A DNA stretch of 64,000 nt from Gonatopus flavifemur (lineage: Eukaryota > Arthropoda > Insecta > Hymenoptera > Dryinidae), in contig JAFFJZ010000004.1 in the NCBI GenBank assembly GCA_018340375.1, positions 44,618,001 through 44,682,000 on the forward strand, written 5' to 3'. Made by a program: the position numbers and the translations under genes. Every line of letters starts with the position of its first letter. Within the stretch, counting starts at the first letter, position 1. The notes under the pieces were generated by a model. The model saw nothing but the letters and a program-made list of their open reading frames with translations, made no database searches and was not told where the DNA came from. Below, piece after piece: positions 1 to 64,000 of this stretch.

Positions 1-32
1 ACTATGAGGATAGACGTCACTATGAACCCATT

Positions 33-380
33 TTGAATTTGAGAGCAGCTTGCGGACACCGAAATTACTGTGTTCCATGTAATACTCGATACAATCATGA
101 ACACCGTTGTTCTGGCCAATGTCTGCGTTGTAAAAGTATCCCAATCTGTGACACATCAAAACTTCCCATTAAATGTGAATCTTGTCTGCGTACACTCTAC
201 GGTGACGAATGTTACGAGAAACATCGACAACCTGGATCCTACACACAGATAATAGTCATTTGTATGCGAAACTCTGAGAATCTGTTCAACCTGTAATCAC
301 CCCGTAAATGTTCGGATTGGAGAGCATGAATTTGGATACACATATTGTGATGTATGTGAAAAGAACTGCAAGTTGGTCAT
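33..380 (+). pseudogene. Polinton DNA polymerase B, Cys-rich N-terminal fragment
   Basis: The reading frame at 33-296 is very rich in Cys and His, with several CxxC pairs (for example CVPC, CLRC, CESC), and further CxxC pairs follow in another frame up to about 380. Such a cysteine-rich block lies just before the exonuclease domain in the protein-primed family B polymerases of Polinton/Maverick elements. The rest of the polymerase resumes at 1721 in the same orientation, beyond a foldback insertion at 391-1719. The fragment is cut at the left edge of the window, ends in a stop at 294-296 and is not functional. The assignment rests on this context and on the downstream polymerase motifs. Confidence 0.6.
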
Positions 381-390
381 TTATGTTATA

Positions 391-1719
391 CAGGGTGTCC
401 AATTTTAATCTTCAAATGCAAATATCTTGAAAACATGCACCTTCAACAAAAAGTACTCCATACCAAAGTTGTTATACAAAGAGGGGGCCACAAAACTACG
501 ATATCAGTTCCATCATAGATGGCGTTATGATCGATTAAAATGGGGTCAACATCATTTTTCCAAACGGAAACCACCACTTTTTATTGCATATCTTGATTAT
601 ACGCAAAAAACTGAGTGACTTTTGCTTGAAACGTTTTCTTAAATTTTTGAAGATGGCGCCACAAAAAATAAGGTCTGTGAAAAATAAAGTCTATGGAACA
701 ATATGCGGATATCTTGTGGAATGCATCCAAGAGCCGAAATGTCTCATTCGAATGTTGTTGTTAAGACAGGGGCCGACGCAATGGCGATATCAGCTCCCTA
801 GTAGATGGCGCTGTGGTCGGTAAAAATGAGGTCAACTTCAATTTTTCAAATGAAAACTCCTACTTTTTATCGCATTTCATGATTCTACGCGAAAAAATGA
901 GGAAGTTTTGTTTGAAACATTTTCCCTAAATTCTTGAAGATGGAAACGGTGAGGGATGAGGTTGATGAGAAAGTTCTACTGCATTTTGTGTGAAGCAACG
1001 CTCAACGTTTCCAAAACATTGAATTACAGTCATTTACAAACTTTTGGACATGACATTTGTTGTGTTTGGTGTTCGATTCCTTCTCTGAAATTATTATTTT
1101 TTTGATTTGTTTGTTGAGCGTTGCTTCACACATGATACAGGAGAACTTTTTCATCAACCTCATCTTCTACCGTTTCCATCTTCAAGAATTTAGGAAAAAT
1201 GTTTCAAACAAAACTTCCTCATTTGTTCACGTAGAATCATGATATGCGATAAAAAGTAAGAGTTTCCATTCGGAAAATTGAAGTGGACCTCATTTTTACC
1301 GACCACAGCGCCATCTACTATGGAACTGATATCGCCTTTATGTCGTCCCCTGTCTTAACAACAACATTCGAATGAGATATTTCGACTCTTGGATGCATTC
1401 CACAAGATATCCGCATATTGTTTCATAGACTTCATTTTTCATCGATTGTGGCGCCATCTTCAAAAATCTAGAAAAACGTTTCAAGCAAAAATTACTCAGT
1501 CTTTTGCGTAGAATCAAGATATGCAATAAAATGTGGGGGTTCTTGTTTAAAAAAATGATGTTGAGCCCATTTTAATCGATCATAACGCCATCTATGATGA
1601 AACTGATATCGTAGTTTTGTGGCCCCCTCTTTGTATAACAACTTTGGTACGAAGTCCTTTTGGTTTAAGCTGCATGTTTTTGAGATATTTGCATTTAAAG
1701 ATTGAAATGGAACACCCTG
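391..1719. mobile_element. Palindromic foldback element, TA target, CAGGGTGTCC ends
   Basis: The left half is repeated in inverted order in the right half. The ends read CAGGGTGTCCAATTTTAATC and the complement of GATTGAAATGGAACACCCTG, and TA lies on both sides (389-390 and 1720-1721). It is 1,329 bp, its two arms of about 600 bp meet near 1,030, and no transposase was found in it. TA duplication and CAG ends fit a non-autonomous Tc1/mariner-type element. It splits the Polinton polymerase gene. A second copy of the same family is at 50320-51971. Confidence 0.85.
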
Positions 1720-1720
1720 T

Positions 1721-2811
1721 ATGTCGCCTTTGAAAAGAAATAATAGGAGAAAAGATGGAGGGGAAGAAGTAGTGGGATTCGTATTCTATGATTTCGAGAT
1801 ACGTCAGGACGAGACGATCGACGGTGACGACAAAACGAACGTACATGCACCGACTTTTTGTGTTGTACAGCAAGTTTGTACAGAATGTATTGACAACGGC
1901 GATAGTGATATCATTGTTGAAGAAGAAAATGGGTTGAGGACAGTGAGAACAGGTTGTCAGTTGTGTGGATCAAGAGAGCATGTGTTCGGGGTAGATGTGA
2001 AACAATTTGTCGATTTCGTGATGGACAGAAAAAATTACAGTCAAATCATTTGTACATCAAATATCTCAGAAAATCCTGGTTTGAGATCTGTGGCTAAACT
2101 TTGTCTCAGTTTGTTTCGGGGGAAGTTTGGTCAGAGAGATGATCTTAAGGAAACCGATATTATCACAACTCGAGAAGCATCCGTTGAAAAATCAACCGAT
2201 TGTAAGTACGAAGTATTCGGATTATTAACAGTTAACGATCATTTATTATACATGGATTGTAAATCCAGAGACGAATCCCTTGAACCATCTATACGAACGA
2301 ATGTAGTGATCGCTGCGTATACTACACCCCATGCTCGATTGGAATCATATAGTGATCTTGAGCAACTGAGTCAACGAGCGTTGTATTACGATACAGATTC
2401 TTGTATCTATCTATCTAGCGACGTGGATGGGGAATACGAACCCCCTTCAGGTGATTTTCTTGGAGATCTTACAGATTACCTCGGTGGTGTTTACATAAAA
2501 TCTCTTGTTTCCAGAGAACCAAAATTCAACTCTTGAGTCGTAGGAATGCCCAATAGTGAAAAGAAAGAATGTGATCGGATCAAAGGAATCACCCTCAACT
2601 GTAGAGCTCGTGGGGAAATGAATCATCACAGGATTAGATCTCTCGTCCTTGACGAAACCGAGCCATTCAAAATAGCTTCCCGGGCAATAAGGAGAACGCC
2701 GTTCCATCAAGTCATCACTGGTGGTGGAATAAAAATTTGTAAGCCCACTTCCTCCAAGCAACGTGAAGCCCAAGGAAACGATTCAACTCCACCTACGGCT
2801 TCAAAGAATAG
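1721..2811 (+). pseudogene. polB: Polinton DNA polymerase B, exonuclease plus polymerase remnant
   Basis: Protein-primed family B DNA polymerase, the replicase of Polinton/Maverick elements. The frame 1721-2536 (271 aa) holds an exonuclease-like FYDFE motif near residue 23, a Cys-rich linker, a GKFGQR motif near residue 135 (polymerase motif B region) and YYDTDS near residue 224 (motif C with the catalytic Asp pair). After a stop at 2534-2536 the thumb-like remainder continues at 2546-2811 and ends in a YGFKE-type tail. The exonuclease motif and motif B are only about 110 residues apart, so several hundred codons including motif A are missing by internal deletion around 2040-2075. It is a pseudogene. 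Confidence 0.8.
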
Positions 2812-2869
2812 AAAGCCGAATTCCATATCGGAAATTAGTTCCAGGATATCAAGATCTGATGTGTACTGA

Positions 2870-3237
2870 CGGATATTCTTCCCGTTCCAGGGGATCAATT
2901 ACTCACGCTCAAACAGTTGTGTTGGGTAGAACTCTTAAATCATTCCGAATGGATTGCCATGCGAGATCCTTTCTGGGGCGTGAATAGTGGATATGCTATC
3001 GCATTGAAACATTCGATGAATTCAGACAATCGTACTACTCTATGGTATAATGAGTACCATGCTGCGGAGCCTTTGCTCAACATCATGGACACAATCACTC
3101 CTTGTGAAGTGTTATTCCGGGAAAATTGGGATGATCCGTTTTGTATAAGATTCTATAGTGGGGATATCCCAACTTTTGAATGCAAATTTCTCGTTCAACT
3201 TCATATCAACTGTGAATTTATTCCGAAGATATCGTGA
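2870..3237 (+). pseudogene. Unrecognised Polinton-context ORF
   Basis: An open frame of 106 codons at 2917-3237 follows the polymerase on the same strand and precedes the ATPase. It is rich in aromatic residues and has no motif that I recognise. An AATAAA-like signal lies about 60 bp after it (near 3297). It could be a degraded Polinton accessory gene, but this is context only. Confidence 0.3.
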
Positions 3238-3452
3238 AATTCCCTTTGTGTTCTGGAAGATTGTGAATTTTTCATGAATATTGTATTTTTATACGAATAA
3301 ATATTGCGAGAACAATCCATGTCTTGATTCTTCAACCCCTTCTAGTCCCATCCAATCATAGAATTAGCTAAATTCGGTTCAAACTTCATAACGTATCTGA
3401 AGAACTGGGAGATAAATTTCTATGTAAGTTTAAAATTCCCTGATTCCCAAAG

Positions 3453-4109
3453 ATGGACATGCGGTGGAAGCATCCTTTCACGTCAATGATTGGCTGTCCT
3501 ACGGGTTGTGAGAAAACAGTATTTGTGAGAACATTTCTTGGATATTTGAGTGGAACGTGCGATACAAAAATTGACAGGATATCATTTTATTATTCAGGAT
3601 GGCGAACAGAGTACCAAGAGTACGGCAAAATCATTGAATTTTGAGAAGGTTCACCATGTTCGAGCGATTATTCGGACGATCCTTGACCGAAACTTGTAAT
3701 CATCGATGATCTCATAAGCGAGTCATCAAACAATGCAGTTGTTAATTTGTTCACTGAAGGAAGTGATCACAAAAATATGAGTTCAATTTTTATAACACAG
3801 AATATATCCCATCAATGGGAAGGACCATGAGATATTTCTTTGAACGCCAACTACATAGTCATTTTCAAAAACCCTTGGGATCGTGCGCAGATTCAACATT
3901 CGTCTCGTCAAATATGTCCAGGGAATCCTAAATTCCTACAAGAAGCGTATAGAGACGCAACAACTGTACCTCACGGATATCTAATTTTGAATTTGAAACA
4001 ATCGACACCGGACGAATATCAATTTCGTACGTGCATATTTCCCAGCGATTCTTTACATTACGCATACGTTCCACGCACAAGAACATCGCTATTATGGAAT
4101 GATGTGTAG
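3453..4109 (+). pseudogene. Polinton packaging ATPase (A32/FtsK-HerA type)
   Basis: The N-terminal part (3453-3644) contains a P-loop-like segment GCPTGCEKT followed by VFVRTFL. In the usual Walker A of this family (GPTGCGKT) the residue before Lys is Gly; here it is Glu. A Walker B-like LVIIDDL is encoded near 3690-3710 in another frame, followed by a sensor-like FITQN near 3795, and the C-terminal part (3840-4109) returns in the first frame. Several stops and shifts between 3640 and 3840 break it. In Polintons and related viruses this ATPase pumps DNA into capsids. It lies among the other Polinton genes, all on the + strand. Confidence 0.8.
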
Positions 4110-4237
4110 TTCATCAAAAGTGATCAGTCCATATTTGTCAACGCGATGGCTCACTCGGTCAATCATACTGCGAAGAAGCGAATTGGGGAGGAAAACGCAA
4201 TTATATAGTGAGCGCTTTGTCACTTGCATAAAAATCA

Positions 4238-4459
4238 TTGGGGAAAGGAACTATCAAGTTCATTTGTGAATGTGTGCTCAATACGTTGTTGGGGAATGCA
4301 CCTCTGAGTAACAAAGGAAAGAAAAAGTTTGCGAAATCTGAAAATACTCTGCGTCGTATAGCAGACTCTGGTGGGAGTTTACAGACTGAGAAACGAGTGA
4401 TTGTACCGGGTGGGGGTAGTTTCTCACCATTTCTGATAACACCTTCACTTGGGTCATGA
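4238..4459 (+). pseudogene. Small conserved Polinton protein
   Basis: A 73-codon frame: an N-terminal segment with CECVLNTLLGN, a Lys-rich middle, and a Gly-rich PGGGSFSPFL segment near the C-terminus. A small protein of this layout is commonly found next to the ATPase in insect Polintons. Its job is not known to me; a minor virion role is plausible. It may start earlier, near 4145, in another frame. Confidence 0.45.
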
Positions 4460-4499
4460 TTATCTGACGCATTGATAAAAACGAATAATTGATGACAAA

Positions 4500-5300
4500 A
4501 TGGAGTACACAAAGAAGATCGTTTTAACTTCACCTGAGAGTTTACAACGTCAGAGTATTGATAAGTCCCAAATGAACAGCAGTCAACAACCACAGCAACA
4601 TACTGTCCCTCAAGTTATGGATAAACCTCCGGTTCAAACACCGGGTGATGCAGCGACACGACTGGATGTTGAAATAAGTAGAATTTTGAACAGTCCTGCC
4701 AACAGGGATACAAACGAACGTTGAAAAGAATTTCATCAACTTTCACAAAGATACTCATTTCTTATGGGAGGAGTTTAAAAGCATGTCTCAGATCGAAGAG
4801 AAGGAGAAAACGAAGAATGTGATGAGAGAAAGAATGATCAATTGATCATTTGAAGTGTTCCAAAATGTTATCAGAGACAAGCACAACTTTTACTCGAACA
4901 TATCCTGAGACACCTGAACAACATCGCATCAAATGGAACGGACGAGGAACTGTTACCATCGACGATGAGGAGATTCGGATGGGGGCCAAATCAACGAAAT
5001 CAGTGTTGGACAGTGTTTGGAAAGTGAGAGTGTGACGTATCTCTCTTTTCAACCAACTTTCCGTTGATTTGGTTTTTCGTTAATTTGGCCCCCATCCGGA
5101 GATTTCAGATCAGAATATCGTGGATTTTATCAACAATGCATTACGGTACAGAAAATCAGTACAAACTATCGGATCTCAACGGTTGCTCAATTTCTTCGAG
5201 ATATAGGCACCCCTCGGGCATACATTGGTGATATAAAATATTGGTGCAACAACGAAGAAAAAGCAACAGCTTCTTTATCTAGAGCACTTGTAGAAGAACA
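4500..5300 (+). pseudogene. Conserved Polinton protein of unknown role, broken
   Basis: The frame 4500-4724 (74 aa) starts with a short hydrophobic/basic segment, has a Gln/Pro-rich stretch and an LDVEISRILNSP-type helix. Fragments of the same gene follow to about 5300 in other frames, including RIKWNGRGTVTI near 4927-4960 and NIVDFINNALRYRKS near 5115-5160. The layout fits the conserved protein lying between ATPase and integrase in many Polintons. It is interrupted by a small MITE (4977-5097) and by frameshifts. Function unknown. Confidence 0.45.
4977..5097. mobile_element. 121-bp MITE with imperfect 8-bp target duplication
   Basis: Inverted ends GGATGGGGGCCAAATCAACG and, in complement at the right, GGATGGGGGCCAAATTAACG. 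The flanks are GGAGATTC (4969-4976) and GGAGATTT (5098-5105), an 8-bp duplication with one mismatch, as made by hAT transposases. The ends resemble those of the 489-bp element at 57179-57667, so both probably belong to one hAT-type family. Confidence 0.75.
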
Positions 5301-5311
5301 GAAGGTCAAGA

Positions 5312-5512
5312 GTGAAAGAAGCTCTGTATCAGGAGATAGTATACAAGATCCGACTCAACCTTATATCAATCACCAAGAGTAGTGTACGCATAGATAGTGA
5401 AACAGGGAGAGGTGAAAAGAGAAGGATTCGTGTATTGACTTATCAGTTACCAAAAGATTCTGTCAGAAGGAGACTACGTGCATACAGGAAATTCAAAATT
5501 TTGACAGAATGA
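5312..5512 (+). pseudogene. Basic C-terminal fragment, Polinton context
   Basis: A 66-codon frame, strongly basic towards the end (RGEKRRIRV, SVRRRLRAYRK). It ends five bases before the integrase-like sequence begins. It may be the C-terminus of the preceding gene or a separate small DNA-binding protein. I do not recognise a defined family. Confidence 0.35.
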
Positions 5513-5516
5513 ATTC

Positions 5517-6600
5517 ATTCGCTGGATTGTACTACAAGCCTTCACACTACGCAGGGTTTCCTGCTGAAGAAAACCTTCCACGCGCGACAAAAGACGAAAT
5601 CACGAAAGATGAAGCTAAAAATTGGTTGGACCACCAAGATGCCTACACTTAACACGAACCTATACGAAAAAAATTCCCACGCCTACATTACAACGTCACG
5701 AACATGGATGACGTTTGAGAAGTAGACTTGGTCGGTCTCAAAAAATTTCGAACGAACAATTACGGGTTTTTTTACATATCAGTGGTTATCGATATACTCA
5801 GTAAATACGTTTGGGTTGAACCCTCGAGAAATAAGTCTGCAAGTCCGATAGCATCAGCATTTGCAGAAATTTTTGGAGAATCTGGAGGTAGGACACCTGT
5901 TCTTCTACAGACCGATAAAGGTAGCGAGTTTATTGGTTCAAAGACACAAGGTATTTTCAAACGTGGAAATATATTATTCCGAATAACACATCACCCTGAT
6001 GTCAAAGCAGTGGTGGTGGGAAGATTGAGAAGAACGTTGATGAACGTATGTGGAGATACTTCACTCATAATGATACTCATCGTTGCATCGAAGTGTTGCA
6101 GCAAATCGTGGATGCTTATAAGTGAACGATACATAGGAGTATCAGAATGACAACTTCTTCTGTAACTTTGGAAAATGCGCAGTTGGCTCGTGCAAATATG
6201 AGCAAGCTACATCGAAAATATCAAGAACATAGGCCTGAATACTGTGTTGGTGAACACGTTCGTATCAGTCAAACAGAAGCTACCTTCAAGAAGGGGTACG
6301 AAGCAAATTGGAGCGGAAAAATATTTCGGGTGATTCGTGTTTTGAACTGGAGGAAACCGTAAGATTACGAAATTGGAGAATTATTCAGTGAGACTATTGA
6401 TGGTATTTTCCACGAGGAAGAACTTTCGAGCGAGGAAAAATGTTCGGGAACAGAAGAATTTCATTCCGACAAGATTCTGAAAACTGAAGGTCGTGGAGAT
6501 ACAAAACAATACTTCTTCAGTTGGGAAGGATATCCTTCAAAGTTCAATTCTTGGATACCTGCATCGAGTCTTAAGGGCTCATCAGGGATCGATGTGATCT
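5517..6600 (+). pseudogene. Polinton retroviral-type integrase with chromodomain
   Basis: The c-integrase of Polintons inserts the element into host DNA. The N-terminal part near 5520-5720 is broken by stops. The catalytic core is at 5728-6150: VVIDILSKYVWV with the first catalytic Asp, LLQTDKGSEF with the second, then a degraded region where the Glu is expected. The frame 6147-6362 continues with an SH3-like segment (HVRISQTEATFKKGY). A chromodomain-like end (FFSWEGYPSKFNSWIP) lies near 6495-6560 in another frame. The order core, barrel, chromodomain is typical. Multiple frameshifts show it is dead. Confidence 0.85.
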
Positions 6601-6689
6601 TGTTTTACCTAGCAATAGTAGTATGGAGTATCCTCCTGACGACACAACAGCTTGCTCCACAACTGAGTTACCGCAAAAAATTAATTTGG

Positions 6690-7440
6690 GAGGACAGTAG
6701 AAAGTGCCATTGTCTGAAATTCAAATCCCTCGTAAATTCTTGCACATGAGGAGAAATGAAGGCTATATCCGGTACTATGAACATGCCACAAACTACGTAG
6801 CTGATGGTCTCATATACTTAATCGGGAGTTTTCTACGCTGTTCATGAACTTGTAAACGAATGTAACAGTATGATGAAACGACTTATCACTACTCGCCTGG
6901 GGATGAAATCTATAAACGGTCACAGAATACAAGTCGAAAAAAAATGTGAAAATTGTAGAGAGATACATCCCATACACTTTGACGATAAACTTTCGCGTCT
7001 ATTTGGATCCGACAAGACACAGTTATATGATCACAAAGACAATATAGAAGCTGTCGAGCCCATGAAATGGTATTCGATACATCCCAATGGAACAATATCA
7101 TCGGCGAAATATCCCGCCAAAGCATCATCAGGTCTTCCCGACAAGATGTTCATCTATTGTGACTTATGTGAGCCATACACTATTGGTGATGTGAGAGCAC
7201 CTTTGTTACGTATAGCGAAAGTGAACAATCACGATTATGTTCATGGTAGTAACCAAGTTGAAACTTCTTCACCATTGCATTACATACTATCGTTGAATAC
7301 AGAATTCAGCACCATATTGATAGATAAGAGATATCATCTTGGTCAATCAATCCCATTCGAAACTGGAACGTTGACCGTAACTCCACACTTCAAGCGAGTT
7401 TATTAGGAAAAAAAACAATCCATATCTAGAATGCTATGAG
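6690..7440 (+). pseudogene. Polinton virion-associated protein, broken
   Basis: The main frame 6870-7406 (178 aa) follows sequence from about 6700 that reads in another frame. It has two CxxC pairs (CENC; CDLC) and a C-terminal IPFETGTLTVTPHF segment that matches the end of a conserved gene lying upstream of the capsid gene in insect Polintons, sometimes considered a minor capsid (penton-like) protein. That function is known only by analogy. The gene is shifted at its 5' part. Confidence 0.5.
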
Positions 7441-7842
7441 GGTCAAGTAGGGAGTGGCCGAAAAATTTCACGTGTATTTGTTGGTTCATCTTATCAACGT
7501 GGACACGGGATAGAAAGATTTCTTGGTGGCCTGTATCGTCGAGCGCTGCCATATTTGATTCGTGGTCCTTGTACTCCAGGTGAAAACGCCATGTGAACAG
7601 GGATCAATATCGTCGAAGATGTTGAAAATAATACATCGTTTCGACATGCATTGAAAACACGCTTCAAAGAAACTGGACGAATTCTACAGAGGAAAGCTAG
7701 AGAAGAATTAAACCATGAGCTTGGAAATTGGATGAGTGCATCGGGTTATAGGAGACCCAGTGATGATACAGATATTCAGTCGGATTCTGGATATCCAGCG
7801 ATATACACAGTTCCTTCAACGAGGAAACGGAAAACCTCATAG
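7430..7842 (+). pseudogene. Small Gly-rich Polinton protein before the capsid gene
   Basis: Sequence at 7440-7600 encodes a GRKISRVFVGSSYQRGHGI-like stretch followed by a hydrophobic FLGGLYRRALPYLIRG segment. A stop near 7594 separates it from the frame 7651-7842 (63 aa) with KTRFKETGRIL and a Ser/Thr-rich tail. A short protein with an amphipathic Gly-rich N-terminus precedes the capsid gene in many Polintons and has been compared with adenoviral minor capsid proteins. I give that only as a possibility. Confidence 0.4.
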
Positions 7843-7850
7843 ACCAGACG

Positions 7851-8040
7851 TGTAAAATCTACAAAAAAAATTGTTGAAGAAAAGTAAACCTCGATCAAAG
7901 AGAGAATCGAATATTGACAAACGTAAGGAATCAGGTGTGAATTTAAAAATTAAGAAAATACGATTCATTAAAAACGGATTGAGTAAGAAGAAAAACTCTG
8001 TAGAACGTAGAGTCAGTGATATTTTCGGACCATCGCAGAA
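7851..8040 (+). pseudogene. Lys/Arg-rich tail fragment, Polinton context
   Basis: The frame 7871-8083 is extremely basic (KKSKPRSKRES, KIKKIRF). It may be the C-terminal tail of the preceding small protein or a separate core-like DNA-binding protein. Its end overlaps the start of the capsid gene in another frame. Confidence 0.35.
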
Positions 8041-8046
8041 ACAATC

Positions 8047-8824
8047 ATGTCTTTTCTACATACACATTCGAACGAGTGCATGAAATCTGAACTAGATTTA
8101 TTCTCCTTACCACCGACACGAACTAGTATAGAAGATTCACAATTGATCAAATACGAACCCATATCTTCTCTCACTGATGACTCGCCTATTGAATTCGTTA
8201 TACCTGGACATGGATGAGAATATCTCAATCTCGCTCACAGTTTATGGAGTCTACGTTCAAAAGTTAATGCTCTCAGTGCCGATGGGAAAACCACAGCTAT
8301 CGTTGGGCTAGTCAGTAATTCACTGCATTCGATGTTCAATCAAGTAGATGTATTTTTCAATCAGAAACTCGTATCACCGGCAAACAACGCATACGCGTAC
8401 AGAGCCTATATCGGAGCATTATTGAACTATGGACCACATGCAATCTCACATCTAGTTTATGGTATGAAGATGGACCTCAACACATGGATGATGGACCAAA
8501 TATCGGATTGAATACTGGCTCAACTTCACGTCGGTCATATGTATCCGATGACAAGTCTGTGGATCTACTTGGATGTTCACACTATGATGTTTTCAATCAA
8601 GACAAATTTTGATTGGACGGTGTAGAAGTTCGTCTAAGATTTATCAGATCGACCAACTATAGAGTTCTTTCTCCAACGTATGTGGTCAATACTGTGCCTT
8701 CCTTTGGCACCTTCGTAATGGTGGTACTCTATATAATTCCCTACGGAAATTTTCCAACGATACGAAACGGAATGACAGAATCGTGGGAATGTTTCAACGC
8801 ATCACTGGAGCTGGTCACAACATG
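8047..8824 (+). pseudogene. Polinton major capsid protein (F54H12.2-like), degraded
   Basis: An ATG at 8047 opens a frame beginning MSFLHTHSNEC and ELDLFSLPPT, the characteristic start of the Polinton double jelly-roll major capsid protein (often annotated F54H12.2-like in animal genomes). A stop occurs at 8215-8217, after which the same frame continues to about 8510 (SNSLHSMFNQVDVFFN and YAYRAYIGALLNYG are visible). The gene then shifts, with GVEVRLRFIRS at 8617-8650. The C-terminal half is missing or unrecognisable, so it cannot make a capsid. Confidence 0.8.
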
Positions 8825-8829
8825 AGAAG

Positions 8830-10092
8830 AGACAACTCGACAATTCACACGGATCTGGATTTCAACATAGCAAATCAAGAATATTATATCGATTATGACT
8901 TCCATCATATATTCATTCATTCATGTCTTCTAACTCCCCTTTAATTAAAATGTGATTGCGAGGATTGAAAATAAACTATTGTAATTCCATCAATACTCGT
9001 GTCTTTATTTCTCACATTTCTCCTCGGTGTCATCCTCCGAAATATTTTCTTCATATGATATCTCTGATTCATACTTTCTACTCAATAGTACAAATAATTG
9101 GATCCTTCAAAAAGACAGCAAGGTATGTCTCTCTTTGTATAACGGTGTTGACTGTGTTATGCTAGTCTGAAGAGAATAGTAGCCCCTCAACTGGTCGTAT
9201 TAAAAAGTCAGCTACAGTACACTTAAACTTGAAGAGGTGGAATAGATTCGGATTCCGATGAACATCTCAACTCCATACATCGCATAGTTCTCGAAATTTT
9301 ATTAGCTCGGGGAGGTTTCGTCCTCAGTTCTTGTAGATGATGGCCAACTCACAATGTGTAGGACCAGAAAGGTTTTATGGAATGTCAAATCCCCTGTTAT
9401 GAACATCACGGAAGAAAATGAGGATTTATTGCTCATAAGTTACTTGAGAGGAAAACTTCCACAGTTCTGAAAATTCCGAATTTCCCCACTTCACCTCCAC
9501 TTCTGAAACCCTGTACCTCGAATAGGAAATAGTTGTGAGTCAAAACTTGAATCGCGATCTGATCACTCCGAGTGTACTTGTGTTGTGATCCAGTTCATTT
9601 ATTTTTGTTTGACCGAGCCTGGTTGAGTTTGTCTTGGTTTGTTGTTGTCTCGCGGTTGGAACTATTCTGTTTTTCTTCGTGTCCATTCGCTATTGATTCG
9701 TCTGATTTGGGTTTCTTTGTGTCCTGACTGTAATGGATATGAATGGATCCTACCAACCAGGAGATTGGGATGAGGGAGAGTGGATGCAGCGTCTTCAACT
9801 GGCCTAGGACCAAATGGCGGCTTCATCAATGATGATGGTCTCGATGGAGATCCTGTCCCTGTAAGATGGGGCAGCTTAGATGAGTACGGGAGTGGTATTG
9901 AGTAATGGTGACTGAACGCGAGGAATATTTTTGGCCTATCTCAAATATTGTTCCTTTCATCGTTGCTGGAGTCATCATGATCATTATGGTCGCGGTCTCA
10001 GATATATTCATCCACGTGTGAGGAGATACGTTCTATGAATTGAATTCACCTGCATGCGTCAGTTGACAATGTGTTATAGTAGTAGGATGGGG
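8830..10092. other. No gene recognised
   Basis: Beyond the capsid remnant I see only short spurious frames on both strands and no clear Polinton terminal repeat. This could be degraded Polinton sequence or host DNA. Confidence 0.5.
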
Positions 10093-10340
10093 TCCATGGG
10101 AAAGTTCCGAACAAAAGCGATACACTTATAATTCGGAACACGAGAGCAACCACAGACAAAAACGAAACAGTGAAAAGCTCGAGCGGGAAGGAAAAAACGC
10201 ATAAGTATAGAATTGGGATGTGCGTCGGTTAGTTTTTGCTTGAGCTTTTCAGTGTTTCGTTTTTGCCCAGGGATTCCTGCGGTCGCTCTTTTGTTCCGAA
10301 TCATAAGTGTATCATTGCTGCTCGGACCTTTCGATGTTCC
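10093..10340. mobile_element. Palindromic MITE-like element
   Basis: The arm GATACACTTATAATTCGGAAC at left is matched in inverted order by GTTCCGAATCATAAGTGTATC at right, and the similarity runs inwards through a GAAACAGTGAAAAGCTCGAG / CTTGAGCTTTTCAGTGTTTC pair. No target duplication is obvious. 10341-10847 holds nothing recognisable. Confidence 0.55.
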
Positions 10341-10847
10341 GTTCTTACCCTGGCGGAAATTAAATGTACCCCGAGATGTCATCTAATTACTCCTTAGGAA
10401 GTCATCGGAATGTAACATAAGATGGTCCGGAGATGATGGAAGTACACACAGAATGTTTACAAGGCTGCAATTCGCGAAATACGAGGGTATAAAAAAAGTA
10501 TCGATGAGATGTGTTCAATGTGTCATGCGAGTAGGTTACTGATTTGAAAACATGTGTATCTGAATGGTTCGCGAACTGTGAAGGAATAAAGTTGGAATAT
10601 TGACATCACAGTGTTGGAATATATGTTTCTTCTTTTTTGAATTTGGAAAAAACCGCGCGTTTTGTCGAATACTCATGATACAATGCGTAGCGTCAGATTA
10701 TGTCTATTGGTTATAATTGTCATGTGATCAATTTCGATCATGTATCTCTCGATTCATGTCATCATATTTTTTGTCTCAACAATGAACCTTGTATCACCCA
10801 CATAGCACAAATGTCCCAGTTATATCTTCAAAAGACTCTGACAATAT

Positions 10848-11230
10848 TCAAATCTCATAGCAACCTCTGTGGCTACGAAACCCTGCCTGGGATTCCGGCA
10901 ACAAATCGGAACTTTCCGCCCAGGCAGCCAGTCTGGGTCTGATGACATTTGTCAACAATTTCGTGATAGTGCAGATTGAGGCTATGCTACGATAGTTTTC
11001 AGGATTGTTAACATCACCTTCTTCGTGCAACGTAGTAAAGAGAGACTTGGACCAGTTTGATAGGACCACTTCAGTTCTTAAGATTTCATTAAAAAGTGCC
11101 AACAAATAAAATTGCCAGTTTTCCGGCAGAGACTTGGAACATTCGTTCGGAATTTGATCTATTCCCGGTGCTTTGACATTTTTCAAGATCGAGATATGTT
11201 TCTGCAATTCAATAATTGTGATATCCTTGT
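10848..11230 (-). pseudogene. LINE reverse transcriptase fragment
   Basis: On the - strand this 119-residue frame holds KAPGIDQIPNE (RT motif 0/1 region), NPENYRSIA and QAGFRSHRGC (motifs 2 and 2a), typical of the RT of CR1/Jockey-group LINEs. It ends before the catalytic FADD motif. It abuts, in opposite orientation, the ORF1 of another LINE starting near 11240, and may be a fragment of the same family. Confidence 0.7.
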
Positions 11231-11239
11231 CTCAATGGG

Positions 11240-11797
11240 AGTAGAACGTGGACTGAGGAAAAAAAGGTCATAATAAGCGGTTTAACAGTCGAAGAGGAAA
11301 AATGCGAAACAGAAATAAATAAATTTCTGGAATCTAAATTCCAAGGATTTGATACGGTTGATGTGGCGTATTGTATAGGACGAGAAAAGGATAATATTCT
11401 AGTTGAGTGTCCAACGCTACAAGCAAAGAAGAATATTATGATGCAGGAAAGTCAAGTATTACAAGATACAAGTATATTTATTGAAAACGACCCAACTGAG
11501 AGGGACCGCTTCATGGCATATCAGGCTCGTTCCCTTATGAGGGAGGCTAGGGAGAGTGAGGGGGAAGGAAAAATTGAGTTCGAAAAAGTGACCATCAACG
11601 GACAGGTATGGGAATGGAGCGAGGAGGAAAATACTTTCGTGCCACCCATACTGGATTCTGCAATTAATGGACCAAAAAATAAGAAGCACCAAAGTCAAAC
11701 ACCCACACTTCTTCTGAGTTCCCCTGCCTCAGTCGAACAGAATCCAAGGAACGCAAAAGGAGAGCCCTACAAAGCCAACCAACTAACAGAAATGTAG
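11240..11797 (+). pseudogene. LINE ORF1-like protein
   Basis: An open frame from about 11250 to a stop at 11795-11797. It is acidic and coiled-coil-like (EEEKCETEINKFLESKF) with a QARSLMREARESEGEGK segment and a C-terminal VTINGQVWEWSEEENTF block. The type matches the ORF1-like proteins that precede the endonuclease-RT ORF in some insect LINEs. A short gap then leads to an ORF2 start near 11835. No zinc knuckle was seen. The inferred role is RNA binding. Confidence 0.5.
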
Positions 11798-11910
11798 GGC
11801 AAAGGCCTGGCTCTACACCTTCCGCAGCAAATCAATTCCTGAAAATTATCCACTGGAACTGCTATGGGAGTGAAGGATTGGAGGATCTTCAAGAGCTGCC
11901 AGAGGCTGAT

Positions 11911-14900
11911 CATCATCATGAAGTAATCAGTCTTATGACTGGTTTGATGGAATCCTCCAAACCTGTCTATCATCCGCTGACCGCCTAATTTCTGCATATC
12001 TACGGCAACCCTCATCTTGTATAATTTGCTTCATATAACTCAATCTAGGTCTACCTCTTCGAGTGTTACCATTCATTTTTCCTTCCAATATTGTTTTCAA
12101 TAAGCTATCATGCCTTAATGTGTGTCCTATCAGATTACTTCTTCTTTTCACGACCTGTCTCAAGAAACTTCTTTTTTCATTGACCTTCTCAAGTACTTCT
12201 TCATTTCTTACTTTCTCTATCCACTTTATTCTAAGCATCTTTCTATAACACCACATTTCAAAAGCTTCAAGTCTTCGTTGGTCCGTTTTTCCAATTGTCC
12301 AAGTTTCGCAACCATATAATGCTGTGCTCCAAACGTAACTCTTCAAGAATTTCTTCCTTACTGCTAAGCTAATATTCTTCGAACAAGTAACTGTTTCTTC
12401 TGGTGGGAAGCCTGTTTCCCTTGTGCTATTCTTGCTCTCATATCTCTTTCGCTTTTACCGTTTTCTGTAATTATGCTCCCTAGATATTTGAATTCTTTGA
12501 CTTGCTGAATTGTCTCTGCATCTATTTTGATTTTCGTTCTTCTTGATGTTTTCGCTGTTGTACAAATCATGAATTTTGTTTTGTCCTTATTGATATTCAT
12601 ACAATATTTGTCTAGTAATATTTCTTCTCATAGTGTTGAGAGTATTTTCTAACTGAGCACTACTCGTAGCTAATATAGCTATGTCATCCGCAAATCTCAA
12701 CATGCTTACATTTTCACCTTGAATCTGTAATTTCAATTGCACTTGCTCCTTCACTTCGTTCATCGCTTCTTCTATATACAAATTGAGGATCAATGGCGAT
12801 AGTGAACATCCTTGTCTCACCCCTCTTCTAATTTCCGCTTCTCCTTTTGACCCTCTATTTCTATTATTGCAGTTTGATTCTTATATAATTCATATTTTAT
12901 TCTCCTATCCCTGAAATTAATTCCTACCTTTTTCGAAATCGTGACCATCTTCCCCCATTCAATATTATCGAATGCTTTTTGTGTATCTACAAAACCTATA
13001 TACACAGACTTTTTTAACTCTAGACTTTTCTCTACTACTGTTCTCAGTGCTAATATTGTTTCTCGCGTTCCCCTATTTTTCCTAAAACCGAACTGATCTT
13101 CTGCTGACCTACTCTCTATTTTATTCTCTATTCTCCTGTATATGATTTTTGTCAGTATTTCCGAGGCATGTGAAGTTAAGCTAATCGTCCTGTAGTTCTC
13201 GCATTTGTCTGCTCCTTGTTTTTTTGGAATGGCGACAATTTTATTCTTCTGGAAATCTTCCGGTACCTCGCCTATTCCGTACATATCTCTGATCAATTCA
13301 AACAGTGCGTCACGAGTTCTCTGACTGGAGGCTTTGATAAGGTCCGCACTTATGCCGTCTATTCCTGGCGCTTTATTATTTTTCAATTCTCCCAAAGCCC
13401 TGTCGAATTCTGATCTCAAAATTGAATCTCCCAATTCTTCTTCATCGACATATTTCTCCCTCTCTGAGAATCTTATATCATCTCTTCCTTTATACAGATC
13501 TTCTAAATGATTAATCCATTGTTCTATTTTTTCCTCCGTTCTTATCAATTGTCTTCCTAGAGAATTTCCAATCTTACTGCTTCTAGATTTCATTTGTCCA
13601 AAAAATCTCTTCACAATCCTATATGCCTCGTGAATTTTTCCTAAATGTAATCTTACTTCTATATCTTGACATTTTCCCTCCAACCATTGTTCTTTTGCTT
13701 TCCTTGATTCTCTGATTATTTTATTCCTCAGTGCCTTGTATGTCTGCTGATCTTGTTCACTATTCTTATTCTTGTATTTCCTCCTTTCATCAATTAAATC
13801 GAGAATTTCTTATGTTATCCATGGTTTCTTAGGCTCCATCCCATCGTTCTTCAAAATTTCATCTGCACATTGCTCTATGTTCCCCTTCATATCTGTCCAT
13901 CTACCCTCTATTTCCAAGTCTCTCTCTTGTCGATCCTCCAATTTTTCGTCCCACATCACTTTGAATGCCTCTTGTGTTTTTCTTCGTTTGAGATTCTTCA
14001 AATCCCATCTTTTTTGCATTGTCCTTTCCTTCTTCAGAGCTTTGAATTTCAGAGAACATTTCATCAGCAACATATTGTGATCACTATCTATATCCGCGCC
14101 TGGATAAGTTTTACAGCTTTTCACTTGGTTTCTAAATCTTTGTTTTACTAATATGTAATCAATTTGATATCTTGCTGTATCTCCTGGCATTTTCCAAGTA
14201 TAGATTCTTCTTGGATGATTTTCGAATAATGTGTTGGTAATAACTATTCTATGACTCTCACAGAATTCGATTCAACGTTGTCCTCTTTCATTTCTTTTCC
14301 CTAACGCAAAATCTCCTATTATGTTGGCCTCTTCTCCTTGCCCTTCTACCGCATTCCAGTCGCCTATGATCATTACATTTCCTTCTCCCTTCACATATTC
14401 TATCACTTCTTCTATTTCATCGGAAGTTTTTTCGATATCCTCCTCTGAGTATGCAGATGTGAGCATGTATACTTGGACTACAACAGTGTCTACCGGTTTT
14501 GTTCTAACTCTGACCATCATTACGCGTTCGCTATGGTGCAAATAATTTTCTATCCTTTTATGCATTATAATTCCCACACTTGCTTAACCATTCTCATTCC
14601 ACTAATTCCCATTACATCGATACCCAACCTCTTCATTTCCAGTCTCAAATTTTCTAATTTCCCTGTTTGTCTCAGTGATCTAACATCCCACGCTCCAACT
14701 CGAAGAATGTTCCCTTTCTTCCCTATGTTCTTTGGTTTTCTATCTTGTTTGATGAGGTTCTCTCAAGCAGCCTCCACCCGGAGATCCGAACGGGAGGCTA
14801 TTTTACTCCCGGAATATTTTACCCGAGAGGACGCCATCATGTTGTTGTTGTTGCTTTTTTTTCTCAATAAATCAAAATTCAAAATTCCAGGTTTGGAGAA

Positions 14901-15189
14901 AAGATTTCATTTCCTCGGGAATATTGAAAGATGTCAAGGAAGGTAGTTCCCCTCGCTCCCCCTCCGTTTCTGCCGATGTTCCTGGCATTGGGATGATTTA
15001 GTTTCTCTCAGTTTGTATCCTCCCTCTCGAGTAGTTTATTCCACCCGAAAAAGAGACCCAAATCTGAGACACTCATCCTCCCCACCACGTAAAGGAAGCA
15101 GATACTACCAAGGATGGATAAAAAGGATATCAAGGACAGTTATCAAGAATATCCCCCTGGAAGACCCGCAATCATCCCACGGGGAGGTG
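11911..15189 (-). mobile_element. RTE-type LINE inserted in reverse, 10-bp target duplication
   Basis: The insertion is flanked by AGAGGCTGAT at 11901-11910 and 15190-15199. Read on the - strand it begins near 15189 with CACCTCCCCGTGGG, has a 5' leader, and ends in a short ATGATG tail at 11911, as RTE elements do. It encodes an APE endonuclease (14272-14830, several frames: GAWDVRSL-like start, VMIIGDWNAVEG), a linker (13810-14190), RT (12587-13683; KAPGIDGISADL, GFRKNRGTRETI, RFADDIAIL) and a C-terminal ALYGCETW / RRLEAFEMWCYRKMLRIKW domain (11933-12600). At least five frameshifts or stops make it inactive. It is a close relative of the + strand copy at 60686-63991. Confidence 0.88.
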
Positions 15190-16032
15190 AGAGGCTGATA
15201 TAATTGGAATATCAGAAACATGGCTCACTTCAACGAACGGGCTGCAAGGAAATATAACTGGCTGCCTGGGTGAACGCTACAAGAGAGCAAAGTCTGGGTA
15301 GATCAAGCGGCGGTATTGTTCTCCTGATCTCTCATCGTATAGCGAAGTACGTCATCTTGGATACATCTCCTTGGTGGATCATCGTGAGAATTGAATTGAA
15401 GAACAATTTAATTGTTGTAGGTTTGGTATATCTCAGACCTTCTCTTGATAATGTACAAATTATAGATTTACTGCAATCCACTATTAACGGCTTATCCACA
15501 TGACATCTCATTGATTGGAGGTGATTATAACGCTAGGATTCCGTCTAGTGATGACCGTCCATCAGAATTATTTAACGATACAAATCTTATGAACTCTCGG
15601 GTTCCTTGTGATAAAATAAACAATGATAGAGGAGAGCTGCTGATACAAGCTATGGAAGATAGTGGATTTGCAGTCTTGGATGGAAGATCCCCGAGTGTTC
15701 GGCCGGCCCAGTTCACCTTCAGCAACAGCAGGGGCAATAGCGTCGTGGATTTGGTATGAGTGAACTTTTCAGGTCTAGCGTATGTGCGGGATCTTGAAGT
15801 TTTGCACCTCCCAGTCCTAACAGGGTATTTCCCGACAGTAACGACTCTGCAATTTCATGCACCTATAGTACGGGAACCAGTAGGAGAAAGACCTCAGGGT
15901 ACAACTCTGGAGGTGAGGTGGCTGCCCGATCGCTCGGATAGCTATACTTCCCACTTAATCTGTTCACGTGAAATAGTAACGAACTTCGGTAGGGATAGTG
16001 TGGAGCGTATATCTGAAAATTGTACTAATGCA

Positions 16033-16988
16033 TAGAATAGATCAAATGTAGTCGCCTCGATCGATAATTCAAATCATAATACGAATAATGTCTTGCTAGA
16101 AGCGAAGAAACATATTCACATCGATCAATGAAATTAATCGATGCGTGTGCTGCTGATACAGCAAATTCAAACACACGAACGGATCCATGTCTCTCATAAC
16201 CACAACTCCTCACTCAGAGTATGTGATTAGAAGGAAAAAGATGAACTTTTTTTAAATATCTCGAAACGTGTCAAATGATTATTCTCTCTCATGACGAGTA
16301 AGCGGTACGATACGTACAAGACAAACTCATCGTTGAAGAGAGAATACGAACTCGTTTCAAAATTCAAACATTAAAGTTTCACATGAACTGAAGTTTCACA
16401 TGTTTCGCTTCTAGCAAAGCATTAATCGTATTATGATTTGAATTAACGACCGAAGCGACTACACTTGATCTATTCTATGGATTATCCTCTGCCGAAATGT
16501 AGGATTCAAACAAGTCTGGTAACTCGATTGATTAGTAGATGTCACTCGTAGAAGGGGGTCGTCAGGGGTCATGGTGGCGTAATTGGTTAACGCACTCCAG
16601 TACCTATGGGTAGTTCCAGGTTCGACTCCTGGCCATGGCGATTTCTTTTTCAAGATCTGATTCATTTTCAGTTCATGTGAAACTTTAATGTTTGAATTTT
16701 GAAACGAGACCGTATTCTCTCTTCAACGATGAGTTTGTCCGGTACGTATCGTACCGCTTACTCGTCATGAGAGAGAATAATTATTTGACACGTTTCAAGA
16801 TATTTTCAAAAAGTTCATCTCTTCCCTTCTAACCACATACTCTGAGTCAGGAGTTGTGGTTATTAGAGACATGGATCCATTCGTGTGTTTAAATTTGCTG
16901 TATTAGCAACGCACGCATCGATTAATTTCATTGATCCATGTCAATATGTTTTTTCGTTTCTAGCGAGGCATTAATCTTATTATGATTT
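16033..16988. mobile_element. Foldback element with 10-bp target duplication
   Basis: TACTAATGCA flanks both sides (16023-16032 and 16989-16998). The right part (about 16665-16988) is the inverted copy of about 16070-16390, including AAATCATAATA at the ends and a CTTACTCGTCATGAGAGAGA segment. A second copy of the left terminal sequence lies in reverse at about 16400-16480, so the structure is nested. 9-10 bp duplications are typical of Mutator-like transposases. The loop carries a tRNA-like sequence. The element breaks the LINE ORF2 of 11835-17440. Confidence 0.8.
16568..16639 (+). tRNA. tRNA-like cloverleaf, apparent anticodon ACC
   Basis: 72 nt fold as a cloverleaf: 7-bp acceptor GTCATGG/CCATGGC with one G.T pair, 4-bp D stem GCGT/ACGC with a loop containing GG, anticodon stem CTCCA/TGGGT with one mismatch and one wobble, loop GTACCTA with T33, and a perfect T arm CCAGG-TTCGACT-CCTGG. 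The internal promoter boxes are TGGCGTAATTGG and GGTTCGACTCC. The apparent anticodon ACC (Gly) is not normally used in eukaryotes, and it sits in the loop of a transposon. I favour a tRNA-derived passenger or SINE head rather than a working tRNA. Confidence 0.5.
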
Positions 16989-17779
16989 TACTAATGCAAT
17001 CAGGAATGCTTGTACTGTAGCCGGCATGGTCAGACAGCGGAAATTAAAGGGGAAAATCACACCCCGAGGAGGATGGTTTGATAAGGACTGTCAAAATGCG
17101 AAAGCAGCTTATCATTCCGCTGTAAAAGAGTGCCGTGAACAGAGTCCCGAGATTAGTCCGAACCTCAACAATATGCTATCCTTGAGAATTAAATATAGGA
17201 ACTCAGTTGAAGAGAGGAAAGCCAGGAAGAGCGTCAAACTCAGGGACAAATTAGCCAACACGAGCAATCCTGAGGAGTTTTGGGTTGCAATTGGTGCTTT
17301 CAAGCCCAGAAAGCCGAACAGAAGCAGCATCACATTAACTGATTAGTGCGAATATTTTACCAGTACATACCCCCCAAGAGTTCCTTATGGAAAACCCATA
17401 ACGGATATGAAACTCCCATCACAATATTAAAATGTCTTCAGAATGTTGCAGAATATTCTGGAGATATCTTTGAGACATTTTTTCCATGTGGGCAACATAA
17501 GCATATTTCACTTTTGAATTGTACACAATTATCTAATAATCGATTCATACTGAAATTCATAAATTTTTATTCGGGGTTATGCAACTTCGGGCTTACGAAC
17601 ATTCGGGCATATAGCCTTCCAAGTTTCTGAAATTCAGGCGTACGATATTGGGCTCCCGACACTCTACCTGTGATGCCAGATTTGATACGAAACCGTTGCT
17701 GTACACCGTTGCGATAGTACGTATGCATGAACATGTGATACGTTCACTGTAACAAACCTTATAGGGAATGCCACATACA

Positions 17780-18831
17780 CACTGTTAGAAAAATCTGTCT
17801 CAAATTTGATAACAATTATTATGAAGTTTTTTACATAGTATTATTATTAAATTTAATACTGTATTGTATATTCAAAACTGAGTATTAAATTTAATAACAA
17901 TTATTATAAATTTATATACATGGAATTTCTATGAAATCCAATAATGTATTACATATTATAATTTATAATTCTAAATTATGAATTAACAGAAAAAAATCTT
18001 GAAGTTCTCAACAGAAATCATTGGGAATTTCCTTCATATTTTGGGATCCTCGAACTCTCCCGAAGTGAGTACGTAATCGTGAATGTAGTCAAACTCAATT
18101 GGAGCGCAAAGTTTTGGGGGCCTAACGGGGGATCGAACCTGCTTTCCTACCAAACCTAACCCACGACCTCACGCCTCAACCAGCTTGACTACATCACGAT
18201 TGAAGAAATCGACTGTAAAATACGATGTAGTTTTAGATATCACATATGCTCTGTACACACACACACACATATATACATACATTCAAAAAAGTATTCAATT
18301 TTGATTCCGTAAATAGAGTTGCATTGATGAAAATATGAGAGAGAAAAGAACAAGACTTACCCATATTTCAAAGTTATCTTGTTATCAACTATATGTGTAT
18401 AAAAACTTCGGGAATTTGTTCACATGTAACTAAAGCTAATTGAATTAGGACATATAATCATGGTATACATACCCATGAGTTATTGACCATTAGTGATAAT
18501 TAAGAGGTTATGGATTCTATCACATGTCTACACGTATATACTATTATATGCTCCCAAAAACAAAGTGCGCAGTGAATTATGCGCATAGAAGCCATTTTTA
18601 ATATTTTAACATGTATTATTGTGATTCTTCATTATAGATTATTAGAATTAGGAAGTTTGCATGGAATTTAATAATATATTTTGAATTTTCATAACCGGTT
18701 ATTAATTTTCATGCATTTAATGTGAAAATTCATAAACATGTTGTGAATCACAGAATATTATTAATTTTAAGATGTACTTATAGAATTACATAAGAATTTT
18801 CATATTAAATTTAAGAACTTTTCTAACAGTG
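17780..18831. mobile_element. TIR element with CACTGTTAGAAAA ends
   Basis: The ends are CACTGTTAGAAAAAT and, in complement, CACTGTTAGAAAAGT. The interior is AT-rich with an (AC)n tract near 18257-18274 and a tRNA-like sequence at 18117-18200. No transposase frame. The target duplication is unclear. The 340 bp before it (17440-17779) show nothing recognisable. Confidence 0.6.
18117..18200 (-). repeat. tRNA-derived SINE-like segment
   Basis: On the - strand, an A-box-like TAGTCAAGCTGGTTGAGGCG is followed about 40 nt later by a canonical B box GGTTCGATCCCC. The T stem is poor and the D-to-T distance is too long for a tRNA, which fits a tRNA-derived SINE. Confidence 0.45.
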
Positions 18832-20010
18832 CATGTACGTGAAGTGATTAACACATGCATGGGTAGGAAATTCCCCGTGAATTTTGGGGAAAATTCTATA
18901 AATTTACAGTAAAAATCCCATGGAAAGTAGCAATTCTGATATATTTCTATGTGAAAATTCCTTTACATGTGCGGAAATTCTCTTTTCCCGTGAGAGTGTA
19001 GAGAATTTCCTTTACATAAGTCTGGGAAAATCCCGAATATTTTCACAGTGTATGTGTGAAGTCACGTGCGTACCGTTGCGTCTGTATACTAGTAAGTATC
19101 TATTTCGAGTGAAATATGGCATCACTGTACTCTCCCTTCAATACAAATAAGTATGGTTGAGGGCGTGCTCTACGACAAAGCTGTCAGATGGGCATTGCTG
19201 TTGAGGGGGACTGTACCCCAACTATCGCCCCATGTATGTGAGTTACATGTATGTATAGGTCTCGTGTGGAGGTGAGAGTATGTACTAGTATGTACTAGTA
19301 TATGAATAATGATAAGGGGGTTGTTCTACTGTTCCTCTCAACGGCAATGCCAATCCTGCAGCTCTGGTGACCTAGTCAATTTTTCCAAGGGGGAACTATC
19401 AGATCGCTTCTACCGTTTCCGTCATTATTATTTGATCAATCACAACAAACTTTGAATCAAAAGATTCAGAATTCATCGAACGATTCGGGTCTAGTCTGTT
19501 CGTTGTTTGACTAAATCATTATCATTGATGAGAACGAAAACTCGTTACTGGCCAATTGAAAACTCCCATCCATTGTTCAAATAACAAATATAACCCATGT
19601 ACAATTATTTTGTGACCACAGCCAGCTTCTGACTCACCAAAATGTCTCAAGAGACCCCCAGAATTTCTAGTGCATGGGAGGCTACGTTGAGGCTGCAAAG
19701 TTGCCAGAAGGAGATTTGCAAACTTCCATCAATGGTGAATTCTTATGGAATCGAGAATTTGATTAGTTGGTCATACAAGGAGCAGCCAATCATCAGAGTT
19801 GGGCAACTTTTTCTGACAACTCTGGTAGGCCAGCCTCCCATGGACGCGAATTTCTAGAGAGCGGAATGAAATCCGAAAACCTGATTGCTTCGTGGATAAC
19901 GCTTACGTTCAGACTGTATCTGCAACATGCGAGTCAGCGCTTGCAGGACAAGTTGTCAGTCGCCGAACCATGGTGTCGTCAGGGCCCCGATACAAACTTG
20001 TACAGTTATA
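18832..20010. other. No gene recognised
   Basis: AT-rich sequence with degenerate short repeats of GGAAAATTC type near 18860-19050. A 71-codon frame at 19642-19857 has no recognisable motif. I cannot support a gene. Confidence 0.5.
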
Positions 20011-20019
20011 GCGTGCATA

Positions 20020-21600
20020 TACGGCCCATGTCACATGGTGCTGGAAAAGAGTGGAAAGCGAACCATTTAAAAGAGGGGTACTTAGTCACCCCTCTCTTCA
20101 ATCAAGAGTTCCGTCCCCGCTTCTCGCGCTTCTCCAGCTCCACGTGACGCGGGTCTTAGGCTGGCTCTACATGAAGTGGAATTAGTTCCGGCGGAATAAG
20201 AATTAAATCAATGCACAAGCTTTTATAGATTTCTTATAGGTCGCACTAGGAGAAATTGGATTACAGTCATTCCGCCGGAACCAAATCCGGTCCATGGGAG
20301 GCCAGCCTTAGGCTTCTTCTCCTTGGACCGGAATTTTTTAGGGATTTTTGGCGAATTCTAGTGAGTTACGATCCACGGATCAATTGAGCCTCCGGATTTC
20401 GTTCCGTTTGTTAGAAATTCCAGTCCATGACAGGGTGGCTACAACCGGGAAATTCCAACGGAATCTCCGAATCATATATACATATGAAAAGGAATAACCG
20501 ATAAGGAAGGCAGAAAATTCATGATGTAGTAACCATAGACCATGGGGAGCCAGCCTTGGGCCCATGTCCCATGGAGATAGGGGGGATAAATTGAATAGGA
20601 GAATTTTGCAGAATGAACTTGAGCGCCGCCAAGGGGAAGGGTACTGAAACTAATTTGACATGAACACAGTAAGGCAAATGCTCAATATATCATGAATCTT
20701 CTTGTGCAAGTATTGGTGTATTGATGTAAGGTTAGTTCAAGTACCTCTCCCCTTGAGGGCGCTGAAATCATTATAAAAAATGTCCATTTGAGTTCATGCC
20801 CCCTGCATGGAGCTGAAAAAGGGCAGAAAACTGATCGCGGAATCATTAGTGAGAAAGAGGGGCAGATCGTCACCTCTCTTTTCAACCAAAGGTCCCGCGT
20901 TCCGCTTTCCGCTCTTTTGTAGATCCATGTAATACGGGCATAAGACAGGAAAGGTTGCACACATGTGAGACGAAAAGGTTGGAAGGAATTCTAAGGGAAT
21001 CTACCAATGAATTGGCTCCATTGGATGGAATACCCAATGAAGAGACCTTAGTTCCCCTCAACCGGGCAACAGCGACCGTTTAGTACTTTCTGTTTTTTGG
21101 TGATCGGTCATTCTCTCCAACAACAATAAATGATCCATCAGGCCTGTGTCACATGGAGTTAAGAAGAGTGCATGTAGAAGATTCGAGATGCAAAAGATTT
21201 GGAACCTTGGATAGAAAGAGAAGTCAGATGCCGCATCTCTTTTCAACTAAGGTTTCGAATCTTTTGCATTTCGAATCTTCTGCATGCACCCGTTAAGAAA
21301 AAAAAGAAGAGCGGGACGCGGATTCTTTGGCTGGAGAGAGAGAGAGATGATTATTTGTCTCTTTTCCCAACTAATGGTTCCACGCTCCGTTTTCTGCCTG
21401 TTGTCAGCTCCATGTGACATGGGCCTCAATGTAGTACCCAGATAAAAAAAAAACTTCAAGGGACCCCTCATAGGAACCCTCGAGGGTTCCCATAAGGGTT
21501 CCCAGATAGGATCCCATAAGGGTTCCCCTCGGAATTTGGCAAAAAATTTTTTGCCCGGGACCCATCTGAGAACCCTTGTGGGACTTTGTATGAGACATTG
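20020..21600. repeat. Cluster of small palindromic MITEs
   Basis: At least three palindromic units of about 125-140 bp share ends like GGCCCATGTCACATGG and a central CCTCTCTTTTCAAC block: about 20020-20156, 20815-20945 and 21300-21425. Between them lie other inverted repeats: 20157-20312 (CTTAGGCTGGC ... GCCAGCCTTAGG), about 20611-20790 (TTGAGCGCCGCCAAGGGGA / TCCCCTTGAGGGCGCTG), and short GGGAACCCTC palindromes at 21465-21525. No coding capacity. Confidence 0.55.
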
Positions 21601-21609
21601 TATTCAACA

Positions 21610-22449
21610 TAGAATCTTATAATTGGTCAAAATTTCTTGGAATTTCATGCTTTCCGTATATAGTTGTGAGATAAATTTTCAATTTACCCAACTGTGAATA
21701 AGATTAATCTATATATAATTGAACTAAGGATTTCTAAAATATCAAAATGAACAGATTATGACAAGGTACGTGCAATTATTCATCTTTGAAATTATAATTC
21801 CATCCAAACATGAGGGGTATCTAGTTTCTCTATTTCCACAGGGAAAGGTAAATATTTCCATCATCAAAATTCAGGGCAGCGTTATGACATTAGAGTTTAC
21901 ACCAGGTGGAATCAATATCGATAATGTCAGGTCACTGCAATTTTTATCAAATCCTTATAATTAGACTATATTTTTTCGAATTAAAATTACAAATATATAT
22001 TTTATATTCATCAATATATTTGATTTCAAGTATTTGTTCTTACAATACAAAAGTACATTAGATGAAAATGTATGTTCAGCTGTACCATTGAATTTGAAAC
22101 ATTTTAAACTTTATTCACATCAACAGTTTTGCAGTTCTCCTGCACTCATTAATTGTGCTTTTGATTTCATATGCTGAGATATTTGAGTGACAGTTTTGCT
22201 GCAGATACTGCGAATTTGAAAACTTGAAAAAGCTCTACTGGCCCTCTGGTGGTGAGATCATCCGTTTTTCTGTTCCGTCCGACAAGGGGGCGTTGTTATT
22301 GCGTTTGTACGAGTAGAGTAACGATGTCAAGTAAGAGCATGAGGATCCATCCCTAGATTTCTATGTCTATGCTCACACCGCGATCACTTCGTCTTCGGTT
22401 TTTATCGCATTTTATCATTTTTTGTAAACAAACCACGGGATACGGAATC
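21610..22449. other. Upstream region of the hAT gene, nothing else recognised
   Basis: AT-rich DNA without a recognisable gene. It should hold the promoter and left end of the hAT element, but no terminal repeat matching the sequence after 39123 was found. Confidence 0.4.
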
Positions 22450-22644
22450 ATGGCGGAAGACGAAGAACAAGTCATGGACGACATAAATTTCCCATTAATT
22501 TCAGATGAAAAATTTTTTGAGATGGTTTCTTCGAATGCAGAAAGTACGGAACGTAACACAGACATCAGTGCTAAATGCGTAAAATGTGAGGAAATCATTG
22601 GAGGAAGGTTAGAAGCTACTTCTAATTTTCTCCTTCACCTAAAA
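22450..22644 (+). pseudogene. hAT transposase exon 1 (BED finger, first part)
   Basis: The ATG at 22450 (MAEDEEQVMDD) opens 65 codons ending at a GTAAGT donor at 22645. It contains CVKCEE and NFLLHLK, the CxxC and first His of a BED-type zinc finger. The second His (HLK then TKVH) comes from exon 2 after splicing, in phase 0. BED fingers bind DNA at the N-terminus of hAT transposases. A longer in-frame start upstream (22363) exists but is less likely. Confidence 0.65.
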
Positions 22645-23829
22645 GTAAGTGAGCCCCCTAGTGGAAATGAATCATACAGACCCATATATGATCCATATAC
22701 GATTCCCACAAAACATATATGACCATATATGCCCCATATATGTCCCACCTATGCCCCATCTATGCCCCATATATGACCCATATATGACCCATATATGCCC
22801 CATATATGTGACCGAAGCTTCATCAGTGATACATATAAAGCACATATGGTACCGCGCGCAACATATATGTTTGCAGGAAACGGTCAAAAACAAATATGTT
22901 TGCAGGAAACGGTCGAAAACATATATGATTCATATTCGGTATAATTATTTGCTATGTATGGATCATTTCATATCGGAGTTCCCAAGAGTTTATAGTTGTT
23001 GAAGAATGTGAGATACGTATCATTTGTTTCTTTTTCTCTTATTCTATTATGATTTCAAGTTTACAATATATGTCGAAGTTCTTGGTCTCTAAAACCCACT
23101 TTTTTTCAAATGCCTGTATCTTGGGAAGCTTTCAATACAAAGAATCATTACCAAGGCATGGAACTTAGGATTTTGCCTCAACTTTTCACAAAGTCCAGAG
23201 AAAATTTCTTTCCAAGGACGTATTTTGCCGTAATTCGACGATGGAAGTGAAAAGAGTATTTCATTCAAATTCGAATACGTTTGATTTTCAAATTCCACAA
23301 GCAAAACTAATTTCTGGAACATAACGAAAATTTTCGTTTCGTTTTTGAAAACGTTACTCCACGGCATTCGAGAGATCTGGACAAAACAAGGGCGGCCTGA
23401 GAACTCTGCGTGCTCGATTATTCAAGATTGGTAATGCCCCGAGTTAAAATTTTTAAATCGCTGAAATGAAAATATACGGTACTGTTACGGATGTGCTGCG
23501 GGCGCATCTGTACTGAACCCGCAATAATACTGTAAGCACCCGCACCACGCCCATAACAGTACCGTATATGCCTGCACCACATCTGCAACACTCCTGCACA
23601 CAAAAATGATTACGCCCGCACCACGTTTGCACCAAGGCCGTTTGGCGAACCGTACACCCGCAACGCGATTGCACCATAGCTGCACTAAATATACGAAATA
23701 TATAGATATATAACAAACGAAAAAATGCTGGATTTGGGGGGGAGGGGTCGGACCCCTTGGACCCCTCCCCTGGATACGCCCTTGGATTCCACCGCTGGAT
23801 TCATATTCGAGGCGTCCTTCAGGCACTAT

Positions 23830-25340
23830 GGTGTAATATTTTTCAAATTTCATCTCAATTGCTATTTTGCGCCAAACGTTTGTGCGGAATAGTAATTGAT
23901 ACGAAAAAATATTATACCACTGTGCTTACCTGGGATTGCCCAGTGTTTACCTGCACTGAGAAGAATTCATCATTGAAAATTACTGGTTTTTGTCAGTAGA
24001 CGAGGGATATACTTGACATGTGATTACAAATTGATGGGGAATATCAGTAATTTTTTATAGCGTTATTTTAATCGAAAAAAAAATTTTATCCTCACCGGCA
24101 TCGAACATCATTGTTCGTGATCACAAACCTGGCTTATTTCCCCGAAGCCACGCAACAATCTTGAAAATGGGATGGTTTTCAATTCATATCAGTGTCATCA
24201 ATTAAGAATTTTCGTTTCCAACTTGTATGATGAAAGATTACTGTTTTTCAACATGAATTCTCATCTCTCTCTGGTTTTAATTTTCAAACTTCGGAGCATG
24301 AAAAATTACTGTTATTTCTCATCAATTTGTGATCTCAAGCCAGGTATATAAAATCGTTATGTCACGTATATCCCCCGACTAATCGGAAAACCAGTATTTT
24401 TTGATAATGAATATCTCTCAGTGTGGGCTTTACCTCTATTTCCTGTAAAAAATTCGTAAATACGTGAGACGATTTGATAGTTCGCCGTCGCCGCGTTGCT
24501 TTTGAGAATATCGCCAAATGCAGTTAAAAGCGACGTTTTGGAGTAAGTATTTTTTTTATTACCATGTTCAGAATAACGAAAAAAAATTTTTTCAATCGTG
24601 AATTTTCTACAATTTCACCCCATAATGTGCTGTGAAAGTGATAATGTATATCGTTGATTTTATTCCGCATAAACAAATATTCCAGTGTAAAAATTGCGTT
24701 GCATTTCCCGTGGACTATGCATGTGTGTATGAAATCAATATTTTACATAACCGTATGTAGAATAATGTGGAGAAAACGATGTATCGGTAATTGACCGTTA
24801 CACGTACAATTCGTTCATCATAATCAAAGATCGTTCTTCCCCTAAATAAATGGTCCTCTTTTTTTATAAATGAATAAAAATTTTGTCGATCAAATTTTAT
24901 GCGGGATGATAACCAAACTAATCGATCTCAATTCAATCACATTTATCGAGGGTTCATGGGAAGTGTAATCCAATTTTTCCATGCGGAATGGTTTCATTCG
25001 TATATACATATAAGTTCTATTACCATAAATCACGTGCAATATTGAAAAATTCCATCAATCGATTGATTATTTCGAAAACCTTGAAATTTTGAATATAATA
25101 GAAAATAATCAAATGGTTACTTTGAAACGCAGCTGCCAGTTGCATCTTAAGATATTTTCGAAATCAACATGGCGACGACGAAAAGCAAATCATCTCGCGT
25201 ATTCACGAATTTTTTATAGGGAATGGAGAGTGATTTTACTGCTAGATTTATGTTCACGGCGCAATCCCGGGTAAGCACTATGGTAAAATTTTTTAAATTT
25301 CACATCAATTTCTATTCCACACAAACGTTTGGCGCAAAGT
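23830..25340. repeat. Nested inverted repeats with tRNA-like loop
   Basis: 23867-23942 pairs with about 25252-25334 (GCGCCAAACGTTTGTGCGG and its complement). Inside, about 23940-24060 pairs with 24300-24425 (GGGATATAC and CAAATTGATG arms). The inner loop on the - strand contains a tRNA-like piece at about 24095-24160 with a weak B box (TGTTCGATGCC). 24430-25250 has no recognisable gene. Confidence 0.45.
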
Positions 25341-25561
25341 TTTTCTCGCTTAGACTATACCTATATTCTGTATTTGTGTACCTACATATTTATAGTTCTA
25401 CCACGTCCGAAAGCCCTTAAGGGGATACTCAGCAAGATGTACATGAATAGAAGTCGGTATAAATATCCTTACCTTCCACAGGAACTCATTTTTTATAAAA
25501 TAGTTCGACACAATTTGATGTACACACACACTGCCACGTTGTATTTCACTTCAATACACTA

Positions 25562-25815
25562 CACGGAGAGAAATGTATTTGGAAAAATTACCATTTTATT
25601 CGTAAACTAGAACTATTCGGAGAAATCAGACAATAATTTATGATATAACTCCTAATCATTGCCAGTTGTGATGGTAAAAATCGAGATTAATTTGGATTTC
25701 TACCATCACAGCTGGCAATGATTAGGAGTTATGCTATAAATTATTGTCTGATTTTTCCGAATAGTTCTAGTTTACGAATAAAATGGTAATCTTTCCAAAT
25801 AAATTTCTCTCCGTG
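25562..25815. mobile_element. 254-bp palindromic MITE, TA target, CACGGAGAG ends
   Basis: Nearly the whole sequence is a perfect hairpin: CACGGAGAGAAATGTATTTG and its complement at the right, with TA on both sides (25560-25561, 25816-25817). A TA duplication suggests mobilisation by a Tc1/mariner-type transposase. The MITE at 52271-52565 has similar CACGGAGAA ends. Confidence 0.8.
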
Positions 25816-26785
25816 TATAACACCATGCAATGACTGGGTCCTCACGTTCAAAGTTTGTCGGAATGTTTCATACCAAATTACAACTCCTACTCTTTGCGTA
25901 ATAGATGTAAGAGGAAAACCAATATAAATTTTGGGAAAAATAATTTGTGTCACACACACGGCGTTGTTTGGGTTCCTTTGAATATGCACGCGTTCGAAAG
26001 CAGTAACACACCGAATTTTTGTATGAGGAAGATTTCTCTTACAACTTTTACGTTTGAGCCTTAGAAAGTTTTTATTTCGCTTTATTCTTATTCTGAAATT
26101 TCACTAATTGCAAAATTATTAGAGATTCAGAAAAGAAATACTGATTTAGTGGAGATGAGAAAAAAGCCTCTTGCGATATGCTTGCACCACGTCTATATAG
26201 TGTCAGAACAGGAAAAACGCACATACCTGTTGCGGGCGTGGTGCGGACATATATATGCGTACAGGTCTGGTGCGGGTATGTTATGGGCGCTTTAATTTTG
26301 AACCAAGAATCTCACGAATTTTTGGATCTGTTGCGGGAGTGTTACGGGCGTGAATATAAGTGCGGGACTAGTGCAGACATGTTGCAGGAGTTTTCATTTT
26401 TACTCGGGGCAGCATAGATACGAGACATTTCATGGACGGATTGATGTGTAATTTCAAGTTATTGAGTTATCTTTTTTGTCTTGTTTCATTTATATTTCTT
26501 GAATGTCATAGGAAATTACCATTTTCAGAACAAAACCAAAAGTATTGCTATGCACCATAGATCGATCGTGTTTGTTAAATAAAAAAATTAATCCGTTGAG
26601 GTCACACTTCAAAGTACTTAGGTAAAGGTTACACAGGGTCTTTCGGACCCCAAACCAAAGCAACAGATGTCATTCACGCAGTCTTTCAAATATTGTTGCA
26701 GATTTCTCGGCAAAATTCACTCTCGGTGTCTTTGACAATAACAAAAGGCAGCACAAATTAAAATTCACGACAAGCACTGTAAGTT

Positions 26786-26942
26786 ACCCTGACGAAAATT
26801 TTTGTCATGATTTCTCATAATTTCTCATTGTCCCAATCCATACAGGAAATATGGGAAAGAACAATAGAATTCCTCATATTTTCTCCATGAATTGGGACAA
26901 TGAGAAATGATGAAAAATCATGACAGAAATTTTCGTCAGGGT
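26786..26942. mobile_element. 157-bp palindromic MITE, ACCCTGACGAAAATT ends
   Basis: CCCTGACGAAAATTTTTGTC at left and its near-complement GACAGAAATTTTCGTCAGGG at right, with the hairpin extending through TTTCTCATTGTCCCAAT. Non-coding. Confidence 0.75.
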
Positions 26943-27705
26943 ACGGAACCACAGACTCCCCCTAGAGCCTTTTGGACTCCTGGTGATCTCAAAGGGCTGA
27001 AAATGTCCAAATTCGAATGAACTACCATTTTTACTTCCACCGTAGGAATTCCACTAGACACAAATTGGAAAAAAAAATTTCACTCGAATTTTCGAAAAGT
27101 TCACAAAAAATCCCAACTTTTATGCCTCATTAGTAATTCTGTGTGTTGAGACCTTTTCGAGATACACGCATTTAAAAAGAACTGGATTTGTCAAAACTAA
27201 AAGCTCTGACAAATTGTAAGCCGGTGGACACAATAAAATCAAAAAGGGCAAACCAACAAATTTGACAAATATCTCTTATTTTTCAACGAAGAATTCAAAA
27301 ATAATGATTCTAAAAATATTGAGGAACTCATTGTGAATCTGACCTGCAATAACTCATATATGTTTTATATGTGATCCACAATTGTTGATCTACCAATTCG
27401 GAGTTTATATATGAGCCATACATGGTTTTCAAGAATAAGCGGGAGTTCATATACGTGAAAGAAGTCGCTTCTTTCAAGCGACCGGCGGTGGCTCCAGTGA
27501 AAGGGGGATGGAGTCCGGTCCCAACAAACCGCGTTCAATTCTCGCAGGAGAGACTTCTTTTATACCGCTCAATTAATGGAAATAAATCATATATTGGCCA
27601 TATATGGTTTATATATGGGGCATATATGAGTCATATGTGGGTAATATATGGTGCATTTCCACTAGGGTAATCTGATAATATTGGGTCCATTGATTTACTA
27701 TTCAG

Positions 27706-27982
27706 ACCAAAGTACATGGAGCCTTATACGAAGATTATCTTCAATACAAGAAATCCAAACAGAGTAAGGGAATCACACAATTTAGAAGGAAAAGAAAAAT
27801 TACAAATGCTGGAAATAATGAAGTATCTCATTTGGAACAACAACGTCTAGATTGTATAGCTACTTCTTCATTTACTCATGATAAAAACCAATACGTAAAT
27901 GATATCATTTCTAAGTTCGTTGTGCAAACTAAGTGTCCTCTATCTATTGTTGAACATTCTGCTTTCAAGTTACTTGTTGAAG
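27706..27982 (+). pseudogene. hAT transposase exon 2
   Basis: It begins after a pyrimidine-rich acceptor (TTTACTATTCAG) with TKVHGALYEDYLQYKKSKQS, which supplies the last His of the BED finger. It stays open for 92 codons to LLVEG and ends at a GTGAGT donor at 27983. The C-terminal IVEHSAFKLLVEG segment is typical of hAT transposases, just after the linker from the BED finger. No stop interrupts this exon. Confidence 0.65.
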
Positions 27983-28151
27983 GTGAGTGAAATTTAAATT
28001 AGACTAATAGGTAATTGATTCATCGAATGATTTGCCAATGTTGGATACTGATTTAATTCTTAAGGATTTTCAATGAATCAGGTGATTTCTGTTTAAATAT
28101 ATATCACTGAAGAAAAAGTAATTCTTGAATCGTTCCAAAGCACTATGGAAG

Positions 28152-28363
28152 TTTCATTTTCTGTTTTGGGGCTTAGCATGACGAAATTCCAGTTTGTTCC
28201 TAAAATAATGTGTCGAAGTACATTGAGATCAAAGATTGAAAAAGATTGTCATACTCTAATTATCAAGTTCAAGAAAACTCTCTCTGGAGCAAAATTTGTC
28301 CGCACAACAGTGGATATTTGATCAGTGTCGAAAAGAAGTTTTCCTGGAATGACAATCCATTGG
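28152..28363 (+). pseudogene. hAT transposase exon 3 with a premature stop
   Basis: It encodes KIEKDCHTLIIKFKKTL and RTTVDI followed by TGA (28319-28321), then SVSKRSFPGMTIHW up to a GTTAGT donor. TTVD is the first catalytic Asp region of the hAT RNase-H fold, and the residue after it is normally Trp, so TGA looks like a single TGG mutation. The 5' boundary is uncertain (28152-28193). Confidence 0.55.
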
Positions 28364-28746
28364 GTTAGTTGAACTAATGGTTAATCACCGAAATCATCGC
28401 CAGTTTACTTTTGAAAATTTGGAAATCGAAGAAATTTAGGATATAATAAATCAAAAAAATTCTCTCTTCCTCGGCCATTCGAAGCGTTAAGTATGATTTC
28501 CTTATAATTCTTGTTGATTTCTATGAAAGAATAGCTTCATAGACCAACCTATTGTCATATATGATTCATTCTATTTTCATTTCATTCTATTACTTTGTTT
28601 GAGGTGAAAGGAATTGATTACGTGTCAATTCCATTCTGACAAAAGTAGTCGTAGTAATTGCGATTGAAATTGATAATTCTTTTCAAGTATTTCAAGCGGA
28701 ACATATTTTTTCAAAAGTTACTTTTCCTTGCTTTCATTCCTATTCA

Positions 28747-28868
28747 GGACCCTGTTTGAAAGAACCCATTAATCCTCATTGAATGCGCAGATTCCCGATT
28801 CAAATTTGATGGGCTTTAATCGGGAATCTGCACGTTTAATGAGAATCAATGGGTTTTTTTAACCAGGG
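28747..28868. mobile_element. 122-bp palindromic MITE in hAT intron 3
   Basis: CCCTGTTTGAAAGAACCCAT at left, and in complement CCCTGGTTAAAAAAACCCAT at right, with a matching GCAGATTCCCGATT hairpin inside. Non-coding. Confidence 0.7.
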
Positions 28869-28952
28869 AAAAACAATCAAAATTAATTGACTTATTTGAT
28901 TGGCAAGCTTGCTACAAATATAAGAAAATCAGCAGTTATTTGATTATTCCAG

Positions 28953-29163
28953 ATAAACGAGGGAAATTTGGAAAGATGTAGCGCAGCATTAGCTTGCAGA
29001 AGGTTTAGGAACACTCATTCATTTTACCGTATAGCAGAACTTATATCTGACATACATGGAGAATACGATATACCATTTTCTAAAGTAACAAAAACTGTCT
29101 CAGACAATGCTTCCAATATGGTAAAAGCATTCCGTACATATGGACAAAAAGAACCCAATACAA
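28953..29163 (+). pseudogene. hAT transposase exon 4 (second catalytic Asp)
   Basis: It starts after TTATTCCAG with INEGNLERCSAALACRRF and contains VTKTVSDNASNMVKAF, the second catalytic Asp motif of hAT transposases (TDNASN). It ends ...PNT plus one base at a GTGAGA donor (29164). The phase matches exon 5, which begins at 37940 after TTCATTTTAG. The intron between them is 8.8 kb and is filled with nested elements. Confidence 0.7.
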
Positions 29164-30169
29164 GTGAGACCTAAGAATATAAATTTCTCATTAAACTAAT
29201 TGAATGATAAATATTCTAATTTGCGATTTCTGAACGAAAATCATCAAATATAAACATGAAAAACTGATAAGCACAGATGGTTTATATTAGATGAAAACAA
29301 GATGAAGAATTTGATTGTTGGTAAATGTTTGCTGGAGGAAACAATTCACAGAAGGGAGAAAAAGTACTCAGAGCATCCCTGGTAGAAATTTTCTCTAGTA
29401 CATCGAGAGTTACTTATAAGTTTACCTATCTCACTTGTGAGTCACTCATAAGGAAAACTTACGAGTAACTTATTAGAATGTAACACTTCACTTAACTAAA
29501 TTCTAGCCATCAAAACTAGCGAGGCACTCAGTAGTAACTGACCAGGAACTTGTAAGAAACTAGCGCCACACTCATGACAGCAATTATATGCCAAAAAAGT
29601 TGTGAAGTTATAATAATACATCAACAATGATTATTCAGTGAAATATGCATGCTTTGGCCCAAAATGTTTTTGAAAATAAAAAATTGAATTTCGAGCAAAA
29701 ATCATGTTTCAGAGGGGACACTTGCAGATTACCACCAACGCACAGTGGGGCCAAATGCCAAAAAGCTGGCCAAAACCCCAAAAATGAAGTTTGTAGTTGG
29801 GGATATTTGACCCTTGGGATAAGTAAGGTGATGTCCCAAGTATTGGAATTCTGATATAAGAAGATCTGATCCCCTCCCCCTGCCCTTGTGTACCAGTTGC
29901 AAAATACCCTCTTTGAAGTATAATCCGCGTGATTGAAAGACAGTAAAATAACGAGCATGTTCAAAAAGACGCTGTGTCTCAAAAAATCAACCGATTTAAC
30001 TTTTTCAAATTGGAGTCTATTACTGAACTCTATTATGGGACTCTTACCTAAACATCAGAAAAAAAACGGCTGCCCATGTCTGCCCCTAAGCAATTCCGCG
30101 ATGTTTTTGTGCAGGAAATCACAAAAAATTAGACGGAGTGATGAGGAGTCCTTAGATCCGTCTGAAACT

Positions 30170-30560
30170 TGATATGCAGAAGTTTGTGGGGTCGCTGATT
30201 ATGAATCCGTTGTCTTCATTTCGGAATTCAAAATGGCGGATCCAATATGGCGGACGAAAATTGAAAGAAATCATCGGATTTCCTTCAAATTCGTTACCCA
30301 GGGGTTTCTGAGGTCGCTGATTACGAATCCGTTGTTTGAATTTCAAAATTCAAAATGGCGGATCCAGTTTGGCAGAAAAAAATTGAAAAAATTATCAGAT
30401 TCCCTTCAAACTCGGTATCCAGGGTTTTGTGGGGTCATCGATTACGAATCAGTTGTCAAATTCCAAGATTCAAAGATAGCGTATCTAATATGGTGGACAC
30501 AAAACTCAGAATTCAGTAGATTCGCTTTGAATTTTATCTCAACGTTAGTATGTGTTTTAT
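30170..30560 (+). repeat. Left subterminal array, 3 units of ~120 bp
   Basis: Three copies of a unit containing GGTCGCTGATTACGAATCCG and TCAAAATGGCGGATCCAATA, in inverted orientation to the array at 34100-35040. Such subterminal repeats may be transposase binding sites; this is inference. Confidence 0.75.
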
Positions 30561-30700
30561 TTCCAGTGTACATTTGCTGCACGAGGAAAACTGTATGAGA
30601 TTGATTACCATTCGTTTTTCTTCTCATCGCGGGCTTAGGGTACACAAAAGCCAGGAATCATTGATATTTAGGAAGATGATGGACCATTGAGAGAAAAACA

Positions 30701-30838
30701 GTATTGCTGGAGAATATTCGTAGTGAATTTACTATGAGTTGATGAATTCACTATGGGAAATGACAATAAAACTACCAACATTTAGTATTATTACTACGAA
30801 TTTTTGGTAATTTCACTGCTAACATTCTTCAGCGATGC
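30701..30838. mobile_element. Small imperfect palindromic MITE
   Basis: ATTGCTGGAGAATATTCGTA at left and, in complement, ATCGCTGAAGAATGTTAGCA at right. It lies between the left subterminal array and the transposase gene. Confidence 0.45.
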
Positions 30839-31169
30839 TCTTTTTCCCTAAAGTAACCGTCATTTTCCTAAATGTTTATAAATGTTATTCAAGTATTGAT
30901 ATCTCTTTTCTTTTCGTGAACTGAATCATGACTCGCGATTTGGTGATCGTTCTTATGTTAACCTATCGTTTCCATGGCAACGTAAATACTTGGTTGTAAT
31001 CGGTCTGATTTCAAATGGTGCTTATCACAATTGTGCAATAGCTGTCACCGAATTCTTACTCTTGCTAGTAATCGTTACCGTAAACTTTTTTCCGCGTGCA
31101 AGTTTGGAGCTTGGTGAATATTTTTCGTTTTTTAAAATCATTCAATGTTAACATACAATTCCAAATGAG

Positions 31170-33858
31170 ATGGATTCCGCTGCCATAGGTGAGTGTTTCA
31201 ACAACCTATATTTTCTTAGTAGTTTAATTTGAACAGTTGACTGCAAAAAAAATTAGCTTAAGAGGGTTGAATCCAACCCAAGAAAATTAGGAAAATTTTT
31301 AGAACCACATGGGGTTTCTGTAGCGAATTTTATCGAATTCTACAACGTTTGTAGATTTCAAAGATGATTCAATATCTATGACTCGGAGAGAGATGTACAA
31401 TATTTTGAGGAGCAGTCCTCTACCTACGTTGGATGAAAAGTTCACTTTCCTTGAAGGAAAAATCATCGAGATAACGTGTTGTCCGGATAACAAAACTACA
31501 GAGATCTCTAACCTTTTATCTACTTTTAAATGTGTATTTAAAAAGAGATAGGAATCTTCTCAAAGGACCGAAGAACGATTTCTTAAAAATAATGAAGAAT
31601 GGTTAAAACAAGAGGTAGTGTTTTGTACTTTCAGGAATCCCCATTCTGTAACTGTTGACACGCAAGTGGGAAGACCTCTTGTTGAATTCAACGAATGTTC
31701 AGAAAGAACGAAACGTAGGAAAACGGAGAATATCAGAGTAAATACTCCTATCTCAGAGCTGTCTTACGCCACACAAATGTGTTTGAGAGCGTCTGGACAG
31801 ATCGAAGCCGCAAAAATTGTAAAGGATGTTACATCTTCTGATCCTGAGCTTGCTAAAATGTATATGGAAGGTTATCAAACTTTCAAGCGAAATGAGCCAA
31901 AGATGTTGAATGATGAAGATGCTCTAGCTCTCCTAGTAGATGTCGAGCTCTCAAAACATCAGTACTGCTTATTGCGTGAAGCTGATCCGCAGAAATTTCC
32001 ACCTTATAAAAAAATTCAACTGGCCAAACGCATGTGTTTCCCTGACAAGGAATTTATTCAAATAACAGAAACCTGCGCTGTTGTGCAACTACAAGCACTT
32101 CTTGATCACACAGCTACACGTATTTTGAAGCTACAGAAGTCGGTTTTGTCAACTTTATCTGATGAAGAGTTACAAAACCTGGTACTTATTTCCAAATGGG
32201 GGTTTGATGGGAGCTCTGGCCACTCCTCATACAAACAAGCATATCAAAGTTCGGAAGCTAGTGATTCCGCTGTGTTCATTACTTCACTTGTGCCTCTCCG
32301 CCTACACTGCAATTCAAAAATAATTTGGCAGAATCCAAGGCCATCATCAACCAAATTTTGTAGGCCAATCAAAATAGAGTTTGTGAAAGAATCAACTGAA
32401 GTTTCGGTTGCAGAGAAGCTACGGGTTGATAATGAAATAGAAAATCTGAGGGCTACTTCTTTCAGAACTGATGAAAAACATGTTTCAGTGAAACATGAGA
32501 TGATTTTTTCTATGGTGGACGGGAAGGTATGCAATGCCATAACTGAGACAACCTATACCCAGAAGTGCTATATATGTGCCACATCTAAGAAATTCAACAA
32601 AATTGATGATATAGTATCCAGGCCGGTCAAAACCGAAAACCTCCTGTTTGGTTTGTCTTGTCTACACGGCTGGATACGATTTTTTGAGGGCCTCCTGCAT
32701 TCGTCTTATAAGCTACCTATTCAGAAGTGGCAAGCACGAAAACAAGATAAAGCTTTGGTGGAAGAACGAAAAAAGGTTGTACAGAAAAGTTTTGAAGAAA
32801 AATGTGGCCTCATTGTCGATGTTCCTAAGCCAGGGTTTGGGAACTCAAATGATGGGAATACCGCTAGGCGATTTTTCGCACAACCCGAAGTTTCTGCCGA
32901 AATCACAGGGGTGGATGTCAACCTAATACAACGACTTCATGTAGTATTAGCTACCGTTTCAAGTGGCCATGAAATAGACGTTGAAAAGTTTCGGAGTTAC
33001 GCTTTAGACACGGCACGCTACTACGCGACAAAATATCCGTGGTACCCAATGTCACCTACGATGCACAAGTTTTTGATCCACGGACCTGAAATCATTGCAT
33101 CTGCTCTTCTACCTATAGGCCAATTGACTGAGGAAGCACAAGAGGCTCGTAACAAAGATTTTAAAAGGTGAAAATGATGTATATCACTTAATAATAGTCT
33201 ATATTTGTCACAGTGGACTCGACACTTTGAAGGGAAAAATTTGACCTCTCAAGTACTGCAATCAGTTCGATACATTGCACAATACGTTTTTGACTACTAG
33301 GCAAACTATATATTTATGGTAACCACGAGAATATATGTTCGCGAAGATTGTTTTGTTCTGGTAAGGAATTCGGGGAACTTTTTTTTATTGATAAGCCACA
33401 TTGTTCATCCTCTGGAAACATAAATTCATAGACTAGAAAACAATTTTGAGAATCAAGTAAACTTATGAATTAGAGGATTTATTCAAAACTTCATACTGAT
33501 GACCCCAAAGTGCAGCTGCTTTTTGTTTTTCCTTGATTTTGCTTGTCATGTTGAGATCAAAAGCTTTAACGGTGTCGATGAATACATAATTATATTCAAA
33601 TATCTTAACAACATTCATTTCCAAAGGTACCGAGAGCATCACTCCAGGAAATGCAGTAGAGAAGAAACGAATGAAGACATTTTTAAATGGTTCCTTTTGA
33701 GTTCTGATCCAATGTTATCGAGTAAAAGACAGTTGCCCAAGAAAAAACTGAAGTTTATCCCTAGAGACGTGTTAAGCCTGATCAAAACTCCGGATATACT
33801 TGATAAAGACAACGTAACTTTCCCATTATCTTCCTCTGAGAGTGAAGAAGAAGACTGA
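31170..33858 (+). pseudogene. RAG1/Transib-superfamily transposase gene, 3 exons, slightly damaged
   Basis: Exon 1 (31170-31188) encodes MDSAAI and ends at a GTGAGT donor. Exon 2 (about 31237-33167) is damaged at its start by frameshifts and a TAG at 31549-31551, then stays open for over 500 codons. Exon 3 (33627-33858) follows a 459-bp intron in correct phase and ends in an acidic SSSESEEED tail. Visible in exon 2, counting from 31618: KWGFDGSSGHS with Asp197 as the likely first catalytic residue, a CYIC zinc-type pair at 317-320, CLHGWIRFFE near 348, DGNTARRFF near 418, and TEEAQEARNKDFKR near 505. That order resembles the RAG1 core (DG motif, C2 pair, LHCD helix, NGNFARK, E-N-E-S-G-N-K helix). 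The Asp of the LHCD helix is not conserved here. It cuts and joins the CACAGTG ends by family analogy. Confidence 0.68.
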
Positions 33859-34099
33859 TCTGAGTAAAAAAAGTGTGGCAAAAGTAAAAACCATTACGAT
33901 TTCAGTTTTTCATATTATTGTATATATTGTGAATGTATATATCTTTCGATTCAACACATTTGGTGTGGTAATATCATTCGATAATTATATTAATGATGAT
34001 TCAATGTTGGAAATAATAATAATAATGATCATAATAGGAACAACAAAATGGGCCGTTTAGTCCTTGTTTAATATTAAGTTATGAATGAAGTTTTGATTT

Positions 34100-35040
34100 T
34101 TGGCATCCGCCATCCTGAATTTCGGAATTTTGACAACGGATTCGTGATCAGCGATCCCGAAAACCCCTGGGTACCGAGTTTGGAGGGAATCCGATGATTT
34201 TTACAATTCTCGTCCGCTTTATTGGGTCCGTTATTTTGAATTTTGAATTTCAGACCGTGGATTCGTAATCAGCGACCACAGAAACCCCTGAGTACCGAGT
34301 TTGAAGAAAATTCGATGATTTTCTTAATTTTTGTCCACCATATTGGATCCGCCATTCTGAATTTCAAAATTTTGACAACGGATTCGTAATTGGTGACCCC
34401 AAAAACTCCTGGATGCCGAGTTTGAAGAAAATCCGATGATCTTCTCGATTTTATTCCACCATATTGAATTCCGGAATGCAGACAACGGATTTGTAATCAG
34501 CGACCCCAAAAATCCCTGGGTACCCAATTTGAAAAGAATCCGATAATTTTTTCAATTTTCGTCCGCCATATTGGATTCACCATTCTGAATTTGGGAACTC
34601 AGACAGCGGATTCGTAATCAGCGACCCCGAAAACCCCTGATCACCAAATTTGAAAAAAATCCGATGATTTCTTCCAATTTTCGTCCACCATATTGGATCC
34701 GCCATTTTGAATTTCGAAATGAGAACAACGGCCCGTAATCAGCGACCCCAAAAACCGTTGGGTACCCAATTTGAGGAGAATCCGATGATTTTTAAAATTT
34801 TCGTCCGCCATATTGGATTCGCCATTCTGAATTTTGGAACTCAAACAGCAGATTCGTAATCAGCGACCCCACAAACCCCCGATCACCAAGTTTGAAGGAA
34901 ATCCGATGGTTTCTTTCAATTTTCGTCCGCCATATTGGATCCGCCATTTTGAATTTTGGAATTCTGACAACGGATTCGTAATCAGTGACCCCATAAACTT
35001 CCCGAGTACGGAGTCGCAAGCGAATTTGAGAGCCCCTTAT
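34100..35040 (-). repeat. Right subterminal array, 8 units of ~121 bp
   Basis: Eight tandem degenerate units marked by ATTCGTAATCAGCGACCCC at near-regular spacing (34149, 34270, 34388, 34496, 34616, 34737, 34858, 34980), each followed by TCCGCCATATTGGATCCGCC. They are inverted relative to the three left units. Open frames here are repeat artefacts. Confidence 0.85.
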
Positions 35041-35124
35041 AATTTTGTCCAGCTTTTTGGCATTTGGCCCCACTGTGCAACGTTCACCTCGTGTTCAATG
35101 CGATGTAGAGAATATTGAAAACCT

Positions 35125-35215
35125 CGGAGAGAATCGAACCTACCAATTCCTACCTAATGTTGCGCGATCTACTATCCTAACGCCCTTACGACCTAAACTA
35201 AACCGGTACCTACGC
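35125..35215 (-). repeat. tRNA-like / SINE-like segment
   Basis: Just outside the RAG1-like element, the - strand carries a B-box GGTTCGATTCTCTCC (35132-35146) preceded by an A-box-like GTCGTAAGGGCGTTAGGATAG about 45 nt upstream. No complete cloverleaf. Confidence 0.35.
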
Positions 35216-35399
35216 GATGCATTAGAAAAGATCAATTGAAGTGACGTGTTTATCCGATTCAATCATCCGTCGGTTGAATATAATAATCTATGAGCCTGTG
35301 TGAAAATTGCAGTTCGGTTGACAGATGTTAGGTTAGAATTTATGTGATCAAAAAATGAATGAATTATTTTTGTGAAATGTGTGGTGGTTATTTCTTGAA

Positions 35400-36950
35400 T
35401 AATGTGTATCAAAAAATCTGTTAGTAAGTGCAAAATGAATTAGTAAATGTCATAGCTGTTGTAACATGTCAAAAAATCATAATTTGTTGATGCAGTGAAA
35501 ATGAATTTTCTTCAAATACTTACATCAATACTTCTAGGCAAAAACTCAGAGATCATATCAGTTTTGTAATAAATATGAGTCATGAAGAACTCATTTGATC
35601 CAAAATATGTCAAAAGAATGTTCAAAATGAATTGCAAAAAACTTGGATTATTCACTTGCAGCTCGACGGATGGTTTTACTTTTCAAATTGAAGAGTACTC
35701 TTCACGTTGAAATTTTCAAATTTGAGGAAAAAGACTTATTTTCTGAGTTGAATTCGTTGTTAGGGTGATGACAAACTTGTAGGAAGAGTTTGAAAGTTGG
35801 GTGGAATCTATATTGATCAGGAAAGTCCAAATCGTGTGGCAAAAGTTAGAAAATCTGTCAACTTAGCTTACGGCACATGGGTATTCTATTAGCTTTTCTT
35901 CACTAAACGAAATCTAGGACGGAGAAATGTATCAAGATTCAGTAAAATCGAGTTGGTACAGAGTAAGAGAGGACAGATATATTCATTGAATTTTATTGGT
36001 TATTATAAAAATGTTGATAAATACGTAAAGGCTATGTATGACTCAATTTATCGTCTCTCAATATTTTTGTTTCAACGCTTTTATATTGTGTGCATTTTTG
36101 TATCTTTTCACTAGTAGGTCGAGGAAACATGTGTATTGAACCTGTTTTATAAATATAATAACATTTATTTGTAGGAATATGATACAACATTATTGGAACA
36201 AAAATATTAAAAGACGACACATTGGATCTTCTATAGCCTTTCCTTATTTATCAACATTTTTATAATAACCAGTGAAATTCAATGAATATATCTGTCCTCT
36301 CTTACTCTGTACCAACTTGATTTTACTAAATTTTGATACTTTTCTCCTGCCTAGATTTCGTTTAGTGAAGAAAAGCTGATAGAATACCCATGTGTCGTGA
36401 GCTAAGTTGACAGATTTTCTAACTTTTGCCTCACGATTTGGACATTCCTGATCAATATAGATTCCATCCAACTTTCAAACTCTTCCTAAAAGTTTATCAT
36501 CACCCCGACAACAAATTCAACTCAGAACATAAGGCTTTTTCCTCAAATTTGAAAATTTCAACTTCAAGAATACTCTTTAAATTGAAGAGTAAAATCATCC
36601 AACGCGCTTCAAGTAAATAATTCAAGCTTTTTGAAATTCATTTTAAACATTCGCTTGAAATATTTTTGATCAAATGAGTCCTTCGTGACTCATATTATGA
36701 CAAAATTGATGTGAGTTTTTTGAGAAATGTGAGTTTTGAGAAATTAAATGTGAGTTTTTTTTCCCGAGAAATATTGATGTAAATCAATATTGATATTGAT
36801 TGATATTGATATTGTTGTTGTTGATATTGTCGTGTATTTGAATAGAATTCATTTTCACCACATCAGCAAATTACGATTTTTTACATATTACAACAGTGAT
36901 GACTGATCCAATAATTCATTTTGCACTCAATAACAGATTTTTTATCTATA
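35400..36950. repeat. 1.5-kb inverted repeat with coding-like arms
   Basis: 35440-36020 is repeated in inverted order at 36240-36900. Both arms encode, in opposite directions, the same peptide-like stretch (KVRKSVNLA, FFTKRNLGRR, KRGQIYSLNF, GYYKNVDK): 35800-36015 on + with one stop, and 36244-36471 on - without a stop. I do not recognise the family. The spacer 36020-36240 holds nothing recognisable. Confidence 0.6.
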
Positions 36951-37939
36951 TTAATCAAGAAATGACGAAAGAAGAGTACTTGGTCGAAACTTATATTTGA
37001 TTATGACGAAACACATCACATATTCATTCAGGTCATGCTCTTTGAATAATACTCAAATGATGTGTATGATGATGTGCCGTGTAGAAAAAAAAATGATGCT
37101 GAATAGTTAATAAATCAACCTTATGAGAATTGTGATAAGTTATATGAAATACTTATTTCGCTGGTGATGGTTGAACGTTTGTTAAGTGTTTTTCTGTATG
37201 CATAACGTGGAAAATCTTGTGAAATTCTCATAAGTTCCGCCTAATTATAACCCAAATACTTAGTTGAGTTAAACTTATCACTTACTGACGAGTAAGTCAC
37301 GAGTTTTACTTAACTAGTTCTCCCTCACTAGTGCCTCACGAGTTGTGGGGAAAAACTTATGATATTTCTACCAGGGATGCGAGCGTTCGTCATGATTCTT
37401 TCTACCGTATAGCCATGGCTTTGTATAACCAAACTGCTCAGTTAGCAATATTTGTTTCCTCTCAAAAATATTCGTCCCAGAAAAAATCATCAGATCTACT
37501 CAGATCTGTAGAAATTTTATTAGATTTGATTTTTGACTCACGAGATCCGATTTGATGTCTTTAGATCTTGGCACATCTAGTTAGATCTCTGTAAATTTAC
37601 AGAGTGAATTTGATCTTGATAAACAATTGACTTTTCTGATATAAAAAATATTATGGTACTTGTATGTGTATGAATTTGAATTTGAGTATATATGCTAACA
37701 AATACACAGTCCAGATCTATATCGATCACTTTAGATCTGAACAAAAATTAGATTTGATTAGATCTAATAATTTTTACCCGGATAGACGATTTGAATCCGG
37801 TGATTTTTAGGTTCTTCATATGCAAATATTGTATTTCTATCTAACAAATATACTGAGAACAAAATGTTGTTCATATTTTCCTCTGAAGAAATATTATTTG
37901 AATTCAGAAATGAGTTTCATACTTCTTCCTTCATTTTAG

Positions 37940-39123
37940 CAAGTGACATCCCCAATGAGAGACAAGTGATTACAAATTCTGATTCTGAAGAGTCTACAGA
38001 CGAAATCAGTGATTCCGAGTCAAGTTCAGAACAAGTATCAGCAACAAAAATTCTTTGTGAAGCGGAAGCGTCCAATGAACTTGTACTTCCAAGCCATCAA
38101 AGGTGTTGTTCGCACACCTTAAATCTAAGAGCTTCTGTGGATATCTTGAAAGCTTTGAAAGACAAAAAAAGAGGAAATTATGCCCGTCTTCATGGATCTG
38201 TATTTGGAAAGTGTAGTGTTTTTTGGAATTTGAATTCAAGATCACCTAAGGCAGTTGAAGTATATCAAGAAATTTGTGGAAAAGCCTCAACTTCACCTGT
38301 ACCAACAAGGTGTAATTCACAGCACGATTGCCTGCTGGACCTGGTTAAAGTTAGGAATCAGCTGAATGAATTTTGTAAAGCACACGAGTTACTAGAGTTC
38401 AAAGAAATTGAATTTATTTTCCTTGAAGAATATATCGATTGCGTTGGTCCTCTGTCACAAGTATTGGATCGTTTACAATCCGAGAACAATTGTTATTACG
38501 GTATATTACTCCCAGAATTGTTCCGTCTTAAGAAAGATCTCCGGAAATCAGAGATGTGGGCTCTTACTTATTGTACAGTTCTAATAAAACATGTATTGAC
38601 AAGCCTCGAAGAGCGCTTTAGCGTTTATCTATCCTTATCACCAATGGTGAATGATGCTATTCTAGCTTCTGTGTCGCACCCTTCCTTCAAATTGATATGG
38701 GTTCCAAAAGATAAGAAAGAAATGATCAAACAGCTTTTTATACAAGAAGCCTGTAGGACAAAACCTAAGAAACCAAATGATGGCAGTAAAAAAAACGAAG
38801 AAAAATGCCAAGCCCGAGAATTATACAAAAATGATGACGATGAATTTGGAGAGTCTTCAGATAATTCGGAAGGAATGAGCGGCACACAGCTAGAGTGTAT
38901 GCAGTATCTAAAGGACAGTTCAGAAAATTTGGAAATGTTGAAAAAATATTCTAGTATCGCAGAAATGTTTATACGGTTCAACACCACACTCCCATCTTCT
39001 GCACCGGTAGAGCGTTTGTTTTCTTATTGTGGTATGATTATGCTACCTCATCGTCGCAAAATGGCAGACAAAAACTTTGAATATCAATTATTACTAAAGG
39101 CAAACGCTCATATGAGTGTTTGA
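37940..39123 (+). pseudogene. hAT transposase exon 5 (C-terminal, dimerisation domain)
   Basis: It opens after a TTCATTTTAG acceptor with SDIPNERQVITNSDSEES and runs 394 codons to a stop at 39121-39123 without interruption. It contains HQRCCSHTLNLRASVDI (CxxH insertion-domain start), VPTRCNSQHDCLLDL (RW-like region) and the hAT dimerisation block with TLPSSAPVERLFSYCGMIM and HRRKMADKNFEYQLLLKAN. This is the best preserved part of the gene. Together with exons 1-4 it gives a full-length BED-hAT transposase with one premature stop in exon 3. It could be a degraded transposon or a recently lost domesticated copy. Confidence 0.8.
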
Positions 39124-39904
39124 TGAATGATGCGAGCAGGCTTAGTTGATTAGTTTGTCTTCTATAAATGAATTATACATTTTATATAAGTAATTATAAC
39201 ATTCGGAGCATAATTCATTTATGTAAGTAATTATAATCAAACCAGATGGATAAAATATAGGGGAAAATTAGATGAGGAGGGTCACAAAATTAATTCGTGT
39301 AATCTGTACAAAACTAATAAATGAACATAAAAGGTTCAATAAACTACTGAGTAGACTGAGATTTTTTGAACCTATTTTCTGTTTAAAACCTATTTTAAAT
39401 ACCTATTTCATATCTTGTATTTCAATAGACTTGATGAAACTATTTTACAATTTGTATTTTAAATAGGTTTTGAAAACTATACTGTATTTTCTATTTAAAA
39501 TAGGTTTTTCAACCTATTTTTGACATCTCTGGTAATTACCCCAACCTCTCCGATTTAAATTTGTACGGATGATGTTTTGTCCTTATTGAGACTCCCGCCC
39601 ATGCAGAGAATAGAAATAGATGAATTGTGAACACGAAGATTTTCTGAACGGTCACTTCTATAGCTTTGATATGTAAAACAAGTGTGATAGAGAATTCTAA
39701 CAAGTCTGAACTCGCTAAGCAAATCTGAACCAAATTTTCCACGGAGACTGAATAATAAGATCCTCATGGACTACTGATGCTGAAATGATGCCGATTGAGA
39801 TCTATCATTCTAGCTACAATTCACTCCCTGAATATTGTCAACAACTTCTTTCTCGCTCAAATGCCAGTCCTTGATCGAGTGAGCATTCAGCAATATTCAG
39901 AGAG
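39124..39904. other. Downstream of hAT gene, no gene recognised
   Basis: AT-rich, with AACCTATTTTAAATAG-type short palindromes at 39380-39525. The sequence TTGACATCTCTGG near 39518-39534 could be a hAT right end, but no matching left end was found. Confidence 0.35.
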
Positions 39905-40205
39905 TCCTGTTTCAAGAATCCGATTTAAATTTATTAACTCGTTAATCAATTTGAATCAGATTTTTGTCCGGGAATTTTCCTATTTGATCTTATTCAAATA
40001 TAATCGGTTAGAATAGGAAATTTCTACTCAATGGGATATAATCAGTGAATTCAAATGTACATGATCCGAATTTCCTGTTTATATCTCATTGAGTGAAAAT
40101 TTCCTATTCAAACTAATTAGAATTGCATGAGATCAAATAGGAAAATTCCTGGGCAAAAATCTGATTCATACTCATTGACCAGTTAATAGGTTTGAAACGG
40201 ATCTT
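39905..40205. mobile_element. Palindromic MITE-like element
   Basis: The arms carry GGAATTTTCCTATTTGATCT at left and the complement of GAGATCAAATAGGAAAATTC at right, plus GAATAGGAAATTT / AAATTTCCTATTC nearer the centre (40050-40070). The outer match CCTGTTTCAAGAATCCG / CGGATCTTCTAAGCAGG is imperfect. Confidence 0.55.
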
Positions 40206-42330
40206 CTAAGCAGGGAGCGCTCTATTTCGGCACGAGGTTGAAGGATTTTATTCCTAACGCTACGAAACTGGATCAATAAATAATCCCTTGTATTAAGCAA
40301 TACCCTGGTGAAAATATGATATACGTTTGCGGAAGGAAGTGTCATTTTACTCTCCAAAATGTGCGGATCTTCGCTTGATGTACATTTGCATTCAATTTTT
40401 ATGAGACTTCGTGACATCGATGACACTTTATTTTTACCAGGGTATAATATTTCATGTCCGTTTTGGCTGTACTTCCATGTAATGCACTTTACGGAATTGT
40501 AACATCCTTTCACATGAGATCGGTACACCTCGTTTCTCACTGGGGCACTATTAGCACCCTTCTTGTTATTCCACCCAACAATGGCGTGGATGGTAGATCA
40601 CCCGCTGCGAAACTAACTTTCTAAAACGTTTTTAGTATTCAATACACTGGCATAGTGAGTGTTACATTCGAGCGTAGGAAAGACCAGGGAGAAAGATCGC
40701 GTGGAGGGGAAAAAAGCTGGAGAACCCGTTGGCAGTGTAAATCGAGCTCACAATCCAATCAGACACCTCTTCCTCTTCCACCCTACCGACCCTGTTGCCT
40801 GCCCTCGAGGCTTGTCAGGAGCAAAGTTGTAAGAGATGGAGGGTGCTATGGGTGTTGAAGTATGGGATACGAGAAGGGAAAGAGAAACGAGAGAAGAGGA
40901 TTTGACTTACTTCGAAGGGCCACAGAGACAGCTCGAGGCCAGAGATAGGCAGAGAGTATTGCGGACTACGCGAAAGACAACAAGATATTTTCAAGTACGA
41001 TTTTGATAGAATTTTCAAATGAGCTTCAATTGCGTTAAACGCTACAGTTTTCAGGTTGAGGAAATATTTTCTCAAACGACATTTTCAAGTCTTACGCGGA
41101 TAAAAGTGACAGAGTTTTTCTTGTCATCGTCGTTGCCGTAAGAACATTATCAATGTACTCAGCTGCTTTTTTTCAATAATTTCCATGTTCTCCCTGTATA
41201 TAAAATTCTGATCTGATTTTTTTAACTTGAGTAGGCAAAGTGCCATTGTAGTGATTTGAGTGTATCAAGCCGATGAGATCAGTTATGTTCCCAAATATGT
41301 GATTATATAACTCTCACAGTCACATTTCTGGGAATCTTGCAAGCGTCTTCGTTGATCAAACAGTAGTTCAATGAAAAAATGACAATTCTGAAAAAGATTT
41401 CGAAAATTCTACCGTCATTCAATGGTAGTCTTGAGAACTTTATGTCTAGTATCTCTTGAGAATGAATGGTCAATCTTTGGGATTGGATGAGCTTAGGATG
41501 TTTCTGCTTTTATCAGTAAGAACTGCCAAGTACTGTTCATCTGAAATTTCAATTTTGAATACTGTGAATATTTGTAGTTTTCCAAAAGTTAGCGTTATTC
41601 TGGTATTTATATTTCAGAATATATTCATCTGAATTTACTACCCATTCCATAATTTATTTATTATGGGGATATACAAACGGATGGTTCATTGGTATATCAA
41701 TTTTGACAACTCAAGCTTATATAATCCTTCTATCATTCTGATCTTACTGATGTTCATGCATCATTAGATATGAGCCCACAGAGGGAGAATGAGCTGGTAA
41801 TGGCATCCGAGCTACAGTTAACATATAGACAGCAAGGAATGATTGTCATTTCCACCGGAATTCTTGTTAAATTCGACGAAAATTTGATCTATTCAACAAG
41901 AATTCCTAGGAACAAGAATCTATGGGAGATATATATTTCTTGCCATCCATATATCAACTAGAGTCCCGGTGAAAGGAACAGTTCATTTTTCTTCGAACAG
42001 GTTTTGATTCTCCGCAATTCATTTGGACTTCTAAAATTTTAATATTGAATGAATTGCTCTCATTTCAGAACATGATATGTATTTTTGTTTGAGCTATCAC
42101 AGCATTCATGTATTCGTTGATCCGTGAATAGGCATGCAGCTGGATAACAAACCGACGTCAACATATTTTTTAGAATCCTAAGAGATATGTTCCAAAAGCA
42201 CGGAAACTTTCGGAGAAGTTTGTAAAATACATCTTTCTATATCCAAAAATATGAATTCCCAAATAATTGTTATGAATAGTTCATCGGTTTTTCTGTACAT
42301 TCCGTACTTTGAGGTTTTTGAGGTTGGTCC
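40206..42330. other. No gene recognised
   Basis: A somewhat more GC-rich patch at 40560-41080 has short frames on both strands but no motif or codon pattern that I can support. The rest is AT-rich with nothing recognisable. It could be one of the few single-copy host stretches of the window. Confidence 0.4.
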
Positions 42331-42334
42331 GTTG

Positions 42335-42830
42335 CCAAAATTTCCGAATTAAAAATAACGGATTCAATATGGCGGATTGAAATTTGTAAAAGTGAGGGAC
42401 TTATTGTTGAAATTACTGTTAGAGAGATGCACAGTTGTGTCAATCTTAGGAAAGTTAGCTAGACCATAAGAAAAAGGATAAGTCGAAATAATTTGCAACT
42501 ACTTTTTTATTATTCTTCAATTATTCCGATCCTAAAACACCTCTTATGACATGCTTCTTATGAAATATCATGAAAATGTTTTATTCAAGTCTGCCATATT
42601 GGATCCACCATTTTGTTCTCAAATTTCGATTTCGGATTTGTAATTGACGATCTAAAACGCCATGATTACCTAGAGTTTAAAGGGTAATCCGCTGAATTTT
42701 TAAATTTTCGTCCACCATATTGGATCCATTATTATGAATTTAGAAAATACGACAATGAATTCGTAATTAGCTACCTAAAAAATCACTGGAAACCAAATTT
42801 GAAGGAAATCCGCTCAATTTGCTTCCTGAT
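42335..42830 (+). repeat. Degenerate RAG1-like-element subterminal repeats
   Basis: Units with GGATTCAATATGGCGG, GCCATATTGGATCCACCATT and CACCATATTGGATCCATTAT match the arrays of the 29741-35077 transposon in both orientations, which points to a decayed related element. No CACAGTG end is visible here. Confidence 0.6.
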
Positions 42831-44384
42831 TAGAAGGAAGCTTTGTGATCGTTTCGAGGAGCCGAACATTTTTTTGTCTCCAACCTCAAAGTCTCTTGGA
42901 CCAGAATGTTTCTCAAAATTCGAGGAAAATTTTTGATTTTGTATCTGTCTGTCTGAATTCTGTCTGTATGTGAAGTTTTTTGCGACCGCCCATATCTTCC
43001 GTCCCTAGTATCCGATCTTCATGAAATTCTTACTATCGTTATAAGTCGTGTCGATAGTGGTCCCATATAAGTTTAAACCTCATCCTCACAGAATTACTGG
43101 AGGGACGGAGGAAAATGTTATAAGAAAGGTGATTCTCGCCACCGCGCGTATCCCCGTTTGCCATTATTCAATTGCAATGAAACTCATACCACTTTCTAGT
43201 TATGATCCCATAATGGGCTCATATGAGTGACATCCGAATCGGTTGAAAATTGTGAAAATTATTGTTTTTGCAATCCGCATCATTTGCCAATATTTTGAGA
43301 ACATGCCCCCCCCCCCCCCCACGTTCGCATCATCCGAATGCCATTAAACTTTGAGCGTTTTCAATCAACATGGCGTTAGTTGTACGACATAAATTTCAGA
43401 CAAATCGGAAATGAGGGAGAAAAAAGGTTAGGACTCAGATTCAAAACAAAATTGGAAACTTTTGTGAACCCTCTTACTATGCATATATCTTCCGTTGCTG
43501 TGTTCCCATCGCCATGAAATTTCTACCACAGTCATAGGTAGTGTTAAAAGTGGACCCATGTAAGTTTCAACCTGATTCTCACAGAATTACTGGAGGGACG
43601 GAGGAAAATGTTATAAAAAAGGTGATTTTTGCGACCGCGCGTATCTCAGTTTCTCATTATTCGATTGCAACGGAAATCATACCATGTTCTTAGTTATGAT
43701 CCAATAGTGGGCCCACATTAGTTACGAATCGCTTGAGAATTGTGAAAATTCTTGTTTTTGCAATCCGCATCGTTTGCCAATATTTTAGAAGCATTTTTCC
43801 TTCATGTTCATATCATCTGAATGCCATGGAACTTTGAGAACATTCAATTCACTAGGTTTTTAGTTGTAGGATATGAATTTCAAGGAAATCGGAAGTGAGG
43901 GAAGAAAAAAGTAAGCAGTACCCATCCAGCACGAATATCGCAGTAATATCACAGTAATATTACAGCAATATTGAAATATTGCAGTTATATTGCAGCAATA
44001 TTACCGCGATATTTGTGCTGAGTGAGTAGGCTTCGAAACGAAATTTGAGAATTTCATAAATACCGCTGTCATGCGGATATCTTTTCTTCCTATCATCCGA
44101 CCGGTATGAAATTCCCGCCATAGTTTGATGTAGTGTTGATACGGGTCCTAAATGAGTTCCAACATGATTTTCGCAGGAATATGGGAAAGGGAAGGGAAAC
44201 ATTTTATCGGAATTTGTCATATTGTGGTATAGTTATCATCCCATTGTGTTCCTGTATAAGTTTCATTCCAATCGGTTCAGAAATGTGAGAAACCAGTATT
44301 CAATAATCTGCATTGTTTGACGATCTTCTTAGCATCCCTTGTATTATGTGTGATTTATGCGAATGTCATGAAACACAGAGTATA

Positions 44385-45466
44385 CCCAATAAACATGAAC
44401 ATATTCAACATATCTTGAAGATATCTTTTGAAAGATATCTACAAGACATATCAAAAAGATATGTTCAAGATGTTTTGTCAAATGTATCTCTAAGATCAGC
44501 AGTTTTGAGGTTATGAGTGCATATGGATAACACTCCAAATGTCTTTGTGCACAATCAAATTGCAAAGGAGGTGGATTCGTTCATAAATTAAAAATTTTAA
44601 TAATCCATGTAAATACTAACAAATTTTGTGAAAAGTACGGTTTCGTAACCTTGCAGTGCGAGCACTAAAAGTAACGAATCTCCAGGTCACAATATTTTGC
44701 AAATTATCGAACTTCTTACGCTGAATTTTATGTACGGCCTTAGTGTACGGTGATTTTATCAAATTCTCATTCACATTTACTGATAAGTTGTTTTTCAATA
44801 ACAGTGAGAAAAAAATAATTTGAAGTCATCTATGATATTCATCAGGCACTAACGATCACTGGATCATATACTTCAATATATTTCACCTACTTCATTAAAC
44901 TGTACAAGTTTTGAGCACAATCAACTTATCTCATATTTGTATATGTAATAAACACCTTGTTCAAAAGATGACGTTTACTCTGAGAATAAACACCGCTGAC
45001 ATTATATTTCACTATGTCATATTGACAATTATGAGCACCATCATCAAACTGTCTGTATGGCTCAGGTCAATGAAGCGTGCGTACGTCGTGAATTGCCCGG
45101 GTTCGAATCCCGCAACCTCAAGGATCCTAAACTCAAGTAAGATATACGGAAGTGATGGAAGAGGGATAGAAGAAAAGAGGAAAGGAAGAAGAGAGAAAGA
45201 GAGGAGAATTTTTTTTTATAGACACACTCAAGATTCTTCTGATATATTTTTATGAATTCTTCAAGACATTTTCAAGACTCGATCGAATACGTCTCAAACA
45301 TATCTTCCGCAAGACCTTCTTAAGATATCTTTAACTTGTCTAAATCAGTCGCGTAAGACATCTTTTAGATTTATAAAAGACATTTTTGAGACCTATTTGC
45401 AAGACATCTTTCAAAATTGCGAGATATCTTTTAGATATCTAAGAGGTGTCTTCTTGTTTGATTGGG
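44385..45466. mobile_element. TA-flanked element with CCCAATMAACA ends and SINE-like insert
   Basis: Ends CCCAATAAACATGAACA and, in complement, CCCAATCAAACAAGAAG, with TA outside on both sides. The subterminal parts are rich in AAGATATCT repeats. It interrupts one of the ~490-bp units, whose halves resume on either side. Confidence 0.65.
45051..45120 (+). repeat. tRNA-like / SINE head
   Basis: A TGGCTCAGGTCAATGAAGCG A-box-like start and a canonical B box GGTTCGAATCCCG are spaced as in a tRNA, but the acceptor stem does not pair well. Purine-rich sequence follows. It lies in the middle of the element at 44385-45466. Confidence 0.45.
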
Positions 45467-45734
45467 TAGTCATATAGTCATTTTTGATTCTATGATATGA
45501 ATTCCGGGCTAATTGGCAAATTTGAGAATTCTGTGAATCGCGGTATCATCTGGATGTCTTCCGTTTCTATCATTCAATTGTTGTCAAGTTTTCACAACAG
45601 GTTCATGCAATGCCGATAATTGTTTGATGCAAGTTTTAACGTCATCCTCACAGAAGAATGGAAGGGGGAAAGGGAAACATGTTATTCACATATATATATA
45701 TATATATATATGTGAATATCCATGTATATATATA

Positions 45735-46304
45735 CTGGGTGATTCAAAATTGCCGTACACTTCTCTGAGAGCAGATTCTTGATGAAATTCTGAGAAGATT
45801 TTGGTCCGGAATATTCAGATCTGATTCTTAGATCCGGAGATATGAGCATTTCTTAATTTTTTGAAAGATCCAAATACCTCGGAAGTACCATATTTCTGAC
45901 TTTTGAATCCAACACCATTCTCTAAATCAGATCACTGGGTGGTCCCTGGAGAAAGATAAATCTAATTTAGCTTCCTTCGTTCTGGAGTTATAGAAATTTG
46001 AAGTTGTTGAATTCTGATGGGCTGGAATGCGAAAAATTCCAAACTGCTATAACTCCACAACGGTGGAAGCTAAATTAGATTCATTTTTTTCCAGGGACAC
46101 CCCGTGATCTGATTTAGAGAAAGGTGTTGGATTCAAAAGTCAGAAATATGGTACTTCCGAAGTATTTGGATTCTTCAAAAAGTTAAAAAATGCTCAAATC
46201 TTCGGATCTAAGGATCAGACCTGAATATTCCGGATCAAAATCTTTTCAGAATTTCATCAAGAATCTGTTCTCAGAAAAGTGTACGGCAATTTTGAATCAC
46301 CCAG
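45735..46304. mobile_element. 570-bp palindromic element, TA target, CTGGGTGATTC ends
   Basis: An almost complete hairpin centred near 46020: CTGGGTGATTCAAAATTGCC and its complement, TA on both sides, inserted in a (TA)n tract. Non-coding. First of four such elements in a row. Confidence 0.88.
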
Positions 46305-46822
46305 TATATATATATACAGGGTGAGGCATTTATTTTGAGACAACGAAATATCTTGGTGGGATCACCTTTTATTGAAAAATGTTTTATACAAAAAATGTAG
46401 GGTGTCAAAGGGGCTATCCAACAGTGACCTTGGAAATGTCCTTGATCTCGATCTGCAAAGTCATTCGGAAGCCAAGTTCAAAATTTCAAATAGGATCCCC
46501 CCTATTTGACCCCGGGGATGAAAAGAGCGGAAAATTTCACGTCAAGATATGACCTTGACCTCAAGGTCGGGGCAATACCAAGATGATTCCAAGGTCAAAA
46601 GAAAAGAAATTTTGTCATACGAGAGGTGTTGTGCAACACGGACGCTGGAACAGGCAGGACCTTGAAACGACCTTGACCTCCAAGGTCGTTTGGAGGTCAC
46701 CTTAGAAATTAAACGAGTCCGTTATTAAACGAGTTTGTTTTTGTCTTGTTACCGTGGGTCTTGTTTTCGGCGAGTCCTCTTTCCTCTCACAATTTTGAAT
46801 GCTTGTTTTACTTGAAATCGAG

Positions 46823-47887
46823 TTATTTCAACAAATGTTCAGATTGGTGACCTTCAACTCCAATGCACTCATTGATCCGTACTTCAAAAGATCGTACACA
46901 ACTCCGAAGCATATTAGGTGGTATTTTGACACAAGCATCCTTGATCCGCTGTATCATGTTTCCTCGAGATGTTGGCACTTGTTTGTAAACTTCGCCCTTC
47001 AAGTAACCCCATAAAAAAAAGTATGGCGAGGTGAGCTCTGGCGATCTTGCTGGCCAATTTACTGGACCACTCCTACCGATCCAGCGTCCATTGAACTCGC
47101 GATCCAAAACTTGACGAGCAACTTGAGATTAATGCGCTGGACATCCATCGTGTTGAAACCACATTTGTTGCCTCACAGCTAACGTGACGTCTTCAAGTGA
47201 AAGCGGAAGTTGGTTTTCCAAACAACCACGGTATTTTCCGCCGTTCAAGTGACCCTCAATGAAGTGTGGACCCACAACCTGGTCTTCAATTATCCCACAC
47301 CAAACGTTCACAGACCATTGACGTTGATGTTCGACTTGACGTAACCAATGTGGATTTTCATTACTCCAGTAGTGCATGTTATGCCTATTAACCGTGCCAT
47401 GGCTGGTAAAAGAGGACTCGTTCGAAAATAGCACTTCAGCAAAGGAATCAGGATCTCATTGGATTTGTTGACGTGCCCATTGGCAAAAAATAATTCGGTT
47501 GTGAAAATCATCACCATGGAGTTCTTGATGCAATGAAATGTGGTAGGGGTGATATTTTTGTTTTTTCAATATCCTGGATACACTACGTTGCGAAATTTCA
47601 GAATCATGTTCGATTTCTCGAGTACTGACATGAGGATCAGTATTCACTGCAGCTAATACAGCAATTTCATTGTCGAATCCAGTAAGTGTGTTGTGACGGA
47701 CTCTTTTTCTGTTCCCCACACTTCCCTCTCCCATGAATTGTTCAATGACCGGATAAAAAGATGCTCGAGATCGCTCGTTGTTCGGGAAACGTTCAGCATA
47801 AAGTGTAATAGCGACATGAACATTCCTGGCACATTCACCATAAATGAGGATCCTTTCTATTCTTTCTTTTACAGGAATGGCCTCCAT
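46823..47887 (-). pseudogene. DUF4817-type Tc1/mariner-like transposase, two stops
   Basis: 355 codons in one frame from the ATG at 47887 to the stop at 46823. The N-terminal helix-turn-helix part has LIYGECARN, ISQRSVSRIL and HPYHISLHQELHG, the DUF4817 pattern. The DDE part follows: FSNESSFTSHG, where the first catalytic Asp appears as Asn, FQHDGCPAH with the second Asp, and WPARSPELTSPYFFLWGYLK, where the usual third-Asp position reads Tyr. In-frame stops are TGA at 47456-47458 and TAA at 47129-47131. It would cut and paste its element; this copy is inactive. Confidence 0.85.
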
Positions 47888-48057
47888 TATTGGAAGAAAG
47901 TTTTACAGAGAGGAAATTCAGAAAGAAATTAGCAGTCAGCAAAAGAGAAGATTAGAGAAATCAGAATACACAAATCACGATATTCGTTGAAGTGCCGAGT
48001 TATGGACCGAAAATATCGAGAGACAGAACGCAATTACATACACCGGTTTGATATGGT

Positions 48058-48873
48058 ATGTTTTGTTTTCATGCAATGCTTCGAATTCAACGACCGTGTA
48101 CGACTGTGTTTATGCTCGTATTTGTGTACATTTGGTGTGGAATAATTGATCACAAGGTTGTGGGTGCCCACTTCATTGAAGGTAACTCAAACCATGGAAA
48201 ATATCGTGGTCTTTTGGAAAACGAACTTCCGCTTTTGCGTGTGGACGTAATGTTAGCTGTGAACCAACAAATTTCGTTTCAAGGCAACAAATGTGTGGCT
48301 TAGATTGACGCTTATTCAGGCTTTTTCAGAATTTCAATGAGTGCGCTGCCTGAGTGCATTCCAAAAACATAGAAAAAAATCCTTGCAAAAGCACTTCACT
48401 ATCTCTCAATAAGAACAGGTGCCACAGGGGACCTACTTTTCCCCATTTGCTTCCACCTCCATTATTATGTAATGATGGAGACCAACTATCAGGAAAGTAT
48501 CATTTTCATACGGTTTTATTCAGTTATCCATGTACTTTTTGGAAAAAAATTTTCCAATTTTAGGAATTCCAAGATGGCAGCTTTGATGATTCGATCAGTT
48601 ATGATTTTTTGGAGTGCCATATTGAAACCTCCATCTTGAAATTTCCAAAACTGAAAATTCCTCGCAAGAAGTACATGGAGAACTGGATGAAACCGTATTA
48701 GAATGATAGTTTCCTGATAGATCCCTGGCGGAAAAATTTTGTTGAATTTTGTTCACTTTTGGCACAGCGGGGTTTCAATGAAATTCAACAAAATTCCGTA
48801 AACTTAAACGAACTTACGGATCAATAAATGCATTGGAGTTGGAGATGACCAATTCGAGCATTTGTTGGAATAA
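48058..48873 (+). pseudogene. Second, inverted DUF4817-type transposase copy (fragments)
   Basis: 48115-48303 encodes WCGIIDHKVVGAHFIEGN and KYRGLLENELPLL, parallel to the - strand copy, and 48826-48873 encodes the C-terminus (CIGVGDDQFEHLLE). The sequence in between (48310-48820) is unrelated or replaced and has a small inverted repeat of its own. The two copies face each other 5' to 5'. Confidence 0.7.
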
Positions 48874-49393
48874 GTTTATTCCAAACAAAAAAACCATTCA
48901 AAACGGTGAGAGGCGAGGGGACTCGCCGAAAACAAGCACCCCGACCCACGGTAACAAGACAAAAACAAACTCGTTCAATAACGAACTCGTTTAATTTCTA
49001 AGGTGACCTTCAAACGACCTTGAAGGTCAAGGTCATTTCAAGGTCCTGCCTGTTACAGCCTCCGTGTTGCACAACACCTGTCGTATGACGAAATTTCTCT
49101 CCTTTTGACCTTGGAATCACCTTGATATTGCCCCGACCTTGAGGTCAAGGTCATATCTCGACGTGAAATTTCCCGCTCTTTTCATTCCCGGGGTCAAATA
49201 GGGGGGGTCTCATCTGAAATTTTGAACTTGATCTTCAAATGACCTTGGAGATCGAGACCAAGGACATTTCCAAGGTCACTGTTAGATAGCCCCTTTGACA
49301 CTCCACAATTTTTGTATGGAACATTTTCCAATAAAAGATGGTCCACCGAGATATCTCGTTGCCTCAAGATAAATGCCTGACCCTGTGTATATA

Positions 49394-50315
49394 CAGGATG
49401 GTCCATTTGGAGTGATATAGTCAAATATCGCGAAAACTAGTGGAGATGAAGAAAAATGTTCCAGATAAAAGGGTTCCAAGGTAGAAGTATGATGCTGCTT
49501 GAAGAATCCCTCAGAGGTCATTTTGCAGGTCATTTAGAGGTCAAGATGGTTGTTTCAAATGGGACTCCCATCCTTTTATCATGGCATGGGAAAGCTGGTT
49601 TCGAACCCTTCACGAAACACGGATCGGGCATCCTTTCCGGCCATCGGGGTGCAAGGTATGAACCGTCGAAGTTATTGATGAACTACTCTTAGCGCTACCC
49701 AGGAACAACGACGTGGACGTGGTAGTTCTCTGTTCCCTCCGGAGTGCTTGATTATCGTGAGTCCCCTTGCCTCTCACATGTGGGGTTCCAAAATTTGGTA
49801 GTGTTTTTGTAATTGAGGGAGGACATGATCGATCGCATCCGCACTGTTTGTGCCAACATACCAGGATTATGTATGCAGGCAGAGGGGGGTAACTTCGAGC
49901 AATTATTGTAACAGCATCAAGCACCCCGCATGTAAGAGGCAAGGGGACTCACGATAATCAACCACTCCGGAAGGAACAGAGAACTACCACGTCCACGTCG
50001 TTGTTCCTGGGTAGCGCTAAGAGTAATTCATCAATAACTTCGACGGTCCATACTTTGCACCCCAATGGGTGGAAGGGGTGCATGATCCGTGTTTGGTAAA
50101 GGATTTGAAACCAGCTTCCCCATGCCATGATAAAAAAATGGGAGTCCTATTTAAAAAAGCCATCTTGATCCCTAAATGACCTCCAAAATGACCTTTAAGG
50201 GATTTTTCAAGCAGCATCATACTTCTACCTTGGAACCCTTTTATCTGGAACATTTTTTTCCATCTCCACTAGTTTCCGAGATATTTGACTTTATCACTTC
50301 AAATGGATCACCCTG
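49394..50315. mobile_element. 922-bp foldback, TA target, CAGGATGGTCC ends
   Basis: Arms 49394-49775 and 49935-50315 are inverted copies (CAGGATGGTCCATTTGGAGT and, in complement, CAGGGTGATCCATTTGAAGT). TA on both sides. The centre contains GAGCAATTATTGTAACAG, reminiscent of the transposase C-terminus of the neighbouring element, so it may be an internally deleted relative. Confidence 0.85.
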
Positions 50316-50319
50316 TATA

Positions 50320-51971
50320 CAGGGTGTCCCATTTTAATCTTTGAATGCAAATATCTCAAAAACATGCATCTTAAACCAAAAGTACTCCATACCAAAGTTG
50401 TTATACAAAGAGGGGGCCACAAAACTACGATATCAGTTTCATCATAGATGGCGTTATGATCGATTAAAATGGGGTCAACATCATTTTTTCAAACGGGAAC
50501 CCCTACTTTCCATTGCATATCTTGATTCTACGCAAAAAAACTGAGTAACTTTTGCTTGAAACGTTTTTCTAAATTTTTGAAGATGGCGCCTCAATCGATG
50601 AAAAATAAAGTCTATGAAACAATATCTTGAGGAATGGATCCAAAGCCAAAATATCCCATTCGAATGTTGTTGTTAAGAGAAGGGACGACACAATGGCGGT
50701 ATCAGTTCCATAGTAGATGGCGCTGTGGTCGGTAAAAGTGAGGTCAACTTCAATTTTTCAAATGGAAACTCCTACTTTTTACCGCATATCATGATTCTAC
50801 GCGAGAAAATGAGGAATTTTTGTTTGAAACATTTTTCCTAAATTCTTGAAGATGGGAACGGTGGAAAATGAGGTTGATGAAAAAGTTATACTGCATTGTG
50901 TGTGAAGCAACGCTCAACAAACAAATCAAAACAATGATAATTTCAGAGAAGACATTCAACACAAAACACAACAAATGTCATGTCCAACACATTGTAAATG
51001 ACTTCAATTCAATGTTTTGGAAACGACATTCATTGTGTTCTGTGTTTGATTCCTTCTCTGAAATTATTATTGTTTTGATTTGTTTGTTGAGCGTTGCTTT
51101 ACACATAATGCAGTAGAACTTTTTCATCAACCTCATTTTCCACCGTTTCCATCTTCAAGAATTCAGGAAAAATGTTTCAAACAAAAATTCCTCATTTTTC
51201 CGCGTAGAATCATGATATGCGATAAGAAGTAGGAGTTTCCATTTGAAGAATTGAAGTTGACCTCACTTTTGTAGGCGATGCGCGATTGCGCATGCTCTGG
51301 AACACGAATGTTTCACGAACAACCCAAAACCCAACGGTCACGTTGGATAGTTGGTCACTAGTCTTGGCACCGCATGCACGCGTTTTCGATATATCGTCTG
51401 GCGACGAAGTTTCGTCAAATAATTTTATATTGAAATCCTTCATTGTTAAGTACTGGCACTCGTCATTAATCCGACCTTCCTGGTAGAATTGTAGGCTGCC
51501 ATAAAGTATAGTAATATTGGGAATCTACCCACAACAAACCCTACACTTTTACCGATCACAGCGCCATCTACTATGGAACTGATATCGCCCCTGTGTCGTC
51601 CCCTCTCTTAGCAACAACATTCGAATGAGATATTCCGGCTCTTGGATGCATTCCTCAAGATATCCGCATATTGTTTCCTAGACTTTATTTTTCATTGATT
51701 GTGGCGCCATCTTCAAAAATTTAGAAAAACGTTCCAAGCAAAAGTTACTCAGTTTTTCGCGTAGAATCAAGATATGCAATAAAAAGTGGGGATTCCGTTT
51801 AAACAAATGATGTTGACCCCATTTCAATCGATCATAACGCCATCTATGATGAAACTGATATCGTAGTTTTGTGGCCCCCTCTTTGTATAACAACTTTGGT
51901 ATAAAGTACTTTTGGTTTGAGATGCATGTTTTTGAGATATTTGCATTCAAAGATTACAATGGGACAGCCTG
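50320..51971. mobile_element. 1.65-kb foldback, second copy of the 391-1719 family
   Basis: CAGGGTGTCCCATTTTAATC at the left end; TA on both sides, separated from the preceding element only by TATA. It is collinear with 391-1719 apart from an extra 274-bp insertion in the right arm (51271-51544). No transposase. Confidence 0.88.
51271..51544. mobile_element. 274-bp insertion with 6-bp target duplication
   Basis: Compared with the related element at 391-1719, this segment is extra. It is flanked by ACTTTT on both sides (51265-51270, 51545-51550) and has short inverted ends GTAGG/CCTAC. It is more CpG-rich than its surroundings (GATGCGCGATTGCGCATGC near 51277). The family is not recognised. 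Confidence 0.65.
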
Positions 51972-52270
51972 TATATATACTCCATAAAAACTATACATGT
52001 ACTGCATACATATTATGTCTATACTATATACATACTACACGTATACATATTATTGACCAATAATGAATAGAAAAGGGAAAAGAATAATACACATGCATAT
52101 ATACACCAATGTATAATTATATTTGAGGCAGAATCGAGATGGCAAATCACCATGAGTTTTCAAGATTCATATATGTATACATGAAATCGAGAATATTATA
52201 TTATTATTATGATCATTATATTGTTATTTCTATCATTGCATTATATTATACTGTATTATTTTTGTATATA

Positions 52271-52565
52271 CACGGAGAAAATATATTGACGAAAAATTAT
52301 TCAAAGTTGAGTAAAACGAGGACATAGTGGCATTCCCGCGAGGTTGAAAATCCAGTTGACTTAATTTTACTCGACTACAGATGAAAATCAATTCAGATGT
52401 TTCCCAACAGTATTCAACTTGTTGAAGTAATAAAAACATTTGAATTTATTTCCATTTGTAGTCGAGTAAAATGAATTCAACTGGATTTTAAACTTCGCGG
52501 GAATGCCACTATGTCTCCGTTTTACTCAACTTTGGGTAATTTTTCGCCAATACATCTTCTCCGTG
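52271..52565. mobile_element. 295-bp palindromic MITE, TA target, CACGGAGAA ends
   Basis: A hairpin with arms carrying TTGAGTAAAACGAGGACATAG and its complement; ends CACGGAGAAAATATATTGAC; TA on both sides. Similar termini to the MITE at 25562-25815. Confidence 0.85.
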
Positions 52566-52569
52566 TACT

Positions 52570-53110
52570 GATTTCTTCATACTGTTATTTTCATTTCTAT
52601 GTATATACATATACTCAATAGATACATATATGAAGATGTACATATGTACGCATACATATATACATGAAAATACACATATACATACACGTACACATATGCA
52701 TACGTGTATATGAATATTTATATATGCGTATATATATATACATACACATTACATCCCAGTACTACAGCTTCCAATATGTTCATTTTCTTAATCTTTGATG
52801 TCCCATAACTCGAAAAGTATTCATTCTCGGACCTTGTGCCTGTGTAAACTTTTTCTGGCCATCATAAACTATATTATAGCAAAGTCCCAGCTAATTTGAC
52901 CGGGATCCACTTTCCCATAAGATTAGTGCAGAGTTCTTTATGCAACGATTCCGTTATGGCCCCATAGTGGTCCCATATAAGTTTCATCCTAATCGGTTGA
53001 GAAATGTGGGAAAAGTTCTTAGCAATTTGCATTCTTTGAAGATACTCTCAAAGCATGTTTCCCGCGTATCTGTATCATCTGAATTCCTTTAGAACTCATA
53101 AAACCATGGT
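52570..53110. repeat. TA-rich microsatellite region and one ~490-bp unit fragment
   Basis: 52610-52750 is a degenerate (TACATA)n tract. 52880-53110 is a piece of the dispersed unit, with CCCCATAGTGGTCCCATATA. Confidence 0.7.
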
Positions 53111-53615
53111 AGAACCATCATTGAAGCATTATGATATTCCAACAGATTTTTCTGTTGATTCGTATTATTTAACAATATTCTCTGATCTAAGGAAACTTTG
53201 TTCAAAGAAAGGAATTACTCACTCAGTTTAATATTCTACAGCATGTCATGGAAGAAATTGTCAGATTCCAAGTAGGGATAAGTAGGGACCTTTCGTACGG
53301 TTTTTACATCTTTCATGTTTTTGAATCAATTATCTGATCGAAAATTCAAGCGATTGTATTTATCAATAGTACATGTATCTGGGTTCAATGCGAAAAAATT
53401 ACCAGTTGATTACATCTCATATGTATTGAATAATAACAACCTGAAGTCAATTCGAAATTCGTATAAATGTTCCCCACTTACAGGGTACTTTCGTACACTG
53501 TGGAATAATATTGTACAATGAATTCAAACTACAAATAAATCATGAAAAATTTTCATTTGACCATCAAACTCACATTTATATTAATTAATGCAATGAAATA
53601 TTTAATTATTGAATA

Positions 53616-54087
53616 CAGTCCGCTCTCTCAACAGTGCCGGTGATGGGAGAGTAGGGGAGTATTTTTCTTAGAACTCATGTACCCGCACCATTGGCGTACG
53701 CGTATGTTCTCAACATTCGTAAGCCACTCTCGCAATAGTGCCACACGCTTGTGTATGCAAAATTACTCTCTTCCACATTCCTGTATACATACTTGATGTT
53801 TGAATTTATTTGTATCATTTTTCGGTTATTCCTTCTTGATTAATTCCAAAGTAATCACACCAATTTTCTATTCTTCATCTCGACACATTTGCCATGATGG
53901 AACATGGATCAGAGTAATTGAACATCAGTTATGAAGAGTTCTTGATCATATTTGCGGGTGGCACTATTGCGAGAAACGGTTCCAAATGTGATGCCACACG
54001 ATAGCGTGATGGATGGTGGGGGTAGTGTTCGAGCACGAATGAGGAGGATCGCACTATTCAGAGTGGCACTGTTGAGAGAGCGGACTG
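53616..54087. mobile_element. 472-bp MITE, TA target, CAGTCCGCTCTCTC ends
   Basis: A perfect 23-bp terminal repeat beginning CAGTCCGCTCTCTCAACAG, TA at both sides. Internal variants (CTCTCGCAATAGTGCCAC near 53729 and its complement near 53957) repeat the end sequence, as seen in pogo/Tigger-type Tc1/mariner elements. Confidence 0.82.
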
Positions 54088-54516
54088 TATCCACAACTTT
54101 GTTACGTGTTCTTTGTTGTGTAATTGCGTCCCATGCTCCTGTTGAAAAAATTTTGATGAATGAATGGTCAATATAGCAGGATAAGAATATAGAAACATTG
54201 GTTTGTCATCAATGAGACACAAAATCAACCGCTAGCAATTTACCGTTCACCTATTGTGTCTGCAGGGGTACTTCCGTACGTGTCTGAATGTGCCCTTCCT
54301 AGTTCTGTACGAATGTGCCCCATTAACGAAACAACAATAAAACATGACTGTCCCACTATATTGATATACAAATCAAAAAAATTGATTACTAAAATCATGT
54401 TTCAGAAATGTATCTTCGTTACTGAGAACATATAGTTTAGAAAAACATAACATAACGAGAGTAAATATAGCTGGGAGCATCGATGAAGGAATTACTTACG
54501 GAATGCAAAAATGCAA

Positions 54517-54720
54517 TCCCAGTGAACATTTTTCCCCTCAACATTTCGAACATTCATTATGTTCTCTAAATGATACCAGAAAGTTCTCTAATGCCAAGTC
54601 AATCTGAGTCAATAAGTCATCTAAAAGCTTTCCGAAATCGACGCATTAGAGAACTTTCTGATATCAGTCAGAGAACATAATGAATGTTTGAAATGTTGAG
54701 GGGAGAAATGTTCACTGGGA
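54517..54720. mobile_element. 204-bp palindromic MITE, TCCCAGTGAACATT ends
   Basis: A long hairpin: CCCAGTGAACATTTTTCCCC and its near-complement; arms of about 75 bp including ACATTCATTATGTTCTCT. Non-coding. Confidence 0.8.
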
Positions 54721-55083
54721 ATGCTACCTATAACTTCACTCTCACTGCTACGGATGACCTAAAACTGCATAGACATCATGGTGACTACTCAACTTACTCA
54801 TACATGAACACTCATGTTAGCACAACTTTTCATTCGTATTTTATAACTACTGTATGAATGTGCCCCGCGTACGAATGGTCCCGATTTTCCCCTATACATC
54901 TTCTTGATATAAAGAAATCAAATCGTTCCAGAATACTGTCGTAGACGTAGGGAACGTGAAGCAGAGATCTGATTAGTTTCCAATTATTCCGGTCGTGTAG
55001 AGGGAAGCTTTATAATCACTTCCGGGGACTGAAAGTGTTTTTGACTGGAACGTGAAATAGCTTTTCACTCAATTGTCCATAAG

Positions 55084-55655
55084 TGGAAACCACTGATCTC
55101 TATTATACACTAGATAGCGGATACTAAAAATTTCTTGTGACGAATTGAAGACTTGAGCCACCATTTTGTTGTGGGCTGAATGTTCATTTTTTAGCGGTAA
55201 ATTTGAACCGTATCAACGTATTTCCAACAAAATCTACATTATATTTTCACGTAATTGAAAAATTTTTCATTATCCTTTCCCATGTCATCTGAATTTTAGT
55301 CCATAATACAAACAAGCATGGGATTCTGTTTATTGTTGAGTTTTTGTGAATTTCACAGAAAAATGTATATTTTCAATTATAAAAACGTTCCAAACCATTC
55401 AAACTGTAATCAATCATGATTTTTCCGAATTTCCCATCATGTTACACAATATTGGGTATTAGGATTGGAATAATATTGATATACTGCACCAAATACTTCG
55501 ATAGCATTCAAATTTCTCACCAAAATTGAGCATTCAGCCCACAAACAAATGGCGGCCCCAGAGTCTTCTGTCACGTTCAATTACTCACAGAAGTCTTGTA
55601 TTGCGAAGTCCTGTATCCGCTATCCAGTGTATATTAGGGATCAGTGGTGGAAACT
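55084..55655. mobile_element. Inverted-repeat element, ~570 bp
   Basis: CCACTGATCTCTATTATACA at left is matched in complement at about 55635-55655, continuing through GATAGCGGATAC and GGGCTGAATG on both arms. The frame at 55549-55800 arises from this repeat. Confidence 0.65.
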
Positions 55656-56099
55656 GGTTGAATCCGCGTACGTTTCATCCGACCAAATGACTCGAAACCG
55701 AATTCATGAGAAATTTGAAATTTTCAGGGACGATACTTCGAGATTTTATTTTAGCCCTAAAGGAGCGCCAGTTTCGGAAGATCGAAAATTCCCGAAATAG
55801 ACTTTTTAAAACTCAGCACTCGAGTTCTGCAGGGGCGTAGATAAAATCTCAAAGAATGATCTCTGAAAATTTCAGATTCTTCTTCGGTTAGTTTTTCAAT
55901 TGGAAAACACCGTGCTTGAACGGTAACCCAGTATCCACTTAAGGAGGGGGGAATGCAGTGAGGCACAGAGTTTGGAAATCGACGGTTTTTTCATTGTACA
56001 AGACCGTCCCTACTCACTGAACCCCTTCCCCGTTCCTCGGGATGATCTTTATTTTTTTCATTTACGATAACTGTGACGACTAAAAATTTTACGAACTAT

Positions 56100-56540
56100 T
56101 GATCCTCACGTGAAATTTTCTATAGAGTACGATTCCGGGGTTTTTATTCGAGTAAATTGTTATTTTCAACGAATTGTTCGAACAATAATTGTTCAAACGA
56201 ATTGTGGAAATAATTTTTTTTCTGTGGATATTTATTCCCCAACTAGATATCCCATTTCCAATAGTCATTCTTTTTGTGACCCGAGCAGATTCGCCGTGGA
56301 CACCGAATGGTATGGATAATTCGAAATTGCTTATAATTTTTATCCACAATAATTGCGACGGCTGAAAATTTTGCGCCCCATCGATCCTTACATGAAATTT
56401 CTTGTAGAAATTTCGGAATTTTTATGTACGTGAATTGTTATTTTCAACAAATTGTTTGAACAATAATCATTCCAACAAATTGTAAAAATTCTTTTTCTGT
56501 GGATGTTCATTCCCCAACTAGATATCCTATTCCTATGAGT
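56100..56540 (+). repeat. Direct duplication, ~285-bp spacing
   Basis: The stretch from TGAAATTTTCTATAGAG at 56111 to CCCCAACTAGATATCCC near 56250 recurs at about 56392-56530 with about 80% identity by eye. The rest of 55660-57170 shows nothing recognisable. Confidence 0.6.
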
Positions 56541-57178
56541 AGGCTAAGCAGTCTCACCATGGGCATCAATGGGTTATTGATGACTTCACATATTATGATT
56601 TTCAAGTGGCACTGTAGACAAAACACACAAAAAATAAGTATTCCTAATTTTCGTTGACCAGTGTGTCACTTTTGAACGGAGCACAAACTCGAGAAGAATT
56701 CGTACCCTGCTTTCTAAATCTGAAACAGTGAAAAATCACGTGTTCCACTCCACTATGTCTCAGAAGTGAGCCAGTCCGCTTCAAGTGGAATTTTCACTCG
56801 GTTCGAGTGAACCCTTACTTTTTGAGAGTGGAAAATTGACTCTAGAATTTGAGTGGCTGTGAGTTTCTAACCTCAAACCTTAGAATATCACTCTAAAATA
56901 GTGGAAATTTCACTCAAAATTTCGACAGGCTCACTTTTGGCTGGCTAAAGAGTGAAATTTCACTCTAAAAATCTCAGAAAGTGAGTTTTAATGATTCTCT
57001 GACTCTTTCTATCACTTCGTCGATCGAAATAGGAAGTAAATTTCATTCTTGAAACAATGGACAGATTCAAGGAATTATTGAAATCCAGTGTACGAATTCT
57101 TCCCGAATTTATGTTCTGTCCAAAAGTGACGTAATACTCAACGAATTTTTGGGTTACCAATTTTTTCCGTTGAAAAAA

Positions 57179-57667
57179 GGGTCGGTGCCGAATCAACGAA
57201 AAACCAAATCAACAAAAAAAAATTTACTAGCAGTATGAAGTTGTCATTTTGTTGCAGTATGAAATGAAATGAGTCATAGATCATTGATTAAATTAAACGA
57301 AAAGTAAAAAAACATTGATTTGCTAACACAACCCCACGGTAAACTTAATTTCCCTTTGTTATGTTTATGATTATGGTATGGTTATGTTTATGATAACAAC
57401 AAACCGATTTTCGTTCTCTACAGACGTTTCAAACAGTTTGATTGTACCGATCGATCAGGAAGATCATTAATAATTTTATTAGAATGATGAATTACGTGTC
57501 TACTGTAATAAACGGGTGCAGTGAATAGGTTAACATAAAGAATTTTCGTTCAATTTAATCAATGATCTATGACTAATTCCATTTCATACTGCAACAAAAT
57601 GACAACTTCATACTGCTAGTAAATTTTTTTTCGTTGATTTGGTTTTTCGTTGATTCGGCACCGACCC
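57179..57667. mobile_element. 489-bp MITE with perfect 8-bp target duplication
   Basis: TGAAAAAA at 57171-57178 and 57668-57675 flanks the element exactly. Its ends are GGGTCGGTGCCGAATCAACG and the complement, followed by arms containing AAATGACAACTTCATACTGC. The 8-bp duplication points to hAT mobilisation. It resembles the 121-bp MITE at 4977-5097. Confidence 0.85.
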
Positions 57668-57701
57668 TGAAAAAACAGTGTTTGCATCTTAATTTCGGAC
57701 G

Positions 57702-57820
57702 GTAGGGGGTCTTTTGGCCGAATCGACATGATTTGACAATCGCTAGTCGCTTTCAGAGAACACTGGGGAATGACTAGCGATTGTTAAATCATGTCCATTC
57801 GGCCAAAAGACCCTCTACCA
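57702..57820. mobile_element. 119-bp palindromic MITE
   Basis: GGTAGGGGGTCTTTTGGCCG at left and the complement of GGTAGAGGGTCTTTTGGCCG at right; the hairpin runs through GACTAGCGATTGT. Confidence 0.75.
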
Positions 57821-57849
57821 TTTCGTACCATGCTTTTGCTTTCTCGTTA

Positions 57850-58930
57850 GAGGGAAACATTATGATTGTTTCCGGGGGTCGAAAATTTTTTGTCCTCAAA
57901 CTCAAAATCTCTTAGGCCAAAATGTTGCTCCAAACTCGGGGAGCATTTTTGGTTTTGTGTGTCTGTGTGTGTGTGCGTGTGTGTGTGAAGTGAATTGCGA
58001 CCGCCAATATTTTTCGTTCCTATTATTCGATCTTCATGAAATTTTCACCACGGTCACATGTAGTGTCAAGAGTGGTTTTATATAAGTTTCAACCCACTAG
58101 TTACAGAAGAACCGGAGGGATGAGGAAAAATGTAAAATAATGGTGATTTCACGAACGCCCATGGAGCCTTTCGAAGTAGCTGATCCAAGTGGTCCTTTCC
58201 AACCAATCAAAATGCTTTAAAAGTGATCCGGATCACTTTGATCAGCTACTTCGGAAAGCTCCTATACTTCCGTTTCCCATTGCCCGACTGTGATTGAATC
58301 CATACCACGTTCTGACTATGATCCACTAGTGGTTCCATATGACTTTCATCCCAATCGGTTGGAAACTGTGGAAAATTTTTTTTCTGCGATTCGCGTTTTT
58401 TGGCCATATTTTGAAAGCATGCCTTCCCCATGTTTGTATCATCTGAATGCAATGGAACTGGGAGCATTCCGAGGTGTTAGTTGTACGGTATGAATTCCAA
58501 GCAAATCAGAAGTAAGGGAAAAAAAGGTAAGCACTAAGCTTTGGAACAAAATTTGAAAATTTCATAAATGCCGCAATTGTGCGGATATCTTTCGTTTCTT
58601 CCATCATATCATTATGAAATTTTTACCACAGTTTTATGCAGTGCCGATATAACTTTCCATATAACTTTCAACCTGATCTTCACGGAAAAACGGGAGACAG
58701 AAAGGAAACATGTTATAAAAAATTGTGATTTCGGATCAAGGGCATGTTTTCGCTTCCTGTCATCTGATTGCAATGGAATTTCCACCACGGTTCAGTTATG
58801 ATCCCATAGTGGTCTCATATAAGTTCCATCACAATCAGTCGAAGGACGTGGGGAAAGAGTCTTTTGCAATCTGCATTGTTTAACAACATTTTCAAACTTT
58901 TCATCATGATTGGTTGATTAGGAACGAGGA
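57850..58930. repeat. ~490-bp repeat units with nested palindrome and (TG)n
   Basis: Two units of the family of 42.9-45.7 kb. A (TG)n tract is at 57955-57988. A palindrome at 58172-58265 (GAGCCTTTCGAAGTAGCTGA and complement) interrupts the first unit. Confidence 0.7.
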
Positions 58931-58959
58931 AGCCACGTGCCGATTGGCAGAATTCTTTG

Positions 58960-59110
58960 ATTTCTGTTCACCATATTGGATCCACCATTTTGAAATGTTC
59001 ACAATGAATTCGTAATCAACCACCTCAGAAAGCCCCAGGTACTGGACCTCAAGTGAATTCCAGAACTCCTCATAATTTCGCCCAACTTTTCGTCATTCTG
59101 CCCCACTGTG
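58960..59110 (-). mobile_element. Solo right end of a RAG1-like-family element (CACTGTG)
   Basis: In complement from 59110 it reads CACAGTGGGGCAGAATGACG, close to the 29741-35077 ends, and continues through a GAAATTATGAGGAG segment and one subterminal unit (CACCATATTGGATCCACCAT). No matching left end was found nearby. Confidence 0.7.
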
Positions 59111-60685
59111 GGCTGTAAGTAAGAAACGTGAAGTAAAAAATTGACCAGAATCGAAAAAATCCATCAAAAAATCGTTTGGTGCATATTTGTTGGTCCAAAC
59201 GGTTTGTCATTCATTATTATGTTTTTTTTTATTACTATGAATGATATATATTCAGCATAGGAAATTCAGTCGATTAAAGGGTAATATCACCTTATGGGGA
59301 AAAAAGTTCTCATAATTTTCTTACGGGCAGAGGTCCCCAGGTGTTTTATTGATTTTGATTCGGAAGGTATACAGTTTTGTAGGAAACCATGCCAAAAGCA
59401 CATTCCAAAGATTACAGGCCCACCTTCGCCTTGATGAAGAAAAGGTAAAGAATTTGAAAAAAGTACTAAAAATCAGCATGGAAGAACTGAGATACCATAG
59501 GATCAAGAGACGCGGTAGCGTCTCGACGCCAAGTACATGAAAACCCTGAAAGAAAAAAAATGAAAAAGCACAAGTCGTGCGCTACCGTGTATCTTTACAC
59601 GAAAACCAAGATTTTCTATAGTCAAAAAATCTTTAACCCACAATAACTCATCACACCTTGAATTTCACGAAAAAATAATTACACTTCTACTATATAATTC
59701 GAATATACACTTTCGATTAAGCACACCACGAAGTTGATCAAACGTTTCAAATTTTCATGCGATCAAAACATCAGGATTTTTCTTCATCATCATCGCCACT
59801 TTCGATTTATTTCAATCACGATAGCGACTATAGTTTTTTGTCATCGGAATTCGGGAGGGTTTCTTCCATTGGCATAGAGATATTCTGTCTCTTTCCTTTT
59901 TGGGACATCCAATATTCTGTCCTTTTTCCTTTCTTCCAATATCCAATAGCATCCACTTCAGTTAATGTAAATTATAATCCAAACATCCAATAGCGTTAAT
60001 TTCAGTGTAGTGTGGTCTATACATTGTCAAAACATAAACAAATTACCTTTCAATGAGGAGATGTGTTGATAGGTTATTATAATATCAAAAGAATAATTGA
60101 AAAATGGATGAATTGCAAGTTATACTACATTACAGGTATCACAGGTCATTATAACAACAATCAAACGCACACAAATAACCTGGGATTATATATACTTTTA
60201 TATATGACTTGAAAAAATTCATGAATGAATTAATGAATAAATGATGAAGAGGTTATTTGTAAAAAAAAAACAGAAAAAGTTTGAGAAAGGTATGAATAAA
60301 TCTATTTGCTACATTCGGAAAATTGGTATATACACAGGTAAGCTCTGTATGATGTATTATTCATAAAATATAATATTCCTTTACAGACAACAGCTCAGCA
60401 GAAATACCGTAATCCCTTATGAACAGTCTGCTACTGTTGGTTCTTACCACCAGAACCACAGGCTGATGATCAAATCAATCATACAAGGTCTAGTCGAAAA
60501 TAATGATTCAAATTTATGCATTACTTTTTAGGTGAAATTTTATCGGATATACCATAAGCCCCTTACAACCACCTACTATCAGGTTCTCCTGCTTGAGTCG
60601 TTTGAGAATGTTCAAATGGATCAGATCGAGCATGCTCAAGGGGAAAGATTCAAGTTTATTTGGAATTCATCCACATACCAGAAAG
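59111..60685. other. No gene recognised
   Basis: AT-rich DNA with short frames. 59349-59540 and 60532-60732 have no motif that I can name; the latter ends inside the LINE leader. A purine-rich low-complexity stretch lies near 60250. Confidence 0.45.
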
Positions 60686-61036
60686 TCGCCTCCCCGTGGA
60701 TGATTGCGGGTCTTCCAGGGGGATATTCATGATACCTGTCCTTGATATCCTTTTTATCCATCCCTGGTAGTATCTGCTTCCTTTACGTGGTGGGGAGGAT
60801 AAGTATCTCAGAGTTGGGTCTTTTTTTTTTGAGTGGAATAAACTACTCAAGAGAAAGAATACAAACTGAGAGAAACGAAATCATCCTAATGCCAGAAACA
60901 TCGGCAAAATCAAACGGAAGGAAAGCAAGGGGAAACTACCTTCCTTGACATGTTTCAATACTTCCCGAGGAAATGAAACCTTCTTCCTAACCTGGAATAT
61001 TATGTAACAAAAACAAACAAACAAATTAATAAATAC

Positions 61037-61678
61037 ATGATGGGGCTCTCTCGAGTAAAATATTCCGGAGGTAAACTAGTCTCCCGTTCGGATCTCCGGG
61101 TGGAGGCTGCTCGAGGAAGCTTCATCAGCAAGGAACGAAAATCGAAGAATAGGATAGGGAAAAGAAACAACATTCTTCGAGTTGGAGCGTGGAATGTTAG
61201 ATCACTGAGGCAAGCGGGAAAATCAGAAAATTTGAAATTAGAAATGAATAGGTTGAATATAGACGTAATGGGGATTAGCGGAAAGAGATGCCCACAAGAG
61301 GGCGATTTCTGGAGTGGGGATTATAGAATAATTCATACAGGATCAAAGAACGGTCAAGCAGGTGTAGGAATTGTAATGCATAAAAGAGTAGGAAATAGAA
61401 CAGAAAATTATTTGCAACATAATGAACGTGTGATGATGGTTAGAATCAGAACAAAACCGGTAGACACAGTCATAGTCCAAGTATACATGCCCACATCTGC
61501 ATATTCGGAGGAAGATATTGAAAAAACGTACGAAGAAATAGAAGAAGTGATAGAATATGTGAAGGGAGAAGAGAATTTGATAGTGATGGGGGATTGGAAT
61601 GCGGTAGTAGGACAAGGAAAAGAGGACATTATAGGAGATTTCGCGTTAGGGAGGAGGAAGATAGAGGACAACGTTTAG
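61037..61678 (+). pseudogene. RTE LINE endonuclease part, frameshifted
   Basis: 213 codons from the ATG at 61037. APE-type endonuclease motifs: RVGAWNVRSL near residue 49, GVGIVMHKRV near 110, QVYMPTSAYS near 147 and VMGDWNAVVGQG near 184 (DWN). At the place of the usual catalytic Glu (GISE) it reads GISG. A one-base loss near 61650, seen by comparison with the - strand copy, throws the frame into a stop at 61676-61678; the protein continues in the frame of 61594-63945. Confidence 0.8.
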
Positions 61679-63945
61679 TCGAATTTTGTGAAAATCATAA
61701 GATGGTTATCACAAACACTTTATTCGAAAATCATCCAAGAAGAATCTACACTTGGAAAATGCCAGGAGATACAGCAAGATACCAAATTGATTACATATTA
61801 GTGAAACAAAGATTTAGAAACCAAGTGAAAAACTGTAAAACTTATCCCGGTGCAGATATAGATAGTGATCATAATATGTTGATGATGAAATGTTCTCTGA
61901 AATTCAAATCTCTGAAGAAGAAAAGGAAAATGCAGAAAAGATGGAATTTGAAGAACCTCAAGCAAAAACAAACACATGAGGCATTCGAGAAAATGTTGGA
62001 TGAAAAATTGGGAGATCAAAAAGAGAAAGACTTGGGAATAGAGAGGAGATGGACAAAGATGAAGGGGAATATAAGAGAATGTGCGGATAAGATTTTGAAG
62101 AATGATGGAGTAGAAGCTAAAAACCCATGGATAACGGGAGAAATTTTAGAATTGAAAAATGAAAGAAGAAAATACAAGAATAATGATAGCCAAGAAGGCC
62201 AGCAACGATACAAATCATTGAGAAATAAAATAATAAGAGAATCAAGGAAAGCAAAAGAACAGTGGTTAGAAGAGAAATGTCAGGAAATAGAAATAAGATT
62301 GCATTTAGGAAAAATAGATGAAGCATATAGGATTATTGAAAGATTTTTCGGACAAATAAAATCTAGAAGCAATAAGATTAGAAACTCTCTAGGACGACAA
62401 TTGATAAAAACGGAAGAGAAAATAGAACAGTGGATCAATCATTTGGGAGACTTGTATAGAGGAAACGATGATATAGCACTATTAGAGAAGGAGGAGGATG
62501 TAGATGAGGAAGAATTGGGAGATTCGATATTGAGATCTGAATTCGACAAGGCTTTGAAAGAATTGAAAAATAATAAAGCACCAGGCATAGATGGCATAAG
62601 TGCGGACCTTATAAAAGCCTCCAGTGAAGGAACTCGCGACGCACTGTTTGAATTGATTAGAGATATGTACGAAAAAGGAGAAGTACCGGAAGATTTCCAA
62701 AAGAACTACAGAACGATCAGTTTAACTTCACATGCTTCGAAAATACTGACCAAAATTATATACAGGAGGATGGAAAATAAAATAGAGAGTAGATTGGCAG
62801 AGGATCAGTTTGGTTTTAGAAAAAATAGGGGAACGCGAGAAGCAATCTTAGCACTCAGGGCAGTAATAGAGAAAAGGATAGCGCTGAAGAAATCTGTGTA
62901 CATAGGTTTTGTAAATATACAAAAGGCTTTCGATAATGTGGACTGGGAGAAGATGTTTGCGATCCTGAAGAAGGTGGGAATAAATTATAAAGATAGAAGA
63001 ATAATATACGAATTATATAAGAATCAAAGTGCAATAATAGACATAGAGGGTCAGGAAGGGGAAGCACAGATAAGAAGAGGGGTGAGACAAGGATGCTCAT
63101 TATCGCCACTGATGTTCAATTTATATATAGAAGAAGCAATGAACGAAGTTAAGGAGGAAATTCAATCGAAATTACAGATTCAGGGAGAAAATATAAGTAT
63201 GTTGAGATTCGCGGATGACATAGCTATATTGGCCACGAGTAGTACTGAGTTAGGAAATATTCTCAACACCATGAGAACCATATTATTGGAAAACTATTGT
63301 ATGAATATAAATAAAGACAAAACAAAATTCATGATGTGTACAGCAGCGAAAACAGCTAGAAGAACGAGAATCAAAATAGATACCGAGACAATTGAACAGG
63401 TGAAAGAATTCAAATATCTAGGAAGCATAATTACAGAGAACGGCAAAAGCGAAAGAGATATAAGAGCAAGAATAGCACAAGGGAAACAGGCTTTTCATCA
63501 AAAGAGACAGTTATTATGCTCAAAAAATATAAGCTTGGAAGTAAGGAAGAAATTCTTGAAAAGTTACGTTTGGAGCACAGCATTATATGGTTGCGAAACT
63601 TGGACAATGGGGAAAACTGATCAACGAAGACTTGAAGCTTTTGAAATGTGGTGTTATAGGAGGATGCTCAGAATAAAATGGATAGACAAAGTCAAAAATG
63701 AAGAAGTACTCGAGCAGATAAATGAAGAAAGAAATCTTTTGAAACACATCGTGAAAAGGAGAAGCAATCTTATAGGACACACATTACGGCATGAGAGTTT
63801 ATTGAAAACAATATTGGAAGGGAAAATGGATGGTAAAACTGGTGAAGGTAGACCTAGAGCAAGTTATATGAAGCAAATCGTACAAGACAAGGGATGTAGT
63901 AGATATGTAGAAATTAAACGTTTGGCGGATAATAGACAGGGGTAG
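61594..63945 (+). pseudogene. RTE LINE reverse transcriptase ORF, 48-bp in-frame deletion
   Basis: The meaningful part starts near 61650 (RGQRLVEFCENHKMVITNT). It includes the end of the endonuclease (YQIDYILV, DSDHNMLMMKC), a Lys/Glu-rich linker, and RT motifs: KNNKAPGIDGISADLIKAS, NYRTISLTSHASKIL, DQFGFRKNRGTREAI, RRGVRQGCSLSPLMFNLYIE and RFADDIAIL (catalytic Asp pair near residue 540). The C-terminal domain has ALYGCETW and RRLEAFEMWCYRRMLR. Between EDFQKN and YRT about 16 residues present in the - strand copy are missing (near 62705), which removes part of the RT fingers. Probably inactive. Confidence 0.85.
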
Positions 63946-64000
63946 AGGGTTTCATCAAACCAGTCGTAAGACTGATTACTTCATGATGATGACCAGAAAG

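Follow-up and report, generated by a model that had tools for sequence, protein, structure and literature searches.

Boundaries and insertion site of the element

The window, i.e., the whole 64,000-nucleotide stretch of Gonatopus flavifemur DNA that was analysed, harbours a transposon of 5,337 bp (29741-35077), which is delimited by the following features:

29736-29740, unstranded: left target-site duplication (TSD), CAACG, read in the sequence; a single CAACG is present at five of five fetched empty sites
29741-29769, plus strand: left terminal inverted repeat, with the heptamer CACAGTG at 29741-29747; its 29-mer occurs 606 times in the insect's own genome
35049-35077, minus strand: right terminal inverted repeat; its heptamer CACAGTG occupies 35071-35077 on this strand
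35078-35082, unstranded: right TSD, CAACG, read in the sequence

The two terminal repeats are identical at 29 of 29 bp, both being CACAGTGGGGCCAAATGCCAAAAAGCTGG. The bare heptamer is a common word by chance, with eight occurrences in the window against 4.6 expected and at least eight in 11 of 100 shuffles. What identifies the ends is the length of the match, together with the duplication and the copies across the genome. When the two flanks were joined with one CAACG, they matched across the junction at all 40 places scored out of 611 candidates, with 93-97% identity over all or nearly all of the 300 bases. In five of five fetched empty sites the junction is uninterrupted, CCACCAACGTTCACC, with one CAACG, and away from it the matches differ by scattered substitutions and by a single 6-bp gap, located about 60 bases inside the right flank. 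These uninterrupted single-CAACG junctions indicate that the element inserted into one copy of a repeat that was already there, with a duplication of exactly 5 bp. Transposition of the window copy is directly shown. The first-pass annotation had described two CACAGTG termini, identical over 29 bp and flanked by a CAACG duplication, and this description is confirmed by the sequence, by the genome-wide 29-mers and by the empty sites. The host repeat itself (window 29591-29740 and 35083-35232) is abundant, as seen from the 611 first-look candidates and the 40 of 40 scored ones at 93-97%.

The transposase gene and its relation to RAG1

A three-exon gene model was inferred from the sequence, with predicted splice sites, and places the coding features of the window copy as follows:

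31170-31188, plus strand: predicted first coding exon (MDSAAI), proposed from its ATG, GT donor and in-frame join
31355-33167, plus strand: main transposase exon, RAG1-core-like, with acceptor TTGTAG and donor GTGAAA
31549-31551, plus strand: in-frame TAG, codon 72 of the window copy, compared with 20 fetched copies
32206-32208, plus strand: catalytic D291, aligned with HzTransib D126 and RAG1 D600
32389-32391, plus strand: E352, aligned with a RAG1 glutamate, presumably E662, and invariant in 30 aligned sequences
32518-32520, plus strand: catalytic D395, aligned with HzTransib D225 and RAG1 D708
33142-33144, plus strand: catalytic E603, aligned with HzTransib E436 and RAG1 E962
33627-33858, plus strand: last coding exon including the stop codon; relatives continue through the region

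The numbering of the catalytic residues of HzTransib and RAG1 follows the relevant passages of PMC6941560. The exons first proposed at 31618-33167 and 33627-33858 were nearly right, except that the main exon runs upstream to 31355 and that a small exon at 31170-31188 also fits. The broken frame of the window copy had been missed: the TAG is the sole interruption of the main exon frame upstream to 31355. At codon 72, 17 of the 20 fetched copies carry Trp, one Cys (L025) and one the same stop (L013), while one is out of frame (L009). The main exon measures 1,813 nucleotides in the window copy; all three exons were found in 17 of the fetched copies, and 12 of these have a main exon of 1,816 nucleotides. 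Under the inferred three-exon model, an open 688-aa frame is present in eight of the 20 fetched copies and fails in the other 12, three of which have no match to the last exon, and L025 has no stop in the predicted exons.

Transib elements constitute a RAG1-related group, and the recombinase of antibody genes, RAG1, is thought to have descended from such relatives. By its sequence, the element is a Transib transposon with RAG1-core homology. Indeed, the transposase is homologous to that of Transib, which is also its best homology, D, D and E are at homologous places, the ends begin with CAC within a sequence resembling the RSS heptamer, and the 5-bp TSD is GC-rich (15 of 17 exact, together with the empty site). 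Moreover, RAG1L and RAG1 are matched significantly in profile and fold comparisons, and these matches, along with the catalytic residues, bear out the RAG1/Transib relation that the first-pass annotation had drawn. Against this explanation stands the result that neither the window pieces nor an open copy reached the cut-off for any Pfam family. Chapaev and CACTA transposons have TSD lengths of their own, other than 5 bp, and both were rejected on account of the 5-bp TSD and of the best homology being Transib. Thus, the best match is not a non-RAG family and other copies carry 5-bp duplications, contrary to the two outcomes that had been named at the outset as speaking against the assignment.

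The same significant profile and fold matches also speak for a RAG-like (RAGL) transposon, closer to RAG1 than to Transib, that had lost RAG2, and an N-terminal GRP motif followed by a basic stretch aligns with RAG1, in a piece that is non-significant by itself. GRP is described, in the passage of PMC9435367 concerned, as a feature of the nonamer-binding domain of RAG1L and Transib alike. The three longest ORFs lying beyond the transposase exons gave no Pfam match at E 0.01; as far as these three ORFs go, a single gene without RAG2 is present, as in Transib, and not the RAG2L beside RAG1L of RAGL transposons. A RAGL origin is very improbable.

As a Transib, the element can be compared with known systems. 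HzTransib of Helicoverpa zea (PDB 6pqn, 6pqx) shares the transposase fold, the catalytic residues, the 5-bp TSD and the inverted ends, with about 43% identity over the matched structure. A TSD of HzTransib, GCTCG, is given in a passage of PMC1852546. HzTransib differs in its length of 3,518 bp and deduced 489-aa protein, versus 5,337 bp and about 688 aa, and the inverted 121-bp arrays of the element represent a further difference. Among uncharacterised insect Transib-like proteins, the best-scoring one is Sitophilus oryzae LOC115890777 (P0001), with 58% identity over 97% of the query, and the highest identity among the 120 matches listed is 63% over 81% (P0021); in a quick tree of 67 rows, the element lies beside these proteins on its own end branch of 0.64. 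ProtoRAG and vertebrate RAG1/RSS share with it the RAG1 core fold, the DDE residues, the CAC heptamer and the 5-bp duplication, whereas in the element no RAG2 and no 12/23 spacer pair were seen and the sequence similarity is weak.

Terminal signals and subterminal arrays

Three further features of the window bear on the organisation of the ends:

30165-30512, minus strand: left subterminal array of three units, each about 121 bp long, in the opposite orientation to those of the right array
34100-35014, plus strand: right subterminal array of 7.7 units of 121 bp
58953-59110, minus strand: right end of a related Transib that is older and diverged (72% identity, and 24 of 29 over the first 29 bp), still with the heptamer CACAGTG

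The exact RSS heptamer had been singled out as special, which is not supported, as passages of PMC6941560 and PMC8355894 already describe it for some Transibs. In particular, PMC6941560, citing Kapitonov and Jurka 2005, states that some sequences recognised by Transib contain consensus heptamers and nonamers that are the same as those of RAG. A similar statement on some 12/23-asymmetric Transibs is found in PMC8355894, where Transibs with symmetric spacers of 20-22 bp are also described. Most Transib ends, such as those of HzTransib, show little or no similarity to the nonamer according to a passage of PMC8289069. The exact heptamer makes the ends convenient as test substrates for RAG and HzTransib, and by itself it leaves the story of the origin of RAG unchanged.

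The heptamer and an A-rich block 22 bp inside might together act as a two-part, RSS-like signal whose nonamer is functional. At a 22-bp spacer, the left end has CCAAAACCC, matching ACAAAAACC at seven of nine bases, and the right end ACAAAATTA, matching it at six of nine; scores as high are reached at 0.4% and 2.2% of positions in the element, respectively, with this spacer, and at 1.7% and 8.6% with spacers of 20-24. A 22-bp spacer at both ends also agrees with the symmetric spacers reported in PMC8355894. However, the two blocks are not independent because both ends share the bases CAAAA, the left end again reaches seven of nine at spacer 21, and a block at spacer 10 does so at both ends. In addition, the heptamer is conserved in the older related end at 58953-59110, where the block at spacer 22 matches, by our own reading, at only four of nine bases, and the scant nonamer similarity of most Transib ends in PMC8289069 points the same way. 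Support for a functional nonamer is weak, and such a bipartite signal appears unlikely. A vertebrate-type 12/23 RSS pair was rejected, as the left end matches at five of nine and the right at fewer than five at spacer 23, and both at fewer than five at spacer 12.

The array core motif was scanned in those 17 of the 21 sequences listed whose left end fitted the search pattern, and in 16 of the 17 it runs forward near the right end and in reverse near the left; L019, which has no right end, carries it near the left only. The older right end at 58953-59110 retains CACAGTGGGG, and no left end matching it was found within the window. Relic 121-bp array units lie at 42328-42820, with about 68-79% identity to the arrays of the element in the longer matches, and no 29-bp end was found there. 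Diverged units also accompany the older end, and their presence at both places shows that the arrangement is old in this genome. That the arrays could serve as extra binding sites is a guess.

Abundance, age and mobility of the family

The exact 29-mer is present 606 times in the 636-Mb genome, versus zero for a reversed-pattern control, which by simple halving corresponds to about 300 elements. Among ends that start with C before the 22-bp tail, the heptamer is exactly CACAGTG in 606 of 644 and differs in 38. Within the first 100 of the 606 exact ends listed, 34 convergent pairs less than 20 kb apart account for 68 ends, and 32 ends are unpaired; the span is 5.3-7.6 kb in 33 of these pairs and 14.8 kb in the remaining one, and none of the 34 is short. 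As for the search for other copies with 5-bp duplications that had been proposed at first, it succeeded: 17 of the 21 sequences (20 fetched copies and the window) have both ends, and 15 of the 17 show exact 5-bp TSDs, with mismatches at one base in L014 and two in L024. Four sequences were left out of this count since one end was not found (L019, L023, L026) or lay outside the fetched stretch (L021). Base counts over the 15 exact TSDs give C-G-N-C-G, and L020 is an internally shortened 4.1-kb copy with a duplication.

Main-exon divergence among the 21 sequences averages 1.17% (0.50 to 1.98%), L011 is the nearest neighbour of 16 of them, and variable sites number 58, 57 and 70 at the three codon positions, a pattern that looks like a burst in the recent past, with mostly neutral decay since then. 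The 20 fetched copies are the best-scoring hits, so that estimates of age and intactness are biased toward young copies. According to a passage of a 2015 paper (PMC4411706), the copy number of autonomous Transibs is typically one or at most a few, with the copies often damaged, and the authors say much the same in a reply to a reviewer. Against this statement, the high copy number stands out as the notable point of the element. This abundance, which the first-pass annotation had missed, is less expected than the exact heptamer at Transib ends, already known from the passages cited above.

The element almost certainly belongs to a numerous, apparently recently amplified Transib family moved by its transposase. 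The transposase from open-frame copies would bind the 29-bp ends and, by analogy with HzTransib and RAG, would nick 5' of CACAGTG and form a hairpin on the flanking DNA. Insertion of the excised element would then take place at GC-rich targets resembling CGNCG, with a stagger of 5 bp, the target here being an existing repeat; the window copy would have moved likewise, either in trans or while its own frame was still intact. Listed against this explanation are the mismatched TSDs (2 of 17), the sequences left out (4 of 21), the unpaired ends (32 of 100), the listing of 100 of 606 ends and the best-hit bias. The failed frames of the window copy and of 12 of the 20 fetched ones might instead suggest dead copies spread by segmental duplication, but the copies lie in different flanks with duplications of their own and the empty site is exact, making this account scarcely credible; for the window copy, segmental duplication is refuted by the empty site.

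A broader proposal, that of a still-mobile Transib with hundreds of mostly full-length, autonomous-type copies, the exact heptamer and lineage-old inverted arrays acting as extra sites for transposase binding or assembly, is tentative and rather doubtful. If hundreds of near-identical long copies do exist, they would help to study how Transib elements escape control, and such a family would be a rich source of natural insertion sites, of variant ends (38 of 644 heptamers differ) and of empty sites.

Other features are present in the window. ORF pieces at 1706-7406 show a weak DNA polymerase B match (E 0.008, below cut-off) and an integrase-core match (2.5e-7, just below cut-off), and possibly represent a Polinton/Maverick relic. 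Copies of a non-LTR retrotransposon lie at 60977-63945 (plus strand) and 11933-14271 (minus strand), with reverse transcriptase domains in the two ORFs scanned, and their species-named relatives are mostly from aphids and psyllids. A 439-aa open frame at 37804-39123 resembles by eye the C-terminus of a hAT transposase and has no Pfam match at E 0.01, while 47456-47902 (minus strand) contains DUF4817 above cut-off and a sub-threshold match to a Tc3-type transposase helix-turn-helix. Finally, ARAGORN identifies a tRNA-Gly gene (anticodon acc) at 16568-16640, and Rfam likewise gives a tRNA match there.
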